This document shows positions 1 through 56,645 of a stretch of DNA of 56,645 nt, one piece after another. The notes under the pieces were generated by a model. The model saw nothing but the letters and a program-made list of their open reading frames with translations, had not been told where the DNA came from and did not search any database. Every line of letters begins with the position of its first letter. Positions within the stretch are counted from its first letter, which is position 1. Location of the stretch: the IMG/VR virus record IMGVR_UViG_3300021354_000516, positions 1-56,645 of that record. One strand, given 5' to 3'. A program made the translations under genes and the position numbers. This stretch comes from a virus.

Positions 1-695
1 GTGCTATGATCGTGAGCGGTCCCCCAGGCGTTGGCAAATCATTTGGCGTTGAAGAAGTCTTGAGCAAAGACGATGTGTTTAATAAACTTAGCGATCGCAA
101 ACCTAAATACGAAGTGGTTAAAGGCGCTATGTCTGCACTTGGCCTTTATAAGAAATTATACGAATTTAGTGATGAGAAGAATGTTGTTGTGTTTGACGAT
201 TGCGATAGCGTATTGATGGACGATGTTTCTCTTAATATACTTAAAGGTGCACTCGATAGCTCTAAACGAAGATTTATTGCTTGGAACACTGACTCACGCT
301 TACTCCGCAACGAAGACATTCCTAATCGCTTTGAATTTAAAGGATCAGCAATCTTTATTACTAATATAAAGTTTGAACACGTTAAGTCAAAACGACTAAG
401 AGATCACTTAGATGCTCTGGAATCTAGATGTCACTATATCGATTTACAAATGGATACAGAACGCGAGAAACTTTTACGTATTAAACAAATTATTAACGAT
501 GGCATGCTTAACACTTACGATTTTGATGAACCTGATCTTGTTAGAGACGAAATTATTAACTATATCGATACTAACAAATCAAAACTTAGAGAACTTTCTC
601 TCCGTATGGTACTGAAGATCGCAGACCTTCGTAAATCATTTCCAAACACTTGGGAATCAATGGCACGTACTACCTGCATGAGAAGGGGGGCTTGA
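1..695 (+). CDS. AAA-type P-loop ATPase, 5' end outside window
   Basis: The reading frame is open to the window edge, and the first visible Met lies only four residues before the Walker A motif GPPGVGKS, so the true start is very probably upstream. Numbered from that Met, Walker A is residues 5-12 and Walker B (VVVFDD) is residues 60-65. A sensor-like stretch GSAIFITNIKF follows, then a helical region and a basic C-terminus. This matches a family of stand-alone AAA ATPases common in marine tailed phages, whose role is unknown and may be in DNA replication or remodelling. The stop TGA shares its A with the ATG of the next gene, with a GA-rich ribosome site inside this gene's end, so the three genes up to 1152 look translationally coupled. 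Family assignment is firm; function is not. Confidence 0.8.
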   Translation, partial: AMIVSGPPGVGKSFGVEEVLSKDDVFNKLSDRKPKYEVVKGAMSALGLYKKLYEFSDEKNVVVFDDCDSVLMDDVSLNILKGALDSSKRRFIAWNTDSRLLRNEDIPNRFEFKGSAIFITNIKFEHVKSKRLRDHLDALESRCHYIDLQMDTEREKLLRIKQIINDGMLNTYDFDEPDLVRDEIINYIDTNKSKLRELSLRMVLKIADLRKSFPNTWESMARTTCMRRGA

Positions 696-877
696 TGGAG
701 TCAATCCCAATGTGCTTGGGACAGGTGATTATTAACTCACTTTGTCTCGGCTTTGTGATAGGCGCTAATCTTGACAATTTCGAGCCTGGTCCTCCTTTGG
801 TCTCGTGGATCATTTACTTCTTTAACTCTTTGGCTATTACTATTAATGTTTGGTGCTTGATAAGGTTTACTCAATGA
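695..877 (+). CDS. Small two-TM membrane protein
   Basis: I start this 60-aa protein at the ATG at 695, which overlaps the TGA of the ATPase gene (TGATG) and is preceded by a strong AAGGGGGG ribosome site. An upstream in-frame start at 650 would lie inside the ATPase gene and lacks such a site. Two hydrophobic segments, roughly residues 8-22 and 34-55, predict an inner-membrane hairpin with a short connecting loop. No domain is recognised. Its stop overlaps the next start as ATGA, so it is translated together with the neighbouring small membrane protein. A role at the host membrane (lysis timing, exclusion) is possible but is only inference. Confidence 0.6.
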   Translation: MESIPMCLGQVIINSLCLGFVIGANLDNFEPGPPLVSWIIYFFNSLAITINVWCLIRFTQ

Positions 878-1152
878 CTATCGATATTACTTATTACTTG
901 ATTGGCACAGTCTCGGCGGCTCTCGTGCTTGGCGGGGCAATTATTATGGATGTGACTCAGCAATATCAGATCCATAAACTGAGAATTGGCTTTGCTATCT
1001 TTTTGGCTGTGTTTGCTTTACTGGCTAACTTGACCCTTATCTCTGGCGAGGTCTGGACCGCTAACCAAGACCTTAAGGATAAGATCGATCTGGAGATACT
1101 TTGTGGTTCAGACGAAGAAGTTATTGAAGACGGCGACAATATTCCTTATTGA
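874..1152 (+). CDS. Small membrane protein with acidic C-tail
   Basis: The 92-aa protein starts at the ATG at 874, which overlaps the stop of the previous gene (ATGA). The TTG at 850 is in frame but lies inside that gene. Two hydrophobic helices are visible (about residues 6-25 and 40-60), followed by a soluble tail rich in Asp and Glu. It is the last gene of the operon and is followed by a hairpin with a T-run. No homologous family is recognised. Confidence 0.6.
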   Translation: MTIDITYYLIGTVSAALVLGGAIIMDVTQQYQIHKLRIGFAIFLAVFALLANLTLISGEVWTANQDLKDKIDLEILCGSDEEVIEDGDNIPY

Positions 1153-1157
1153 CCTCT

Positions 1158-1191
1158 GAGGGGCATTCATACCCCCCTGGGGGTGCTTTTT
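1158..1191 (+). terminator. Putative rho-independent terminator
   Basis: A C-run and G-run inverted repeat (ACCCCC...GGGGGT at about 1171-1184, with an additional upstream GGGG) is followed by GCTTTTT. It lies just after the stop of the membrane-protein gene at 1152. The loop of the simplest fold is very short, so an alternative pairing with the upstream GAGGGG is possible. Confidence 0.55.
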
Positions 1192-1317
1192 GAGTTGTTG
1201 ACTTGTCCGCGCAATTTTGGCTTGCAAAAAGTTTTCTCAAAAAAAAAAAAATTGCTCAAAACCTGCCCCCCATTAGATTAGAATCACCAGGGGTAAGGTT
1301 CTCCAGGTCCTTTTTTT

Positions 1318-1336
1318 ATTGCGCGGCAATTTTTTT
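1318..1336 (+). repeat. GC-core mini-hairpin with T-run, copy 1
   Basis: The sequence ATTGC-GCG-GCAAT followed by seven T residues forms a 5-bp hairpin with a terminator-like tail. A related sequence occurs at 1578-1595, and a shorter version (CCGCGCAATTTT) lies at 1207-1218. These GC-rich cores stand out in an AT-rich genome and flank the tiny gene at 1374-1553. Confidence 0.5.
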
Positions 1337-1360
1337 AGGAAAGTAAAGTCTTTTCTTGTA

Positions 1361-1368
1361 GTTAAATA
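1361..1368 (+). promoter_or_regulatory. T4-type late promoter box, leaderless spacing
   Basis: The box GTTAAATA ends 5 nt before the ATG at 1374. This is the same spacing seen at seven other genes in the window, and the position where T4 late transcription would begin on the A of the start codon. Confidence 0.6.
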
Positions 1369-1373
1369 AGGTT

Positions 1374-1553
1374 ATGTTTACGATAAGGATATCTTGTTTA
1401 TATGAGTATGAGTGTATGTTATGGTTAGAGCATAACCATAATTCTCTCAACAAGGATTATAGAATAGTTCGGAATCAGCGATATATAGAATTTATATTTT
1501 CCCATCAAGACGTTTATGATCAATTTTCTAAACATTTCAAAACTCTTCACTAG
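1374..1553 (+). CDS. Tiny orphan protein (59 aa) behind a late promoter
   Basis: An ATG at 1374 opens a 59-codon frame ending at TAG 1551-1553. The protein begins MFTIRISCLYEYE and contains an aromatic and charged C-terminal half with RYIEFIFSHQDVYDQF. Its start is supported by a late-promoter box exactly 5 nt upstream, an arrangement shared with gp13, gp14 and the large terminase gene. The style (short beta strand, then an aspartate-containing turn and a helix with aromatic residues) resembles many small T4-like phage orphan proteins, including the neighbour at 1625-1852. No function can be given. No Shine-Dalgarno sequence is present apart from AGG inside the spacer. Confidence 0.55.
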   Translation: MFTIRISCLYEYECMLWLEHNHNSLNKDYRIVRNQRYIEFIFSHQDVYDQFSKHFKTLH

Positions 1554-1577
1554 AATAGATTCACAGTTTTAAAAATT

Positions 1578-1595
1578 TTGCGCGGCCAATTTTTT
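1578..1595 (+). repeat. GC-core mini-hairpin with T-run, copy 2
   Basis: TTGCGCGGCCAATTTTTT repeats the GC core of 1318-1336 and lies 25 bp after the stop of the 59-aa gene. It could act as its terminator. The two copies bracket that gene like the borders of a small cassette. Confidence 0.45.
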
Positions 1596-1624
1596 AAAGT
1601 GTAAATACCATTTCTCAGCTTGTG

Positions 1625-1852
1625 TTATTCTTTTCGAAGCTTCCAATCTGTGTCTGATTTCCAGCTTAAACAGAATAGTTCGTAAGCTCGATCTGAAGGA
1701 AGGAACACTTTCAAGAAGCCAAGATAGAAATAAGTTTTATCCATTTTCACCTCAATATCATGTTGATGTCCCCAATGTTTCAACTCGTTGTAAAGTTTTT
1801 CAGCGGTGTTAGTTATGTTAATAGTAAGTGGAAGATTAAAGTGTAAATGCAT
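1625..1852 (-). CDS. Small hypothetical phage protein (75 aa)
   Basis: I start at the ATG at 1852; a TTG one codon earlier is also possible. The 75-aa product has a short N-terminal strand, a helix (AEKLYNELKHWG), a strand pair rich in Tyr and Phe, then an SDRAYELFCLSW helix and a charged tail DWKLRKE. This general pattern is common among small uncharacterised T4-like phage proteins. It stands alone on the minus strand, convergent with the 59-aa gene. Function is unknown. Confidence 0.55.
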   Translation of the reverse strand: MHLHFNLPLTINITNTAEKLYNELKHWGHQHDIEVKMDKTYFYLGFLKVFLPSDRAYELFCLSWKSDTDWKLRKE

Positions 1853-1880
1853 CAAAGAATTAAGTTAGTATATAATAGAA

Positions 1881-1914
1881 AATAAAAATTTTGCTACGCT
1901 TCGCGCTCTGCGCT
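1881..1914 (-). terminator. GC-rich inverted repeat after the Nudix gene, possible terminator
   Basis: Read on the minus strand, the stop of the Nudix gene is followed by GAGCGCAGAGCGCGAAGCG, with GCGC-AGA-GCGC self-complementarity, then AAAATTTTTATTTT. It would end the leftward gp14-gp15-Nudix operon. The high GC content contrasts with the surroundings. Confidence 0.45.
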
Positions 1915-2373
1915 CTAGTATAGTTGTCCTGGTTTAAGTACCTGAATAATAGTCTCAAGTTTAGTCTGATTAATCTTCGAGCCGAGAGTAGTACGTACGC
2001 CGTGATGCAAGGGTTTTGGCCAAAAGTTATAATTCACCCAAGCATATCCATTATGTTCGTTGTTAAGATGTGGAATAAATTCGTTATCCACAATCAGTAC
2101 AAAAGTGTGATAATAAAAAGCCTCGTCATTTGAAGCATACCGTTCGATAGGAATAATTTTCTGGATCTGAGGAGTATCGCCAAGTTCTTCAAAAATTTCT
2201 CTATGAAGTGTATCCAGTGTTGAATTATCTTGGGGTTCTTGTTTACCGCCAGCAAAGCCCCAAGTTCCAGCAGTTCTACCTTGAGCTCTAAGTAGGAAAA
2301 GGAAGCGTTGTGTATTCCGTGCAAGGAAAATTGCGCCAGCGCAATGTATATCGTTTAAAGGACCAATCGCCAT
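1915..2373 (-). CDS. Nudix hydrolase
   Basis: This 152-aa protein carries a Nudix box beginning GGKQEPQD and ending HREIFEELGD, around residues 42-66. Compared with the canonical GX5EX7REUXEEXGU pattern, the first Glu is Asp and one residue is inserted before the Arg, while the REIFEELG core with the metal-binding glutamates is intact. Nudix enzymes hydrolyse nucleoside diphosphate derivatives such as oxidised dNTPs, ADP-ribose or RNA caps; the substrate here is unknown. The ATG at 2373 overlaps the end of the gp15 gene by 19 nt, so it belongs to the late neck-protein operon, an unusual place for a housekeeping nucleotide enzyme. Confidence 0.85.
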   Translation of the reverse strand: MAIGPLNDIHCAGAIFLARNTQRFLFLLRAQGRTAGTWGFAGGKQEPQDNSTLDTLHREIFEELGDTPQIQKIIPIERYASNDEAFYYHTFVLIVDNEFIPHLNNEHNGYAWVNYNFWPKPLHHGVRTTLGSKINQTKLETIIQVLKPGQLY

Positions 2374-4088
2374 TTTCCCGCGGTATAAACGCCTTCAAAA
2401 GATTTCATCCAAGCATACCCGTCCCAAACATATTGAACGCCAGTTCTAGTATTAGTAATATAAGTTGGTCCTTGATTTTGTTTTGCATCAAGTATCACAT
2501 TCCATTTAGTACCGTCCCATTGTATCAAATCGTTAGCATAAGCTGCAAAGTCTGAGTTATCTTGATTCTTCCAAGCATCAGGTCCATCGTAATCAATATT
2601 TTGAGTATAACTTCCGATATTAATATCTTCAAGAATCAGTAAACGATAATCAGTAGCTGGCCATGCTAAAGTTCCATTTTGATAAGGTCGTGGGTTATAA
2701 TTTGTAGGATCAACAATTGCATCCACAGTACCGCGAGTATAAACATTAGTAAGATCGATAATATCTGTATTATGTGGAAGTGTATCTTGATCGTCAAAAC
2801 TAATATGCATAGTTGCGTCATCGAGTGGATCAAGAGTAATATTTCCAACAATTTCGTTACCGTCAGGTTTTTGAAGTCTAATCGTAGAAAGTCCAGCAAC
2901 AAATTTTCCTGGATAGAGATCTAAAATACTAAGCCAGTTAACATCAGGCCCAAGTTTTGTAGGAGCAATATTTGAATCTGATTGTTGATTTTCAATAAAG
3001 ACATTTGCGCCATCAGGAATATCATAATCAAGTGGATTAGAGATATGAGCAGTCAAATTTGTTAAATTGCCAGAAAAGCTTTCGATAGTATAAGAGTGGC
3101 CTCCAATATTAATCTTTGTGCCAGCACTTGGAATTTCTTTAAGTCCGGTCAAGCTAATTTCTAAATTTCCTTTTAAATTAGTAACAGGAGTATCGTTAAC
3201 AATAATTTGTTTAGCAATGCCTTTAACACTTGATCCAGCTTGTTGAATATTTGAAGATGAAACCTTCTCGCCTTCACGTAATAATTTTGCAGTATTGTTT
3301 AAAACCAAAACCCCATAATTTCCAATTGTTTCGTAACCAACACTAATGCTCACACGACCTGTAAAGTAGTCAACATTTTCACTATCTGAATAGGCTCCAC
3401 TTTCGACAGTACCAGTTGGGTCAACAAACATGCTAGTGATAATATTTGTAATAATACCAAGTTTTTTCACTTTAGCAGGAGTAGTTAGCCAAATAGGGCT
3501 TTGAAAGTTAAGTGTAGCAATATCAATATCTTGTTCCAATCCTTGTGGAATGCTACGACTAGAGTATACAAGATTAGTAAGTTCTAGTAAACTCAAACTA
3601 GTCCAATCGATAAAGTTATTATTAGTTTGAATTTCCATACTAGGATTAAACAATACAAGTAGTTGTTCAAGTAATTGTAATTTTTGATCTGTGTTAGTAG
3701 TCCAAATATCAGCTGTAAATTGTAAATTAAACGGAGTTGGCATCAACCGTTCAACAGTATAGTTTGCACCTTGCGTGTTTAGATATTCATTTCCAGCTTC
3801 GTCAAAAGCACGTTCACGGATATTCACTTTACTAACAAAAGTAGGGTCTTGAAGTCTATCACGAGCAAATTCTAGTCCTTTGATATAGCAAGCAATAAAA
3901 GGAGCACTTTGTACAATATTCTCGCTATTTTTAGTCATAATCTGAGCAACTTGACGATTCATATCACCATAACGGACTGGTATTTGTACAAGTTTACCTT
4001 TAGCATCTTTATAGCTAAAGTTGCTCATCAGTCTCATAAATTGAGTTAGATATCGTTTTATCTGTCCATCATAAAAATGTTCACTCAT
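2355..4088 (-). CDS. 15: Tail sheath stabiliser and completion protein, gp15-like, extended
   Basis: The N-terminal 230 residues match the gp15 family of T4-like phages: an opening FYDGQIKRYLTQFMRLMSNF pattern, the NSENIVQSAPFI stretch, TVERLMPTPFNLQF, the DIWTTNT and KLQLLEQLL motifs, and PIWLTTPAKVKKLG. gp15 forms the hexameric ring that caps the tail and joins it to the neck. At 577 aa this protein is about twice the length of T4 gp15 (272 aa). The extra C-terminal 300 residues include beta-rich segments and short WDGTKW and WDGYAW modules related to those in the sheath and gp14. It overlaps gp14 by one base (4088), consistent with a gp14-gp15 operon. Confidence 0.85.
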   Translation of the reverse strand: MSEHFYDGQIKRYLTQFMRLMSNFSYKDAKGKLVQIPVRYGDMNRQVAQIMTKNSENIVQSAPFIACYIKGLEFARDRLQDPTFVSKVNIRERAFDEAGNEYLNTQGANYTVERLMPTPFNLQFTADIWTTNTDQKLQLLEQLLVLFNPSMEIQTNNNFIDWTSLSLLELTNLVYSSRSIPQGLEQDIDIATLNFQSPIWLTTPAKVKKLGIITNIITSMFVDPTGTVESGAYSDSENVDYFTGRVSISVGYETIGNYGVLVLNNTAKLLREGEKVSSSNIQQAGSSVKGIAKQIIVNDTPVTNLKGNLEISLTGLKEIPSAGTKINIGGHSYTIESFSGNLTNLTAHISNPLDYDIPDGANVFIENQQSDSNIAPTKLGPDVNWLSILDLYPGKFVAGLSTIRLQKPDGNEIVGNITLDPLDDATMHISFDDQDTLPHNTDIIDLTNVYTRGTVDAIVDPTNYNPRPYQNGTLAWPATDYRLLILEDINIGSYTQNIDYDGPDAWKNQDNSDFAAYANDLIQWDGTKWNVILDAKQNQGPTYITNTRTGVQYVWDGYAWMKSFEGVYTAGKWRLVL

Positions 4089-5314
4089 TAATTATCTGCC
4101 TTAGGTTTAAGTACCTGCGATAATGCCTGACGTTCTTGAACAACCTGTCCAGCAATAGTTGCAGTATTATTGTTATTAATAAAGCTTGTTCGTTGAGTTT
4201 GTCTCATTCTAATTTGTTCTTGAGGAGTATTTTGATTATTTGTCATATTAGGATCATAACTATTTGTCATAGTCATTCTCACATTATCTTCAAACTTCAT
4301 CCAATTATGTCCGTTAAAACGAAACAACCGATTTGGAAAATAGTCTGTACGTAAATGGAATTGACCTTCAACTAATCCAGTACTTGGAAAGCTTATACCA
4401 AAAGTATAAGGAGCGCCATTAGGTGGTTGACCGTCGCCGACCATATATCCAACATAGTAGTTATGATTAGGACTTTTCAGTGTTAAACTTGCATCAATCA
4501 AATCACTGCTTGCATCACTAACACCTGTAATATCTTGACTTGCATCTTGTAAATCTAACAAACCATCAGTATGAGTGTTAGTGGGTAAAACATAAAGTTG
4601 TTTAGTATCATATCCAGCTCGTGGAGCATCTAATTCTGCTTGTGCAATAATAGCATTATTAGTTTGGATACTCAAGTTGTAAGTACTAATAATATCTTGT
4701 AAAGAACTACCATTTCCTGCTCCTGAATCAGCACCAAGTATCTCTGAAAATTCTTGACTATCTACCATCGGAACACATTTAACACGTAATAAGTGTGGAT
4801 ACCAAGTTTGACTAAAGCCGCTGCTTGCACGAGTAACATCTTGAACAACATAAAACCGTTTAAGTGCAACCATAGCATCGTCTAGTGCATATTCATCTTT
4901 CAAGTGCGGAAGTTCAATTACATCACCTGACATTATTTTTCGTCCGATAGTTCCGACACAGTTTCGTAAATGAAAGTGCATAAAGATATTATCGTTATTA
5001 AGAAAGATACCAAATTGACTAAGATTAAAGTCCAAGTCCTGCATTTGATAAATTCCTCTCATCACAAAGATATCCGGATCGTAATGTCGATCACGATTTT
5101 CCATTAAAATAATATCTTGGATTCCTAGTTCACCTATAGAACTAGTTTGATTTGGAACACCGGGAGTAGAAGTTCCGTCTTCTGGATTAACTGGTCCCAT
5201 ATATTTGTGAACATAGATATCTACACCGCCAACTTGAAATTGTTCTTCAATAACGCGGTCAAGGAATCTAAAATCGTTGCCCTTCTCTGGGCGGTACATT
5301 GATAGTCTTGGCAT
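4088..5314 (-). CDS. 14: Neck protein gp14
   Basis: The 408-aa protein matches gp14 of T4-like cyanophage type: the opening around RFLDRVIEEQF, the motif ENRDRHYDPDIFVMRGIY, LSQFGIFLNND, a GDVIELPHL segment, then ALKRFYVVQDVTRAS and TWYPHLLRVKCVP. gp14 joins gp13 in the head-tail neck. The C-terminal 150 residues contain a region with LFRFNGHNWMKFE resembling modules in gp15 and the sheath, and a Gln- and Asn-rich tail. The ATG at 5314 has a late-promoter box (AATAAATA, minus strand) exactly 5 nt upstream and no ribosome site. It is divergent from gp13. Confidence 0.85.
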   Translation of the reverse strand: MPRLSMYRPEKGNDFRFLDRVIEEQFQVGGVDIYVHKYMGPVNPEDGTSTPGVPNQTSSIGELGIQDIILMENRDRHYDPDIFVMRGIYQMQDLDFNLSQFGIFLNNDNIFMHFHLRNCVGTIGRKIMSGDVIELPHLKDEYALDDAMVALKRFYVVQDVTRASSGFSQTWYPHLLRVKCVPMVDSQEFSEILGADSGAGNGSSLQDIISTYNLSIQTNNAIIAQAELDAPRAGYDTKQLYVLPTNTHTDGLLDLQDASQDITGVSDASSDLIDASLTLKSPNHNYYVGYMVGDGQPPNGAPYTFGISFPSTGLVEGQFHLRTDYFPNRLFRFNGHNWMKFEDNVRMTMTNSYDPNMTNNQNTPQEQIRMRQTQRTSFINNNNTATIAGQVVQERQALSQVLKPKADN

Positions 5315-5319
5315 GTGTA

Positions 5320-5327
5320 TATTTATT
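5320..5327 (-). promoter_or_regulatory. Late promoter box for gp14, leaderless spacing
   Basis: On the minus strand AATAAATA ends 5 nt before the gp14 ATG. It is separated by a single base from the plus-strand box for gp13, forming a back-to-back divergent promoter. Confidence 0.7.
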
Positions 5328-5328
5328 G

Positions 5329-5336
5329 TATAAATA
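5329..5336 (+). promoter_or_regulatory. Late promoter box for gp13, leaderless spacing
   Basis: A perfect T4 late-promoter consensus TATAAATA ends 5 nt before the ATG at 5342. No Shine-Dalgarno sequence can fit in the spacer ATATC. Confidence 0.75.
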
Positions 5337-5341
5337 ATATC

Positions 5342-6100
5342 ATGAGCACAATTGAATCAACCAGACAACCAGTAATTGAATATATCCGAGTAATGCTCGG
5401 AGATGGACTAATTGATGTTGAATTAGATCCGATACATTATAATACCTCAATAGACAGAGCATTTGCAAAGTATCGTCAAAAGAGTGCAAACTCTGTTGAA
5501 GAAAGTTTTGCATTTTTAACATTAGAACAAGATGTCAACGAATATACATTAAGTCAAGAAGTAATTGAAGTAAGACAAGTATTTCGAAGAAGTGTTGGAT
5601 CTAGAACAGGTGGTGGAGATACCGGAAGTTTATTTGAACCGTTTAACTTAGCGTATTCAAATACTTATTTGTTAAGTTCAAGTCAAATGGGCGGATTAGC
5701 AACTTATTATGCCTTTGCATCTTATCAAAAGATGGTAGGTAAAATGTTTGGAAGTGAAATCAATTTCACATGGAATCCAAGCACAAGAAAGATGACAATC
5801 ATGCAACGTCCACGTGGTGAAGAATCTGTATTGTTATGGTTATATAACACCAAACCTGAGTTTACTTTATTAAATGATCCTTATGCTGGTATATGGATCA
5901 AAGATTATGCATTAGCACAATCAAAAGTTATCTTAGGTGAAGCACGTGAAAAGTTTGGTCAAATTGCCAGTCCGCAAGGTGGTACAAGTTTAAATGGTAC
6001 TGCACTCAAAGCAGAAGGAATCGCTGCAATTGAAAAATTAGAATTAGAACTTGCAAATTATGCAACCGGCGAGAAGCCGATGTGGTTCGTTTGCGGCTAA
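5342..6100 (+). CDS. 13: Neck protein gp13
   Basis: The 252-aa protein matches the gp13 family: VIEYIRVMLGDGLIDVELDPIH near the N-terminus, then IDRAFAKYRQKSANSVEESFAFLTL, the REKFGQI region and a C-terminal helix with EKLELELANY. gp13 binds gp14 in the neck that closes the filled head. I use the ATG at 5342 instead of the upstream in-frame ATG at 5315, because the TATAAATA box would begin transcription at about 5342, making the longer form untranslatable from this promoter. The gene is divergent from gp14 and stands alone before a separate promoter for gp1. Confidence 0.85.
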   Translation: MSTIESTRQPVIEYIRVMLGDGLIDVELDPIHYNTSIDRAFAKYRQKSANSVEESFAFLTLEQDVNEYTLSQEVIEVRQVFRRSVGSRTGGGDTGSLFEPFNLAYSNTYLLSSSQMGGLATYYAFASYQKMVGKMFGSEINFTWNPSTRKMTIMQRPRGEESVLLWLYNTKPEFTLLNDPYAGIWIKDYALAQSKVILGEAREKFGQIASPQGGTSLNGTALKAEGIAAIEKLELELANYATGEKPMWFVCG

Positions 6101-6107
6101 AAACTTC

Positions 6108-6136
6108 TTGACTTCTTAAGAAATTTCAATTAAACT
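6108..6136 (+). promoter_or_regulatory. Sigma70-like promoter for gp1
   Basis: TTGACT at 6108-6113 and TAAACT at 6131-6136 are separated by 17 bp; a TATAAT starting at 6136 is an alternative -10 element with a long spacer. The AGGAG ribosome site of gp1 follows. Similar CTTGAC elements precede the genes at 22799 and 28323. Confidence 0.5.
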
Positions 6137-6158
6137 ATAATATCAATTAGGAGATATT

Positions 6159-6782
6159 ATGATTATAGGTTTTATAGGGTTAATAGGTTCAGGCAAAGAC
6201 ACCGCCGCCGATTACCTTGTTAATTTTCACGAGTTCCGCAAAGAATCATTTGCCGGAACACTCAAAGATGCAACTGCCGCAGTATTTGGATGGGATCGAA
6301 CGTTATTAGAAGGTCGGACCAAACAATCAAGAGATTGGCGAGAAAAAGTTGATATGTGGTGGTCAGAAAGATTAGGAATGCCGAATTTAACTCCTCGATG
6401 GATACTTCAATATTGGGGAACAGAGGTATGTCGTTTAGGATTTCATGACGATATATGGATTGCTAGTTTAGAAAATAAAATGCGTCAAACCAATGATAAC
6501 ATTGTTATAAGTGATGTACGTTTTCCAAATGAAATTAAAGCAATTCATAACGTTGGCGGAATAGTTGTTCGAGTAACCCGAGGAGAAGATCCTTATTGGT
6601 TTAATGATGCTATTAAAATGAATAGCGGAGACGAACAAGCTAAACAACGAATTCAAGAACAAGGAATTCATTCTAGTGAAACATCGTGGATCGGATCAAA
6701 AGTTGATCATGTTATTTCAAATAACGGTACAGTTGATGCATTATATCAGCAAATACAAGAGTTAATTAAAAGTCCGGAATAA
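6159..6782 (+). CDS. 1: Deoxynucleoside monophosphate kinase, gp1-like
   Basis: This 207-aa P-loop kinase has GLIGSGKDT at residues 7-15, followed by DYLVNFHEF and KESFAGTLKDA, then RWILQYWGTEVCR and ISDVRFPNE, which are hallmarks of the gp1 dNMP kinase family. The enzyme phosphorylates dGMP, dTMP and hydroxymethyl-dCMP in T4 to feed dNTP synthesis; which nucleotides are used here is unknown. The ATG follows an AGGAG site (TTAGGAGATATT). The gene's last 17 nt overlap the convergent HNH gene. Confidence 0.88.
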   Translation: MIIGFIGLIGSGKDTAADYLVNFHEFRKESFAGTLKDATAAVFGWDRTLLEGRTKQSRDWREKVDMWWSERLGMPNLTPRWILQYWGTEVCRLGFHDDIWIASLENKMRQTNDNIVISDVRFPNEIKAIHNVGGIVVRVTRGEDPYWFNDAIKMNSGDEQAKQRIQEQGIHSSETSWIGSKVDHVISNNGTVDALYQQIQELIKSPE

Positions 6783-7101
6783 GATCTCCCCTACGCCATG
6801 GTAGTTTAAGTTTATGCAGTATGCGTTGACAGTTTGCGCATACTGTTTTCAAATTAGTATATTGACAATTTTTAGGATTCCCGTCAGCATAGTATACTGA
6901 AAACTGTTCTTGATGTTGTCCAACAAATCCGCAGTGATCACATTTCATCTTCTTCCTATAACCTGCTTTATACCAAAGAGGTTTTCCAGGATGCCTTCCT
7001 TTAGCACAATGATCACATTTTGATCTATAAAATACCTTTCCTTCTTTGCGATAGTTGATCGCAACTGGTCTTTCTCCACACGTTTTACATAATGATCTCA
7101 T
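6766..7101 (-). CDS. Zinc-knuckle C-terminal part of the broken HNH gene
   Basis: The 111-aa open frame starting MRSLCKTCGERP lies downstream of the TGA in the HNH gene and has an internal ATG preceded by AAAGAGCAAACC. It contains CKTC, CDHC, a second CDHCGF and a CANC knuckle, typical of the zinc-binding tail of phage HNH endonucleases, with DGNPKNCQYTNLKTVCANC resembling a second HNH-like treble clef. It may still be expressed on its own, or may simply be the residue of the pseudogene. It overlaps the end of gp1. Confidence 0.6.
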   Translation of the reverse strand: MRSLCKTCGERPVAINYRKEGKVFYRSKCDHCAKGRHPGKPLWYKAGYRKKMKCDHCGFVGQHQEQFSVYYADGNPKNCQYTNLKTVCANCQRILHKLKLPWRRGDLIPDF

Positions 7102-7488
7102 GGTTTGCTCTTTCTTTTTATTTACTCGTTTATGTTTACTATATGTTCTCGGTTTTGCATTTTTTCTAGATTCTGAATTTTTAAGAAAAGGATGAGTTCC
7201 ATCTGCAACTCGTTTTTCTTGTGTTAATTTAGAAATTAATGATCTTTCTTCGGGAGTTATTTTTAAACGAAGGGCAATTAATTGACATGCACTCCAATCA
7301 CATTGAGCATAATGAATACTATAATGTTCTTGTAATGTTACTGCTTTTAAATTGTTAAAATCATTATTTTGATGATTTCAATCAATATGATGAATTTCGT
7401 ATGTTCTTCCGTCATTATCAATCGGAATTGGTCCGTTATGATATTCATAAATCTTTCGATAGTTTGTTGTTGTACAGTAAATACACAT
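6766..7488 (-). pseudogene. HNH homing endonuclease interrupted by in-frame TGA
   Basis: Reading left from the ATG at 7488, a single frame of 240 sense codons runs to 6766 and is broken only by TGA at 7380-7378 (codon 37). The first 36 codons encode MCIYC..., then YEIHHID; after the stop come NHQNNDFNNLKAVTLQEHY and IHYAQ. Together these form the HNH core HHID-W/G-NH-NN of a widespread T4-like phage HNH family in which the interrupted position is usually Gly or Trp. TGA could have arisen from TGG by one transition. The C-terminal part has several CxxC zinc knuckles. TGA is used as a normal stop elsewhere (693, 875, 1150), so a recoded Trp is unlikely and I call it a pseudogene. Confidence 0.75.
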
Positions 7489-7548
7489 GCTGATAGTTCC
7501 TTATAACTGTTAGAATCGATGGATATTCAAGTATCGCGATCGATACTT
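7489..7548 (-). other. Conserved 5' leader of the HNH gene with hairpin
   Basis: The leader between the late-promoter start and the HNH ATG contains AAGTATCG-CGAT-CGATACTT (perfect 8-bp arms, 7529-7548) and ends in AAGGAACTATCAGC directly before the ATG. The same leader recurs at 28293-28349 without an HNH gene. Its conservation implies that it moves with the endonuclease gene or regulates it. Confidence 0.55.
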
Positions 7549-7549
7549 T

Positions 7550-7557
7550 TATTTATT
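7550..7557 (-). promoter_or_regulatory. Late promoter box of the HNH gene
   Basis: AATAAATA on the minus strand sits 6 nt before the hairpin-forming leader. T4 homing endonuclease genes also commonly have a late promoter and a structured leader, so the arrangement is typical. Confidence 0.5.
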
Positions 7558-7629
7558 CATAATTTAAAATCTACGCCCTTTTTCTCCCCTTTAAAATTTT
7601 TAAAATTCCAATGAAAATTTTTGATTAAC

Positions 7630-7637
7630 ACTAAATA
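7630..7637 (+). promoter_or_regulatory. Late promoter box for tail sheath operon
   Basis: ACTAAATA lies 34 nt before the sheath ATG, followed by a leader containing TTAGGAG, a normal ribosome site. This is the leadered version of the late promoter, in contrast to the 5-nt spacing at 11729 or 16317. Confidence 0.6.
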
Positions 7638-7671
7638 CTGCTGACAAAACCATAATTAGGAGATAAACTAA

Positions 7672-10600
7672 ATGGCTACACCACTTCAATCACCGGGCGT
7701 ACAAGTTTCAATAATAAATGAAAGCTTTTATACCCCAGCGGCACCAGGAACAGTTCCGCTAATTTTCGTTGCTTCGGCAAGTAATAAATTAAATCCTTCA
7801 GGAGCAACAGCCGTTGGCACAGCTCCAGTAAATGAAGGTAAAGTTTACCTAATAACAAGCCAAAGAGATCTTGTTGATACATTTGGCACACCATTGTTTT
7901 ACACTGATTCTTCAGGTAATCCGATACATGGTGGAGAATTAAACGAATATGGCTTACAAGCAGCTTATTCATTACTTGGTGTAAGTTCAGCAGCTTATGT
8001 TGTTCGTGCTCCAATTGATTTAGCTAGTTTAGTAGCAAAATCAAGTGCACCAGCAGGAGATCCAGCAGATGGTAGTTATTGGGTCAACACCGCTGACTCA
8101 TTATTTGGTATTTTTGAATGGAACAAGGTAAAAGGCACATTTACAAATAAAGTTCCACTTATAATAGATGATACTAATGCAAGTTTAAATTACAATAGCA
8201 ATGCACCTAAATCAAGTTTTGGTTTAGTTGGACAATACTGTATAGTGTTAAATCAACCAACTGTATCTGTTGATGATTCAGTAGTAACGGTATTCTATAA
8301 AAATTCAGATGCTAACTGGGTTGAAGTTGGTTCACATCATGACTCTTCTTTTACAACAAACAGTGCTAATTCAACTTTTATCAGTACAACTTGGTCAACC
8401 AGTCAACCTGCTGTAGTAGGAACCGGTACACCAAGTTCTGTTTCAATTAATAATAGTTCAACATTTACTATTAACGGAACAACTGTTGGAATTGCAAACA
8501 GTGATTCAGTTTCAGTAATTGCAGGAAAAATTAATGGTGCATTCCATACAACTGCAGGTGTTGGTGCAAAAGTAATAAAAGGTGCATTAGCATTATACTT
8601 AGATTCGTATAAAGCAAGTTCTTTTACACTTGCAGTATCAACTGATCTAGTAACTTCATTAGGAATTAGTTCAGGAACATATACTGCTCCTTCATTATTT
8701 GTTGGTCCACATACACAATATCCAGATTTTAGTTTAAAATCATCAGGTTCATTGTATTTAAAAACTACTTCACCAAATGAAGGTGCTAGTTGGATTGTTA
8801 AACAATGGTTAGCTACTTCAAATGCATTTAATACTGTAAAAGCTCCGATATATTCAAATGTAACAGCCGCAACTTATCAATTAGATAAAGTAGGTGGTGG
8901 AGCAAATATTCCAGTTGGAACAGTTTTTGTTGAAAGCAATTTTAACCATGGAGATAATTCTTCATCAACAAGTGTGATATTAGGAAATTTCAAAGTTCAA
9001 AGACGTGTTGCTGTAACTCCGACAACTATCACAGGTGCAGTTCATAATAACGCTGTAGCAATTTCAACTGCAACGTTGAAAATTGAAACAAGTTCTGCTG
9101 GTATTTCAGGTTATGTAAACACAGGAACTTTAACAATTCAAGGTTCATCAGATGGTTTAAATGCAGTTGTTAATGCAATTAACAATTCCGGAATTGAAAA
9201 TTTAGTTGCTACATTAAATGACGCTGGTACAGATTTGTATTCAGTTTCAATTAAACACACAGAAGGCGGAGAAATTCGTTTTACTGATAATGCAAATGTA
9301 TTAGGAACTGTTGGTTTTAGTAATTCAACATCTAATTTTTATTCATTAGATGCAGCGATTGAACCTTCAAAAGCAACACATCGTGCAAGTAATTGGAAAC
9401 CATTAACATTTACAGCATCTGATGTTGCACCAAGTACAACTCCTGCAAATGGACAATTATGGTATAGTTCGATTGTTGACCAAGTTGATATTATGGTACA
9501 CAACGGAAGTGATTGGAAAGGTTACCGAACTGTATATCCAGCTACAGATATCAATGGTCCAATAATAAGTGCTTCAGAACCAACAAAACAAAGTGACGGA
9601 ATAACAGATCTTGTAAATGGTGATATTTGGATAAGCACTGCTGATATTGAACGTTATGGTAAAGACATTTATGTTTATAATGGCTCTTCTTTAACATGGA
9701 TTCTTCAAGATACAACAGATCAAACTTCTCCAACCGGTTGGTTATTTGCAGATGCACGTTGGGCAACAAGTGGTCAAGCAACTTCTGCTAGTTCGATTAA
9801 AGATTTATTGTTATCTGACTATGTTGATCCAGATGCTCCAGATCAAGCTGAATATCCACGCGGTATGAGATTATGGAACTTACGTCGTTCAGGATTTAAT
9901 GTTAAACGTTTTGAAACAAATTATATTGATATTAATGCAAATGATGGTAAAAACTTACGTTATCAAAATGATCCGTTAAGTGATTATAATGTTAATCGTT
10001 GGGTTTCAGTAAGTCCTAATAATGCAGATGGTTCAGGAACATTTGGTCGCCATGCACAACGTTCATTTGTTGTTTCATCATTTAAATCAGTAATTGATAG
10101 TAACATATCAGCGCGTGATACTGATACATTAACATTTAATTTAATTGCAACACCTGGTTATCCAGAAGCAATTCAAAACATGGTATTGTTAAACGTTGAT
10201 CGTGGGTTAACTGCGTTTGTTATTGGTGATACTTCTTTCCGTTTAAAACCAACAGGTACTGATTTAGTAAATTATGGATTAAACAGAAACGGTGCTTTTG
10301 ATAACGGTGATGAAGGTCTTGTATCATATAATGAATACCTAGCTGCATTTTATCCAAGTGGTTACACTAATGACTTATCAGGAAATTACATTGTAGTTCC
10401 GCCAAGTCATATGATGTTACGTACTATTGCGTTAAGTGATCAAAAAAGTTATCCTTGGTTTGCACCAGCAGGTGTACGTCGAGGTGTAATTGACAATGCA
10501 ACATCAGTCGGTTATCTTGAAAATGGTGAATTTAAAGCAACTGCATTGCCAGAAAGTATTCGTAATGTAATGGCACAAAATGGTCATATTAATCCAATTG

Positions 10601-11001
10601 CAACAATTACAGGTGCTGGTATTATTAACTTTGGTCAATATACTCGTGCAAATGCAGCAAGTTCATTAGATCGAATCAACGTAGCACGTTTAGTAGCGCA
10701 TTTACGTCGTCAGTTAGATATTTTAGCTCGTCCGTTCTTATTTGAACCGAATGATAAAATTACACGTAATGAAATCAAAAATGCAGTACAAAAACTATTA
10801 CTTGAATTAGTTGGACAACGTGCATTGTATGATTTTATTGTAGTTTGTGACGAATCAAATAACACACCTGCAAGAATTGACCGCAGTGAATTATGGGTAG
10901 ATGTTGCTATTGAGCCAGTTAAGGCGGTAGAATTTATCTACATCCCAGTGCGCTTAGTTAACACTGGTGCTATTAAAGCTGGATCATTCACTCTAGCTTA
11001 A
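7672..11001 (+). CDS. 18: Contractile tail sheath protein gp18
   Basis: The N-terminus (SPGVQVSIINESF, then DLVDTFGTP and a YGLQAAYSLLG-VVRA stretch) and the C-terminus (FLFEPNDKITRNEIKNAVQK, LLELVGQRALYDF, VCDESNNTP, IEPVKAVEFIYIPVRL) are those of gp18 tail sheath proteins. The protein is 1109 aa against 659 in T4. The extra length is a large middle insertion rich in Ser and Thr, with three related segments of the form P-x-GxxW-...-NGSxW (near residues 139-160, 590-620 and 645-680). These would be displayed on the outside of the sheath. An AGGAG site precedes the ATG. It is followed after 30 nt by the tail tube gene. Confidence 0.9.
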   Translation: MATPLQSPGVQVSIINESFYTPAAPGTVPLIFVASASNKLNPSGATAVGTAPVNEGKVYLITSQRDLVDTFGTPLFYTDSSGNPIHGGELNEYGLQAAYSLLGVSSAAYVVRAPIDLASLVAKSSAPAGDPADGSYWVNTADSLFGIFEWNKVKGTFTNKVPLIIDDTNASLNYNSNAPKSSFGLVGQYCIVLNQPTVSVDDSVVTVFYKNSDANWVEVGSHHDSSFTTNSANSTFISTTWSTSQPAVVGTGTPSSVSINNSSTFTINGTTVGIANSDSVSVIAGKINGAFHTTAGVGAKVIKGALALYLDSYKASSFTLAVSTDLVTSLGISSGTYTAPSLFVGPHTQYPDFSLKSSGSLYLKTTSPNEGASWIVKQWLATSNAFNTVKAPIYSNVTAATYQLDKVGGGANIPVGTVFVESNFNHGDNSSSTSVILGNFKVQRRVAVTPTTITGAVHNNAVAISTATLKIETSSAGISGYVNTGTLTIQGSSDGLNAVVNAINNSGIENLVATLNDAGTDLYSVSIKHTEGGEIRFTDNANVLGTVGFSNSTSNFYSLDAAIEPSKATHRASNWKPLTFTASDVAPSTTPANGQLWYSSIVDQVDIMVHNGSDWKGYRTVYPATDINGPIISASEPTKQSDGITDLVNGDIWISTADIERYGKDIYVYNGSSLTWILQDTTDQTSPTGWLFADARWATSGQATSASSIKDLLLSDYVDPDAPDQAEYPRGMRLWNLRRSGFNVKRFETNYIDINANDGKNLRYQNDPLSDYNVNRWVSVSPNNADGSGTFGRHAQRSFVVSSFKSVIDSNISARDTDTLTFNLIATPGYPEAIQNMVLLNVDRGLTAFVIGDTSFRLKPTGTDLVNYGLNRNGAFDNGDEGLVSYNEYLAAFYPSGYTNDLSGNYIVVPPSHMMLRTIALSDQKSYPWFAPAGVRRGVIDNATSVGYLENGEFKATALPESIRNVMAQNGHINPIATITGAGIINFGQYTRANAASSLDRINVARLVAHLRRQLDILARPFLFEPNDKITRNEIKNAVQKLLLELVGQRALYDFIVVCDESNNTPARIDRSELWVDVAIEPVKAVEFIYIPVRLVNTGAIKAGSFTLA

Positions 11002-11031
11002 TGAGAAAAATAAAGAACAAGGAGCATTATA

Positions 11032-11658
11032 ATGCCAGTAGCAAGTTTAAGTAAATTAACAGTTCCATTACCAGCCGGTCAGAGTGCATCTAACCAAGGC
11101 TTGTTAATGCCAAAATTGAAGTATCGCTTTAGGGTGACACTTCAAAACTTTGGTGTTACAAGTCCTACAACTGAGATCACAAAGCAGGTAATGAACGTAA
11201 CTCGTCCAGAAGTTTCATTTGAACAAATAACTTTAGATGTGTATAACAGCAAGATTAAACTTGCTGGAAAACATTCTTGGTCAGACTTAACATTAACTGT
11301 ACGTGATGATGTATCAGGTGCAGTCAGTAAATTAGTCGGTGAACAAGTTCAAAAACAATTTGACTTTTTTGAACAATCAAGTGCTGCATCAGGAATTGAT
11401 TATAAATTTACAACAGTGATTGAAATTTTAGATGGTGGTAACGGAGCATTTGAACCAAATGTATTAGAAGCATTTGAATGTGAAGGTTGCTATGTGAACA
11501 AAGTTACATATCAAGGTGGTGATTATACATCAAATGATCCATTAGATATTGCATTAACAATATCATTTGATAATGCGATTCAAACAAATGCTTCTGGCAA
11601 TCCAATCGGAATTGGCCAGAACGTTGGTCGTTCGATCCGTACATTAGCAACAGGCTAA
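11032..11658 (+). CDS. 19: Tail tube protein gp19
   Basis: The 208-aa protein begins MPVASLSKLTVPLPAG and then has LMPKLKYRFRVTLQNFG, VTRPEVSFEQITLDVYNSKIK, a KHSWSDLTLTVRDD motif and C-terminal strands ending IALTISFDNAIQ, typical of T4-like gp19. Hexameric rings of this protein stack to form the inner tube for DNA passage. It directly follows the sheath gene with an AAGGAGC ribosome site, and is followed by a strong terminator, so gp18 and gp19 form one late transcription unit. Confidence 0.92.
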   Translation: MPVASLSKLTVPLPAGQSASNQGLLMPKLKYRFRVTLQNFGVTSPTTEITKQVMNVTRPEVSFEQITLDVYNSKIKLAGKHSWSDLTLTVRDDVSGAVSKLVGEQVQKQFDFFEQSSAASGIDYKFTTVIEILDGGNGAFEPNVLEAFECEGCYVNKVTYQGGDYTSNDPLDIALTISFDNAIQTNASGNPIGIGQNVGRSIRTLATG

Positions 11659-11681
11659 TTTACCTAAGTTTAACAACCAAA

Positions 11682-11712
11682 AAGACCCTGCCGACAAACA
11701 GGGTCTTTTTTT
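11682..11712 (+). terminator. Rho-independent terminator after gp19
   Basis: AAGACCCTG (11682-11690) and CAGGGTCTT (11699-11707) form a perfect 9-bp stem with an 8-nt loop, followed by five more T residues. The late-promoter box of the next gene starts 4 bp later. Confidence 0.92.
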
Positions 11713-11715
11713 ATG

Positions 11716-11723
11716 ACTAAATA
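11716..11723 (+). promoter_or_regulatory. Late promoter box, leaderless spacing
   Basis: ACTAAATA is followed by ATGCT and then the ATG at 11729, again the 5-nt spacing with no ribosome site. It restarts transcription directly after the gp19 terminator. Confidence 0.7.
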
Positions 11724-11728
11724 ATGCT

Positions 11729-13393
11729 ATGCCATCAATCGGATCCTATCTTCAACCAGTATTAAACACTGGTATACAAATGAAAGACTTTGCTCACGCA
11801 AGTCGACTTTATGCTGACAACGTTTTTGCACTTGCGCCTAAAGCAGGTTGGTTATATTACGTTGTATTTGATATTGAACCTGACGCAATTACTGATCAAC
11901 AATGGGCAAACCAACAACGAGTTAGTGAAGTTGGAATGTTAGTTAAAAGTGCCGATCTTCCTAAATTTAGTGTTCAAACAGAAGTTGTTAATCAATATAA
12001 TAGAAAAACTGTTATACAAAAAGGTATTAATTATAACCCGTTAAACATTACAATGCATGATGATCAATCAAATGTTGTACATAATATGTGGCTAAATTAT
12101 TACAGATATTATTATGCAGATTCAACCTGGGGCGGAAATGGTCCGATCGGAACTGCAAGAGATAATACTCCAGGAGCATATCAAAATAACAAGTATCTTC
12201 CTTCAAATGATTTGTTTACTCCTACAAATTATGGATTAAATTCACAATTAACCGTAGCACCATTTTTTAGAAGTATAACAATTTACCAACTTAATAGAAA
12301 AATATTTACAAGTTTTAAATTAATAAATCCACTCATTGCTTCATGGGAGCATGATAAATTAGATCAAACTTCAGGTAATAGATTAGCAGAAAGTAGAATG
12401 AGTGTTGCGTATGAAGCAGTTTTTTATGGAACAGGAAAAGTTAAAAAAGATAATCCTACAGGATTTGCAATGTTTCATTATGATACAAGTCCAAGTCCGT
12501 TAAGTTTAGCAGGTGGCGGAAATAATAGTATTTTTGGACCAGGTGGTATTATTCCTGGAGCACTTGAGATTTTTGGAGATGTTAGTAATATTCTTAATCC
12601 AAATGAATCAACAAGTCCGTTAAGTCTATTAGGAACAGTACTTAAAGGTGCAAGTTTAGTTAAAAATATTAAAAGTGTTACAAAAGATAGTCTTCGTGCT
12701 GAAGGATACAAAATCATAAATGGAACTTTGAGAAATATTTCTCAAGGTGGTTTAAATGGGTTAGGAGTTAATCTTAATTTAAACAAAGGAAATAATTATG
12801 TAACTGCGGGACAATTTTTAGGAACACCAGTTGCTGTTGTTACTGCTGCTGCAATTGCTCAAGAATTTAGTCAAGGTGCTAACGGATTATTACCAACTTC
12901 TGCTAATCCAAAAGATATAAGCATAAGTGTTTCTCAAAATATCGCAAATGCACGTGCTGCTATTAATAATTCAGCGCCAACTCTTGCTTCATCTGATACA
13001 ACTCCGTCAGGAACTACACCATCTGCAGGAACATATTTTTCACTTCCGAAACCATTAACAAATACAGCTCCGTTTTCAGCAGCAAATATCAATCAATTTA
13101 GTTCAGTTAATGATGTAAATAGTGCTCTTCAAAATTTACAAACAAACTGGTCTTCTGATAATGATTATGTTTCGAGTCAAATTCCGAATTCAACTGATGT
13201 TTCTAATAGATTGAATAATGCAACAAATTATACAGAATATTCAGCAATTAAGACTGATGCAATAGCTGCATTAAATGCATCAACGGATTTACAAAATAGT
13301 GTTGATGCAAAGTATCAAGCAGAGTATGATCGTCTTAGTTCGTTACAAGCTGAACTAACAAACAATATATCAAAAAGAAATACATTAGCATAA
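11729..13393 (+). CDS. Tail-tube-related virion protein (gp54/gp19-like N-terminus)
   Basis: The 554-aa protein has an N-terminal domain with YVVFDIEPDAI, MLVKSADLPKFSVQTEVVNQYNR, a GINYNPLNITMHDD motif and MWLNYYRYYYADS. This is the tube-domain pattern shared by gp19, gp54 and gp48 in T4-like phages. A family with this N-terminus is common after gp19 in cyanophages and is usually annotated as a structural protein or baseplate tube initiator. The remaining 350 residues are Gly-, Asn- and Ser-rich and end in a predicted coiled coil (AKYQAEYDRLSSLQAEL). It lies first in an operon leading to gp4 and the terminases. The exact tail position is inferred. Confidence 0.6.
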   Translation: MPSIGSYLQPVLNTGIQMKDFAHASRLYADNVFALAPKAGWLYYVVFDIEPDAITDQQWANQQRVSEVGMLVKSADLPKFSVQTEVVNQYNRKTVIQKGINYNPLNITMHDDQSNVVHNMWLNYYRYYYADSTWGGNGPIGTARDNTPGAYQNNKYLPSNDLFTPTNYGLNSQLTVAPFFRSITIYQLNRKIFTSFKLINPLIASWEHDKLDQTSGNRLAESRMSVAYEAVFYGTGKVKKDNPTGFAMFHYDTSPSPLSLAGGGNNSIFGPGGIIPGALEIFGDVSNILNPNESTSPLSLLGTVLKGASLVKNIKSVTKDSLRAEGYKIINGTLRNISQGGLNGLGVNLNLNKGNNYVTAGQFLGTPVAVVTAAAIAQEFSQGANGLLPTSANPKDISISVSQNIANARAAINNSAPTLASSDTTPSGTTPSAGTYFSLPKPLTNTAPFSAANINQFSSVNDVNSALQNLQTNWSSDNDYVSSQIPNSTDVSNRLNNATNYTEYSAIKTDAIAALNASTDLQNSVDAKYQAEYDRLSSLQAELTNNISKRNTLA

Positions 13394-13396
13394 CTT

Positions 13397-13777
13397 ATGA
13401 CAACATATTATAATAATCTTCCACAATCAACAAACTCAAAAAGCAGTGATAAAGGAACTTTACAGGTTTTTGATGCATATACTACTGCGCCATTAAATAT
13501 TGATTCTACAACATATGATGTTATGATCGGATATTTTAGTTCAAGAGGGTTCGGTGAAGATGCGTCACGTAGTATGGCTTATATTATTATCAAACAAGCA
13601 ACTCTTGATAATTATAATCCATTTGATTTAATCGAAACAATGAAAGGATTAACTGATGTTGAAATTAGTGGATTAATTACAGAAATTTTAAACTACAATA
13701 GATTTAAAACAAGTAGTTTAGGAACTGCAAGTCCTTTTTCACCGGTTGACGAAGTTGCAAGGAATATTATTGCATGA
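13397..13777 (+). CDS. Hypothetical virion-associated protein
   Basis: The 126-aa product follows the tube-related gene after 3 nt and overlaps gp4 by 4 nt (ATGA). The middle (YDVMIGYFSSRGFGEDASRSMAYIIIKQA) and C-terminal helices (NPFDLIETMKGLTDVEISGLITEILNYNRFKTSSLG) form a conserved pattern I associate with uncharacterised proteins at this position in T4-like marine phages. The operon position suggests a tail or head-completion role. No catalytic motif is visible. Confidence 0.6.
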   Translation: MTTYYNNLPQSTNSKSSDKGTLQVFDAYTTAPLNIDSTTYDVMIGYFSSRGFGEDASRSMAYIIIKQATLDNYNPFDLIETMKGLTDVEISGLITEILNYNRFKTSSLGTASPFSPVDEVARNIIA

Positions 13778-14220
13778 GTTTAAAATTTGCTCAAGGAACT
13801 TATAAGTTAAAGAATCCAGAGAAATATATCGGGATAGGTGAACCAAGATATCGTAGTTCTTGGGAATTTGCAGTAATGAAAATGTTAGACGAAAATGCTG
13901 GTATTCAACAATGGGCAAGTGAATCAATTAAGATCCCTTATCGTGATCCATTAACCGGTAAACATACCGTATATGTTCCTGATTTCTTAGTAACATATAT
14001 CGATAGTAAACAACATAAACATGCAGAACTTTGGGAAGTAAAACCAAAAAGCCAAACAGTATTAGAATCTGTTGGAAAAAACAAATATAACCAAGCTCAC
14101 TATATTAAAAATCAAGCCAAGTGGCAAGTTGCAAGACAATGGGCTGCAAAACAAGGGCTTGCTTTTCGAATTATAACCGAAGAGGATATTTTTCATATGG
14201 GCGGCAATAAACGAAAATAA
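13774..14220 (+). CDS. 4: Head completion protein gp4
   Basis: The 148-aa protein, close to T4 gp4 in length (150 aa), has YRSSWEFAVMKMLDENAGIQQW, SESIKIPYRDPLTG, a VYVPDFLVTY strand and ELWEVKPKSQ. This layout (E...PD...ExK) is the PD-(D/E)XK-like fold of gp4, which acts late in head maturation and is needed for capsid stability and head-tail joining. It starts inside the end of the previous gene and is followed 4 nt later by the small terminase gene. Confidence 0.85.
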   Translation: MSLKFAQGTYKLKNPEKYIGIGEPRYRSSWEFAVMKMLDENAGIQQWASESIKIPYRDPLTGKHTVYVPDFLVTYIDSKQHKHAELWEVKPKSQTVLESVGKNKYNQAHYIKNQAKWQVARQWAAKQGLAFRIITEEDIFHMGGNKRK

Positions 14221-14224
14221 AATT

Positions 14225-14707
14225 ATGACTAAAAAATTAGAACAATTATTAGATTTACCGAGTGCTCAAGAGCCTGAAATTATTGCTCCTCCGCCTAAAA
14301 AAGAAAAAACTCAAGTTATTAATTTGCAGAATCAATTAGAAGAATTTGATAAAATTAGTGCCGCACTTCCTAAAGTTAAAGGATTAGGTGATATAAGTGA
14401 TGCAGAATTAGATCAACTTGCATTAAAAGCAGAATCAGCATTTGATAACTTAATGGATCTTGGCATGAATGTCGAAGCAAGATACGGAAGTCGTATGTTT
14501 GAAGTAGCCGGTAATATGCTTAAAACAGCAGTAGATGCTAAATCTGCAAAGATTGATAAAAAGTTAAAGATGGTTGAACTTCAACTGAAGAAGTTAGCTA
14601 TTGATAAAAAATCATCAAGTGTTGAGGAAGATCCTGTAGAAGGAAAAGGTTATATCATTACCGATCGTAACAGTCTTCTTGAAAAACTTAAAAATGTGAA
14701 TAAATAA
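14225..14707 (+). CDS. 16: Terminase small subunit gp16-like
   Basis: The 160-aa protein has a low-complexity acidic and Pro-rich N-terminus, then a helical core (ESAFDNLMDLGMNVEARYGSR, MFEVAGNMLKTAVDAKSAKIDKKLKMVELQLKKL) predicted to form a coiled-coil hairpin as in T4-like gp16, and a C-terminal segment GYIITDRNSLLEKL. gp16 regulates the large terminase during headful packaging. Position between gp4 and the large terminase supports the call. Sequence identity in this family is always low, so the assignment rests on architecture and context. Confidence 0.75.
   Translation: MTKKLEQLLDLPSAQEPEIIAPPPKKEKTQVINLQNQLEEFDKISAALPKVKGLGDISDAELDQLALKAESAFDNLMDLGMNVEARYGSRMFEVAGNMLKTAVDAKSAKIDKKLKMVELQLKKLAIDKKSSSVEEDPVEGKGYIITDRNSLLEKLKNVNK
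14699..14706 (+). promoter_or_regulatory. Late promoter box inside the end of gp16
   Basis: AATAAATA spans the end of gp16. The predicted start would leave a short leader carrying CAGGGAACT before the ATG at 14724, so this one uses a ribosome site. Confidence 0.5.
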
Positions 14708-14723
14708 TACACAGGGAACTATT

Positions 14724-15302
14724 ATGAATAAAACTTTTAAAGATTATTACTTAACAGAAAGCAAAAAGACTTTTGATTTTAAAGTTAAAATTGCCGGAGA
14801 AATTACTAATGAGCAAGAGGATACTCTTAAAGAACTATTAGCAAAATATCAGGTTGTTGCTTTTAAAAAAGCAAGTAAAACTCCAGTACAGGCATTACCA
14901 CTTGATTTTCCACGTTTAACAAATACAGAAGTTAATATTTGGGAAGTAAGCTTAAATTATCCTGTTGCTAGTTGGGAATTACAGAATTATATAGGTAACG
15001 GTTTAAAAATTATCGAACAACAAATTGTTGTACGTAATCCACATGAACCATTAGAACAATATCAAGAACCAAGCGAACGTCGTGAAGGTGCGTTATTAAC
15101 TGATTCAGAATATAAAGAATCTCAAAATGTTGACAGTAAAGACTATTATGGCACTGAATATAATACCAGTCTTATAAAGACATTAAATGCTGAACTAAAA
15201 GCACAACATAAGGCTCGTGGTCAAGTTATTCCAAATGGTGATGACGGAAAGACCACCAATGAAATAGCACAAAATAACCAAAGCCCAGTAGGGTCAAAAT
15301 AA
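14724..15302 (+). CDS. Conserved hypothetical, probable head-associated protein
   Basis: The 192-aa protein begins MNKTFKDYYLTES, an N-terminal pattern (FK-YL-TE) that recurs in several head-associated proteins of marine T4-like phages and contains an L-x-E site of the type cut by the T4 prohead protease gp21. A mixed alpha-beta domain follows (FDFKVKIAGEITNEQEDTLKEL, TNTEVNIWEVSLNYPVASWEL) and then a hydrophilic tail. It is located between the terminase subunit genes with an AGGGAA ribosome site. A protease-processed internal or scaffold-associated role is inference. Confidence 0.55.
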   Translation: MNKTFKDYYLTESKKTFDFKVKIAGEITNEQEDTLKELLAKYQVVAFKKASKTPVQALPLDFPRLTNTEVNIWEVSLNYPVASWELQNYIGNGLKIIEQQIVVRNPHEPLEQYQEPSERREGALLTDSEYKESQNVDSKDYYGTEYNTSLIKTLNAELKAQHKARGQVIPNGDDGKTTNEIAQNNQSPVGSK

Positions 15303-15315
15303 GGAAAATATTATC

Positions 15316-16257
15316 ATGCAAATGGTTGACGTATTAAAAAGATTAGCTGAGTTAGATTCAACAAATCCTAACGTAGCAAAACCAACAATGCAAGCAGAAC
15401 AAAGTCTTGCTACTGTTTCAAACATTGAAAATAACCAAATTAATGAATGTGGTGCAATGATGGGCGGTATGGAACACCGTACTCCGGCAAGTTTTAGCAT
15501 CAATGCTTCAGCTGAAAGTGGTGATGAAGTTAGTTCAATGTTACGTGACATTATGAACTTAGCAGGTGTTAAACCAGCAAGTGACGAACCTGCATTTAGT
15601 GGCCATAATGAAATCGAACTAGGTAATCCAGGTGAAATTGAATTAGAACCAACAGCAGCACCGAGTACAGACGGTGAAGAAATGGGCGGTCTTATTAGTA
15701 TGATTGATAAGATGAATGGCCCAAGTGACGATGAATCAATATCAGATGAAGATCCATTATCAGGCGATAATGAATTTTCAGGCGATGACAATATCAGTGT
15801 TGCACAAGGTGATGTCGATAATGACGGTGATCACGATATTCACGATCATGAAGCTGAAAAAAGTCCAGTGGCAGATATGGCCGATGAAGTACGTGATATG
15901 GCAAGCGAACTTGCAGATGAAGGCCAAGATATTTCAGCAGGTTTTGATTCAGCTAGTACAACTCCAGATGAAAAAGTTGAACCACATCAATATGGCAATG
16001 ATCAAGTAACTCCAAAACCAGATGAACCAGTTAAAAAAGCAGGTGGCGGAAATCCATATACTGAATCAGTTAACGATGTTCAAGCACGTTTATTAAGAGA
16101 TTATCAAAAATTTGTTGCTGAAGGATATGATAGTCGAGATGCTTATGAGAAACATGATCCAAAACATCCTGACTTCAAAAAGAACTATGACAAATATAAA
16201 GCAAAAAAACCTGATGGAAAATTAGCCGATTTTATTGCTCATATGAAAAAGAAGTAA
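15316..16257 (+). CDS. Acidic conserved hypothetical with basic C-tail
   Basis: The 313-aa protein starts with a helix (DVLKRLAELDSTNPN), then a region with NQINECG-MMGGM, a long acidic low-complexity stretch (about residues 60-230, rich in D, E, S, G), and a basic C-terminus (YEKHDPKHPDFKKNYDKYKAKKPDGKLADFIAHMKKK in overview). The charge-polarised layout and position next to the terminase suggest a packaged internal protein or one handling DNA, but no domain is recognised. AAGGAAA precedes the ATG, and a terminator follows. Confidence 0.55.
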   Translation: MQMVDVLKRLAELDSTNPNVAKPTMQAEQSLATVSNIENNQINECGAMMGGMEHRTPASFSINASAESGDEVSSMLRDIMNLAGVKPASDEPAFSGHNEIELGNPGEIELEPTAAPSTDGEEMGGLISMIDKMNGPSDDESISDEDPLSGDNEFSGDDNISVAQGDVDNDGDHDIHDHEAEKSPVADMADEVRDMASELADEGQDISAGFDSASTTPDEKVEPHQYGNDQVTPKPDEPVKKAGGGNPYTESVNDVQARLLRDYQKFVAEGYDSRDAYEKHDPKHPDFKKNYDKYKAKKPDGKLADFIAHMKKK

Positions 16258-16274
16258 AAAATCCCCTTTCAATC

Positions 16275-16302
16275 AAATAGGCTCACCTGGGCCTATTTTT
16301 TT
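16275..16302 (+). terminator. Rho-independent terminator before the large terminase
   Basis: AAATAGGC (16275-16282) pairs with GCCTATTT (16291-16298) around an 8-nt loop, followed by T residues to 16302. It closes the operon that began at 11729. The large-terminase promoter box follows after 1 nt. Confidence 0.88.
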
Positions 16303-16303
16303 C

Positions 16304-16311
16304 ATTAAATA
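16304..16311 (+). promoter_or_regulatory. Late promoter box for large terminase, leaderless spacing
   Basis: ATTAAATA is followed by AAAGT and the ATG at 16317, the 5-nt spacing with no ribosome site. Confidence 0.7.
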
Positions 16312-16316
16312 AAAGT

Positions 16317-17930
16317 ATGGCAAAATCACTCGACGGCAACTTAATTAAAAGTGCCAACAAAAAACAAAAGTTTACAGAACAAGATCTACTTGACATCTCA
16401 TTATGTATAAACGATCCTCACTATTTCCTTAAGAATTTTTTCTTTATTCAACATCCTACTAAAGGTAAGATGAAATACGATGCATTTGAATATCAAAAAG
16501 AATTATTAGATAGTTATAACAATAATCGATTTAGTGTTAATATGCTAGGACGGCAGATGGGAAAAGCATTATCACTCGATACTCCTATTATAACACCAAC
16601 AGGATTTACCACAGTTGGTAATATTAAAGTAGGTGATACAATATTTGGTAGGAACGGAAAAACAACAAATGTAACATTTATTACTGAAATAATGAACGAT
16701 CGTCCGTGCTATGAAATAGAATTTACTCACGGTGATACCATTATTGCTGATGCAGAGCATTTATGGAACATCCAATTACCAAAAAAAGAAAGTGAAATCA
16801 CTATTACTACTTTAGAATTAATATCACACTTTAATAAATTAAAAGATACAACACAGAGTTTACATATTAAATCATCTGAATGTTTAGATTTTGATTTTAC
16901 ACCTGTTCCGATTGATCCGTATTATCTCGGACTATGGTTAGGTGATGGCAGTAGTAAAGATACTAGAATTACATGTTCTATTGATGATTATTCAGAATAT
17001 TTAAATTTCTTTAAAACAAATAATATTACCTTATCTCCTTTTAAACTTGATTCTCTTTCAACAAAAACCGGAACATTTTATGTTCCTGGTGGTGCAAGTA
17101 AATTAAAAGATTTAGGAGTATGGGGGAATAAGCATATTCCAGATCAATATATTTTTAATAGTAAAGAAGTTCGTTTAGAATTACTAAAAGGATTAATGGA
17201 TTCAGTTGGTACTTGTGAAAAATCAGGAGTTTCTAGATTTTATCAAAGTAATGAGACATTTATAGATCAAGTGAGATTATTATTATCAACCTTAGGAATT
17301 AAATCAACTAAAGGAGTGAATGAAACAACTCACAAAGATTGCTATACATTATGTTTTGCAGAAAAAACATTGGAGATCTTTAAATTACCAAGAAAATTAG
17401 AAAGACAACAATTGTTATTTGATCATCAACAGAATAAAAGATTTTATATTAAAGATATTAAATTGATAGATAGTGTACCAGTTCGATGTCTTCAGGTTGA
17501 TAATATAGATCATATGTTCTTATGCGGTACTACTTTAATACCAACCCATAATACAACCACAGCAGTTGGATATCTACTTTGGTATGCAATGTTTGTTCCT
17601 GATAGCACTATTTTAATCGCCGCACACAAATATACAGGTGCTAAAGAAATTATGCAAAGGTTACGCTATGCATACGAAACATGTCCTGATCATATTCGTT
17701 GCGGTGTAACAAGTTATAATAAAGAAAGTATAGAATTTGATAATGGTAGTCGTATTGTTGCACAAACAACTACAGAAACAACCGGTCGTGGTATGTCTTT
17801 ATCTTTACTTTATTGCTTAGATGGCGAAAGTACTACTGTTAAGGTTAGAAATAAACAAACATTGGTTGAGGAAGATATAACTCTTAAAGAATTATACACA
17901 AGATTGTATAATCCATTAATCATAATTTAA
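16317..17930 (+). CDS. 17: Terminase large subunit N-part, with complete intein and split-intein N-half
   Basis: The 537-aa product contains four pieces. Residues 1-83 are the terminase ATPase N-terminus up to GRQMGK. Residues 84-412 are a full intein. Residues 413-499 continue the ATPase from TTTAVGYLLWYAMF to GRGMSLSLLY. Residues 500-537 are the N-half of a split intein starting with Cys. Removing the first intein restores the Walker A GRQMGK-TTT, equivalent to the T4 gp17 motif. The extein stops exactly before Walker B, which is encoded in the gene at 18890. Three steps are therefore needed to make active gp17: cis-splicing, association of the split halves, and trans-splicing. The spliced extein total would be 522 aa (83+87+352). 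Confidence 0.92.
   Translation: MAKSLDGNLIKSANKKQKFTEQDLLDISLCINDPHYFLKNFFFIQHPTKGKMKYDAFEYQKELLDSYNNNRFSVNMLGRQMGKALSLDTPIITPTGFTTVGNIKVGDTIFGRNGKTTNVTFITEIMNDRPCYEIEFTHGDTIIADAEHLWNIQLPKKESEITITTLELISHFNKLKDTTQSLHIKSSECLDFDFTPVPIDPYYLGLWLGDGSSKDTRITCSIDDYSEYLNFFKTNNITLSPFKLDSLSTKTGTFYVPGGASKLKDLGVWGNKHIPDQYIFNSKEVRLELLKGLMDSVGTCEKSGVSRFYQSNETFIDQVRLLLSTLGIKSTKGVNETTHKDCYTLCFAEKTLEIFKLPRKLERQQLLFDHQQNKRFYIKDIKLIDSVPVRCLQVDNIDHMFLCGTTLIPTHNTTTAVGYLLWYAMFVPDSTILIAAHKYTGAKEIMQRLRYAYETCPDHIRCGVTSYNKESIEFDNGSRIVAQTTTETTGRGMSLSLLYCLDGESTTVKVRNKQTLVEEDITLKELYTRLYNPLIII
16566..17552 (+). mobile_element. Intein 1: class-3-type intein with LAGLIDADG endonuclease, in Walker A
   Basis: The 329-aa intein starts with Ala (ALSLDTPIITPTG), not Cys or Ser, and ends PTHN before a Thr. 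A Trp in block B (HLW, residue 150 of the host protein), a Cys in block F (VPVRCLQVDN, residue 391) and the Thr of PTHN (residue 410) form the WCT triplet that defines class 3 inteins, which splice through an internal Cys instead of the N-terminal residue. Two LAGLIDADG-like helices, YYLGLWLGDGSS (202-213) and LELLKGLMDSVGTC (287-300), show a monomeric homing endonuclease that looks intact. Insertion is between the Lys and Thr of Walker A. Confidence 0.88.
17814..17930 (+). mobile_element. Split intein 2, N-half (38 aa)
   Basis: After the extein residues SLLY the frame enters CLDGESTTVKVRNKQT..LKELYTRLYN and stops at TAA 17928-17930. The N-terminal Cys, the following Gly-Glu-Ser/Thr turn and the ELYTRL helix match the unusually short N-half of the AceL-TerL split intein, also found in phage large terminases. 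Typical split inteins (DnaE) break after about 100 residues, so this break is atypical. Confidence 0.85.
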
Positions 17931-17932
17931 GT

Positions 17933-17950
17933 GACGAGTTTGCATTTGTA
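17933..17950 (+). other. Ghost of the Walker B extein (DEFAFV)
   Basis: Two bases after the stop codon of the N-half, GACGAGTTTGCATTTGTA encodes DEFAFV, the same six residues found at the start of the C-extein (19223-19240, GATGAATTCGCATTTGTG). The two agree at 14 of 18 bases, and all four differences are synonymous. This is not in frame with either neighbouring gene. It looks like a remnant of an uninterrupted or differently split ancestor of the terminase gene, kept at the edge of the endonuclease insertion. Confidence 0.65.
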
Positions 17951-17956
17951 TAAATA
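17949..17956 (+). promoter_or_regulatory. Late promoter box for the free-standing endonuclease
   Basis: TATAAATA overlaps the end of the DEFAFV ghost. The predicted leader of about 26 nt before the ATG at 17988 is AT-rich with AACC and AAAAAT but no convincing ribosome site. Confidence 0.55.
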
Positions 17957-17987
17957 CATTTTTAAAATTAACCTTAAAAATTCAATT

Positions 17988-18923
17988 ATGCAAACTAAAC
18001 TTGAAAAATTTATAAAAAGAAATAGAAGACGTAATAAACATTTATACGATAATAATTTAACCGCCGGAGTTGATTATATTATATGTCCATTTAGCAACGA
18101 AAGGATGAGTATGATTAAATCATCGTATATTGAAAAAGTATTATTAATGACTGTTAATGATTACGATCGGTTATATCCTGGAGTTAGAGGGGTTTCTGAA
18201 AAACGTAAATCAAATATTAAGCAAGGGTTACATTCAATTGATCAGTCTTCAGGATTAACAAAATATCAAGTGTCTCAATTAAAGGCAAAAGAAGTTCTTC
18301 AAACAATAGGCAAAGATGGCCTATCTGGATATGCTCGTAAAGGACAAAAAACTAAACAAACTCACATGAATAATATTGACGAGTTTGGAAGAAATGGATA
18401 CACTCGCCAAGTTTATAATCGTCTAACAACAATATTACCAAACGGGTTAACTGTAGAAGAAAATGCACATCTAAAACAAAAAGAAACTTTACTAATTAAT
18501 AATATTTCCGGTACAGGTGGAGCAAGTAAGGTTTCTAAGAAAAAATTAAAACCAATATTAGAGTTTTTAGAAAAAAATAATATAGAATTTTATTTTGATA
18601 AATCCGAATATGGAATTAAAGATACCGATACAAATAATTATTATTTTTATGATTTAACCATACTAAAATACAATATTGCAATTGAATATCAATCAAGTGC
18701 ATGGCATTCAAATCCTATCTGGGATGAAATTAAATGGAATAGCTGGTGTCCACCACGTGGAAAGAAAAAAACAGCTTTAGAATCGTTAACTTACGATTAC
18801 AATAAAGCAAAATCATTATATAAATTTCGTAATATTGTTACGTATTATGTATGGGAAGACTCGGCAGAAAATGATGTTAAGGATATAATATGTTTGCTTC
18901 AAACACTGAATACGAAATATTAA
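17988..18923 (+). CDS. Free-standing EDxHD-type homing endonuclease inside the split intein
   Basis: From the ATG at 17988 (MQTKLEKFIKRN) the protein is 311 aa; an upstream GTG at 17931 is in frame but precedes the promoter. The N-terminal half is basic with DNA-binding-like segments (SGLTKYQVSQLKAKEVLQTIG, DEFGRNGYTRQVYNRL). The C-terminal third has the Vsr-like nuclease pattern of the fractured-gene endonucleases: EYGIKD, then YDLTI, IAIEYQSSAWHS and VTYYVWED. In such loci the endonuclease cuts alleles without the insertion and spreads the cassette. Its last 34 nt overlap the start of the terminase C-part, whose AAGGA ribosome site lies inside this gene. Confidence 0.8.
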   Translation: MQTKLEKFIKRNRRRNKHLYDNNLTAGVDYIICPFSNERMSMIKSSYIEKVLLMTVNDYDRLYPGVRGVSEKRKSNIKQGLHSIDQSSGLTKYQVSQLKAKEVLQTIGKDGLSGYARKGQKTKQTHMNNIDEFGRNGYTRQVYNRLTTILPNGLTVEENAHLKQKETLLINNISGTGGASKVSKKKLKPILEFLEKNNIEFYFDKSEYGIKDTDTNNYYFYDLTILKYNIAIEYQSSAWHSNPIWDEIKWNSWCPPRGKKKTALESLTYDYNKAKSLYKFRNIVTYYVWEDSAENDVKDIICLLQTLNTKY

Positions 18924-19219
18924 CACCAAATGGTTGGTGTAATTTTAACGGAATTACAGAAGTAGCCGGTAAAATAACTCATTCAATAAAATTAAAAAAT
19001 GGTGAAATAGTATCTGCGACTGCTGGTCATTATTTTTTTATTAATGATAGAAAAATTAAATTACAAGATCTTTCTATTGGAGATTTTATTGATACAATTT
19101 CTGGACCTCAACAAATAATAGAAATTAAAGAAAATTTAAAAACAACAGTATATGATATTGTTGAAGTAGATAATGAAAAACATCAATTTATTGTAAACCA
19201 TTGTTTTATAACAAAAAAT
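18890..19219 (+). mobile_element. Split intein 2, C-half (110 aa)
   Basis: The opening MFASNTEYEILTPNGWCNFNGI closely follows the AceL-TerL C-half pattern. The body contains GEIVSATAGHYFF (block B-like with His), GDFIDT and the F-block VYDIVEVDNEKHQFIVNHCFI. It ends TKN before Cys: the penultimate His usual at this point is Lys, while the terminal Asn and +1 Cys are present. Confidence 0.87.
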
Positions 19220-20278
19220 TGCGATGAATTCGCATTTGTGCCACCTAATGTTGCAAGCGAGTTTTGGACTTCAATATCGCCTACATTAGCAACAGGTGGT
19301 AAAGCAATTATTACATCAACACCTAACTCAGATGAAGATCAATTTGCACAAATTTGGAGTGAAGCCAATAAACGATTTGATGAATTTGGTAACGAACAAG
19401 CAATAGGTCGAAACGGATTTGCACCTTATATGGCACTTTGGAGCCAACATCCAGACCGTGATAAAAAATGGAAGAACGAAGAAATAGCACGGGTAGGGGA
19501 AGAACGCTTCAGACGTGAACACAATTGTGAATTTTTAGTATTCGATGAAACACTTATTAATTCTATAAGTTTATCTGATTTAGAAGCATCAAATCCTATA
19601 ATGAATATGGGACAAGTTCGATGGTATCGAAAGATTGATCCAGATGCAACATATATTGTTAGTTTAGATCCGTGTTTAGGCACAGGTGGAGACTATGCAG
19701 GAATTGAAGTTTTAGAAATTCCAAGCTTTCATCAGGTTGCAGAATGGCATCATAACACAACCCCAATACAAGCACAAGTTCGTATTATGCGTGATATTTG
19801 TAAACATATTGAAGATGAATGTACAAGACAAGATAGATCGATAAGTTTATATTTTTCAGTCGAAAATAACACAGTCGGTGAAGCTGCGTTAGTTTCGATA
19901 AACGAATTAGGTGAAGAAACTTATCCAGGTATGTTTTTAAGTGAACCGATTAAAAAAGGTCATGTACGTAGATATCGTAAAGGATTTAATACCACACATA
20001 AATCTAAATTAGCAATTGCTGCTAAGTTAAAACAGTTAATTGAAAATAAAACTTTAAAGATTTACAGTAAACCACTAATTAGTCAACTTAAAGCATATGT
20101 TGCTAAAGGACTTAGTTTTGAAGCTAAAACCGGAGAGAATGATGACCTAGTAGCTAGCCTATTACTAAATATTCGTATGGTTATGATGCTACAAGATTGG
20201 GATCCAAGTGTATATGAAAAGATGCATGAACATGTAAGTGAAGAGTTGATTTTGCCAATGCCAATCTTCGTTGGATAA
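18890..20278 (+). CDS. 17: Terminase large subunit C-part, starting with split-intein C-half
   Basis: Residues 1-110 are the C-half of the split intein, from MFASNTEYEILTPNG to FITKN, and residues 111-462 are terminase. The extein starts CDEFAFVPPN, the Walker B Asp-Glu, followed by the coupling motif ITSTPN and the packaging nuclease: SLDPCLGTGGDYAG, FSVENNTVGE and GENDDLVASLLL carry the acidic metal ligands. The start is set by the ATG at 18890 with AAGGATATAAT upstream, inside the endonuclease gene. No promoter is seen here, so expression should depend on read-through from the endonuclease transcript or on the 16304 promoter. T4 gp17 is 610 aa against 522 here after splicing. Confidence 0.92.
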   Translation: MFASNTEYEILTPNGWCNFNGITEVAGKITHSIKLKNGEIVSATAGHYFFINDRKIKLQDLSIGDFIDTISGPQQIIEIKENLKTTVYDIVEVDNEKHQFIVNHCFITKNCDEFAFVPPNVASEFWTSISPTLATGGKAIITSTPNSDEDQFAQIWSEANKRFDEFGNEQAIGRNGFAPYMALWSQHPDRDKKWKNEEIARVGEERFRREHNCEFLVFDETLINSISLSDLEASNPIMNMGQVRWYRKIDPDATYIVSLDPCLGTGGDYAGIEVLEIPSFHQVAEWHHNTTPIQAQVRIMRDICKHIEDECTRQDRSISLYFSVENNTVGEAALVSINELGEETYPGMFLSEPIKKGHVRRYRKGFNTTHKSKLAIAAKLKQLIENKTLKIYSKPLISQLKAYVAKGLSFEAKTGENDDLVASLLLNIRMVMMLQDWDPSVYEKMHEHVSEELILPMPIFVG

Positions 20279-20281
20279 AAG

Positions 20282-20289
20282 AATAAATA
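20282..20289 (+). promoter_or_regulatory. Late promoter box, leaderless spacing
   Basis: AATAAATA is followed by TATAA and the ATG at 20295. The box begins 4 nt after the terminase stop codon, and there is no ribosome site. Confidence 0.7.
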
Positions 20290-20294
20290 TATAA

Positions 20295-22658
20295 ATGAAA
20301 CCAATAGACATTATCGCATTAGATTTATTTGAAAAAGTTCGCAGTCGTTTTACAAACCTTCAATTAGGTGATAAAGACGGGACTGTTACGGCTGAACCAT
20401 CAGCCGCTAGATTCTTTGATTTTGATTTTGCCGTTGAAGGAACAACGTTAGGGCGAGTTAGTATTAGCATTAACGATACCGGCAATTTAAAGATCTTTTA
20501 TAGTCAAGGTATTACAGAAAATGCCGACCCTATCACACAATCAATGTGGTATGATTTTTTAAAAGAAATGCGTTTTTTTGCAAAACGTAGATTATTAAGA
20601 TTTGATACACGAGATATTACAAAAGGTAATTTGGACAAAACAGATTTCCAATACCTAGCCCAAAATGGACCTAAGGATAACAACATGAACGAATCATCAC
20701 TAACAGGAAGTTCAAAAACTTCACATAGAAAATTAGAAAATACAGATTTAATTATTCGTCATTCTGAAGCAATTGATCCTACTAAACCAGGAGCACGTAG
20801 TCGTAAAATTAAAAATTTGTTTATTCAAAATCAAGAAGGTGAACGTTTTAAATTTCCATTTGTTTATCTTCCAGGTGCTCGTGCAATGCAACGTCATATT
20901 TCAAATGGTGGTTATCCACATGATGAAGCAGGTAAACACATTGTTAAAACTTGTGAAGAAATATTAAAATTAAGTGACTTTGGTCGTAAAGTTAAACATT
21001 CAACATTAAATGATAATGCACACGGTATTATCGAACGTGCTGGACAAAAATTAAAATCTTTACGTCATCATATGGAATGTATGGCGAAACAAAATTATTA
21101 CGAAGCATGGAAAGAAACATATGCACCAGATGATTCAAATTTAATCGAACTTGATGCTGCAACAATGGAAAGTTATAAAGATACTTTTACAGTTAATAAA
21201 TTTGATGAAGCACTTTCAGATATGTTTCCTTTATTGCATTCAATTATGCAAGAAGCAGGTGAAATTGATTTAGAAGCTATAGTAAGCGAAGGTATCGAAG
21301 AAGATCAAACAACCGAAGATATTGCTTCTGCACTTGAATTTGCTGCATTTGAATCATGGACTGATAGCGTAATGAATGAAGGTTTATCAGATGACGAATT
21401 AGCTGCACTTGAACAAATTGTTCAAGAACCATTACCAGTTGGTGCAAATGATGAAGCAGTACAAGCATTAGCAGGAGTTGGCATTCAAGATCCTGCATTA
21501 ATAAAAGCAATTCGTGCTACTGCGGCAATGCCAAATGGTGAAAATACAGATGCAAGAACAATAATCCAAACATATTTAGGTGCTGATGCAGGTAAAATAA
21601 GTTTCGGTGATTTAGATAACCAAGCACCACAAGCAGCTCCTGCACAACCTGCTCAGACTGCGGCACCAGCTGAAGAACCTGCAATGGCAGAAGCAATTAG
21701 TCCTTTTGCAAAAAATACACGTAAAGTTGCATCGTTTGATGGCGATCATGGCGCAACTGCTGAAGTTCGATTTGATCATGAAAATGGATACCAAGTTCAT
21801 TTTTATAAAAATGGTCAACATTTAGGTTCTAACAATATCGAGTATTTTAGAAATGATAAAAAAGAAGCCATTGAATTTGCAAAACAAGAAGTTGGTATAT
21901 CAGAAGATGTTTCTGAAGGTTCATATTATGGTCCAGAAGATTTCCAAGATTGGTTACATGATGCAACTCATCGTGTTGCACATGGTAAAGTTGGTGATTG
22001 GACTGAACTTGCTGCCGAATTAACAACCGATCTAGGGTTTGATGATAATAAAGCAGAACGTATTGCACAACGTATTTACGGACATGAAAAGTTAGCACCA
22101 AAAAGGGTCAACCCAATTGATTTAGAAAAAGATATCCCAAATGATCACGATGATGACGATGATTCTGCATTCTTAAATAAATTACGTAGACAAGCACGTT
22201 CAGGTTCAATTCCACAAGGATTAGATACAGGTGATGATGTTGATGAAGACGATATTCAACCTGATTCAAAAAACAAACTTATCGAAAAAGGTAGTCAAGC
22301 AAAAGAAATTGCTCAGATTATTTTAGGATTTTATGATCGTGATAAAGGAACCTGGACCAAAGGTGAACATGGCGTTGTTACCCATGTAAAACGACAATTC
22401 AGTGATGAAGACGGCCGAGGTGGCGAAAAAGAAGCTGCAATTGCTGCAAAACTAATTCAACACTTAAATGCAAAACACGATCGCGATGATGAAGGTCTTA
22501 TCGGTGGAGCAATTGGAGGAGTTCTCGGCGGAATGGTAGGCGGACCATTAGGTGCTATTGGTGGTTATTCTGCAGGAAGTAAAGCAGGAGATGATTTAAC
22601 AAGCGAAAACAAAGCATTTGAAGACATTTTAAGATTTGCAGGTCTAAAAAAGATTTAA
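20295..22658 (+). CDS. Large conserved hypothetical, probable virion protein
   Basis: The 787-aa protein has an N-terminal domain of about 290 residues (LGRVSISINDTGNLKIFYSQ, SMWYDFLKEMRFFAKRRLL, FDTRDITKGNLDK, a SHRKLENTDLIIRHSE segment and FPFVYLPGARAMQRHI), an acidic helical centre, an Ala/Pro/Gln linker near 440-460, a second domain with YYGPEDFQDWLHDATHRVAHGKVGDW, and a C-terminal Gly-rich segment (GGAIGGVLGGMVGGPLGAIGGYSAG) that could insert into a membrane. I recognise the N-terminal pattern from uncharacterised genes after gp17 in marine T4-like phages. The late promoter and the glycine-zipper-like tail fit an internal or ejected protein, which is inference. Confidence 0.6.
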   Translation: MKPIDIIALDLFEKVRSRFTNLQLGDKDGTVTAEPSAARFFDFDFAVEGTTLGRVSISINDTGNLKIFYSQGITENADPITQSMWYDFLKEMRFFAKRRLLRFDTRDITKGNLDKTDFQYLAQNGPKDNNMNESSLTGSSKTSHRKLENTDLIIRHSEAIDPTKPGARSRKIKNLFIQNQEGERFKFPFVYLPGARAMQRHISNGGYPHDEAGKHIVKTCEEILKLSDFGRKVKHSTLNDNAHGIIERAGQKLKSLRHHMECMAKQNYYEAWKETYAPDDSNLIELDAATMESYKDTFTVNKFDEALSDMFPLLHSIMQEAGEIDLEAIVSEGIEEDQTTEDIASALEFAAFESWTDSVMNEGLSDDELAALEQIVQEPLPVGANDEAVQALAGVGIQDPALIKAIRATAAMPNGENTDARTIIQTYLGADAGKISFGDLDNQAPQAAPAQPAQTAAPAEEPAMAEAISPFAKNTRKVASFDGDHGATAEVRFDHENGYQVHFYKNGQHLGSNNIEYFRNDKKEAIEFAKQEVGISEDVSEGSYYGPEDFQDWLHDATHRVAHGKVGDWTELAAELTTDLGFDDNKAERIAQRIYGHEKLAPKRVNPIDLEKDIPNDHDDDDDSAFLNKLRRQARSGSIPQGLDTGDDVDEDDIQPDSKNKLIEKGSQAKEIAQIILGFYDRDKGTWTKGEHGVVTHVKRQFSDEDGRGGEKEAAIAAKLIQHLNAKHDRDDEGLIGGAIGGVLGGMVGGPLGAIGGYSAGSKAGDDLTSENKAFEDILRFAGLKKI

Positions 22659-22677
22659 AAATAATCTCCAATAACAC

Positions 22678-22706
22678 TTGACAAGATAAATAAACTAGCA
22701 TACAAT
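22678..22706 (+). promoter_or_regulatory. Consensus sigma70 promoter for the gp32-UvsX operon
   Basis: TTGACA (22678-22683), a 17-bp spacer and TACAAT (22701-22706) form a near-perfect host-type promoter. The start site should fall near 22713, inside the overlapping terminator hairpin, just at the beginning of its 3' arm. Confidence 0.65.
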
Positions 22707-22727
22707 AGCACTGTATGCTAGTTTTTG
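22692..22727 (+). terminator. Strong terminator overlapping the gp32 promoter
   Basis: AAACTAGCATAC (22692-22703) and GTATGCTAGTTT (22713-22724) form a perfect 12-bp stem with a 9-nt loop, followed by TTGTTTTTAT. It ends the late unit at 20295-22658. Confidence 0.88.
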
Positions 22728-22798
22728 TTTTTATGTAGTTGCATTAAAACAAAAGGCATGTAGTAAACTTAGGCACATAAAATTATAGGAGAATCATT

Positions 22799-23812
22799 AT
22801 GGCATCGTTAGCAGAAATAAGAGCAAAACTTCAAGCAACAAATCAACAAAACACCGGTGGTAGTACAGGCGGTGACAACGCAATTTTCGCACATTGGAAT
22901 GCCGCAGACGGAACAACTACAACAGTACGTTTCCTTCCTGATGGAGATCCATCTAATACTTTCTTTTGGATTGAACGAGCAATGATTAAATTGCCGTTTG
23001 CAGGTATTAAAGGTGAAACAAATTCAAAACCTACTACAGTACAAGTTCCTTGTATGGAAATGTGGGGAGAAACTTGTCCAATTTTAACAGAAGTACGTCC
23101 ATGGTTTAAAGATAAATCTTTAGAAGAAATGGGTCGCAAGTATTGGAAGAAACGTAGCTATTTGTTTCAAGGGTTTGTAACTGAAACTAAACTAGCAGAA
23201 GATAGATTACCAGAAAATCCAATTCGACGATTTATAATTAATGCTCAAATTTTTAATCCTGTTAAAAATGCATTAATGGATAACGAGATTGAAGAATTAC
23301 CAACTGATTATGTTCGTGGTTTAGATTTTAAAATCATTAAAACAACTAAAGGTGGTTATGCTGATTATACAACTTCATCATGGGCTCGTCGTGAACGTGC
23401 ATTAAGTGATTCGGAAAAAGCAGCAATTGATCAATATGGTTTATTTGATCTAAAATCATTTTTACCTAAAAAACCAACTGAAGTTGAAATTAAAGTTATC
23501 AAAGAAATGTTTGAAGCATCAGTTGATGGTGAAGCATTTGATATGGACCGTTGGGGTCAATATTTTAGACCAGCTGGTATGGCTGGACGTGATTCAGCAA
23601 CAAGTGTAACTTCGGCACCAACAACTGCTTCTGTAACTAAAGCACCTGCTATAGATGAAGATGATGTTGTTGATTTTGAACCAACTCAAGCTTCAACACC
23701 AGTTTCAGAAGCAGTTGCAGAAACAGCACCTGCATCAACAGAAGGCGCATCATCAAGTGCAAGAGCTCAAGATATCCTTGCGATGATTCGCAATCGTCAA
23801 CAAACTCAATAA
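22799..23812 (+). CDS. 32: Single-stranded DNA binding protein gp32
   Basis: The 337-aa protein has the T4-like gp32 layout: a basic N-terminal stretch (MASLAEIRAKLQATNQQ) for cooperative binding, an OB-fold core with TTTVRFLPDGDP, WIERAMIKLPFAGIKG, a YWKKRSYLFQGFV strand and NPIRRFIINAQIFNP, and an acidic C-terminal tail from about residue 275 that in T4 recruits partner proteins. It coats ssDNA during replication and recombination. An AGGAG site precedes the ATG, and UvsX follows after 10 nt. Confidence 0.9.
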   Translation: MASLAEIRAKLQATNQQNTGGSTGGDNAIFAHWNAADGTTTTVRFLPDGDPSNTFFWIERAMIKLPFAGIKGETNSKPTTVQVPCMEMWGETCPILTEVRPWFKDKSLEEMGRKYWKKRSYLFQGFVTETKLAEDRLPENPIRRFIINAQIFNPVKNALMDNEIEELPTDYVRGLDFKIIKTTKGGYADYTTSSWARRERALSDSEKAAIDQYGLFDLKSFLPKKPTEVEIKVIKEMFEASVDGEAFDMDRWGQYFRPAGMAGRDSATSVTSAPTTASVTKAPAIDEDDVVDFEPTQASTPVSEAVAETAPASTEGASSSARAQDILAMIRNRQQTQ

Positions 23813-23822
23813 GGAGTAATTG

Positions 23823-24878
23823 ATGAGTAAAGCATTTGATATCTCAAAGTTTCGAAAAAGCATTACTAAATCAATTGATGGTTTAGGAATTGGCTTTAAC
23901 GATCCAACTGATTGGATTTCAACTGGCAATTATGCACTCAACTTTCTTATCTCAGGGGACTTCTTTAAAGGAGTTCCTTTAGGTAAAGTTACTGTGTTTG
24001 CTGGTGAATCTGGTGCAGGTAAATCATATATTTGTGCTGGTAACATTATTCGACATGCTCAAGAACAAGGCATTTATGTTGTCTTAATTGATTCAGAAAA
24101 TGCGTTAGATGAGCAATGGTTAAAAAATCTACATGTAGATACTTCAGAAGATAAACTTTTGAAATTAAACATGGCAATGATCGACGATGTTGCAAAAACA
24201 ATTTCTGAGTTTATGAAAGAATACAAATTAATGCCAACAGAAGACCGTCCAAAAGTATTGTTTGTAATAGACTCATTAGGTATGTTATTAACTCCAACCG
24301 ATGTTAATCAGTTTGAAGCAGGTGAAATGAAAGGTGATATGGGTCGTAAACCTAAAGCACTTACTTCACTGGTTCGTAACTGTGTTAATACATTTGGTAG
24401 TTATAATGTTGGATTAGTTGCTACTAATCACACATATGCAAGTCAAGACATGTTTGACCCTGATGATAAAATTAGTGGCGGACAAGGCTTTATCTATGCA
24501 TCAAGTATCGTTGTTGCAATGAAAAAACTTAAACTTAAAGAGGATGAGGATGGTAACAAAGTAAGTGATGTATTAGGTATACGTTCTGCTTGTAAAATAA
24601 TGAAAACTCGTTATGCAAAACCATTCGAATCAGTACAGGTTAAAATTCCATATTCAACAGGTATGGCACCAACATCCGGACTAGTTGATATGTTTGAGAA
24701 AATGGGTGTATTATCTAAAGTTGGCAATAAGTTAGCATATACAGATAAAGATACCGGTGAAATTATTGCTGAGTTTCGTAAAAATTGGTCTAAAGAAAAA
24801 CTTCATATTATTATGAAACAATGGGATGATGTTATTGTAAAACCAACAATTATTGAAGAAGGTGAAGAAGATCTATGA
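23823..24878 (+). CDS. uvsX: UvsX, RecA-like recombinase
   Basis: I start at the ATG at 23823, behind AAGGAGTAATTG; the TTG one codon upstream is less likely. The 351-aa protein has Walker A GESGAGKS (61-68), a Walker B-like VLFVIDSLG, and the GGQGFIYASSIVVAM region characteristic of UvsX. It polymerises on gp32-coated ssDNA with UvsY to promote strand exchange and recombination-dependent replication. The coding sequence is uninterrupted. It overlaps the next gene by 4 nt. Confidence 0.92.
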   Translation: MSKAFDISKFRKSITKSIDGLGIGFNDPTDWISTGNYALNFLISGDFFKGVPLGKVTVFAGESGAGKSYICAGNIIRHAQEQGIYVVLIDSENALDEQWLKNLHVDTSEDKLLKLNMAMIDDVAKTISEFMKEYKLMPTEDRPKVLFVIDSLGMLLTPTDVNQFEAGEMKGDMGRKPKALTSLVRNCVNTFGSYNVGLVATNHTYASQDMFDPDDKISGGQGFIYASSIVVAMKKLKLKEDEDGNKVSDVLGIRSACKIMKTRYAKPFESVQVKIPYSTGMAPTSGLVDMFEKMGVLSKVGNKLAYTDKDTGEIIAEFRKNWSKEKLHIIMKQWDDVIVKPTIIEEGEEDL

Positions 24879-25117
24879 ATGAACATTTAATTATGACAGT
24901 TTGGGATTTGTTTCGTGATTATATCCCAGAAAAAAATAGAGAAATGGCAGCAACTCAATATGTAGATTTTTTATTAGGTAATGATATCGAAGCTGATACA
25001 CTTCATACATATACCGGATATGATCCACATATCGATGATGCAATTAAAGCAGTTCTTGAAGAAGAAGGGCTTGATGATGAAGAAGAAGATAGTTTCGACG
25101 AAGACGAGGACTATTAA
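24875..25117 (+). CDS. Small acidic protein between UvsX and UvsY
   Basis: The 80-aa protein has a helical N-terminus (NEHLIMTVWDLFRDYIPEKNREMAATQYVDFLLG) and a very acidic C-terminus (about 15 Asp/Glu in the last 20 residues). It overlaps UvsX by ATGA and UvsY by one base. A protein of this kind occurs at the same position in other marine T4-like phages. The acidic tail could mimic DNA or bind recombination proteins; this is inference. Confidence 0.65.
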   Translation: MNEHLIMTVWDLFRDYIPEKNREMAATQYVDFLLGNDIEADTLHTYTGYDPHIDDAIKAVLEEEGLDDEEEDSFDEDEDY

Positions 25118-25572
25118 TGCGTTGGTACTCAAAAGTTAGCAGAGATATAAGTCTTCTTCCTGACTGCATTGAGTACTACTACGCTGAATTAACTGAAGCA
25201 AAGCAGGAGACCAAAGTCTATGGAAACTTAGAAAAGTCTTCTGCCGCTTTACCAGGCATTGTAGAACAACGATTTAATCAGTTACAAGAAATTGAAGGAA
25301 TACTTGAATATCTAAATATCGAATTACGTCGTGAACGATCAAAAGCATTTAAAAAATATCTCGAAAACTACCAACGTGCATTAAGCAGTCGTGATTGTGA
25401 AAAATATTCTGACGGTGATCCTGACGTTGTAGATCTTGAAAAAATTGTTAATGAATTTGCATTACTTCGCAATCAATGGTTAGGCATTATTAAAAGCCTT
25501 GATATTAAAGGATTTCAAATTAATAATATCATACGGTTAAGAATTGCAGGCATGGACGATGTTCAAATTTAA
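25117..25572 (+). CDS. uvsY: UvsY, recombination mediator
   Basis: The 151-aa protein, against 137 in T4, shows the UvsY pattern of marine T4-like phages: SRDISLLPDCIEYYYAEL, then GNLEKSSAALPGIVEQRFNQL, EGILEYLNIELRRERSKAFKKYL, RALSSRDCEKY and EFALLRNQWLGIIKSL. UvsY loads UvsX on gp32-covered ssDNA. It shares a base with the previous gene's stop (TAATG) and is followed after 2 nt by the next gene, so the whole recombination operon is tightly coupled. Confidence 0.85.
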   Translation: MRWYSKVSRDISLLPDCIEYYYAELTEAKQETKVYGNLEKSSAALPGIVEQRFNQLQEIEGILEYLNIELRRERSKAFKKYLENYQRALSSRDCEKYSDGDPDVVDLEKIVNEFALLRNQWLGIIKSLDIKGFQINNIIRLRIAGMDDVQI

Positions 25573-25574
25573 TT

Positions 25575-26783
25575 ATGTATATTGAAGAACTAATACACTT
25601 TGCTGCAAACACCGCTTATAACTTTGCAAATCCTAGACCTTTATTAACTATTAATGATGCTGATTTAAAAATAATTACTAGTATAAGTATTCAGTTATCT
25701 ATGAACGATGAACAATTAACAGAAAAACAAAGTGAACTAGCACTTGTAATACTTAACAAAAATCGTAATGAATTAAGAAATCTAATCTCGTTAATTGATG
25801 AATTTTTAGATAATCCTAATTGGAAAAAACCATTTAGAGTTCTTCAAAAATATAAACGTATTTCAATTGAAGATAACTCTATCCTTCTTGAATTTCCGTA
25901 CGAAGCTGATTATATTGAAGCAATTAAAATGAGAAATTTTAATTCACATGAATTGCTGAGAGGAACATTTGTTGGTCGTGATACTAAACATTGGAGATTT
26001 CTTCTTACCGAAAAAAATATTGAATGGATTGGAAGTACATTTATTCCTCAACGATTTCAAGCAAGTGAAACCTTTTTAGAACTATATAATTCAGTAGTTG
26101 ATATTGTAGATGATATCGAAAATCAACTTCCTATAATTATTCAAGAAAATGATACATTTAAAATAATTAATGCTCATAAAAATGTTCCTCAATTAACTAC
26201 TACAGACTTAGTTGAAACTCTTTTTTTAGCAAGAGATTATGGTGTTACAGTTTGGGATAATCATATTGAAGAAAGAATTGATAACGAAGTCCATCCTGTT
26301 ACTAAGTTAATTTTATCAATTCATCCACGTAAACATCCTTGGGTAAGCAGTATTCATTATTCAATTGATTGTTTTAAAGATTTATTAATTTATGGTGGAC
26401 CAACATTAATTATTGTTCCAGGTAATATTGATAATCAAGTAGAAGATTGGGTTAATTTTGCTCTTAGTATAGGTATTACATCTAAACAAATGAGTGTTAT
26501 GTTTAGATTACCAAATGAATATTCAAAGTTTAATCAGTATGTTAAAACTGCAGAATTAAATAATATTGTTAATGAAAATACACGTATTGTTTTTGTTAGT
26601 TTAAAAATTTCTAAACCTTTGCTCAAATCAGGCATTAAATTTAAAACAGTAATCAATCTTGGGTATTATGATTCTATGCATTTTACCACAGGAACAATAG
26701 TTGACAATGCTCAAAATTTAGTGTATTATAGTATGAAAGAACCTACAAAAAAGAATTCAAAATGGCAACAGCAAGAATTGTAA
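25575..26783 (+). CDS. Conserved hypothetical with HARP-like segment, next to UvsW
   Basis: The 402-aa protein is a family seen beside UvsW in marine T4-like phages. Around residues 95-150 it has ILLEFPYEADYIEAIKMR, then HWRFLLTEKNIEWIG, which resembles the HARP domain of annealing helicases (SMARCAL1). The C-terminal half has helicase-like elements such as LLIYGGPTLIIVPG and KFKTVINLGYYDSMHF, but no Walker A lysine motif. I read it as a possible inactive helicase-derived partner of UvsW. It overlaps UvsW by 22 nt, and the pair is likely co-expressed. Function is unproven. Confidence 0.6.
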   Translation: MYIEELIHFAANTAYNFANPRPLLTINDADLKIITSISIQLSMNDEQLTEKQSELALVILNKNRNELRNLISLIDEFLDNPNWKKPFRVLQKYKRISIEDNSILLEFPYEADYIEAIKMRNFNSHELLRGTFVGRDTKHWRFLLTEKNIEWIGSTFIPQRFQASETFLELYNSVVDIVDDIENQLPIIIQENDTFKIINAHKNVPQLTTTDLVETLFLARDYGVTVWDNHIEERIDNEVHPVTKLILSIHPRKHPWVSSIHYSIDCFKDLLIYGGPTLIIVPGNIDNQVEDWVNFALSIGITSKQMSVMFRLPNEYSKFNQYVKTAELNNIVNENTRIVFVSLKISKPLLKSGIKFKTVINLGYYDSMHFTTGTIVDNAQNLVYYSMKEPTKKNSKWQQQEL

Positions 26784-28219
26784 TTAAAGATGAAATTAAC
26801 GTAAAAATTGAAGGACTCGATCTTGATTCAAGAAAAGAATTAGTAAAAAAGTTCAAGTACTTTGATCAATCTGCACGATATAAACCTGCATTTAAACTCG
26901 GTCGATGGGATGGATGTACTGCATTTTTTGGTTTAGGCGGAACTACTTATGTTAGTTTATTAGATAGAGTTTTACCATTATTAGAGCAATGGGGTTATTA
27001 CATCGAAATTGAAGATTTACGTAATCCAATTTCATTAAACTTTGATAAAGTTGCAGAAGACTTTTGGGGAGATTTAACCTGGCCAGAAGGACATCGATTT
27101 GCTGGACATTTAATAAGATTACGTGAAGATCAAGTTGAAGTTGTTAATAAATTTTTAGAGAATCCGCAATGTATACAGGAGATTGCTACAGGATTTGGGA
27201 AGACAATCACAACAGCAACTTTATCAAAAATATGTGAAAAGTTTGGAAGAACTATAACAATTGTACCAAATAAAGATCTTGTTGTTCAAACTGAAGAAGA
27301 TTTTCTTAATTGTCAATTAGATGTCGGAGTTTACTTTGGTGATCGAAAAGAATTAGGAAAAACTCATACGATATGTACTTGGCAAAGTTTAAATATTTTA
27401 GATAAACGATCAAAAAATACAACAGATGACGAATTGTTAACACTTGCAGAATTACTTGAAAATGTACAATGTGTTATGGTTGACGAAGTGCATATGGCAA
27501 AGGCAGAGGTTCTAAAAAAACTATTAACACAGAATATGTCAAATACTCCAATCCGTTGGGGTCTAACCGGAACTGTACCTAAAGAAGATATTGATTTTGA
27601 AAATATTCGTGCAAGTTTAGGTGAAGTTGTACATCGTGTTAAAGCACATGAATTACAAGAAGCTGGTGTGTTAAGTACATGTCACGTTAATATCATTCAA
27701 ACACAAGAATGGAAAGAGTTTGGGTCTTATCCAGAAGAATTAAAATACCTTGTTACAGATTCTGATAGAATGGAATGGATTTCAAAGTTAGTAAAAAGTA
27801 TTTCAGAAACCGGAAATACACTTGTATTAGTAGATAGAATCGAATCAGGTGAATTTATTATTAACGAAATTCCTGATTCGGTATTCATTAGTGGTAAGAT
27901 AAAATCAAAAAAACGAAAAGAACAGTATCGAGAAGTAGCAACGAGTGATGATAAAATTATCGTTGCAACTTATGGTGTAGCGGCTGTAGGTATCAACATT
28001 CCGAGAATTTTTAATTTAATTCTTTTAGAACCAGGAAAAAGTTTTGTAAGGGTTATACAAAGTATCGGGCGTGGCATTAGAAAAGCTGAAGATAAAGATT
28101 TTGTAAACATTTATGATATTACAGCAAATACAAAGTACGCCAAACGGCATCTTTCTGAAAGAAAACGTTTCTATAAAGATGCAAAATATCCATTTACAGT
28201 CGAAAAGGTAAAGTACTAA
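26762..28219 (+). CDS. uvsW: UvsW, SF2 DNA/RNA helicase
   Basis: The 485-aa protein begins with the small UvsW DNA-binding domain (KFKYFDQSARYKPAFKLGRWDGCTAFF) and continues as an SF2 helicase: Walker A ATGFGKT (142-148), DEVH box (241-244), GLTGTVP motif III and a C-terminal QSIGRGIRK motif VI. UvsW unwinds branched DNA and R-loops and shifts T4 from origin-initiated to recombination-dependent replication. It starts inside the upstream gene. Confidence 0.92.
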   Translation: MATARIVIKDEINVKIEGLDLDSRKELVKKFKYFDQSARYKPAFKLGRWDGCTAFFGLGGTTYVSLLDRVLPLLEQWGYYIEIEDLRNPISLNFDKVAEDFWGDLTWPEGHRFAGHLIRLREDQVEVVNKFLENPQCIQEIATGFGKTITTATLSKICEKFGRTITIVPNKDLVVQTEEDFLNCQLDVGVYFGDRKELGKTHTICTWQSLNILDKRSKNTTDDELLTLAELLENVQCVMVDEVHMAKAEVLKKLLTQNMSNTPIRWGLTGTVPKEDIDFENIRASLGEVVHRVKAHELQEAGVLSTCHVNIIQTQEWKEFGSYPEELKYLVTDSDRMEWISKLVKSISETGNTLVLVDRIESGEFIINEIPDSVFISGKIKSKKRKEQYREVATSDDKIIVATYGVAAVGINIPRIFNLILLEPGKSFVRVIQSIGRGIRKAEDKDFVNIYDITANTKYAKRHLSERKRFYKDAKYPFTVEKVKY

Positions 28220-28230
28220 TAACAATTCTC

Positions 28231-28260
28231 TTGACTTTGCTCTAGAAATCATGTTATTAT
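28231..28260 (+). promoter_or_regulatory. Sigma70-like promoter after UvsW
   Basis: TTGACT (28231-28236) and TATTAT (28255-28260) are 18 bp apart. It would drive the gp62-containing operon, with the HNH leader relic lying in its 5' untranslated region. Confidence 0.5.
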
Positions 28261-28269
28261 AAACACCAG

Positions 28270-28362
28270 TATACTTGTTTTGTAAATATATAGCTGATAG
28301 TTCCTATACTCTGTTAGAGTTGATGAATATTACAAGTATCGCGATCGACAATTTTATTTATA
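28270..28362 (-). other. Relic of an HNH-gene 5' region (promoter, leader, lost start codon)
   Basis: Read on the minus strand: TATAAATA (28362-28355), a leader with GTCGATCGCGATACTTG and AACTCTAACAGAGTATAGGAACTATCAGC (in overview), then TATATATTTAC where the intact HNH gene has ATGTGTATTTAC. It aligns with 7557-7475 over about 80 bp, including GGAACTATCAGC exactly, but the ATG is replaced and the endonuclease reading frame is absent. Confidence 0.6.
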
Positions 28363-28877
28363 AGGAGATTAATATTCAGATCCTAACTTTAGAAAACAAA
28401 ACTTTTTATTTAAATGAATTACCAGATGAAGTTGATGATGATTTACGATTTGCAGTATTAGATAATAGTGATAATCACAATCCTGATTATTTTTATTTGC
28501 CATTAATATTCTTAGAATCATTTACAGGTCCTGCCGCAGTATTAAAGATCGGTCAATGGGAAATAACCATGCCACTTGATTGGTGTGCAGTTGTAGGTGA
28601 TCCAACTGGTCCAGAAATGGAAGTTTTACCTTTGACAAGTTTAAATGATCGAGGATTTACAACATTTACATTTAATCCGTTAACATCATTTAGACCAGAA
28701 TTTTATGAAATTGATATTATCAATGTTTATCAAGATGTTAAATGGTATTTTCCAAAAATGAAACCTGGACAATTATTATGTACTCCGTTGCATGGAGGAG
28801 AAAAACCCGTATGTGCTTATTTTGTTAAAGAAGTAAGTCGTCAAAGTGAAATTGTTCAATATACAAAATGTTGGTAA
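28323..28877 (+). CDS. Conserved hypothetical of T4-like marine phages
   Basis: The conserved part starts around ILTLENKTFYLNELPDEVDDD and contains FYLPLIFLESFTGPAAVLKIG, ITMPLDWCAVVGDP, VLPLTSLNDRGF, DVKWYFPKMKPGQLL and YFVKEVSRQ. It is a recognisable but functionally unknown family near UvsW and gp62. The start is uncertain. The only ribosome site, AAGGAG at 28362-28367, is placed 6 nt before an ATT codon (28374) instead of ATG or GTG. The ATG at 28323 used here is in frame but has no such site and lies within the HNH leader relic. An ATT start or an N-terminus altered by the relic are both possible. Confidence 0.7.
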   Translation: MNITSIAIDNFIYKEINIQILTLENKTFYLNELPDEVDDDLRFAVLDNSDNHNPDYFYLPLIFLESFTGPAAVLKIGQWEITMPLDWCAVVGDPTGPEMEVLPLTSLNDRGFTTFTFNPLTSFRPEFYEIDIINVYQDVKWYFPKMKPGQLLCTPLHGGEKPVCAYFVKEVSRQSEIVQYTKCW

Positions 28878-28886
28878 GGAAATTAG

Positions 28887-29342
28887 ATGGCACTTGATAT
28901 CAAAAGAGAACTTTCAAATGTTGACCTTAGAAACTATAATTTCTATGATAATTTAACTCCAGAAGAAAAGAAAGAATTTAGTCCTTATGTACTAATGCGA
29001 TATGTTGCCAATGTCGATGGTAATAGAGATTTACAAGAATGGTTTTTAGAAAGAACAAATGAATTTGTTAATAAAGATCATTGGTCATTAAGTAAGAATC
29101 ATAAAGCATTACTTTGGAAATTATTTGCAGGAGTAGGTATTGGATCAAAGATGTATCATCCATATCTTAAAGCCGGATCAAAAGAAAAAGCAGTTAAGAT
29201 TGAAAAGTTATTAGCTGAGTTATATCCAGCAATGAAAATGTCAGATATTAAATTACAAGCTAAATTAATGACAAAAGCAGATAAAACTGAGTTATTTGAT
29301 AGCATGGGTTTTGATAAAAAGAAACGTAAAGAGTACGAATAA
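28887..29342 (+). CDS. 62: Probable clamp-loader small subunit gp62
   Basis: The 151-aa, all-helical protein has YNFYDNLTPEEKKEFSPYVLMRYVANV, LQEWFLERTNEFVNKDHW, HKALLWKLFAGVGIGSK and the C-terminal LFDSMGFDKKKRKEYE. This matches the pattern of short gp62-like proteins in marine T4-like phages, which together with gp44 load the gp45 sliding clamp. T4 gp62 is 187 aa and sequence similarity is low, so the identity is moderate. AAGGAAATTAG precedes the ATG, and the stop shares bases with the next start (TAATG). Confidence 0.5.
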   Translation: MALDIKRELSNVDLRNYNFYDNLTPEEKKEFSPYVLMRYVANVDGNRDLQEWFLERTNEFVNKDHWSLSKNHKALLWKLFAGVGIGSKMYHPYLKAGSKEKAVKIEKLLAELYPAMKMSDIKLQAKLMTKADKTELFDSMGFDKKKRKEYE

Positions 29343-30037
29343 TGTTCAAACTAGAGGAACAACCTTTTAATTGCGTACATTGTGGCAAATCTTTTATGAA
29401 AGAACGCACACTTATATCGCATCTCTGTGAACAAAAGCGTCGTGCCTTACAAAAAGATGAAAAACGAGTTCAATGTGGATTCTTTGCATTTAATAGATTT
29501 TTTCAACTTACTCAAAATGCAAAGAAACTAAAAACATATGAAGAATTTTGTAAAACATCTTATTATAATGCGTTTGTAAAATTTGGAAGTTTTGTTAATA
29601 ATGTTAATCCTTTGTATCCAGAAAAATTTATCGACTATGTAATCAAAAGTGGAGTTAAATTAGATCACTGGTGCAGAGATGAGTTATATGAAAAGTATCT
29701 TTATGATATACTTAAAGTAGAACCAGTTGAAAGTGCTGTTCAACGTACTATCACAACTATGATGGATTGGGGTGATTCAAGTGGAGCACAGTGGTATCAT
29801 TATTTTAACTTTGCAAATTTTAATCGTGTTGTTCATGATATACGAAATGGAAAAATTAGTGCATGGGTAATGTTAAATTGTAAATCTGGAAAAACAATGT
29901 TATCAAATTTTAATGATGATCAATTAGGTTTAGTTGATCCTGCATTAGATATTGCATATTGGGTTAAACATTTTAAAGACAAACCTGCAGACGTTATTTT
30001 AGTCAAAGAAATCTGCAAAGAGAGCGGAATTGAATAA
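29342..30037 (+). CDS. C2H2 zinc-finger conserved hypothetical
   Basis: The 231-aa protein begins with a classical-looking zinc finger: CVHC at residues 11-14, then SHLCE with the expected spacing of hydrophobic residues (FMKERTLISHLC). The rest is helical, with NRFFQLTQNAKKLKTYEEF, YYNAFVKFGSFVNNVNPLYPEKF and WCRDELYEKYLYDIL. It is a family found near the clamp-loader genes in marine T4-like phages. Nucleic-acid binding is likely from the finger, but its role is unknown. Confidence 0.65.
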   Translation: MFKLEEQPFNCVHCGKSFMKERTLISHLCEQKRRALQKDEKRVQCGFFAFNRFFQLTQNAKKLKTYEEFCKTSYYNAFVKFGSFVNNVNPLYPEKFIDYVIKSGVKLDHWCRDELYEKYLYDILKVEPVESAVQRTITTMMDWGDSSGAQWYHYFNFANFNRVVHDIRNGKISAWVMLNCKSGKTMLSNFNDDQLGLVDPALDIAYWVKHFKDKPADVILVKEICKESGIE

Positions 30038-30353
30038 ACAACTTGAAAAAATTTGTAAATTGTTTGATGCGGTTGTAGAACCAAGTCAACGAAGACTTAG
30101 ACGTATTACAGAGTTAAATTATAATAATTTGTATGAACCTAATGAATTAACTTCGTCAATTTCTAATATACCTGACGTTGAAATGATTGCAATTCATATT
30201 CCAAAAGATAGGTTGAACTTATTTATAGAAGCATTTGATGAACAATCTATAAAAGAAATTACATTGCGAACGTCTGTACCTGCAATTGAAAAAGCATATA
30301 GGCAATATAAAACCTTAATTTATATGTGCAAAAGCACTGTTGAAAAATATTAA
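30030..30353 (+). CDS. Small hypothetical protein
   Basis: The 107-aa frame begins at a TTG (30030) overlapping the previous stop by 8 nt, with GAGCGGA upstream as a weak ribosome site. The product is helical and amphipathic (LEKICKLFDAVVEPSQRRLRRITELNYNN) with a central strand (DVEMIAIHIPKDRLNLFIEAF). The next gene starts one nucleotide after its stop. No family is recognised. Confidence 0.5.
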   Translation: MNKQLEKICKLFDAVVEPSQRRLRRITELNYNNLYEPNELTSSISNIPDVEMIAIHIPKDRLNLFIEAFDEQSIKEITLRTSVPAIEKAYRQYKTLIYMCKSTVEKY

Positions 30354-30354
30354 A

Positions 30355-31212
30355 ATGAATAAACGTGAAATTTCAGTTTTTGGTGGAACAGGATTTATAG
30401 GAAGTAGATTCTGCGAGCTGTACAAAAACAATATTGTTAAAATTCCAAGGAATGAATTTAATCCAAAAACAAATGAATTATTATATTTTATAAGTACGAT
30501 TGACAATTATAATATTCACACAAATTTACATACAGATATTGATACAAATCTAACAGTATTAATGAATGTATTAGAAAAAATTAATAAAGAAAACCCAGAT
30601 ATAGTTTTTAATTTTGTTAGTTCTTGGTTTGTTTATGGACAAAATAAAGAAATTCCTTTTTCTGAAGAAACAACGGTTTGCAATCCAACAGGATTTTATT
30701 CTATAACAAAGCATTGTGCTGAACAATTATTGGTATGTTTTTGTCAAACATTTAATATCAAATATAGAATTTTTAGATTAGCAAACGTGTTAGGAGTTGG
30801 AGATAATAAAATCTCCAAAAAGAAAAATGCATTACAGTTTTTAGTTAAAGAAATTGTTAACAATAACGAAATACATTTATATCACAATGGTGAAGTTTTA
30901 CGAGATTATATACATGTTGATGATGTATGCGAGGCAATTAAAACCTGTATTGATAATGCACCATACAACCAAATCATTAATATAGGAAGCGGAAGACCAA
31001 CGAGATTTAGAGATTTAATCGATGATGCAGTCAAGTTAACAGATTCGAAATCAAAAATTAAAAATATCGAACCTACTAGATTTCATAATATTGTACAAGT
31101 TAGACATTCTTATTTAAACACTGAAAAATTAAAAAGCTATGGATTCATAGCAAAGCGTGATATGAAATCTGTGATAATCGAACTAATCGATTTTTATAAA
31201 AAGGAAAAATGA
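30355..31212 (+). CDS. NAD-dependent epimerase/dehydratase (extended SDR)
   Basis: The 286-aa protein starts at the ATG at 30355 (MNKREISVFGGTGFIGS), giving the extended-SDR nucleotide-binding motif GGTGFIG at residues 10-16. The catalytic YSITK tetrad element is present (YxxxK), along with the VSSWFVYG and LRDYIHVDDVCEAI signatures of nucleotide-sugar epimerases. Such enzymes act on UDP- or dTDP-sugars. Its location in the replication block, between hypotheticals and away from the glycan cluster at 38-47 kb, is odd; it may supply a nucleotide sugar for that cluster. A host origin is possible. The substrate cannot be inferred. Confidence 0.8.
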   Translation: MNKREISVFGGTGFIGSRFCELYKNNIVKIPRNEFNPKTNELLYFISTIDNYNIHTNLHTDIDTNLTVLMNVLEKINKENPDIVFNFVSSWFVYGQNKEIPFSEETTVCNPTGFYSITKHCAEQLLVCFCQTFNIKYRIFRLANVLGVGDNKISKKKNALQFLVKEIVNNNEIHLYHNGEVLRDYIHVDDVCEAIKTCIDNAPYNQIINIGSGRPTRFRDLIDDAVKLTDSKSKIKNIEPTRFHNIVQVRHSYLNTEKLKSYGFIAKRDMKSVIIELIDFYKKEK

Positions 31213-31260
31213 AACAAGATATTTCAAATTTACAATTCAAAGTAATCAGGCCTTTTTAAA

Positions 31261-31827
31261 ATGCCGGATATTGATTTAGATTTTCCTGACAGAACAGCAA
31301 TACTTGATATTATCAAGCACGTTCCTGCAAGTATGTCGAAAGGTAAGAAACATAATACCGGAGTTTATTGCCATTCTATTCCTGTCAATCCGCTAACAGG
31401 TCTTGCTAGTATTGATTATAAACAAGCAGAAGAACGTGGATATTTTAAAATTGATTTTTTAAATGTTTCAGCGTATAAAGATGTAAAAGACGAACATCAT
31501 ATTAAAGATTTACTCGCGGTTGAACCACTGTGGGAATTGATGTATGAAAAAGATGTATGCGATCAATTGTTTCATATCAACGGTTATCATACATTATTAG
31601 CAGAACTAAAACCAAAAACTATTTTAGAACTTGCAATGGTTTTGGCATTAATTAGACCAGGAAAGAAATATCTGTTACCTGTTTGTAGAGAAAAAGGGTT
31701 CGAAGCAATCGAAGATGAGATATGGACAAGAACAGATGAATATTACTTTAAAAAATCACATGCGGTAGGATATTCACATTTAATAGTAATGCAACTAAAC
31801 CTTCTATGTGAACAACTTAATTTTTAA
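31261..31827 (+). CDS. DNA polymerase III alpha (DnaE)-like fragment
   Basis: This 188-aa protein carries the DnaE signatures MPDIDLDFPDR (the catalytic Asp pair, residues 3-5) and later LALIRPGKK, a YYFKKSHAVGYSHLIV region and YCHSIPVNPLTGLASIDYK. Full DnaE has over 1100 residues, so only a condensed palm and finger-like core remains. It cannot be a complete polymerase and the PHP domain is absent. The same short DnaE-like protein exists in other marine T4-like phages, so it is a family of its own, not a fresh deletion. Its role (decoy, regulator of host polymerase or clamp binding) is unknown. It converges on and overlaps the next gene by 11 nt. Confidence 0.7.
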   Translation: MPDIDLDFPDRTAILDIIKHVPASMSKGKKHNTGVYCHSIPVNPLTGLASIDYKQAEERGYFKIDFLNVSAYKDVKDEHHIKDLLAVEPLWELMYEKDVCDQLFHINGYHTLLAELKPKTILELAMVLALIRPGKKYLLPVCREKGFEAIEDEIWTRTDEYYFKKSHAVGYSHLIVMQLNLLCEQLNF

Positions 31828-32206
31828 GATTTTTAAGATTTTTAACAAGTTGTATTGATTTACGTTTTAAACGTTTTTCAGCAATTTCACTTAAATTTAC
31901 AGTAGGACCAAATACAATATTAACATCTTTACTATTAAAGGTTTTAATCATAGGACGAAATTCAATCATATCCTGTTTTAGAAATATATTAATCGGAATC
32001 TTTCTATTAGATTCCCACCACCATATTTCTCCTAGTTCTAAAAAACGATGTTTATCTTCATCTGCTTTTAGAATGCTAAAATCGTATATGCTTGTTACCT
32101 GTAAATCATAATTAATAATGATGCCGACGTATTCTTCATCAACACATTTGATGCAGGTTATGAATGGAAAATTTTGTTGAAATTCTATAGTTTTTGTTGA
32201 TCTCAT
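31817..32206 (-). CDS. Conserved hypothetical of T4-like marine phages (129 aa)
   Basis: The protein has PFITCIKCVDEEYVGIIINYD, LELGEIWWWESNRKIPINIFLK and FGPTVNLSEIAEKRLKRKSIQLV, a pattern I recognise from an uncharacterised family in T4-like marine phages. The WWWESNRxIPIN motif is nearly invariant there. The C-terminus is made of a short repeat (LKNLKNLKN) encoded by three TTTTTAAGAT-like units that also run into the end of the convergent DnaE-like gene. It is divergent from the structural gene at 32225, and no clear ribosome site is seen. Confidence 0.65.
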   Translation of the reverse strand: MRSTKTIEFQQNFPFITCIKCVDEEYVGIIINYDLQVTSIYDFSILKADEDKHRFLELGEIWWWESNRKIPINIFLKQDMIEFRPMIKTFNSKDVNIVFGPTVNLSEIAEKRLKRKSIQLVKNLKNLKN

Positions 32207-32211
32207 TTATC

Positions 32212-32219
32212 GATAAATA
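32212..32219 (+). promoter_or_regulatory. Late promoter box, leaderless spacing
   Basis: GATAAATA is followed by TTAGT and the ATG at 32225, a 5-nt spacing with no ribosome site. It marks this gene as late although it is embedded among replication genes. Confidence 0.7.
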
Positions 32220-32224
32220 TTAGT

Positions 32225-33124
32225 ATGAATCATTTACCAGTTTATTTATACTCCAACACACTTAATGTAATATTTGATGTGGATCAAAGCAAAGGAATCA
32301 ACAAAATCATGTATCAGCGCAAACTAAAAATTCAAAAAGGGTTTAAAGACTCAATACAGATACAGTTTAAAAACTCTGATCAGAAGCCAATTTGGTTATC
32401 AACAACAACTAATTATTGGTTTGATATGATTGATTCAAGTGGACGTCAACTTGTTTTAAGTAAACCATTAAGGTTAGTCGATGATAGCGTTACTACATCA
32501 ACAAAAGGTCTAGCACTTGCAAGTTTTGATCCAATTGATACAATAAATGTAACAGCCGCAAGTTATAAATTTATTGTTAAACAAGATAACGGTGATGGTA
32601 CATTTACACCAGCATACTCAAATACATATTACGGTATTACAGGTGAAGTTGAAGTTGTTGAAGACGGGTTTCCTCTAGGGTTTCCAATTCAAACGGTTGA
32701 TATGAAACGATTAGAAACTGCAAAAGAATATGATAGAAATCCAAATAATCTAGGTTATTTCTTTACAAGTGATTGGTTACGTCCGACTGTACGTCCTACA
32801 ACTGTTCAAACTACATCAACTGCAATTATTTCATTAGCAAGTTTTGCCGGTGAAGTGCGAGTAGAAGGAACACTTGACAATAATCCAAGTGGTCAAGGAC
32901 ATGCAAATGCACAAGTTTTTACTCTTACAAATTATATATCAGCTACACCTGCGCAAGGAACTATTCAATTAACCTGGAATGGTGATTTTACAGCAGTACG
33001 TTTTAGAATACAACCAGCACGTAACGGATTAGGAACAAATTATTATCCAACAGGTTTCCCAATTGGATCAAATACTAATAAATTTCCGTCCGGATTCATT
33101 GACCAAATACAATATATCAGTTAA
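32225..33124 (+). CDS. Virion structural protein, baseplate/fibre type
   Basis: The 299-aa protein begins MNHLPVYLYSNTLNVIFDVD and has MYQRKLKIQKGFKDSIQIQFKNSDQKP, an N-terminal beta-sandwich pattern common in baseplate upper or fibre-attachment proteins of marine T4-like phages, then beta-rich repeats and a C-terminal domain (VRVEGTLDNNPSGQGHANAQ, WNGDFTAVRFRIQPARNGLG) resembling carbohydrate-binding or peripheral tail modules. A late promoter with leaderless spacing drives it alone within an early-gene block. Structural identity is supported; the exact position in the virion is not. Confidence 0.65.
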   Translation: MNHLPVYLYSNTLNVIFDVDQSKGINKIMYQRKLKIQKGFKDSIQIQFKNSDQKPIWLSTTTNYWFDMIDSSGRQLVLSKPLRLVDDSVTTSTKGLALASFDPIDTINVTAASYKFIVKQDNGDGTFTPAYSNTYYGITGEVEVVEDGFPLGFPIQTVDMKRLETAKEYDRNPNNLGYFFTSDWLRPTVRPTTVQTTSTAIISLASFAGEVRVEGTLDNNPSGQGHANAQVFTLTNYISATPAQGTIQLTWNGDFTAVRFRIQPARNGLGTNYYPTGFPIGSNTNKFPSGFIDQIQYIS

Positions 33125-33164
33125 AATAAAAGAAAAGATAATAACAACTGGCAAGTAACAAGAA

Positions 33165-34166
33165 TTGACAAACTTAATAACTAATACCGTCCTCTCCTAT
33201 TGGAAAATGGGCAGAAAAACAAAACAAACTCCGACTGGGTGGATCTCTGGTAATGCGGTCTGTTGTCATCACCGAGGGGAAGCAACAGATAAACGCAAGA
33301 GAGGCGGGATATTAGTCACAAATGACGGGTTTAATTATTCATGTTTTAACTGCAATTTTAAAGCAGGTTGGGTGCCTGGAAAGTTGTTTAGTAAAAATAC
33401 ACGTAACTTTTTATCTTGGATAGGAATCAATGATAATGAAATTCAAAAGTTATCACTTGAAGCACTTAAACAAAAAGAAGATCAACCAAAACCAACTAAA
33501 GAATTAAATCTTGAATTAGAAACAAAATCATTACCTAATAGTTGTAAAACATTTAATGAATGGATAACTGAAGGATGTGAAGATCCTAAATTTTTAGAAG
33601 TTATCGGGTATGTACTTGAAAGAGGTATGGAGTTAGACTGGTTTGAATGGATGTGGGCAGATGAAAATGGTTTTAGAGATCGTATAATCATTCCATTTTT
33701 CCAAGATGAAAGAATAGTAGGATGGACGGGCCGAAAAATTGTTGATGGGAAACCAAAATACTTAACTACTACGCAACCGGGATATGTATTCAATATTGAT
33801 AGACAAACTGATGACAGAACTGTTGTTATTGTTGTTGAAGGGCAATTTGATGCAATTGCAGTTGATGGTTGTGCAATAATGCACAACGATCCAAACGAAG
33901 TTCAAATAATGCGTATCAATGCATTAGCAAGAGAAGTTATTGTTGTACCAGATCGAGATAAACCTGGTGCAAAAATGATAAAAACCGCAATGGAACAAAA
34001 TTGGTCTGTTAGCCTTCCTGAATGGGGAGATGGTATAAAGGATGTTGCAGATGCTGTAAAGAAATATGGAAGGGTTTATACACTTTTTACTATTTTAAAA
34101 TACAGAGTTAATGGTCAAATAAAGCTTAACTTACTAAGGAAAAAATTAGAAAATGTCAAAGAATGA
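33165..34166 (+). CDS. 61: DNA primase gp61
   Basis: The 333-aa protein has an N-terminal zinc ribbon (AVCCHH at 32-36 with CFNC at 60-63) and a TOPRIM core with VVEGQFDAIA and VVPDRDKPG, the acidic residues of phage primases, plus RIIIPFFQDERIVGWTGR. The start is a TTG at 33165, giving MTNLITN, since the first in-frame ATG would remove part of the N-terminus before the zinc ribbon. gp61 makes RNA primers in complex with the gp41 helicase, which overlaps it by 14 nt. Confidence 0.88.
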   Translation: MTNLITNTVLSYWKMGRKTKQTPTGWISGNAVCCHHRGEATDKRKRGGILVTNDGFNYSCFNCNFKAGWVPGKLFSKNTRNFLSWIGINDNEIQKLSLEALKQKEDQPKPTKELNLELETKSLPNSCKTFNEWITEGCEDPKFLEVIGYVLERGMELDWFEWMWADENGFRDRIIIPFFQDERIVGWTGRKIVDGKPKYLTTTQPGYVFNIDRQTDDRTVVIVVEGQFDAIAVDGCAIMHNDPNEVQIMRINALAREVIVVPDRDKPGAKMIKTAMEQNWSVSLPEWGDGIKDVADAVKKYGRVYTLFTILKYRVNGQIKLNLLRKKLENVKE

Positions 34167-35595
34167 TATCCAATTACCGAATTATAGTTACGACATTCAA
34201 AAGCTTTATCTTGAAATGTTTATGAGTGATGCTGTAACATTTATAAGATGTCAAAACATATTTGATCCTGAGAATTTTGATAGAAAACTTCAAGAGGCTG
34301 CAACTTTCATTACTGATTATGTTAATGAATATAAAGTAATGCCAGAAGCAATTATTGTTAATGCAAGTTGTGATACCGAGTTAAATCCAGTTGCATTACC
34401 TGAAGAAAACTATTCTTGGTTAATGAATGAATTTGAACAATTTAGTCGACATAAAGGATTAGAAAGAGCTATTATTAAATCATCTGATCTCCTTGAACAA
34501 GGAAACTATGGACCAGTTGAAAAGTTAATCAAAGATGCAATTCAAATATCTTTAAACAAAGATATGGGTACAGATTATTTTGAAAATCCTAGAGGACGAC
34601 TTGAACTACTAAAGAATAGTAATGGACAAATTAGTACAGGTTGGCCAAGCGTTGATAAGAAATTATACGGTGGTTTTAATAGAGGTGAACTCAATATTTG
34701 GTGTGCGGCATCAGGTGGTGGTAAAAGTTTATTCTTAGCAAATTTAGGGTGTAACTGGGCATTGGCAGGATTAAATGTTTTATACTTAACATTTGAGTTA
34801 AGTGAGAATCTAGTTGCAATGCGTATGGATAGTATGTTAACTGATATTCCAACACGTGATATATTTCGTAATTTAGATGATGTCGAACTTAAAGTTAAAA
34901 TGATGGGAAAACAAGCAGGAAGTGTACAAATTAAGTATATGCCTTCGGGAAAAACTGCAAACGATTTACGAGCCTATTTGAAAGAATATCAGGTCAAAAA
35001 AGGCTTCAAACCAGACATTTTATTAATAGATTACCTCGATTTGATGATGCCGATGAGTATCAAGGTAAGTCCTAGTGATTTGTTTGTAAAGGATAAATAT
35101 GTTAGCGAGGAATTAAGAAATCTCGCAATGGAAACCCAAGCAATTGTTGTTACAGCAAGTCAGTTAAATCGATCAGCGGTTGAAGAAATCGAGTTTGATC
35201 ATAGTCATATTTCAGGTGGCTTATCAAAGATTCAAACTGCTGATAATGTAATAGGTATTTTTACAAGTCGTGCAATGAAAGAACGAGGACGTTATCAAAT
35301 ACAATTTATGAAAACACGGTCAAGTAGTGGTGTAGGACAAAAAGTTGATTTAGAATTTGATCTAGATAGTTTGCGTATTAAAGATTTAGGTGAAGATGAA
35401 GGATATAGCAGTGCTCCTAAACCGAGTATATATGAAGGATTAAAGAAAACTTCGACTGTTGTTGATCAAGGAACAGGTGAAATTATTAGAGGAAGTGATC
35501 CGACTGCAGGAATTAATGTGGGTAAAGTCAAAGGTGTTACACAAAGTAGTAAGATAAGAGAAATGCTTAGTAATTTAAACGCAGAAAAAGATTAA
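34153..35595 (+). CDS. 41: Replicative DNA helicase gp41 (DnaB family)
   Basis: The 480-aa protein has the RecA-like DnaB core: ISTGWPSVDKKLYGG, Walker A SGGGKS (187-192), FELSENLVAMRMD (H1a-like), DILLIDYLDLMMP (Walker B) and QLNRSAVEEIEF...HISGG. It unwinds DNA ahead of the phage polymerase. In metagenomic relatives gp41 is one of the genes most often split by inteins, but here it is uninterrupted, followed directly (1 nt) by a free-standing homing endonuclease gene. Confidence 0.92.
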   Translation: MSKNDIQLPNYSYDIQKLYLEMFMSDAVTFIRCQNIFDPENFDRKLQEAATFITDYVNEYKVMPEAIIVNASCDTELNPVALPEENYSWLMNEFEQFSRHKGLERAIIKSSDLLEQGNYGPVEKLIKDAIQISLNKDMGTDYFENPRGRLELLKNSNGQISTGWPSVDKKLYGGFNRGELNIWCAASGGGKSLFLANLGCNWALAGLNVLYLTFELSENLVAMRMDSMLTDIPTRDIFRNLDDVELKVKMMGKQAGSVQIKYMPSGKTANDLRAYLKEYQVKKGFKPDILLIDYLDLMMPMSIKVSPSDLFVKDKYVSEELRNLAMETQAIVVTASQLNRSAVEEIEFDHSHISGGLSKIQTADNVIGIFTSRAMKERGRYQIQFMKTRSSSGVGQKVDLEFDLDSLRIKDLGEDEGYSSAPKPSIYEGLKKTSTVVDQGTGEIIRGSDPTAGINVGKVKGVTQSSKIREMLSNLNAEKD

Positions 35596-35596
35596 A

Positions 35597-37063
35597 ATGG
35601 ATGAACGTCAATATATTTTAAATTTATGGAACGAGTCTCCTAGAGTAGCAACTCATATTCTAAAGAGCAAAAATCCCAAATTATACTATCAAATTGATCA
35701 AATTGAAGGTAACTCTTTTTCAGAAAAAGCATGGAAATGGGTATATTCTAGAAATAATAGTTGTCTCGAATGCGGGTGTCCTACTAAATTTTTAGATTTT
35801 CGTCGAGGTTTTGCAATATATTGTAGTAGAAAATGTGTTGCAAATAATCAAACTATAAGTATTAAAAAAACAAAAACAAATCAAGAAAAATACGGAGTTG
35901 ACCATTTTTCAAAAACTGATCAGTATAAAGAACAGTTTAAAACAACTATTTTTGAAAAATATGGAGTTGAAAATCCCGGTCAAATATTAGAATTAAAACA
36001 GAAAAGAGCAAGGCAAAAACAATTAACATTCTTTAATAATATTATTGATAAAATTAAAGAATTTTCTATACCAAATTTTACATTTGACAATTATACAGAA
36101 GTTCGAGATTCACAATTATCTTGGACTTGTAAACTATGCAATGTTTCGTTTAATTCGAATATTTTTGGAAGATTACCAAAATGTACAACATGTTTTCCGA
36201 TTGGAAATTTTGGGGGTCAAAGCAGTATTGAAAAAGATATTTTAGAACATATTAGACAATTTTATAACGGGATTATTATTGAAAATTCAAGAGAAATTAT
36301 TTCTCCAAAAGAACTCGATTTATATTTTCCTAATGAAAAATTTGCAATTGAAATAAATGGAGTTTATTGGCACAGCGATAAACATCTAAGCAACACATAT
36401 CATTATGAAAAATTTAAATTATGCAACGATTCTCAGATAACTTTGTTAATGATAACCGATGAAGAATGGACTCGTAATAAAGAATTAATATTATCAATGA
36501 TAAAACATAGATTAGGTATTAGTAAAAATAAAATTTTTGGAAGAAAATGCAAATTAAAGGAAATTAATAATAAACTTGCACATCAATTTTTAGAAAAATA
36601 CCATATTAACGGATATTGCAAATCATCAGGACATTTAGGTTTATATTTTAATGAGCAATTAGTTTCAGTTTTTTCATATTCAACAAAAAATAGATTTAAA
36701 AAAGAAAATAACGAAATTGAAATTATTCGATTAGCGTTTTCTTCCTCAGTAATTGGCGGATTAGGAAAATTTATTTCGTTTATCAAACAATCATACCCGG
36801 GAAAAAAAATTATAACTTTTGCTGATTTAAGATATGGTGAAGGGAAAGTCTATGAAAAAAATAATTTTAAATTTATAAAAACAACCCCACCAGGATATTG
36901 GTATTTCTTAAATGGTCAAATGTATCATAGATTGTCGTGGCAAAAGAAAAACCTTGTTTCATTAGGTTATTCCAAAGATAAAACTGAAAAAGAAATAATG
37001 AATGAGTTAGGTGCCATAAGAATTTACGATTGTGGACATAATTATTTTGAATTAGGTGATTAA
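35597..37063 (+). CDS. Free-standing Vsr/EDxHD-type homing endonuclease after gp41
   Basis: The 488-aa protein has zinc knuckles (CLEC 56-59 with CSRKC 76-80; CKLC 178-181 with CTTC 196-199), two KYGVENP/KYGVDHF repeats (near 97-128) typical of phage homing endonuclease DNA-binding regions, and the nuclease core ELDLYF...FAIEINGVYWHSD (239-261) with ITLLMITDEEW. A C-terminal domain with LGLYFNEQLVSVFSYSTKNRF and ITFADLRYGEG follows. It starts one base after the gp41 stop and probably moves as an inserted gene. No own promoter is visible. The target is expected in or near gp41, by analogy with related loci. Confidence 0.82.
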   Translation: MDERQYILNLWNESPRVATHILKSKNPKLYYQIDQIEGNSFSEKAWKWVYSRNNSCLECGCPTKFLDFRRGFAIYCSRKCVANNQTISIKKTKTNQEKYGVDHFSKTDQYKEQFKTTIFEKYGVENPGQILELKQKRARQKQLTFFNNIIDKIKEFSIPNFTFDNYTEVRDSQLSWTCKLCNVSFNSNIFGRLPKCTTCFPIGNFGGQSSIEKDILEHIRQFYNGIIIENSREIISPKELDLYFPNEKFAIEINGVYWHSDKHLSNTYHYEKFKLCNDSQITLLMITDEEWTRNKELILSMIKHRLGISKNKIFGRKCKLKEINNKLAHQFLEKYHINGYCKSSGHLGLYFNEQLVSVFSYSTKNRFKKENNEIEIIRLAFSSSVIGGLGKFISFIKQSYPGKKIITFADLRYGEGKVYEKNNFKFIKTTPPGYWYFLNGQMYHRLSWQKKNLVSLGYSKDKTEKEIMNELGAIRIYDCGHNYFELGD

Positions 37064-37620
37064 AATAATGTTGAAATTTTTTGACTAACGCATTCGTTTA
37101 TCGCCCGTTGCCACTGTTCATCTCCGCTTCCGGATAAACAAAGTTCTAAAGTTGCATCAGTTGTAAGCCATTGATGGTCTAGTGTCCAAGGAGAAATTCC
37201 ACTTTGTTCTCCATCTAATTGGCCTGCTGACCAAACTGCTAAACCTACGCCAGCTCTATACATTAATGGCCCGTTACCTTGACTAATTGCAGCTAATACA
37301 CCAATATCTCCAGTAATGCCTATATCCTTGGTTATTTTTAATGTATTTTTACTAAACCAATCTAAGGTATGAATTACTTGAACTCTAGTTGATTCAACAG
37401 GTCCTCCGATATAAGTTTCTTCATTTTCATAGTATTCGATACCTGCAGCTTTCATTATTGCCCGCATATCAATTGATTTTGCCGGACGATTAACAATCAC
37501 GCCCCATGCTCCGCTATAATCGTGTTGTGCTACAATTACACATGACTTTGAAAAAGGTCCTTTTTGAATAATCGGTTGTGCAACTAAAAGTTTTCCTGTT
37601 AAATATTCGTTTGTACTCAT
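37060..37620 (-). CDS. YqgE/AlgH family protein
   Basis: The 186-aa protein has LLVAQPIIQKGPFSKSCVIVAQHD, then GAWGVIVNRPAKS, and a C-terminal GYAGWxxGQLexE-like region (GLAVWSAGQLDGEQSG), the signatures of bacterial YqgE/AlgH (UPF0301, DUF179). The biochemical role of the family is unknown; AlgH affects alginate regulation in Pseudomonas. I start at the ATG at 37620 (MSTNEYL) because a GTTAAATA box lies exactly 5 nt upstream; the frame is open to 37635 but those codons overlap the promoter. It is divergent from the nucleotidyltransferase gene and overlaps the convergent endonuclease by 4 nt. Confidence 0.85.
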   Translation of the reverse strand: MSTNEYLTGKLLVAQPIIQKGPFSKSCVIVAQHDYSGAWGVIVNRPAKSIDMRAIMKAAGIEYYENEETYIGGPVESTRVQVIHTLDWFSKNTLKITKDIGITGDIGVLAAISQGNGPLMYRAGVGLAVWSAGQLDGEQSGISPWTLDHQWLTTDATLELCLSGSGDEQWQRAINECVSQKISTLF

Positions 37621-37625
37621 CATAT

Positions 37626-37633
37626 TATTTAAC
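37626..37633 (-). promoter_or_regulatory. Late promoter box for the AlgH-like gene, leaderless spacing
   Basis: Minus-strand GTTAAATA is followed by ATATG and then the ATG of MSTNEYL. With the plus-strand box one base away it forms a second back-to-back divergent late promoter. Confidence 0.65.
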
Positions 37634-37634
37634 A

Positions 37635-37642
37635 TATAAATA
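37635..37642 (+). promoter_or_regulatory. Late promoter box for nucleotidyltransferase gene
   Basis: TATAAATA ends 7 nt before the ATG at 37650, so the predicted mRNA would have a leader of about 2 nt and no room for a ribosome site. Confidence 0.65.
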
Positions 37643-37649
37643 ACATACT

Positions 37650-38342
37650 ATGAATCATTTTGAACAACCATCACCAATACATCAAACTCTTAATCCTGTT
37701 TTATGGAAAAATAATCATCTTAAAAAACAAGTAGAAATCGCACTTCTTAAAATTGCAAAAGCATATTGGGAATTTTTAGGAATAGATACAAAAATTAATG
37801 ATATTATTGTTTCAGGAAGTCAAGCAAACTTTAACTACAGCAAATATAGTGATATTGATTTACACCTTATTGTAGATTATAATACTGTACAATGTGATCT
37901 TGCTGTAGATGAACTGTTTAAAACAAAAAGAGATTTATGGCGAGAAGAGCATGATATTGATATTTACGGTATTCCTGTTGAAGTTTATGTAGAAGACTTA
38001 AATAAGCCAGCCATAAGTTCTACCTATAGTATTCTTAAAGAAAAGTGGCTCAAACCGCCTCAAAAGATTGAAAAAACGCCTAATTTTGAACGAATTGAGC
38101 GTCTTTGTAAAGCTTGGATGATTTTGATTACAACACGCCTTGCAACACAAGAATTAGACCAAATAGAACAGGTTAAAACGATGTTATGGACTTATCGTAA
38201 ACAAGGTCTTGCTATTGAAGGTGAAATGGGTGTTCCGAATCTTGTGTTTAAAACATTAAGAAACAGCGGTGTGACTGAAATGCTTTTAAAAGCAGTCAGT
38301 ACACTCCGTGATCGTAATTTAAGTTTAGAAGATTTTAGCTAG
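37650..38342 (+). CDS. Nucleotidyltransferase-fold protein
   Basis: The 230-aa protein has the Pol-beta-type nucleotidyltransferase motif GSQAN (56-60) followed by SKYSDIDLH (64-72), with DIYGIPVEVYVED giving the third acidic position, and a helical C-terminal part. Proteins of this family add NMP groups to small molecules, RNA or proteins; the target is unknown. I recognise it as a recurrent accessory gene of T4-like marine phages. It is late (TATAAATA) and nearly leaderless, and it is divergent from the AlgH-like gene. Confidence 0.72.
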   Translation: MNHFEQPSPIHQTLNPVLWKNNHLKKQVEIALLKIAKAYWEFLGIDTKINDIIVSGSQANFNYSKYSDIDLHLIVDYNTVQCDLAVDELFKTKRDLWREEHDIDIYGIPVEVYVEDLNKPAISSTYSILKEKWLKPPQKIEKTPNFERIERLCKAWMILITTRLATQELDQIEQVKTMLWTYRKQGLAIEGEMGVPNLVFKTLRNSGVTEMLLKAVSTLRDRNLSLEDFS

Positions 38343-38890
38343 ATTCTTTTTAAAATTGCCAAACCATTACAGTTTTCATATATATTTGCTATTTCCCAAT
38401 TTTGATCTTTTTCAATAAATTCTAAAACAGCAGCTTGTAACCCTTGAGGATTGCTAACGATATTTGATTCATTTTGTAAACCAAATGTCGTTGTATCATG
38501 CAAGATAATATAGTTGTTTACTTTATGAGAATGTTGGAATAATTCCTGTTTTAATTGAGGATATGTATGCAATGTATCGATAAACAAAACATCAGTTTGT
38601 TCAATTTCAAACCCAGGTTCAATTGTATTTTGAAGTAAAAACTTAAGATCGATATTATATTCTTTCGCAAGGGTTTCTGCTTCTTTAAAATATGGTGAAT
38701 AGTTAATATCAATACATACAAGTGTTGTTGGTTTTGCTGCTAAAAATGCCCAAGTTGAAACAACACTCCTAACCCCCATTTCTGTAATATGATTATTTCC
38801 TACAGAATATCCAAATAACGTAAACAAATGTTCTCGAATATCACTAGGAGTTTCTGCTAATTTAATTAATTTTTTATGTATATTATTCAT
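38339..38890 (-). CDS. Class I SAM-dependent methyltransferase
   Basis: The 183-aa protein has ITEMGVRSVVSTWAFL (motif I region), LVCIDINYSPYF with an acidic residue binding SAM ribose, TDVLFIDTLHTYPQLKQEL and NNYIILHDTTTFG, matching the Methyltransf_24-like family often found with glycan clusters. Its N-terminus starts inside the end of the upstream gene (8-nt overlap). It is the last gene of the ten-gene leftward block and converges on the nucleotidyltransferase gene. Confidence 0.75.
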   Translation of the reverse strand: MNNIHKKLIKLAETPSDIREHLFTLFGYSVGNNHITEMGVRSVVSTWAFLAAKPTTLVCIDINYSPYFKEAETLAKEYNIDLKFLLQNTIEPGFEIEQTDVLFIDTLHTYPQLKQELFQHSHKVNNYIILHDTTTFGLQNESNIVSNPQGLQAAVLEFIEKDQNWEIANIYENCNGLAILKRI

Positions 38891-39608
38891 TATTGTACAT
38901 CTTAAAAGGAATTGAAACTATGTTTATATTTCCAAAATAATATTTAGAATTTATCATAATCGACGTTATTATTCTTTCAGAAAGATACGCAACCAATCGT
39001 CGTTGAAAATAATCAAGTTCTCCAATTTTTTCTACACTTTGAAAAAATATAGGAAATAAAATGTCAAATAATAGTTCACATACTTTGTTGTATAGTATTT
39101 TATGACAAAAAAACGCATTACACCCACTAAAAAAATTTACGTTGTTTAAACTTTCAAATATTTCTCGTTTAAGAGGAAATGTTGGGTCTTGAAATAAATT
39201 ATTTAAAATTTCAATCCCTAACGTTCCATGACATTCAATATATTGTGTCATTGCACTACAATTAAAATAGGTCATAGGTTCAGAGATGTAAATTGTTTTA
39301 TCATTAAAATCTAATGTATTCATTATAGATTCATCCCAAAATCTTCTATAATGAGTTGTTCCAACAAATTCTTCTTTTGCGTTTTTCCAAATCCAATATG
39401 TTGCAGTTAAATCACCAAATGCGTAATTTAAATAAGAAATATTTTTTCCTTCATCATCAAATAACAATCCTTGTTTTCTTAATTCATTGCGCTTACTTGG
39501 AGATAGATTAAATGAGCTTGCCATTATATTTTTTTGATTATATTGTTCATGCCTTGGAAAATTTTCTTCAAAACAGATACAATACATTGTTAGGTCTTTA
39601 CTATTCAT
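38883..39608 (-). CDS. DUF4422-type glycosyltransferase
   Basis: The 241-aa protein contains LNYAFGDLTATYWIWKNAKEEFVGTTHYRRFW (in overview), the signature of DUF4422 proteins linked to LPS and capsule glycosyltransfer, and conserved FFSGCNAFFC and ERIITSIMI segments. It would transfer a sugar in the cytoplasm. The start codon overlaps the stop of the preceding GT gene (TAATG), which indicates translational coupling. Confidence 0.78.
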   Translation of the reverse strand: MNSKDLTMYCICFEENFPRHEQYNQKNIMASSFNLSPSKRNELRKQGLLFDDEGKNISYLNYAFGDLTATYWIWKNAKEEFVGTTHYRRFWDESIMNTLDFNDKTIYISEPMTYFNCSAMTQYIECHGTLGIEILNNLFQDPTFPLKREIFESLNNVNFFSGCNAFFCHKILYNKVCELLFDILFPIFFQSVEKIGELDYFQRRLVAYLSERIITSIMINSKYYFGNINIVSIPFKMYNNE

Positions 39609-40339
39609 TATATTTTAAAATTTGAATATTCATAAAATAAATTCCTTGCTCTCGGAAGATATGTATTATATTTTTCAAACAACTCTTCTCTATTATAAAA
39701 ATGATGAGTTGCCATTCCCATTTCTTTAATAAATTCCGGAATTGTATTTTGAATTTGAAGTTTTCTTTTGATAAATTCTTCATTAAATGGCGATAAATTA
39801 TACCATAAAATTTTAAAATCATCAGCATTTGAATCTTTAAAATGTCTTCCAACATTATAATGATAACATTTTGCGTTATGAAGTAACCTGCAGCCTCTAA
39901 TTAAAGGATCATCATTATATGAAATCCCAAAAGTTTTTTGTTCAATTAGCGGTTTATCTTTTGTTGGAAGAATATGCGGTTCAACATCAACCATAGCATC
40001 TGATCCAATTTGTATAAAATATTTGTTATCCTGTGGAACAGAATCTAAAGAAGAAAAATTTCCAACTAAAAATTCTGTTACACATAAACAAATTTTCCAA
40101 CCTTCATGTCTACTTTCTGCTTTCATTACTTCATAATCTGTAAGAAATATATCAAAGTAATCTAAATTCATATTGATAATTTCCCAAGTTGGACAAAGGT
40201 CTCTTACTAAATCTAACGTACCATCAGTAGATCCAAAATCAATAATAACACCATGATCAAAGTGTTCTCTATGATGTTTTAACCACCAATACATTAAATA
40301 TTCTTCATTATAAACATGTGTTATTACAGTTTTTTTCAT
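39608..40339 (-). CDS. Glycosyltransferase family 2-like (Glyco_tranf_2_4)
   Basis: The 243-aa protein starts at the ATG at 40339 (MKKTVITHVYNEEYLMYWWLKHH), two bases after the previous stop. HVYNEEYL and DFGSTDGTLDLV are the nucleotide-sugar-binding motifs of the GT-A fold seen in this family. No DXD is evident, but FIQIGSDAMVDVEP may serve that role. The C-terminus has an MATHHFYNREELF motif. It is followed immediately by the DUF4422 gene. Confidence 0.78.
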   Translation of the reverse strand: MKKTVITHVYNEEYLMYWWLKHHREHFDHGVIIDFGSTDGTLDLVRDLCPTWEIINMNLDYFDIFLTDYEVMKAESRHEGWKICLCVTEFLVGNFSSLDSVPQDNKYFIQIGSDAMVDVEPHILPTKDKPLIEQKTFGISYNDDPLIRGCRLLHNAKCYHYNVGRHFKDSNADDFKILWYNLSPFNEEFIKRKLQIQNTIPEFIKEMGMATHHFYNREELFEKYNTYLPRARNLFYEYSNFKI

Positions 40340-40341
40340 TA

Positions 40342-40986
40342 TCAACCTTGTTTAAATGAAATATTACCAGCTATAGATATTCTATAATCATCAGATGTAT
40401 AAAATGGATAAACTGCATGATTCAACTCTGCAGGAAAGAAAATTAAACTTCCTTCTTTATCTTTATCAATCATTATTGGATGATTATTTAAATCCCCTAA
40501 TGAATTTAAATAAGAAAAAGAAAAACAAGAAGTTGCTTTTGCATTAGAATTTTTAACTTGATCTAACTTCATTTCATCTTCTAAATTATAAGGAATATTA
40601 ATCCAACATGCAAAACTAAAAATACCAAAATGATTATGAATCGGATTAAACTCATATTTCTTTTGAAAATTAACCCATAACCTATCTAATTCAAACTTTA
40701 TATCAACATAATCATTTTTGCTTTTTATTGTTCGTATTACTTTTTTTCCGTAATTCCAATGGTTGGTATATTCCCAAGCTAATGATATCATAAACTGTTC
40801 AACTAAACTTCTTGATTTTACTAAATGAAATTGTTTTGCAATATTTCCAGCTAGTACATCATTTGCAGGAGATGCTAAAAAATTAGATCTTTGTATTTCT
40901 TCAATCTCTTGTTTAACAACTAATAAAATTTCAGGTGGTAGTGATGTTGAAATATACCCAACATTTGGAAATTCGTTGAAGTTCAT
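40342..40986 (-). CDS. 2OG-Fe(II) oxygenase-like protein
   Basis: The 214-aa protein shows the jelly-roll iron site PIHNHFGIFSFACWINIPY (first His), GSLIFFPAELNHAVYPF (second His) and YRISIAGNI (2OG-binding Arg), as in putative 2OG-Fe(II) oxygenases common in marine phages. These hydroxylate proteins, nucleobases or small molecules; in this cluster a glycan or virion protein target is possible. It overlaps its upstream neighbour (ATGA). Confidence 0.8.
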   Translation of the reverse strand: MNFNEFPNVGYISTSLPPEILLVVKQEIEEIQRSNFLASPANDVLAGNIAKQFHLVKSRSLVEQFMISLAWEYTNHWNYGKKVIRTIKSKNDYVDIKFELDRLWVNFQKKYEFNPIHNHFGIFSFACWINIPYNLEDEMKLDQVKNSNAKATSCFSFSYLNSLGDLNNHPIMIDKDKEGSLIFFPAELNHAVYPFYTSDDYRISIAGNISFKQG

Positions 40987-42320
40987 ATTGTTCCTACAAA
41001 ATGATTTAATTTTAACAAAGGTTCATCCCATGTTCTAGGTCGTTCCTGTCTAAATAATGTTACATTATCACCGTACCAAGGACTTTGTTCTAAAGAATGT
41101 GACCATGTATAATACGCAGATATAGGAATAAGAATAACTGTCTTTTTACCCATTGCTGCTGAAGCATGTGCAATAGAAGTACATGATGTTATTACAAGAT
41201 CTAAATGATTAATAATTGACAATGTATCTTCAAATGATTTCATATGATCGTGTAATGGAATAATTCCTGGAAAATCGGCAAGTTCTTCTAATCCAACATC
41301 ACGTTGTAAACTATAAAAATCAGCATCGATATGTTTAACTGATTCATATATATCTTTTAATGGTACAGATCGATGAAGGTCATTGTCGTATTCAGGATTA
41401 CCTTGCCATCTTATTCCGATCTTTATTTTTTCCGATTTTATCCAATTATATTTTTCATTATATATTTCTGATGATTTTAAATATGGACCATGCCATAAAT
41501 CAGAATACTCTAAATCTAATAATGTTGGCAAATTCATAGGATATGTCCAAAGAATATCAGGTTCAGTAGGAATAAATCGTTTATGCGTTATTGCGTTAAA
41601 TCCATTTCTATTAAAAATTTCAGCAATATCTTTTCGATCAGTTAACCATATTGGATTCATTCCTAAATTCGTTAGATGTTTCATAAATCTAACATTAATT
41701 ATTTCGTCACCGATTCCTGCTTCTGCAAGTAAAATTATTGTCTTTCCTGGTTGAATACCACCTTCCCAATATTTAAAAGATAACTTTTCTTTTTGCCAAT
41801 AATTTAATTTTTTGCCTTCATTTAAGAATAACTTTAATCCTTTTTGAAATTCATCTCTATACATAAAGTATGTTCCAAGATTAAATTTTATCTTAGTTTC
41901 CATCTCTTGTGATAAATTTTTAGTATTTAATAAAACATTATTTAAAATTGCCTCAGCTTCATCTCTACGAGTTAATAGATATAATGAATATGCTTTTTCT
42001 AATTGTATGTCGATATCACCCGGCATCGACTGCTCTGCTTGCTTAATATACTTTAATGCTAATTCTGGTTGATTTGCATGGTTATAAACATTAATTAAAT
42101 TTGTTCTTGCAACCCAAATTTTTTCATTTTCAAAAGCAGTAATTAATGCATTTTTAGAACAAGTTATTGCTCGATCATAATTTTTTTGTTTGAAAAAGCA
42201 TTTTGCAAGATCGTCATATTCATTAAATCTCCATGCATGTTTTTCTAAAGTATTAAGTAATGAAATTGCTTGTGATTTTTCGCCATGAGCAATTAGATAA
42301 TTAACAAGGTCTTCAAGCAT
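40983..42320 (-). CDS. TPR-domain glycosyltransferase (GT9/ADP-heptose type)
   Basis: The 445-aa protein has TPR-like helical repeats up to about residue 165 (for example FKQKNYDRAITCSKNAL, QPELALKYIKQAEQ, RDEAEAILNNVL), then a GT-B domain: ILLAEAGIGDEIINVRFMKHL, KIGIRWQGNPEYDND, FYSLQRDVG, GIIPLHDHMKSFEDT and LVITSCTSIAHASAAMGKKTVIL. TPR-GT proteins occur in O-linked glycosylation of virion or surface proteins. The ATG at 42320 overlaps the upstream methyltransferase gene by 8 nt. Confidence 0.85.
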   Translation of the reverse strand: MLEDLVNYLIAHGEKSQAISLLNTLEKHAWRFNEYDDLAKCFFKQKNYDRAITCSKNALITAFENEKIWVARTNLINVYNHANQPELALKYIKQAEQSMPGDIDIQLEKAYSLYLLTRRDEAEAILNNVLLNTKNLSQEMETKIKFNLGTYFMYRDEFQKGLKLFLNEGKKLNYWQKEKLSFKYWEGGIQPGKTIILLAEAGIGDEIINVRFMKHLTNLGMNPIWLTDRKDIAEIFNRNGFNAITHKRFIPTEPDILWTYPMNLPTLLDLEYSDLWHGPYLKSSEIYNEKYNWIKSEKIKIGIRWQGNPEYDNDLHRSVPLKDIYESVKHIDADFYSLQRDVGLEELADFPGIIPLHDHMKSFEDTLSIINHLDLVITSCTSIAHASAAMGKKTVILIPISAYYTWSHSLEQSPWYGDNVTLFRQERPRTWDEPLLKLNHFVGTI

Positions 42321-42861
42321 CTTTCATCACCATTAATTTAAGATGAGTTTCACCGTATACATTATTAAAATTGCGTGATACTTCATGTTGTTCTTCGACC
42401 GTCATTTTTGTAAAACGAGGTTTCCAAAAATCATCAACAATAAAGTCATATTCAATAATTTCAAAATCAACATTTAACGGTAACCCAAATCCACTCGAAC
42501 TATTCCATTGATCAATATGCCATTTATTATATTTTTTACTAAACAATCTCATATTATCAACCGTTATAAATCTAACGTGTGACGGATCTCCATACCAAAT
42601 CTCACTTCTATGATGTGGAACTTGAATATCAATTATTGCAGTATCTACACAAACTCTATAAATTTCTTGCATTAATTGAAAAAATCCAGGACCAATATGC
42701 TCAAGAATATGATATGCTTTTACTTCATCAACCGAATTATCTTCAAATGGTAAACGATCTTCTCCAAGTTTAACCAAAAAATCTGGATTTGTTAATGGAT
42801 CTGCATCCAAATTTAAAAATCCATCGTACCTTTTAAAACCGCCACCTATATTAATTTTCAT
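42313..42861 (-). CDS. Class I SAM-dependent methyltransferase
   Basis: The 182-aa protein opens with INIGGGFKRYDGFLNLDADP (motif I), LPFEDNSVDEVKAYHILEHI (the FEDNSVD and HxLEH post-motif), and IDIQVPHHRSEIWYGDPSHVRF, the pattern of methyltransferases accompanying glycosyltransferases. AAAAGGAAATAC upstream of the ATG is a good ribosome site, and a GTAAATA box lies 31 nt upstream, so this begins a sub-operon of six genes to 38339. Confidence 0.82.
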   Translation of the reverse strand: MKINIGGGFKRYDGFLNLDADPLTNPDFLVKLGEDRLPFEDNSVDEVKAYHILEHIGPGFFQLMQEIYRVCVDTAIIDIQVPHHRSEIWYGDPSHVRFITVDNMRLFSKKYNKWHIDQWNSSSGFGLPLNVDFEIIEYDFIVDDFWKPRFTKMTVEEQHEVSRNFNNVYGETHLKLMVMKDA

Positions 42862-42891
42862 GTATTTCCTTTTAATTAAATTTTATTCTAT

Positions 42892-42898
42892 TATTTAC
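42892..42898 (-). promoter_or_regulatory. Possible late promoter box within the glycan cluster
   Basis: Minus-strand GTAAATA (next ATAG) lies in the 117-bp gap at 42862-42978, the only sizeable gap in the cluster, ahead of a leader with AAAAGGAAA. It differs from the consensus at the first positions. Confidence 0.45.
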
Positions 42899-42978
42899 GT
42901 TTATGATATGTTGTTCTAGTGTGTTATTGATTTAGTTTGGTACCGTTATATTCCTATCGAAATCATTTATTTTCATAA

Positions 42979-43356
42979 TTAAAATTTAGTAACATTTTTA
43001 TCTTTTACTAAAATATAATATGTATTATTTTCTTTAACCCAATTTTCAATAAAATTAAAAACTTTATCTGAAATAGAAATACCTAATTCAATAACTTTTA
43101 AAAATTGTTTTTTTTGATTATCATATTCAACAGATATTAATACGTTGCTTTCTGTTGGTTTCATCCAATCTGGAAATAAACCTTGAGACCAAGCACATTG
43201 GTAATAAGAACAAGTTTTTGGACGAGTTGTATAAATTAAACATGTTTTTTCACATAAAAATATACATGGTTTTTTATTTCCAAATAAATTTCCATAAGCA
43301 ATCGAAGTTAACCATCCTTCACAACAAATTGTACAAGTTCCGCAATCTTTGAACAT
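42979..43356 (-). CDS. YkgJ-family cysteine cluster protein
   Basis: The 125-aa protein carries CGTCTICCEGW (residues 5-15), PCIFLCEKTCLIYTTRPKTC and YYQCAW, the eight-cysteine metal-binding signature of YkgJ/UPF0153 proteins, which probably coordinate zinc or an iron-sulfur cluster. The function of the family is unknown; it recurs near 2OG oxygenases and glycosylation genes in phages. It is separated by only 1 nt from the large trifunctional gene upstream. Confidence 0.78.
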   Translation of the reverse strand: MFKDCGTCTICCEGWLTSIAYGNLFGNKKPCIFLCEKTCLIYTTRPKTCSYYQCAWSQGLFPDWMKPTESNVLISVEYDNQKKQFLKVIELGISISDKVFNFIENWVKENNTYYILVKDKNVTKF

Positions 43357-43357
43357 A

Positions 43358-46192
43358 TTATCTAGTTATTTTTTTATAAGATATTATATCTAAAAACAAT
43401 TGAAATTCAGAATCAGATGATGCAATTAATTCGATTGTTTTTCCAAGTTCGTTTTCAAATTGTCTCTTTTCTAATGTTCCAAATGGTAAGTTAATCACTT
43501 CATTTATATATAATGTTTGATATAAACTTTGAATAAAATTAAAACTATTTTTTAATAACCAACTATCCTCTGTCGGAATTATTTTGTTGAACCATAAATC
43601 AAATATTTCTTCAAGCTTCGATAAATCTCCACGATTTTGACAAATTGAACACAATAATCCCATATAGTAATATTGCGCCATTGTAAAATTTGGTCTTTGT
43701 TTATAGTTTTTTACTATTAGATCAAAATATCGATCTTCAATTTTTTCATTTCGAACCGGTCTGTTAATTGTTCCATAATGAGCAATAAATGATATATGTT
43801 GAAACAAACATTTACTTATCCACCCTTCATCTTTTGTAGGGTATTCATGAACAACTCCGGTAAAATAAATTCCGTTATTTTTAAATAATCTATCATGATA
43901 TGGTGAGTCATATTCGTTTGTATCACCATATACAATACAATGTTTTTGATGAACTAATATACTATTATAATAATCCGAAATAATAAACTGAACTAATTGT
44001 GTTTTATGAATCAATTCTTCATCTGCATCCATCCAGAGAATATAGTCCCCAGAACACTTACTTAAACTATAATTTCTAGCAGCAGAAAAGTTACCTAGAC
44101 CATCGTCTTCTTCCCATGTATAATCATATATTTTATCAGTATATTTTTTTGCAATACGTTTAGTATCATCTGTGCTTCCGGTATCAACAATAACAATTTC
44201 ATCTACAATATCATAAAAAGACTTAATACATCTATCAAGATTATTTTCTTCATTTTTTACAATCATACTAGCAGATATCTTTTTATAAGGTCGAGTTTTA
44301 ATAAACTTATCTTGATAATTTGGTTTATAAAATGACGGGATATTATCTGGTTCAACTGAAAAATAATAAACCCAATGAGTTAGAAGTTCACCTTTTCTTC
44401 CAATACTATTAGTATTTGAATTAACAATTTTTAAATTTGTTTCTTTAAATATTTCACGTATATCATTTAATTCAAAATGATGCATGTGTTCAATTTTAGG
44501 TTTATTTTTTTCAATATTATCCCACGGGCCTGCTGGAGTTGTAAAAACAAATGTTGTTTTCTGTTTTACTATTAACATTAATTGATTTAAAAATCCAACT
44601 GTATCTTCGATGTGTTCTAAAATTTCACCTATAATTACAAAATTTGTATCAATATTATAATTCGTAAGATTTAAAATATCATCGTTAATTAGTTTAATTT
44701 GGTCATATTTTGATTTTAAATTTTTTTCTAAAACTTGTAATGCTGGTGAACATTTTTCGTATGCATAATATTTTTCAATATAAAAATAAAAGCGTTCTAA
44801 AACATAAAATGCTAATTCTCCATCGTGTGACCCGATATCTAAAATTTTTAAATTATAATTTAAATCAGTGATATTTTTTTTAAGTATTTCTATAACAGTT
44901 GTTAATCTATCTGTTAAATTATAACTAGATTGCATTCTTTCGACATATGTATCTTCAATATTATTATCTTTAAGAGATTTTTCAACAAGTTCGATGTATT
45001 TTTGTTCACCTGTTAACTCTTTTACAGCAACTAAATCAGACATATAGATTAATTGATCTAATATTGCTTGTTTATTGTTGTTACTTCTTTCTAAAAACAT
45101 CGAGTTTATTTTCTCATCCCAACTTTTTGCAATATTACTCCAAGAATATGACTGTATTAACTCTTTAGCTTTTAATACTTCTTGATCATATGTTTCATTT
45201 GTATATTTGTTAAGAATTTCTAAAAATTCATTGTCATATTCATTATCACCTACCAAATAATATAAATCTTCATTCCATTCATTATTAAAATTACGATTTG
45301 AAACTTTAGTATCACTTTTAATAGTTTCAGATAATGCAAATCCGTCAGAACTTACAACTAAACATCCAGATGCTTGTGCTTCAATTGCATTAATACAAGA
45401 AATCTCTGGAAAATTACAAGTATATATCATATAAGCAGATTGACTTAGTAACTTATAATATTCATTTTTTGTTAAACTTCCATGATCTATAAGATTAGTC
45501 GAGTTACTTATTAATTTTTTACTTTGTTCATAATATGATGTAAGATATTCACTTTCATTTTTTACTAACGGATTATCATATCCACATAAATGTAATATTG
45601 CAGATGGATTTGTTTCTAAAATTTTTGGCCAAATATCAGTTAGAAGTTTAACTAACCCTCTTTCAGGTCTAGAAGAATAAATGTAATTATTTTTCTTGTC
45701 TGTAAAAGGAATAATCGGTTGAATTAATGTTTCATCAAACCCATTTGTTGTATTCCAAAAAATGTCATCTTCTATATTAAAATGTTTTTTAAAAAGAAAT
45801 TTTTGAAAATTTGATAAACAAAAAATCGAATCAACTTTTGATAATGAAAGTTCTGGATTTTGAATTGAAATATCATGTATCCAAAGAATAATAAGTTTTG
45901 AATCAATCGGTTTAGCTAAAAAATGTGTAAATCTTGAAATGATGCAAACATCAAATTGTGATTTTTCATCTTGCATAAAGGTATGACAATGTCGATAATC
46001 AACATTGTCATAAATGCCAGGTTTATCACATTCACAATAAACAGTAACATCATTACCTAAAATTGCCAATTCTTTAGCCATATATATAAGTGCAGATTCC
46101 GAACCGCCTATCGCTGTGTAATTTAAAGAGTTTCCATTAAAGTTCAATCCGCTAGTAACTAATGCAATAGTTTTTTTCATATTTTTACTCAT
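43358..46192 (-). CDS. Trifunctional GT4-methyltransferase-GT2 protein
   Basis: The 944-aa protein starts at the ATG at 46192 (MSKNMKKTIALV), overlapping the previous stop by 8 nt; earlier in-frame codons lie inside that gene. The first 380 residues are a GT-B, GT4-like domain (AIGGSESALIYMAKEL, YSSRPERGLVKLL, FPEISCINAIEAQASGC). Residues about 390-620 are a class I methyltransferase (LKILDIGSHDGELAFYVL, VIIGEILEHIED). Residues about 640-890 are a GT-A, GT2 domain (SASMIVKNEENNLDRC, VDTGSTDDT, YILWMDADEEL). Three catalytic units in one chain suggest that a sugar chain is built and capped by methylation. Confidence 0.85.
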   Translation of the reverse strand: MSKNMKKTIALVTSGLNFNGNSLNYTAIGGSESALIYMAKELAILGNDVTVYCECDKPGIYDNVDYRHCHTFMQDEKSQFDVCIISRFTHFLAKPIDSKLIILWIHDISIQNPELSLSKVDSIFCLSNFQKFLFKKHFNIEDDIFWNTTNGFDETLIQPIIPFTDKKNNYIYSSRPERGLVKLLTDIWPKILETNPSAILHLCGYDNPLVKNESEYLTSYYEQSKKLISNSTNLIDHGSLTKNEYYKLLSQSAYMIYTCNFPEISCINAIEAQASGCLVVSSDGFALSETIKSDTKVSNRNFNNEWNEDLYYLVGDNEYDNEFLEILNKYTNETYDQEVLKAKELIQSYSWSNIAKSWDEKINSMFLERSNNNKQAILDQLIYMSDLVAVKELTGEQKYIELVEKSLKDNNIEDTYVERMQSSYNLTDRLTTVIEILKKNITDLNYNLKILDIGSHDGELAFYVLERFYFYIEKYYAYEKCSPALQVLEKNLKSKYDQIKLINDDILNLTNYNIDTNFVIIGEILEHIEDTVGFLNQLMLIVKQKTTFVFTTPAGPWDNIEKNKPKIEHMHHFELNDIREIFKETNLKIVNSNTNSIGRKGELLTHWVYYFSVEPDNIPSFYKPNYQDKFIKTRPYKKISASMIVKNEENNLDRCIKSFYDIVDEIVIVDTGSTDDTKRIAKKYTDKIYDYTWEEDDGLGNFSAARNYSLSKCSGDYILWMDADEELIHKTQLVQFIISDYYNSILVHQKHCIVYGDTNEYDSPYHDRLFKNNGIYFTGVVHEYPTKDEGWISKCLFQHISFIAHYGTINRPVRNEKIEDRYFDLIVKNYKQRPNFTMAQYYYMGLLCSICQNRGDLSKLEEIFDLWFNKIIPTEDSWLLKNSFNFIQSLYQTLYINEVINLPFGTLEKRQFENELGKTIELIASSDSEFQLFLDIISYKKITR

Positions 46193-46886
46193 TTTTAAAA
46201 TTAAAATTAAAAGATTTATCAACAATACGAGGAAATATTTTATTATATTCTTCTGTTTCTTTATTAAAATTTACTTCAAGATTTTTGCCAGAATCTCCAA
46301 CTACTGAAGAAGTTATTGCTCCAGCATGATAATGAAATAAATCGTCGATCATATAATTTTGAAGACCTCTATAATGACATTGATCAAACATAAAATTATC
46401 TCCATACGCTAGCAATATATTAGGCGGAATATCAATCCAATTATCTTTATGCATAAAAAATAAAACACCATAACCCCAAATAGATTGTCCAGTAAATGGA
46501 GTAAATTCTATTTTACCTTTTTTAACCTGGACTAACCCATTTTCTACTTTTTGCTCAGATAAACATACACATCCCATTTCTTTAGTTAAGAACGTAGAAA
46601 TTTTATATAATAATTTTATATCAAATATGCAATCATCACTTAAAAAACACAAAAGCTCAGAGTTACTGTCAAGTGCACCGCAGTTCCATGCAGGGTTACA
46701 ATAAATGTTTTTACCAAAACTTACTATTTTTACTTTCGGATGTTTTAATACTTCTAAATCAGGTTTATTAGCTGTATCATTGTCAATAATAAAAAATTCA
46801 GATACAACATCAACTTTTAAAATATTTTCAACTAAATCCCAAAAAGGTTGATATTTCCACATTGTAGGTACTATTACTCGTATCAT
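46185..46886 (-). CDS. Glycosyltransferase family 2-like protein
   Basis: The 233-aa protein, starting at the ATG that overlaps the sulfotransferase stop (ATGA at 46886), begins MIRVIVPTMWKYQPF and has FFIIDND, PAWNCGALDSNSELLCFLSDDCIFD (GT-A core with an SDD acidic motif) and IWGYGVLFFMHKDNW. The motif set fits small GT2-like enzymes in phage and bacterial glycan clusters. It is coupled to both neighbours. Confidence 0.72.
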   Translation of the reverse strand: MIRVIVPTMWKYQPFWDLVENILKVDVVSEFFIIDNDTANKPDLEVLKHPKVKIVSFGKNIYCNPAWNCGALDSNSELLCFLSDDCIFDIKLLYKISTFLTKEMGCVCLSEQKVENGLVQVKKGKIEFTPFTGQSIWGYGVLFFMHKDNWIDIPPNILLAYGDNFMFDQCHYRGLQNYMIDDLFHYHAGAITSSVVGDSGKNLEVNFNKETEEYNKIFPRIVDKSFNFNFKNE

Positions 46887-47659
46887 CTCCAAACCTCTAA
46901 GTTACTAAATTTATTAATAATATCAGGTGGTAAAATTGACATTCGTTCTATCCATTCGACTTTTTTTCTTGTTGAATGTAATCCTTTAATATTGAGATCT
47001 TTATCAAACTCATCATAAGATGCTTCAACATTATCAAAATCATGTTGATAATAAGGTTGATCAATAAAGTTATAAATTGCTTTTAACATTCCGTTTGGAT
47101 TTTTACAAAGTTGTTCATATTCAACAATCATTATCATATCAGTTTCAGCTGACGTTATTGCTTGCTTTAATCCAAGGTAAGCAAATCCAATTGTTGAATC
47201 TTCTCTCATTAAGTAATCACTCCTTAAATAAACATTCGAAGAATACTCATCAGGAATCATTAAATTTTTATCATATATATTTTTTCTATAAAGGTTTTCA
47301 AATGAATCAAGAATCCAATGCAAATCTCGTACACATAAGATAAGTTTCGTATCTGGATATAAGTCTTTTAAAATCGGAGTGAGTAATGTCCATCCTCTAT
47401 TTGTATCAAAAAATACTTCTTTATTCGGATCATCATAATAATTGTTAAAAATTCCGTGTATTATTTTTTTACGTTTGTCACTTGGACATTGATATCGATA
47501 TCCAGACATTGCTGAAGATTGCTCAATTATCGATCTTATAAATCTAGCAAGAGGTCCTGATATCGAAGCTTGAAATTTTGGATTTTGATTTAAAATTGTA
47601 GAAAGTAACGTTGTTCCAGATCTTGGTAAACCTGAAATAAAATAAAATTGCTTTTTCAT
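46883..47659 (-). CDS. Sulfotransferase
   Basis: The 258-aa protein has the PAPS 5'-phosphosulfate loop GLPRSGTT (10-17) and the 3'-phosphate motif LILCVRDLHWILDSFENLYR (residues about 111-130), plus a C-terminal RKKVEWIERMS region. It would move sulfate from PAPS onto a sugar or protein, which suits the glycan-modifying cluster. It is the first gene of the leftward operon; its mRNA should start from TATAAATA (47693-47686) with a leader of about 20 nt. Phage sulfotransferases are known but uncommon. Confidence 0.85.
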   Translation of the reverse strand: MKKQFYFISGLPRSGTTLLSTILNQNPKFQASISGPLARFIRSIIEQSSAMSGYRYQCPSDKRKKIIHGIFNNYYDDPNKEVFFDTNRGWTLLTPILKDLYPDTKLILCVRDLHWILDSFENLYRKNIYDKNLMIPDEYSSNVYLRSDYLMREDSTIGFAYLGLKQAITSAETDMIMIVEYEQLCKNPNGMLKAIYNFIDQPYYQHDFDNVEASYDEFDKDLNIKGLHSTRKKVEWIERMSILPPDIINKFSNLEVWR

Positions 47660-47685
47660 AAATAGTTCTCATGTTAATTTTATTT

Positions 47686-47693
47686 TATTTATA
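47686..47693 (-). promoter_or_regulatory. Late promoter box of the glycan cluster
   Basis: Perfect minus-strand TATAAATA with a predicted 21-nt leader before the sulfotransferase ATG. An 8-bp inverted repeat abuts it upstream. Confidence 0.65.
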
Positions 47694-47713
47694 TACATAC
47701 ATAATTGTATGTA
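47694..47713. repeat. Inverted repeat abutting the late promoter
   Basis: TACATACA-TAAT-TGTATGTA (8-bp arms, 4-nt loop) lies immediately upstream of the TATAAATA box and 8 bp from the end of the RCC1 gene. It is not followed by a T-run on the minus strand, so it is either a weak transcript end or an operator-like site. Confidence 0.5.
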
Positions 47714-47720
47714 AATTTAT

Positions 47721-50700
47721 TTAATCATTTTCAATAATAGCCGATGTATGATGACGACCTCCTGATAATTGTTTCCAATTTGTTCCACGTACTACGGTTT
47801 GAACTGGTGAACTTTTATCGGTTGTTGAATTATCACCCAGTTGTCCATATGCATTATATCCCCAAATCCATAAAGTTCCGTCAGTTTTTATTCCTGCTGT
47901 TTGATAACTGCCACCGCAAGCTTGTTTCCAATTATTTCCTTGCGCTACGGTTTGAACTGGTAAACTTCTATTAGTTGTTGTATTATCACCAAGTTCTCCA
48001 TCGCCATTATAACCGCAGGTCCATAAAGTGCCGTCAGTTTTTACTGCTGCTAATGATCTACGTCCGCAACTTACTTGTTTCCAGTTATTTGAACTCGCCA
48101 ATGTTTGAATTGGAGAACTTTTATAGGTTGCAGTATTATCACCTAGTTCTCCACTATTATTAAACCCCCAAGTCCATAAAGTGCCATCAGTTTTTATTGC
48201 CGAAGTGTGCTGATATCCACCCGCAACTTGTTGCCAATCTGTTCCAAGTGCGATAGTTTGAACTGGTGAACTTCTACTAGTTCGTGTATTATCGCCAAGT
48301 TTTCCATAAGTATTATTACCCCAAGTCCATAAAGTGCCATCAGTTTTAATTGCTGCGGTAAATAATTGACCACACGCAACTTGTTTCCAATTAGTACCAC
48401 CTGCAATTGTTTGAACTGGTTGACTTCTACTAGTTGTTGTACTATCGCCAAGTTTTCCATTTGAATTCAATCCCCAAGTCCATAAAGTTCCATCAGTTTT
48501 TATTGCTGATGTAAAATTATAACCCATAGAAACCTGTTGCCAGTTATTTGAACTCGCTAATGTTTGAATTGGAGAACTTTTTGAAGTTGCTGTGTTATCG
48601 CCAAGTTGTCCGCTTGAATTCAATCCCCAAGTCCATAAAGTTCCATCGTTTTTTATTGCCGAGGTAAAGTTTTGTCCACACGCAACTTGTTGCCAATTAG
48701 TTCCAAATGCAATAGTTTGAACTGGAAAACTTCTCGCAGGTACTGTACTATTATTACTACTATCGCCAAGTTGTCCCCAAACATTATCACCCCAAGTCCA
48801 TAAAGTTCCATCTTTTGTTATTGCAGAGGTAAAATTTCCACCACACGCAACTTGATTCCAATTAGTACCACCTACTATAGTCTGAATTGGTATACTTCGA
48901 TCAGTCTGTGTGCTGTCACCAAGTTGTCCAAGATTATTTCTCCCCCAAGTCCATAAAGTGCCATCTGCTTGAACTGCTACCGTATGAATACTTCCTGCAG
49001 AAACTTGTTTCCAATTTGTTCCTAGTGCTATAGTTTGAACTGGTGAACTTCTACTTGCCTGTGTACTATCGCCAAGTTGCCCAGTTCCATTAAAACCCCA
49101 GGTCCATAAAGTTCCATCTGTTTTAGTTGCTGCGGTAAAAGATTGACCACACGCAACTTGTTGCCAAGTAGTACCACCTGTAATTGTTTGAACTGGTGAA
49201 CTTCTACTAGTTTGTGTACTATCGCCAAGTTGCCCAAATGGATTTGACCCCCAAGTCCATAAAGTGCCATCAGTTTTAATTGCTGCGGTAAATAATTGAC
49301 CACACGCAACTTGTTTCCAATCTGTTCCAGGTGCGATAGTTTGAACTGGTTGACTTCTACTAGTTTGTGTACTATCGCCAAGTTGTCCACTAGCATTATT
49401 ACCCCAAGTCCATAAAGTTCCGTCAGTTTTTATTGCCGCGATGTGACTAACCCCAGCCGATACTTGTTTCCAATTTGTTCCAAGTGCTATAGTTTGAACT
49501 GGTTGATATTTTACAGTAATAGTACCATCGCCAAGTTGCCCAGTTCCATTATTTCCCCAAGTCCATAAAGTTCCATCAGTTTTAATTGCAGCAGTAAATG
49601 CTATACCACACGCAACTTGTTTCCAGTCATATGTACCGGTTAAAGTTTGAACTGGTGAACTTTTATCAGATGATGTGTTATCGCCAAGTTGTCCATTTAC
49701 ATTATTTCCCCAAGTCCATAAAGTGCCATCAGTTTTTACTGCTCCAGTATGGTTTGAATCAGGTAAAGAAGGAGAAGATTGTCCGCATGAAACTTGTTTC
49801 CAATTATTTCCGAGAGCAATAGTTTGAACTGGTGAACTTCTATTAGTTGTGGTAGAATCACCAAGCTCACCACTAAAATTATGTCCCCAAGTCCATAGTG
49901 TTCCATCTTTTTTTATTGCCGTAGTACTTCTATTTCCACCTGATACTTGTTGCCAAGTATTACCACCTGCAATTGTTTGAACAGGTGAACTTCTCGCCGA
50001 TACAGTACTACTATTACTACTATCGCCAAGTTGTCCAGAAGTATTGTCTCCCCAAGTCCATAAAGTACCATCATTTTTTATTGCAACAGTACCATCGACA
50101 CTACTCGAAACTTGATTCCAATTAGTACCACCTGCAATTGTTTGATTTGGTATACTTTGATCAGTCTGTGTATTATCACCGAGTTGTCCTTTTGTATTTG
50201 ACCCCCAAGACCATAAAGTTCCATCAGTTTTTATTGCTGCGGTAGAATAGGTAGAAACAGTAACTTGTTTCCATATATTTGAACTTGCTAAAATTTGAAA
50301 TGGAGAACTTCTAAGAGTTGAAGAATTATCACCTAGTTGTCCATACGCATTATCACCCCAAGTCCATAAAGTGCCATCAGTTTTTATTGCTGCTGAAAAA
50401 ATTTCTCCACATGACACTTGTTTCCAATCTGTTCCAAATGCGATAGTTTGAACTGGAGAACTTCTACCAGTAACGGTTGTACTATCACCAAGTTGTCCAT
50501 TTACATTATTTCCCCAAGTCCATAAAGTGCCATCAGTTTTTATTGCAGCAGAATGCCATCTTCCGCCTGTAACCAGTTTCCAATTTGTTCCACGTACTAC
50601 GGTTTGAACTGGTGAACTTTTATTGGTTGTTGAATTATCACCTAGTGCTCCATAAGTATTTTCTCCCCAAATCCATAAAGTTCCGTCAGTTTTTATTCCT

Positions 50701-51086
50701 GCTGTTTGAAACCAACCACCTCCTACAGTTTTCCAATTATTTCCTTGCGCTACGGTTTGAACCGGTGAACTTCTACCAGTAACGGTTGTATTATCACCAA
50801 GTTCTCCATACAAATTATATCCGCAGGACCATAAAGTTCCATCAGTTTTTATTGATGTAGTATGATAATACCCACACGAAACTTGTTTCCAATTACTTCC
50901 TTGCGCTACGGTTTGAACCGGTGAACTTCTACCAGTAACGGTTGTATTATCGCCGAGTTGTCCTAAATGATTTCGTCCCCAACTCCATAAATTTCCTTGA
51001 GTAAAAAATTCCCTTGGAACTAAAAAATTTCCAATATCTTCATTTTGGCTATCTGAATTATTAACAAGAAATCCTGTATTTTCCAT
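47721..51086 (-). CDS. RCC1-repeat protein A (21 repeats), probable tail fibre/adhesin
   Basis: After a short N-terminus (about 30 residues), the 1121-aa protein consists of 21 RCC1-type units of about 51 residues, each with the core KTDGTLWTWGxNxxGQLGD, a variable SSPVQT segment and W-K-QVSCG. RCC1 repeats fold as blades of seven-bladed propellers, and 21 equals three full propellers. Late expression, gene size and position beside other adhesin-like genes suggest a virion fibre or receptor-binding protein; a secreted effector is an alternative. There is no signal peptide. A TTTAAATA box and AAGGAAAA ribosome site precede the ATG at 51086. Confidence 0.8.
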   Translation of the reverse strand: MENTGFLVNNSDSQNEDIGNFLVPREFFTQGNLWSWGRNHLGQLGDNTTVTGRSSPVQTVAQGSNWKQVSCGYYHTTSIKTDGTLWSCGYNLYGELGDNTTVTGRSSPVQTVAQGNNWKTVGGGWFQTAGIKTDGTLWIWGENTYGALGDNSTTNKSSPVQTVVRGTNWKLVTGGRWHSAAIKTDGTLWTWGNNVNGQLGDSTTVTGRSSPVQTIAFGTDWKQVSCGEIFSAAIKTDGTLWTWGDNAYGQLGDNSSTLRSSPFQILASSNIWKQVTVSTYSTAAIKTDGTLWSWGSNTKGQLGDNTQTDQSIPNQTIAGGTNWNQVSSSVDGTVAIKNDGTLWTWGDNTSGQLGDSSNSSTVSARSSPVQTIAGGNTWQQVSGGNRSTTAIKKDGTLWTWGHNFSGELGDSTTTNRSSPVQTIALGNNWKQVSCGQSSPSLPDSNHTGAVKTDGTLWTWGNNVNGQLGDNTSSDKSSPVQTLTGTYDWKQVACGIAFTAAIKTDGTLWTWGNNGTGQLGDGTITVKYQPVQTIALGTNWKQVSAGVSHIAAIKTDGTLWTWGNNASGQLGDSTQTSRSQPVQTIAPGTDWKQVACGQLFTAAIKTDGTLWTWGSNPFGQLGDSTQTSRSSPVQTITGGTTWQQVACGQSFTAATKTDGTLWTWGFNGTGQLGDSTQASRSSPVQTIALGTNWKQVSAGSIHTVAVQADGTLWTWGRNNLGQLGDSTQTDRSIPIQTIVGGTNWNQVACGGNFTSAITKDGTLWTWGDNVWGQLGDSSNNSTVPARSFPVQTIAFGTNWQQVACGQNFTSAIKNDGTLWTWGLNSSGQLGDNTATSKSSPIQTLASSNNWQQVSMGYNFTSAIKTDGTLWTWGLNSNGKLGDSTTTSRSQPVQTIAGGTNWKQVACGQLFTAAIKTDGTLWTWGNNTYGKLGDNTRTSRSSPVQTIALGTDWQQVAGGYQHTSAIKTDGTLWTWGFNNSGELGDNTATYKSSPIQTLASSNNWKQVSCGRRSLAAVKTDGTLWTCGYNGDGELGDNTTTNRSLPVQTVAQGNNWKQACGGSYQTAGIKTDGTLWIWGYNAYGQLGDNSTTDKSSPVQTVVRGTNWKQLSGGRHHTSAIIEND
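48942..49055 (-). repeat. 114-bp block shared with RCC1 gene B
   Basis: This segment of gene A, encoding the blade containing SAGSIHTVAVQADGTLW, is identical over 114 bp to 51937-52050 in gene B, whereas surrounding blades differ at many synonymous sites. Confidence 0.8.
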
Positions 51087-51107
51087 TTTTTTTCCTTTTA
51101 TTCTGTG

Positions 51108-51115
51108 TATTTAAA
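51108..51115 (-). promoter_or_regulatory. Late promoter box for RCC1 gene A
   Basis: Minus-strand TTTAAATA with a predicted 16-nt leader containing AAGGAAAA before the ATG at 51086. Confidence 0.5.
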
Positions 51116-51159
51116 TTAATAATTACAAATAAATTTAATTTTTAATATTGCTATAATAA

Positions 51160-53499
51160 TTAAAAATCGTTAAATTCTTCAATTGCCAACATATGACTTG
51201 TTCCGCAGTTAACAAATTTCCATGTTGTTCCTTGCCCTGGAAGATAAATTGGTTGAATTGGTACATAAGTTGTTGAATCTTTAAATGTAACGCCTAATTG
51301 ATAATTTGCATTATCACCCCAAGTCCATAAAGTTCCATCAGTTTTAATTGCCGAGGTAAAATTATTTCCACATGAAACTTGTTTCCAATTAGTGCCAAAT
51401 GCTATAGTTTGAATTGGTGAACTTTTATCAGCCTGTGTGCTGTTACCGAGTTGTCCATTTCCATTAAAACCCCAAGTCCATAAAGTTCCATCAGTTTTTA
51501 TTGCCGAACAATGTTTATCACCACATTCTATAGTTTTCCAATTTTTTCCGAGAGCAATAGTTTGAACTGGTAAACTTTTAAAAGTTTGTGTATCATTGCC
51601 AAGTTGTCCTTTATCATTAAAACCCCAGGTCCATAAAGTTCCATCAGTTTTTAGTGCCATTGAAAAATTTCCTCCACTAGCAATATCTTTCCAATTATTT
51701 GTACTCGAAAGAACTTGAATCGGTGATAGTTTAGTAGGAGTTTGTGAATTATCGCCAAGTTGTCCACTAGCATTATTACCCCAAGACCATAAAGTTCCAT
51801 CAGTTTTTAGTGCCATTGAAGAAGATCCGCCGGCAGCAATTTGAACTTTATCCCAATTTGTTCCACGTGCTATAGTTTGAACTGGTGAACTTTTTGCAGT
51901 ATTAGTATTATCACCAAGTTGTCCACTATTATTAAACCCCCAAGTCCATAAAGTGCCATCTGCTTGAACTGCTACCGTATGAATACTTCCTGCAGAAACT
52001 TGTTTCCAATTTGTTCCTAGTGCTATAGTTTGAACTGGTGAACTTCTACTACCTCGTGTACTATCACCGAGTTGTCCATTATTATTTAACCCCCAGGTCC
52101 ATAAAGTTCCATCTGTTTTTATTGCAGCAACATGATAACCATTAATACCATTACCTAACGGCACCGAAACTTGTTGCCAAGTAGTACCACCTGCAATTGT
52201 TTGAACAGGTGAACTTCTCGCCGATACAGTACTACTATTACTACTATCGCCAAGTTGTCCATTATTATTTAACCCCCAAGTCCACAAAGTTCCATCTTTT
52301 TTAACTGATGAAGTAAAAAATTTACCAGCAGAAACTTGTCGCCAAGTTGTTCCAAGTGCGATAGTTTGAACTGGTGAACTTCTACTAGTTGTTGTACTAT
52401 CACCGAGTTGTCCAGCAGAATTTCTCCCCCAAGTCCATAAAGTGCCATCAGTTTTTATTGCAGCAGTGTGCTGATATCCACATGAAACTTGTTGCCAAGT
52501 AGTACCACCTGTAATTGTTTGAATTGGTGAACTTCTACTACCTCGTGTACTATCACCGAGTTGTCCAGCAGAATTTCTCCCCCAAGTCCATAAAGTTCCA
52601 TCAGTTTTTATTGCTGATGTTTGATCATAACCACATGAAACTTGTTGCCAATTTGTTCCAAGTGCGATAGTTTGAACTGGTTGATTTCTATTAGTTATGG
52701 TAAAATCGCCAAGTTGCCCAAATGAATTTGACCCCCAAGTCCATAAAGTTCCGTCAGTTTTTATTCCAGCAGCATTACTAACGGAAATACTAACTTGTTT
52801 CCAATTAGAATCTCCTCCAAGTGTTTGAACTGGTGAACTTTTTGGAGTTATTGTATTATCACCAAGTTGTCCATTTGTATTATCACCCCAAACCCATAAT
52901 GTTCCGTCGGTTTTTATTGCTGAGTTAAAAGTTGACCCACTAACAACCTTTTTCCAATTAGTGCCAAATGTGATAGTTTGAATTGGTGAACTTCTGTTGT
53001 TTCGTGTATTATCGCCAAGTTGTCCAGAAGTATTTGACCCCCAGGTCCATAAAGTTCCGTCAGTTTTTACTGCTGAAGTTTGATCAGTCCCGCACGAAAC
53101 CTGGTTCCAATTTGTTCCAAGTGCTGTAGTTTGAACTGGTTGACTTCTACTAGTTCGTGAATTATCGCCAAGTTGTCCAGAAGTATTAAACCCCCAAGAC
53201 CATAAAGTTCCATCTGTTTTAATTGCTAAAGAGTGAGAACTTCCAGCACCCCCTTGTTTCCAATTTATTCCAAATTCAGTTGTTTGAGTTAATATCCAAA
53301 CATCAGGCCCATTTGAATTATTACCGATCTGCCCGTTAAGATTTTTCCCCCAAAGAAATAATCCAGCAGATCTATTTAAATCGTTAAGAAAAGGATAAAC
53401 ATCTATTAAATAACTTTTAGTAACGTATTTTGTGCCTAAATCAACATTTCCTTCGCCACCTTCAACTAAGTTACTTATAAATTGATTACTTGAAGACAT
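51160..53499 (-). CDS. RCC1-repeat protein B (14 repeats), probable tail fibre/adhesin
   Basis: The 779-aa protein has an N-terminal segment of about 45 residues (SNQFISNLVEGGEGNVDLGTKY..) with a GGxGNxDLGTKYVTKSYL pattern like fibre attachment regions, and then 14 RCC1 units, from LFLWGKNLNGQIGN to TLWTWGDNANYQLGV. This equals two seven-bladed propellers. The last unit carries a longer loop (FKDSTTYVPIQPIYLPGQG). The C-terminus ends shortly after the final closing strand. AAAGGAAATAAAT gives a ribosome site. Blades are highly similar to protein A, with one 114-bp identical block. Confidence 0.8.
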   Translation of the reverse strand: MSSSNQFISNLVEGGEGNVDLGTKYVTKSYLIDVYPFLNDLNRSAGLFLWGKNLNGQIGNNSNGPDVWILTQTTEFGINWKQGGAGSSHSLAIKTDGTLWSWGFNTSGQLGDNSRTSRSQPVQTTALGTNWNQVSCGTDQTSAVKTDGTLWTWGSNTSGQLGDNTRNNRSSPIQTITFGTNWKKVVSGSTFNSAIKTDGTLWVWGDNTNGQLGDNTITPKSSPVQTLGGDSNWKQVSISVSNAAGIKTDGTLWTWGSNSFGQLGDFTITNRNQPVQTIALGTNWQQVSCGYDQTSAIKTDGTLWTWGRNSAGQLGDSTRGSRSSPIQTITGGTTWQQVSCGYQHTAAIKTDGTLWTWGRNSAGQLGDSTTTSRSSPVQTIALGTTWRQVSAGKFFTSSVKKDGTLWTWGLNNNGQLGDSSNSSTVSARSSPVQTIAGGTTWQQVSVPLGNGINGYHVAAIKTDGTLWTWGLNNNGQLGDSTRGSRSSPVQTIALGTNWKQVSAGSIHTVAVQADGTLWTWGFNNSGQLGDNTNTAKSSPVQTIARGTNWDKVQIAAGGSSSMALKTDGTLWSWGNNASGQLGDNSQTPTKLSPIQVLSSTNNWKDIASGGNFSMALKTDGTLWTWGFNDKGQLGNDTQTFKSLPVQTIALGKNWKTIECGDKHCSAIKTDGTLWTWGFNGNGQLGNSTQADKSSPIQTIAFGTNWKQVSCGNNFTSAIKTDGTLWTWGDNANYQLGVTFKDSTTYVPIQPIYLPGQGTTWKFVNCGTSHMLAIEEFNDF
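51937..52050 (-). repeat. 114-bp block shared with RCC1 gene A
   Basis: Identical to 48942-49055; see that entry. A second shared run, encoding ASARSSPVQT-type loops with SSNSSTVS, is found at about 49976-50036 and 52199-52260. Confidence 0.8.
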
Positions 53500-53510
53500 A
53501 TTTATTTCCT

Positions 53511-54188
53511 TTAATTAACAATATTTGGTTCCCAATTTGGATTATCTGACAATACATTTATCAAATCTAACTCTGTTAATAAACTACAATTATCAATTTC
53601 TTGTTGTTTTTGATGCTCCCAATCAAACACTGATTGTACATGATTAGCGACTGAATTAACAATATTACCTAAATCAGCATTACTTAATGTTAAAAAATTA
53701 TTTCCAAATTTCCAATTTATGTTATCTTTACTAAGTTGATATGCTTGTAAATATAAACTTCTATCTTCTCTATTTGTTAATGCAATAACTGATTGATTTT
53801 GAATTGTAATATTAACTCCTATGTTTTCATATTTATATCGATTAGTTGCAATAATTAATTTTAATTCAGCTTTAACTGTAGAAATCGGTTTATTTTGAAC
53901 ATTAAAATACATTTCAGCATAAGTGTCATAAAAATTATAATAAGGTCCAATTAACTGCTGAATTTTTGTATTAAAAATTGTAGCAGTAATTCCAATATCA
54001 ATAACAGGTACAATTCTAACAATTTCATTTACGATAATTACCTCATTTGTATTATTTGAAATCGGAACTTGAAAATCTATTTCTAAATCGTCTGAGATAA
54101 TTGATTGAAAACGTCTAGGTTTCCAATCAATTGGTCCTAAATGAACAAAAAATTCGCCATTATGTGTTTTTTCTATTAGTATATACAT
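53511..54188 (-). CDS. DUF4376-like protein, possible fibre assembly factor
   Basis: The 225-aa protein has a beta-rich N-terminal part (MYILIEKTHNGEFFVHLGPIDW, DFQVPIS) and a C-terminal ANHVQSVFDWEHQKQQEIDNCSLLTELD, the helix pattern of DUF4376 domains found in small phage tail-associated and fibre-assembly proteins. It sits between RCC1 genes B and C, sharing TAATG with gene C, so it is translated from the same mRNA. I infer a chaperone or connector function for the RCC1 fibre; this is not shown by the sequence. Confidence 0.6.
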   Translation of the reverse strand: MYILIEKTHNGEFFVHLGPIDWKPRRFQSIISDDLEIDFQVPISNNTNEVIIVNEIVRIVPVIDIGITATIFNTKIQQLIGPYYNFYDTYAEMYFNVQNKPISTVKAELKLIIATNRYKYENIGVNITIQNQSVIALTNREDRSLYLQAYQLSKDNINWKFGNNFLTLSNADLGNIVNSVANHVQSVFDWEHQKQQEIDNCSLLTELDLINVLSDNPNWEPNIVN

Positions 54189-56645
54189 TATAATATCTGT
54201 CCTATGTCTGAGAATTGAATTGCGGTTGGATTAAGGTTTCCGCTCGAAACTTGTTTCCAATTATTGCCGCCTACTATAGTCTGAATTGGTGAACTTCTAT
54301 GGGTTGTTGTACTATCACCTAGTGCTCCAGAAGTATTTTCTCCCCAAGTCCATAAAGTACCATCAGTTTTTATTGCTAGCATTTGATTAGTACCGATTTC
54401 GACTTGTTTCCAATTTGTTCCGAGAGCAAGTGTTTGTCTCGGTGCATTTGTAGAAACTTGTGTACCATTGCCAAGTTGGCCTTTATCATTTAATCCCCAA
54501 GTCCATAAAGTGCCATCAGTTTTTATTGCTGCGGTATTGCTTGATCCACTTGCAACGTATTTCCAGGTGTTACTACTTACAAGAAGAGGTTGCATCGGAA
54601 TTAAAATATTATCAGTAGACGGACTATTAAAAAATTGTGAATAAAGTTTAGAAATGTCTCCCCAGGCCCAAAGAGTACCATCAGTTTTTATTGCTACGGT
54701 AGCTTGATTGTTAGTTGATATAACTTGTTTCCAATCTGTTCCGAGAGTAATAGTTTGAACCGGAGAATTTTTATTAGTTGTTGTACTATCGCCAAGTTGT
54801 CCTTTTGCATTATATCCCCAAAGCCACAAAGTTCCATCCATTTTTATTGCTGCTGATCCGCTAACCTCTTTCCAATTTGTTCCGGTTGCGATAGTTTGCA
54901 CTGGAGAACTTCTATCAGTTGTGGTAGAATCGCCAAGATATCCAACTGTACCATTGAACCCCCAAGTCCATAAAGTACCATCATATTTTATTGCAGAGGT
55001 ATTTAAATTAAAACAAGCTACTTGTTTCCAATTTGTTCCGGTTGTGATAGTTTGCACTGGAGAACTTCTATCAGTTGTGGTAGAATCGCCAAGTTGCCCA
55101 TATGAATTATTTCCCCAAGTCCATAAAGTGCCGTCAGTTTTTATTGCTGCAGAATTATTGCTAGAAATGTCAACTTGTTGCCAAGTAGTACCACCTGCAA
55201 TTGTTTGAACTGGAGAACTTCTATAAGTTAGTGTGCCGTCACCAAGTTTTCCAAATGAATTATCACCCCATGCCCATAATGTTCCATCGGTTTTTATTGC
55301 AAGCACGTGATTACCACTACCATCGCTTCCTGAAACCTGTTGCCAAGTAGTACCACCTACAATTGTTTGAACTGGAGAACTTTTACTAACTCGTGTATTA
55401 TCACCGAGTTGCCCATAAGTATTATCCCCCCAACTCCATAAAGTTCCATCAGTTTTTATTGCAAATGTGGAAGACACTCCGCAAGAAACCTGAAGCCAAT
55501 TTGTTCCAAGTGCAATTGTTTGGGTCATTAACCCTATAGGTTCTGTTAAACTATTACCAAGTTGTCCACTAGCATTTCTCCCCCAAGTCCATAAAGTACC
55601 ATTAGATTTTATTCCAGCATAATGACTATCGCCTTGTGAAATTTGTTTCCAATTATAACTACCTTCAACAACTGGTTGTATTGGTGTTTTTCTTAATGTT
55701 TTTGTACCATCACCGAGTTGTCCGTTTGAATTATCACCCCACATCCATAACGTTCCGTCAGTTTTTATTGCCGCAGTGCTTGTTCTTGCAGAAACCTGTT
55801 TCCAATTAGTTCCAGTTACAATAGTTTGAACCGGAGAACTTCTATTTGTCTGTGTACTATCACCGAGTTGTCCTTTATTATTATATCCACAAAGCCACAA
55901 AGTTCCATCTGTTTTTATTGCAGTTGTATGAGAGTCGCCACTAGAAACTTGTTGCCAAGTAGTACCACCTGCAATTGTTTGAACTGGTGAACTTTTATTT
56001 GCCTGTGTACTATCGCCAAGTTGTCCATAAGTATTATCCCCCCAAGTCCATAAAGTTCCGTCAGTTTTTATTGCCGCTGACTGAGAATATCCTAAAGCAA
56101 CTTTTTTCCAATTTGTTCCAGTTACAATAGTTTGAACCGGAGAACTTCTATTTGTCTGTGTACTATCACCGAGTTGTCCTTTATTATTATATCCCCAAGT
56201 CCATAAAGTGCCATCAGTTTTTATTGCCGCTGTTTGAAATCCGTTACTTGATACTTGTTTCCAACTAGTACCACCTGCAATTGTTTGAACTGGTTGACTT
56301 CTACTAGTTGTTGTACTATCGCCAATTTGTCCATTATCATTTCTCCCCCAAGACCATAATCCACCTTTTATATATTGATCAATTAGTTCAAATGTTGTTA
56401 TAAAATAATCATCAAAATTTCCAGTTGCAATAGAATTAAATCCAGATTTTAGAGATTGATCAACATCATTAGGAAGATAAATTCCATTAACTATCGGCGG
56501 TACTGGTTCATCTATTGAGAGTGGAGGAGGTGGAGGTAAAGGTGGAGGTGGAGGTGGAGGTGTTATTGTAGACAGAGGAGTATAAACAATAATAATGATA
56601 CCTTGACCACCAGTTGCTCCTTGTCCGGCTCCACCATCGTAAAGT
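54188..56645 (-). CDS. RCC1-repeat protein C (14 repeats), 5' end outside window
   Basis: The frame is open from the right edge of the window. The visible part begins with a Gly-rich stretch (DGGAGQGATGGQGIIIIVY), then a poly-proline hinge at about 56561-56519 (PPPPPPLPPPPP), about 60 residues of spacer (DEPVPPIVNGIYLPNDVDQ...), and 14 RCC1 units from SWGRNDNGQIGD to TLWTWGENTSGALGD, two propellers. Unit 12 has lost the GQLGD core (WAWGDISKLYSQFFNS). The Gly-rich segment resembles fibre tips of marine T4-like phages, so this looks like a longer adhesin with a RCC1 tip. It carries no internal stop. Confidence 0.75.
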   Translation of the reverse strand, partial: LYDGGAGQGATGGQGIIIIVYTPLSTITPPPPPPPLPPPPPLSIDEPVPPIVNGIYLPNDVDQSLKSGFNSIATGNFDDYFITTFELIDQYIKGGLWSWGRNDNGQIGDSTTTSRSQPVQTIAGGTSWKQVSSNGFQTAAIKTDGTLWTWGYNNKGQLGDSTQTNRSSPVQTIVTGTNWKKVALGYSQSAAIKTDGTLWTWGDNTYGQLGDSTQANKSSPVQTIAGGTTWQQVSSGDSHTTAIKTDGTLWLCGYNNKGQLGDSTQTNRSSPVQTIVTGTNWKQVSARTSTAAIKTDGTLWMWGDNSNGQLGDGTKTLRKTPIQPVVEGSYNWKQISQGDSHYAGIKSNGTLWTWGRNASGQLGNSLTEPIGLMTQTIALGTNWLQVSCGVSSTFAIKTDGTLWSWGDNTYGQLGDNTRVSKSSPVQTIVGGTTWQQVSGSDGSGNHVLAIKTDGTLWAWGDNSFGKLGDGTLTYRSSPVQTIAGGTTWQQVDISSNNSAAIKTDGTLWTWGNNSYGQLGDSTTTDRSSPVQTITTGTNWKQVACFNLNTSAIKYDGTLWTWGFNGTVGYLGDSTTTDRSSPVQTIATGTNWKEVSGSAAIKMDGTLWLWGYNAKGQLGDSTTTNKNSPVQTITLGTDWKQVISTNNQATVAIKTDGTLWAWGDISKLYSQFFNSPSTDNILIPMQPLLVSSNTWKYVASGSSNTAAIKTDGTLWTWGLNDKGQLGNGTQVSTNAPRQTLALGTNWKQVEIGTNQMLAIKTDGTLWTWGENTSGALGDSTTTHRSSPIQTIVGGNNWKQVSSGNLNPTAIQFSDIGQIL

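What the first reader, a model, noticed from the sequence alone, without database searches (positions are those of the whole stretch)
16317..20278. Large terminase interrupted by two different inteins, both placed in the ATPase active site
The gene is broken at Walker A (a contiguous class-3-type intein with LAGLIDADG, between K and T of GRQMGK/TTT) and at Walker B (a split intein directly before C-DE of LLY/CDEFAF). The two halves of the catalytic site are therefore both hidden until splicing. DNA packaging then depends on one cis-splicing and one trans-splicing reaction by unrelated mechanisms. Seen directly: motifs and boundaries. Known: each intein class and terminase sites are separately known. 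I am not aware of a described terminase with both at once.
Basis: partly seen in the sequence, partly recalled or inferred. Interest (0 to 1): 0.9.

Follow-up and report, generated by a model that had tools for sequence, protein, structure and literature searches.

The report
Phage packaging motor with two inteins
A phage's DNA-packaging enzyme is interrupted at both halves of its ATP-burning site by two self-removing protein elements, one of them split across two genes; this pairing recurs in related phages, two-intein versions were already published, and the newer find is an untranslated copy of half the target site sitting at the promoter of the element's own DNA-cutting gene.

Summary
A T4-gp17-type large terminase (16317-20278) has a contiguous class-3-type intein at Walker A (GRQMGK/TTT) and a split intein at Walker B (LLY/CDEFAF), with a free-standing nuclease gene between the split halves. 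Relatives with 99-100% identical central segments have both sites empty, which fixes both boundaries and a 522-aa spliced product. It is not a misassembly: 15 other metagenomic contigs carry the same pair. It is also not unique. Two-intein terminases are published (cyanophage Mic1, a crAss-like phage), and GenBank phages SCTP-2 and vB_VmeM-32 have both Walker motifs interrupted in other combinations. The evidence favours selfish homing elements: patchy distribution, recent intein transfer, decayed LAGLIDADG motif, and a swapped nuclease+IntC cassette beside an unchanged IntN. "Unrelated mechanisms" is too strong.

New here: between IntN and the nuclease gene lies an untranslated copy of the right half of the empty target site (codons for DEFAFV) running into a TATAAATA box. 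It occurs in 41 of 46 loci with a full nuclease and varies almost only at codon third positions. Similar copies precede other nucleases at a third intein site. It most likely acts as a homing-site-like operator, as for T4 I-TevI. No splicing or binding was tested.

The parts
16317..16565 (+). terminase large subunit, N-extein (83 aa, ends in Walker A GRQMGK)
   Evidence: contiguous with the middle extein in empty-site relatives
16566..17552 (+). contiguous class-3-type intein (329 aa): A1, W67, C308, T327, N329; LAGLIDADG domain with the second catalytic Asp replaced by Val
   Evidence: PDB match to MchDnaB/MsmDnaB class-3 inteins; 12-sequence alignment; AlphaFold model pLDDT 92.5, best folds PI-SceI and class-3 DnaB inteins
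17553..17813 (+). terminase middle extein (87 aa), TTTAVGYLLW..SLLY, rest of the P-loop up to Walker B
   Evidence: 99-100% identical in several intein-free relatives
17814..17930 (+). IntN of the split intein (38 aa, Cys1) and stop codon
   Evidence: length close to GOS-TerL IntN of 37 aa (PMC11766414)
17930..17956 (+). untranslated copy of the right half of the empty homing site (AGTGACGAGTTTGCATTTGTA, out of frame 'SDEFAFV*') running into a TATAAATA promoter-like box
   Evidence: 19/21 match to empty-site exteins of relatives, 15/21 for the best unrelated place in the window; present in 41/46 full-nuclease loci
17988..18923 (+). free-standing putative homing endonuclease (311 aa) with invariant D222, E233, H240; Vsr-like (EDxHD-like) catalytic half
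   Evidence: weak fold match to E. coli Vsr
18890..19219 (+). IntC of the split intein (110 aa, C-terminal Asn), start overlaps the nuclease gene by 34 nt
19220..20278 (+). terminase C-extein (352 aa), starts with Cys+1 and Walker B acid pair DE, then nuclease domain

Best explanation
This is a T4-gp17-type terminase of a probable large myovirus, invaded at two neighbouring homing sites by two selfish intein systems. (1) A class-3-type intein sits between Lys and Thr of Walker A. It is expected to splice in cis through its internal block-F cysteine (C308). Its LAGLIDADG endonuclease has probably lost activity. (2) A 'fractured gene' sits at Walker B. A 38-aa IntN with Cys1 ends the first gene. 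A free-standing Vsr-like nuclease gene follows. A 110-aa IntC begins the second gene. The two gene products are expected to associate and trans-splice (class 1, AceL/GOS-TerL-like), giving a 522-aa terminase with both Walker motifs restored. The nuclease presumably cleaves intein-free terL across LLY-CDEFAFV and drives copying of the cassette. (3) Right after IntN, an untranslated copy of the right half of that target runs into a TATAAATA late-promoter-like box in front of the nuclease gene. The best reading of that element (about 0.55 on its own) is an operator that lets the nuclease repress its own gene, as T4 I-TevI does. Shown here: anatomy, empty sites, recurrence, mobility footprints, conservation of the copy. 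Inferred: splicing, cleavage, repression.
For: Boundaries: relatives with 99-100% identical middle extein have GKTTT and LLYCDEFAF uninterrupted. Recurrence: 16 of 202 scorable loci, including the window, have the class-3-type intein at A plus an insertion at B. Class-3 residues are invariant in 12/12, with structure support. IntC resembles CatC; IntN and IntC sizes (38/110) resemble GOS-TerL 37/115. Mobility of intein 1: L049 and L050 inteins differ at dS 0.26 while the three extein segments have pS 0.67-0.94 (dS 1.65 or more, or saturated), with the identity step at the intein ends. Mobility of the B cassette: L053 and L054 are 98.8% identical except the nuclease catalytic half plus IntC (35% aa identity), the right edge exactly at the IntC/extein junction, IntN identical. 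The window's extein nests among intein-free relatives (starred 6-row set). Half-site copy: 41/46 full-nuclease loci, 38/46 with an intact box, 0/8 truncated-nuclease loci with an intact box; variation at wobble columns 25/85 cells versus 7/187 elsewhere, p 7e-9 (column permutation p 5e-4); TATAAATA is gene-start associated (44/94 excluding these copies, against 2-22% for permuted octamers). I-TevI precedent: operator 15/20 identical to the homing site and overlapping a late promoter (PMC2988022).
Against: No experiment. The window is a fragment, so a second intact terL elsewhere in the genome cannot be excluded. IntN alone has no PDB match. The nuclease has no Pfam or PDB sequence match and its fold match is weak (Vsr, E 0.013; model pTM 0.42). 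At site C the same kind of copy precedes nucleases of different families (HNH, GIY-YIG-like), which could also mean a shared relic of how the fracture arose rather than an operator bound by each nuclease. The half-site survives in 6/8 loci with a truncated nuclease.
Confidence: 0.85

Rival explanations
1. The half-site copy at 17930-17950 is only a footprint of the event that fractured the gene (the target's right half was duplicated when the nuclease cassette went in) and has no present function.
For: It sits directly after IntN in nearly all cassettes, with unrelated nuclease types at two sites, and it persists in 6/8 loci with a truncated nuclease.
Against: It is missing from loci that have lost the nuclease altogether (a comparable element in only 1-2 of 24). 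It varies almost only at third codon positions although not translated in that frame, and its wobble bases do not track the locus's own extein (2.59 versus 2.48 of 5), so it is neither decaying freely nor freshly recopied. In most loci it joins a TATAAATA-type box 4-5 nt before the nuclease ATG.
Confidence: 0.35
2. The two inteins are a regulatory device: the phage keeps the packaging ATPase off until conditions allow both splicing reactions, as proposed for the two inteins of cyanophage Mic1 TerL.
For: Both insertions hit the ATPase centre, so the unspliced protein should be inactive; published suggestion for Mic1 (PMC7156551).
Against: Patchy distribution with repeated gain and loss (AB 5-7 changes, B 15, A 9 on the tree), intein-free relatives 93% identical in extein, recent homing. 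Conserved active-site codons are also simply good homing targets.
Confidence: 0.08
3. A broken terminase, with the working copy elsewhere in the phage genome; the pieces do not splice.
For: The window is only a 56.6-kb fragment.
Against: All splicing residues are intact; frames are open; purifying selection on exteins and inteins (dN/dS about 0.05-0.2 where dS is not saturated); the same layout recurs in 15 other contigs.
Confidence: 0.05
4. Assembly chimera that joined parts of two genomes.
For: Metagenomic contig.
Against: Same order of all seven parts in independent assemblies from different samples, e.g. L051, L053, L054, L175, L242.
Confidence: 0.01

Closest known systems
AceL-TerL / GOS-TerL / Cat-TerL atypical split inteins
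   Same: Split intein in phage terminase, very short IntN (25-37 aa) and long IntC (104-115 aa), Cys+1; IntC profile matches CatC
   Different: Here at Walker B (LLY/CDEFAF), in a terminase that also carries a class-3-type intein at Walker A; nuclease gene with target-mimicking promoter region in between
Fractured genes with split inteins and Vsr-like nucleases (Dassa et al. 2009, known from citations and memory; paper not held)
   Same: IntN gene, free-standing Vsr-like homing nuclease, IntC gene in a row
   Different: Half-site copy plus TATAAATA box in front of the nuclease; nuclease half and IntC exchanged as a unit between close relatives (L053/L054)
Class-3 inteins of phage TerL and mycobacterial DnaB (MsmDnaB, MchDnaB)
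   Same: A1, W, C, T, His-Asn end; P-loop insertion between Lys and Thr; LAGLIDADG domain in phage forms
   Different: Second catalytic Asp of the endonuclease replaced (GLMDSVG); paired with a split intein in the same protein
Two-intein terminases: cyanophage Mic1 (PMC7156551), crAss-like OBYQ01000140 (PMC7886860)
   Same: Two inteins in one TerL
   Different: Per the text read, Mic1 has one in the ATPase and one in the nuclease domain, and the crAss-like pieces are described as in frame; here Walker A and Walker B, with one intein split
Salicola phage SCTP-2 and Vibrio phage vB_VmeM-32 (GenBank MF360958, KU160494)
   Same: Both Walker motifs of TerL interrupted by inteins
   Different: SCTP-2: split at both, three scattered genes, plus a third contiguous intein. 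VmeM-32: split at A, contiguous at B
I-TevI autorepression in T4 (PMC2988022)
   Same: Homing-site-like sequence overlapping a late promoter just upstream of the nuclease ORF
   Different: I-TevI is intron-encoded GIY-YIG; here split-intein cassettes with Vsr-like or HNH nucleases, and the mimic is the right half of the insertion site; binding not tested

Membership tests
Class 3 intein | no nucleophile at position 1 | tested here: met
   Ala1 in 12/12 aligned copies
Class 3 intein | WCT triplet (W in N3, C in C2:4, T in C1:5) | tested here: met
   W67, C308, T327 invariant in 12/12; definition from PMC7891396
Class 3 intein | splicing through the internal-Cys branched intermediate | not testable with these tools
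   needs biochemistry
LAGLIDADG homing endonuclease (intein 1), active | acidic residue in both LAGLIDADG motifs | tested here: not met
   first motif LGLWLGDGS intact, second GLMDSVG has Val for Asp; most relatives have GLMDxDG
Atypical split intein (AceL/GOS-TerL type) | short IntN, long IntC, Cys1 and Cys+1, in TerL | tested here: met
   38/110 aa, Cys1, Cys+1; CatC profile match E 2.6e-10
Atypical split intein (AceL/GOS-TerL type) | trans-splicing activity | not testable with these tools
   needs expression of both halves
Fractured gene (split intein with free-standing nuclease) | IntN and IntC on separate ORFs with a nuclease ORF between | tested here: met
Vsr-like (EDxHD) homing endonuclease | conserved catalytic acid/His set in a PD-(D/E)XK-like fold | tested here: inconclusive
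   D222, E233, H240 invariant in 11 relatives; best fold Vsr, E 0.013 prob 0.98; no sequence-level PDB or Pfam match
T4-type large terminase (gp17) | Walker A, Walker B and RNase H-like nuclease domain in one protein | tested here: met
   gp17 PDB matches to both halves; Terminase_6N/6C just under the Pfam cut-off; phrog_36964
Homing-site-like operator (I-TevI type) | target-like sequence overlapping the nuclease gene's promoter | tested here: met
   target-like sequence adjoining a promoter-like box; that the box is a promoter is inferred
Homing-site-like operator (I-TevI type) | nuclease binds it and represses transcription | not testable with these tools
   needs gel shift and reporter assays

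The most novel reading that the evidence does not exclude
Split-intein homing cassettes in phage terminases carry a built-in, wobble-tolerant mimic of half their own target site fused to a late promoter, used by different nuclease families (Vsr-like, HNH, GIY-YIG) at two different intein sites as an autorepression operator; and the nuclease half plus IntC can be exchanged as a unit while the same IntN is kept, so one IntN works with two very different IntCs.
Probability: 0.5. Interest if true: 0.75.

Novelty: new variant of a known kind. Interest (0 to 1): 0.6.

Why it matters
Terminase is essential, so the phage presumably depends on one cis- and one trans-splicing event per terminase, at adjacent catalytic motifs, and this pairing has arisen several times. 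The conserved half-site copy makes a concrete, testable claim about how split-intein nucleases avoid harming their host phage: a target-mimicking operator. The sequence comparison also gives the nuclease's likely base preferences (codon positions 1-2 fixed, wobble free). L053/L054 offer a natural pair of divergent IntCs for one IntN, useful for understanding and engineering split-intein specificity.

Tried and rejected
Misassembly: rejected by 15 contigs with the same layout. Group I intron or other RNA between the halves: no Rfam match anywhere in the window. TATAAATA as a simple count enrichment: 8 in the window, no more than the roughly 18 I estimated from base composition, so the claim rests on position before gene starts and not on number; in the window alone only 2 of 8 precede a long ORF. 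Local co-conversion between the two sites in the window lineage: synonymous divergence of the middle segment is as high as the flanks, so the 99-100% protein identity is constraint. A peptide-level offset test for the copy was weak at site B because the copy is short and ends in a stop; the DNA-level test was used instead, and its null is conservative because random windows can contain the true extein site. No copy of this kind at site A. A single-protein scan with the nuclease found no confirmed relatives; alignment-based queries found many. A statistical link between A and B occupancy was not claimed because the searches were seeded with intein-bearing queries. The original fractured-genes paper was not held.
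Full report
OBSERVATION. The window is an IMG/VR virus fragment of 56,645 bases. The finding is in the sequence as described. Translation gives N-extein 16317-16565, intein 1 16566-17552, middle extein 17553-17813, IntN 17814-17930, IntC 18890-19219, C-extein 19220-20278, and a joined extein of 522 aa. The joined extein aligns over 94-98% of its length with the terminases of phages such as PA5oct and MIJ3 (53-56% identity). Each half matches T4 gp17 in the PDB.

BOUNDARIES AND CHANCE. tblastn of the pieces against the IMG/VR relatives found many terminases in which N-extein, middle and C-extein are contiguous. In L057, L058, L021 and L022 the middle extein is 99-100% identical to the window's. 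This fixes the insertion points K/T and Y/C without assuming intein motifs.

WHAT EACH INTEIN IS. Intein 1 matches the class-3 DnaB inteins of mycobacteria (E 3e-26). It keeps A1, W67, C308, T327, H328 and N329 in 12 of 12 relatives; the WCT definition is from PMC7891396. Its predicted structure (pLDDT 92.5) matches PI-SceI and the class-3 DnaB inteins. The second LAGLIDADG motif is GLMDSVG where most relatives have GLMDxDG, and some other relatives also lost the Asp. The splicing part is therefore kept while the nuclease part decays. The split intein has a 38-aa IntN and a 110-aa IntC; the IntC profile matches CatC, the consensus atypical intein (E 2.6e-10). GOS-TerL has 37/115 aa (PMC11766414). 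The free-standing nuclease has an invariant D, E, H set and a weak fold match to Vsr. In other loci the same N-terminal half is joined to an HNH-type catalytic half.

HOW COMMON. Of 202 loci in which both sites could be scored, 16 (window included; about 12 distinct) have the class-3-type intein at A with an insertion at B. Four of these also have a third insertion near CEFLVFDE. A further 7 have another kind of insert at A plus B, 49 have B without an A insert, and 123 have none. The set was seeded with intein-bearing queries, so these are not population frequencies. Deposited phages add SCTP-2 (split at A and at B, three scattered genes at about 429.5, 256.8 and 216-218 kb, plus a contiguous third intein), VmeM-32 (split at A, contiguous at B), Atu_ph07 (split at A), RaK2 and fENko-Kae01 (class-3-type at A) and Campylobacter phage F352 (split at B).

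MOBILITY. L049 and L050 share intein 1 at dS 0.26, while the extein segments around it have pS 0.67-0.94 (dS 1.65 or more, or saturated). The step in identity is at the intein ends. L053 and L054 are 98.8% identical except for the nuclease catalytic half plus IntC; the right edge is exactly the IntC/extein junction, IntN is identical, and the two IntCs share 35% of residues. L048 has lost the nuclease and keeps IntN and IntC about 20 nt apart. On the extein tree the window falls in a well-supported set of six whose other five members are intein-free (nearest L063, 93%), and the double state needs 5-7 changes. This is the pattern of homing elements coming and going.

THE HALF-SITE COPY. Just after the IntN stop, out of frame, the window reads AGTGACGAGTTTGCATTTGTATAAATA. 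The first 21 nt match the empty-site extein of relatives at 19/21; the best unrelated place in the window, and the window's own extein, reach 15/21. The same element, followed by a TATAAATA-type box and then the nuclease ATG after 4-5 nt in nearly every case, is present in 41 of 46 loci with a full nuclease, 38 with an intact box (in the window itself the first ATG of the nuclease frame lies 31 nt after the box). Loci with a truncated nuclease keep the half-site in 6 of 8 but an intact box in none; nuclease-less loci lack it with one or two exceptions in 24. Taken by position before the box rather than by motif score, 17 distinct copies vary at 25 of 85 wobble cells and 7 of 187 other cells (p 7e-9; column permutation p 5e-4; cells are not independent by descent). 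The copy's wobble bases do not follow the locus's own extein. TATAAATA elsewhere in these contigs lies 3-25 nt before an ORF start in 44 of 94 cases, against 2-22% for permuted octamers. At the third site, five loci have the matching copy of EFLVFDE running into a TAAATA box before HNH or GIY-YIG-like genes. T4's I-TevI has an operator 15/20 identical to its homing site overlapping its late promoter and represses itself (PMC2988022). I therefore favour an operator, with 'footprint of the fracture' as the main rival.

COMPARISON AND NOVELTY. Class-3 TerL inteins, TerL inteins at the P-loop between Lys and Thr (mycobacteriophage TerL1-a) and in the Walker B motif (TerL1-e) are described (PMC5050341), as are split TerL inteins and two-intein TerLs. 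The Campylobacter IBB_35 report of a terL with an intein and a nuclease-bearing 'intron' may be a similar case. The pairing here is thus a new variant of a known kind, recurrent rather than unique. I found no held paper on a target-mimicking element in split-intein cassettes, but most subscription papers are not in the library.

LIMITS. Nothing was tested at the bench. The phage genome is incomplete. The element's role and the nuclease's activity are inferences.

Noticed in passing
L003, L011, L017 (Salicola phage SCTP-2, MF360958): TerL encoded in three scattered genes joined by two split inteins (Walker A and Walker B), with a further contiguous intein about 20 residues after Walker B; needs two trans- and one cis-splicing.
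   Followed up: partly
L006, L019 (Vibrio phage vB_VmeM-32, KU160494): TerL split at Walker A (IntN gene near 80.0 kb, IntC gene near 1.1 kb) and with a contiguous intein at Walker B.
   Followed up: partly
L053:6363-7158 versus L054:3153-3970: Nuclease catalytic half (HNH versus Vsr-like) and IntC exchanged as one block between 98.8%-identical phages with identical IntN.
   Followed up: partly
L078, L121, L180, L202, L225 near the CEFLVFDE site: Split inteins at a third TerL site with HNH or GIY-YIG-like genes preceded by a copy of the downstream extein (KFVIFDE..) and a TAAATA box.
   Followed up: partly
window 47721-51086, 51160-53499, 54188-55900 (-): Three large RCC1-repeat proteins in a row (8-20 RCC1 repeats each).
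   Followed up: no
window 7672-11001: Tail sheath protein of 1109 aa matching phrog_10581 over its whole length; long for a sheath.
   Followed up: no
window 35597-37063: ORF matching phrog homing/HNH endonuclease families directly downstream of a DnaB-like helicase gene (34153-35595).
   Followed up: no
window 43358-46225 (-): 955-aa ORF with a group 1 glycosyltransferase, a methyltransferase and a family 2 glycosyltransferase domain.
   Followed up: no

What the first reader, a model, noticed from the sequence alone, without database searches (positions are those of the whole stretch)
17933..17950. Ghost of the Walker B codons (DEFAFV) after the N-half stop
GACGAGTTTGCATTTGTA encodes DEFAFV in a non-used frame, exactly the residues that begin the true C-extein 1.3 kb downstream. 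Four third-position differences and no replacement changes separate the copies. A six-residue match by chance is very unlikely. It may be the scar left when the endonuclease cassette entered an intein-free or contiguous allele, giving direct evidence for how fractured genes arise. The TATAAATA promoter overlaps its last bases.
Basis: seen in the sequence. Interest (0 to 1): 0.72.

Follow-up and report, generated by a model that had tools for sequence, protein, structure and literature searches.

The report
Gene-splitting endonuclease's target copy as switch
A DNA-cutting selfish gene lodged inside a split phage packaging gene carries, right at its own start signal, a short copy of the packaging-gene sequence it most likely recognises, kept across dozens of phages as if it were a built-in off-switch rather than an old scar.

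Summary
Window 17933-17950 encodes DEFAFV out of frame, with four wobble differences from the C-extein copy at 19223-19240. It is not a scar private to this genome. A scan of viral contigs finds it in 26 others, all fractured terL genes, always just before the homing-endonuclease gene and abutting TATAAATA. A ghost-independent scan finds it, exact or near-exact, in 23 of 25 loci. Over an endonuclease tree of 10.5 substitutions per site it changed 3, 0 and 27 times at codon positions 1, 2 and 3. It sits in three different frames relative to the upstream ORF, so it is not translated there. It does not follow its own C-extein. A neutral scar cannot do this. A second, unrelated endonuclease at another intein site of terL has its own out-of-frame mimic of its own target beside a late-promoter motif, with the same wobble signature; that mimic co-varies with the local target. 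Best explanation: an autorepression operator, built as a copy of part of the homing site, over a T4-type late promoter. It works like the I-TevI operator but with intein-borne endonucleases and at codon-level resolution.

The parts
16317..16565 (+). terL N-extein, first part, up to the Walker A motif (GRQMGK)
   Evidence: tblastn against intein-free terL alleles L001-L006
16566..17552 (+). contiguous LAGLIDADG intein 1 in the Walker A motif
   Evidence: PF14528 LAGLIDADG_3, E 1.1e-6; absent in L001-L006
17553..17813 (+). terL N-extein, second part, ending ...GMSLSLLY
   Evidence: 92-100% identical in intein-free alleles L001-L006
17814..17930 (+). N-terminal half of split intein 2 (CLDGESTTVKV...PLIII) with stop TAA
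   Evidence: 63-84% identical N-halves in about 30 loci
17932..17949 (+). target mimic ('ghost'), T-GAC-GAG-TTT-GCA-TTT-GT: proposed autorepression operator copying the right half of the endonuclease's homing site
   Evidence: near-invariant at codon positions 1-2, wobble variation only, in 27 other loci
17949..17956 (+). T4-type late promoter motif TATAAATA
   Evidence: same motif 4-7 nt before ORF start codons in this phage group
17988..18923 (+). free-standing homing endonuclease gene (311 aa): conserved N-terminal domain about 1-140 (likely target recognition) and a Vsr-like nuclease domain
   Evidence: the same N-domain is joined to an HNH-like nuclease in other loci
18890..19219 (+). C-terminal half of split intein 2, overlapping the endonuclease gene's end by 34 nt
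   Evidence: (PF14890 below its cut-off)
19220..20278 (+). terL C-extein (CDEFAFVPPN...), with the true Walker B codons at 19223-19240

Best explanation
The ghost is a cis-acting operator for negative autoregulation of the homing endonuclease. The endonuclease's N-terminal domain is proposed to recognise the terL sequence just downstream of the intein insertion site, reading Y-GAY-GAR-TTY-GCN-TTY-GT, that is, the positions that the protein code fixes while tolerating wobble changes. A copy of that half-site sits immediately upstream of, and overlaps by two bases, the late promoter TATAAATA that drives the endonuclease. As endonuclease accumulates late in infection it would bind the copy and block the phage late RNA polymerase. 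The copy should not be cut because the other half of the homing site (the N-extein side, ...LLY) is missing. Shown by sequence: presence, position, conservation, wobble-only change, lack of a coding frame, promoter motif with fixed spacing, and an independent second case at another site. Inferred: that the N-domain binds it, that binding represses, and that it is not cleaved.
For: (1) Placement: in 25 of 27 loci the order is mimic, TATAAATA (CATAAATA in L115), 4-5 nt, ATG. TATAAATA also peaks 4-7 nt before ORF starts across this phage group (23 of 30 within 45 nt), matching a T4 late promoter at -13 to -6 (PMC2988020). (2) Selection: 3/0/27 changes at codon positions 1/2/3 on a tree of 10.5 substitutions per column; variable flanks. 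With wobbles left free, the scan returns the same 26 contigs, all synonymous, although a random four-base set would be synonymous with P about 0.06. (3) It goes with the endonuclease N-domain even when the nuclease domain and C-intein are swapped (L084/L098 against L099). (4) Not coding: the mimic lies in all three frames relative to the N-intein ORF. (5) Independent second case: endonuclease 2 (DUF7487) at the terL ERFRRE[YHMI]x|CEF site has an out-of-frame mimic of its N-extein next to [AGC][AC]TAAATA in 11 distinct leaders; matches 61/73/29 of 99 at codon positions 1/2/3 (26/33/25 expected); own target beats permuted targets at positions 1-2 (134 against 115.5, P<5e-5) but not at wobbles. 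(6) Precedent: I-TevI binds an operator over its late promoter that resembles its homing site at 15/20 nt, cuts it about 100-fold less, and represses; [quoted passage not shown]
Against: No binding, cleavage or expression data. The homing site of this endonuclease is inferred from the insertion site. L118 and L119 have the endonuclease without a recognisable mimic, and Salicola phage SCTP-2 has neither mimic nor adjacent N-half. TATAAATA is not over-represented in the window overall (8 found, 11 expected), and the window itself has 31 nt, not 4-5, to its ATG. The site-2 own-target signal may partly reflect shared descent.
Confidence: 0.72

Rival explanations
1. Scar: a relic of the terL target left when the endonuclease cassette entered an intein-free or contiguous allele, with no present function.
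For: It is a real terL copy at the cassette's left edge. In most loci the N-intein stop codon is formed by the copy's own TGA, as expected if the N-intein reading frame had run into inserted target DNA.
Against: Conserved at codon positions 1-2 over a tree with 10.5 substitutions per column; synonymous-only wobble changes; no tracking of the own C-extein; a second, unrelated endonuclease at another site shows the same, with co-variation with the local target.
Confidence: 0.06
2. The mimic binds the endonuclease but for another purpose: a decoy that titrates it, an activator site, or a docking site used in homing or in re-invading endonuclease-less split-intein alleles.
For: All the selection evidence applies equally. 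Endonuclease-less split alleles exist that keep part of the mimic (L007/L009).
Against: The tight link to a promoter motif at both sites favours transcription control; in known T4 cases such sites repress (PMC2988022). If it were a cleavable site it would cut its own genome.
Confidence: 0.13
3. The DEFAFV codons are translated, for example by +1 frameshift at TGA-C as a tail on the N-intein.
For: Only synonymous wobble changes; in most loci the N-intein ORF ends at TGA-C/T with the mimic in the +1 frame; in L093 and L102 it is fused in frame.
Against: In the window, L091, L101, L090, L107 and L121 the frame or stop differs, so no single recoding event works. L117/L123 read DKFAFV and L121 NEIAFV. 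No start codon precedes it. A tail on the N-intein would be discarded by splicing. At site 2 several mimics contain stop codons.
Confidence: 0.03
4. RNA-level control: the leader forms a structure that hides the start codon on read-through transcripts, and the terL resemblance is secondary.
For: In the window GUUUGCAU in the mimic can pair with AUGCAAAC at the start codon; T4 endonucleases use such hairpins (PMC2988022).
Against: No common structure: z-scores -0.6 to -1.8 in five loci, and the pairing is absent where ATG follows TATAAATA by 4-5 nt. Does not explain the match to target codons.
Confidence: 0.04
5. Chance resemblance or a generic leader unrelated to terL.
For: None beyond the short length; 18 nt alone could be doubted.
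Against: P about 5e-7 in the gap, recurrence in 26 contigs, and only unrelated hits in 257 Gb of genomes. Other TATAAATA-ATG genes of the group listed show no such sequence upstream.
Confidence: 0.01

Closest known systems
I-TevI operator of the phage T4 td intron (Edgell et al. 2004, as reviewed in PMC2988022), and the putative I-TevII and I-TevIII operators
   Same: An endonuclease gene inside a split host gene, driven by a T4 late promoter, with a copy of part of its homing site overlapping that promoter; lacks the other part of the site needed for cutting.
   Different: Here the host element is a split intein, not a group I intron. The enzymes are Vsr-like, HNH-like or DUF7487 types, not GIY-YIG. 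The copy resolves into codon degeneracy across about 27 loci, abuts TATAAATA, and leaves 4-5 nt to ATG (probable leaderless message). A second family at another site co-varies with its local target. Binding and repression are not tested.
Fractured genes with split inteins and free-standing endonucleases (Dassa et al. 2009, NAR; cited from memory, not held in the library)
   Same: N-half plus N-intein, free-standing endonuclease, C-intein plus C-half in one locus; Vsr-like nuclease.
   Different: Host gene terL of T4-like phages of environmental origin; I know of no report there of target-mimic leader elements (not checkable here).
T4 late promoters (PMC2988020)
   Same: TATAAATA, and variants A/G at -13 and AC/GC at -13/-12.
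   Different: Spacing to ATG places the inferred start of transcription at or next to the AUG in most loci.

Membership tests
I-TevI-type homing-endonuclease operator | sequence similarity between the leader and the endonuclease's own homing site | tested here: met
   17-18 nt; 14/18 identical to the C-extein in the window; longer matches to intein-free alleles such as L003. The homing site itself is inferred from the insertion point.
I-TevI-type homing-endonuclease operator | overlap with, or contact to, the promoter of the endonuclease gene | tested here: met
   The late-promoter motif abuts the mimic in all 27 complete loci; promoter-type position before ATG shown group-wide. Promoter activity itself is not tested.
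I-TevI-type homing-endonuclease operator | lacks the part of the homing site that is cut | tested here: inconclusive
   The N-extein half (LLY side) is absent next to the mimic, but the real cut position is unknown.
I-TevI-type homing-endonuclease operator | the endonuclease binds it and represses transcription | not testable with these tools
   needs gel-shift or footprint and reporter assays
I-TevI-type homing-endonuclease operator | borne by a GIY-YIG endonuclease in a group I intron (literal I-TevI family) | tested here: not met
   Split intein and non-GIY-YIG enzyme. Hence 'works like', not a member of the same protein family.
Fractured gene with split intein | both intein halves, with extein halves homologous to a contiguous host gene | tested here: met
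   intein-free alleles L001-L006 join Nb and Cext directly
Fractured gene with split intein | free-standing endonuclease between the halves | tested here: met
   ORF 17988-18923; relatives in about 30 loci
Fractured gene with split intein | protein trans-splicing | not testable with these tools
   conserved splice-junction residues only (C1, N-C+1)
T4 late promoter | 8-bp TATA box about one helical turn before the start of transcription | tested here: inconclusive
   Consensus present with fixed spacing to ATG; start of transcription not mapped; not enriched overall in the window

The most novel reading that the evidence does not exclude
Unrelated homing endonucleases that fracture phage genes have independently kept transcriptional off-switches made of a copy of their own target's codons, and switch, enzyme and target co-evolve at the amino-acid-determining positions. 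The DNA-binding specificity of uncharacterised endonucleases could then be read directly from genome sequence by finding the target mimic in front of the gene.
Probability: 0.5. Interest if true: 0.82.

Novelty: new variant of a known kind. Interest (0 to 1): 0.7.

Why it matters
It turns an apparent insertion scar into a candidate regulatory site. It extends the I-TevI autorepression principle, shown for one intron enzyme, to split-intein endonucleases of other nuclease classes. Because the site is a natural record of what the enzyme binds, comparison across loci gives a recognition profile (Y-GAY-GAR-TTY-GCN-TTY-GT) without an experiment: it appears to read the bases the protein code fixes and ignore wobble changes. 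That makes the coevolution of endonuclease, operator and host target directly testable in environmental phages.

Tried and rejected
Gene conversion from the C-extein: rejected, wobbles do not track it. Translation or frameshifting: rejected by frame, stops and DKFAFV/NEIAFV variants. RNA hairpin: no common structure. Chance: rejected. Finding relatives with the window endonuclease alone gave nothing in viral contigs and five distant phage hits; the terL C-extein and DNA patterns worked instead. A four-sequence N-domain alignment gave only six loci. Tenacibaculum PTm1 DNA polymerase fracture: no leader and no mimic seen. Site-2 loci with other nucleases (L102 HNH-like, L118 GIY-YIG-like): no mimic. 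Per-locus best-match test of site 1 was weak for diverged rows such as L061 and L121, so conservation across loci was used instead. The Dassa 2009 paper is not held.

Full report
Observation. The 18 bases at 17933-17950 encode DEFAFV out of frame and repeat, with four third-position changes, the C-extein codons at 19223-19240. The C-extein actually begins with the splicing cysteine, C-DEFAFV. The locus is a fractured terL: N-extein with a contiguous LAGLIDADG intein in Walker A, then the N-half of a second intein, a free-standing endonuclease gene, the C-half of the intein and the C-extein. Intein-free alleles, 99-100% identical over the second part of the N-extein in L001-L004, join the same sequence directly as ...LLYCDEFAFVPP. 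By a dinucleotide model the hexapeptide is expected 5e-7 times in the 57-nt gap.

The element is not private to this genome. Searching viral contigs with the C-extein alone gave 80 terL loci, of which four contigs (three distinct) are split at this site with an endonuclease or its remnant; all three carry the copy. Searching for the copy plus TATAAATA gave 26 contigs, all fractured terL loci with the copy between N-intein and endonuclease. Searching for an endonuclease motif without reference to the copy gave 25 contigs, all fractured terL: 15 exact DEFAFV copies, six DKFAFV, two NEIAFV, and two loci (L118, L119) without a recognisable copy whose leaders are much longer. A control scan in which every wobble base was left free returned exactly the same 26 contigs, so no non-synonymous third base exists among them. 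The same pattern in 257 Gb of prokaryote genomes hit two unrelated coding places, EDFAFV and DDFAFV.

Selection. Aligned in 27 complete loci, the twelve first and second codon positions are nearly invariant, the wobble positions vary only between pyrimidines or between purines (freely at Ala), and sequence after TATAAATA is close to random. On a tree of the endonuclease N-domain of total length 10.5 substitutions per column, the copy changed 3, 0 and 27 times at codon positions 1, 2 and 3; with rows found independently of the copy the numbers are 3, 0 and 18. A functionless scar would be erased over that distance. Conversion by the neighbouring C-extein is not supported: wobbles match the own C-extein 59 times in 125 against 60.0 for shuffled pairs, and five loci whose C-extein reads DEFAYV still have DEFAFV in the copy.

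Not a coding sequence. The copy lies in different frames relative to the N-intein ORF (offset of the stop codon -1, -5, -9, -11 or +18 nt), has no start codon, and some versions (DKFAFV) would destroy the Walker B glutamate. The protein-like pattern therefore points to a DNA reader whose specificity is fitted to the protein-coding constraint of its target. Reading purine against pyrimidine at wobble positions is chemically simple, and tolerance of wobble changes in endonuclease targets is established in general (from my own knowledge).

Promoter. The copy abuts TATAAATA, the T4 late promoter box at -13 to -6 (PMC2988020). In 25 of 27 loci the ATG follows by 4-5 nt, and TATAAATA shows the same 4-7 nt spacing before other ORFs of this phage group (23 of 30 cases within 45 nt), so late, nearly leaderless messages appear normal here. 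In the window the spacing is 31 nt. TATAAATA is not enriched in the window as a whole.

Independent second case. Several of the same genomes have a further split intein later in terL, at ERFRRE[YHMI]x|CEF, with an unrelated endonuclease (DUF7487). In 11 distinct leaders of that gene an out-of-frame stretch directly after a late-promoter variant ([AGC][AC]TAAATA; variants with A or with AC/GC at -13/-12 are documented) mimics the N-extein: matches at codon positions 1/2/3 are 61/73/29 of 99, expected 26/33/25. With the register fixed without using the own target, own targets still beat permuted ones at positions 1-2 (134 against 115.5, P<5e-5) and not at wobbles. For example L142 reads ARERFSREM for its GEERFRREM, and L151 A**RF*REH for its GDERFRREH. 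Loci at this site with HNH-like or GIY-YIG-like enzymes (L102, L118) lack a mimic, and L138 lacks both mimic and promoter motif.

Interpretation. The closest known thing is the I-TevI operator: similarity 15/20 between homing site and a sequence over the late promoter, equal binding, about 100-fold less cutting, and repression (PMC2988022). The anatomy here is the same, in a split-intein setting and with other enzyme classes. I give 0.72 to autorepression, 0.13 to another role of endonuclease binding, and little to scar, coding or RNA structure. The step from conserved binding-site copy to repression is inferred.

Limits. Site 1 is always terL, so co-variation could be tested only at site 2, where descent is shared between leader and target. 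Collections are fragmentary. The Dassa 2009 paper that described fractured genes was not available.

Noticed in passing
L007 857-1387; L009 4470-5000: Split intein whose endonuclease has been deleted: the mimic is cut after DEFA and joined to the last 36 codons of the endonuclease, which overlap the C-intein.
   Followed up: partly
L084, L098 against L099: Same N-half and mimic but exchanged nuclease domain (HNH-like against Vsr-like) together with the C-intein: recombination inside the endonuclease gene at about codon 140.
   Followed up: partly
L108 and L128 (Salicola phage SCTP-2, MF360958): TerL halves lie about 38 kb apart on the record in a split-intein arrangement; the endonuclease stays beside the C-half and no mimic is present.
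   Followed up: partly
L129-L131 (Campylobacter phage records, e.g. KX236333): The annotated terminase gene ends in a related N-intein half (55% over 31 aa) with no C-half next to it; the C-half must be elsewhere.
   Followed up: no
L090 322-1155; L094 755-1588; L107 22-552: A diverged partial terL-like sequence (33-39% identity) lies directly upstream of the fractured terL.
   Followed up: no
L058 1555-3741: Walker A site of terL also fractured, with an endonuclease gene that overlaps both halves.
   Followed up: no
window 17938-17995: GTTTGCAT in the mimic is the reverse complement of ATGCAAAC at the endonuclease start codon; on read-through RNA this could hide the start codon. Seen only in the window.
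   Followed up: partly
window 5329, 37635 and loci L001-L080: TATAAATA with 4-7 nt to ATG is common at gene starts of this phage group, suggesting late messages with almost no leader.
   Followed up: partly
window 35597-37060: Second homing endonuclease gene (PHROG 3339) beside a DnaB-like replicative helicase gene.
   Followed up: no
window 51160-53499: RCC1-like repeat protein (PHROG 16766 and others).
   Followed up: no
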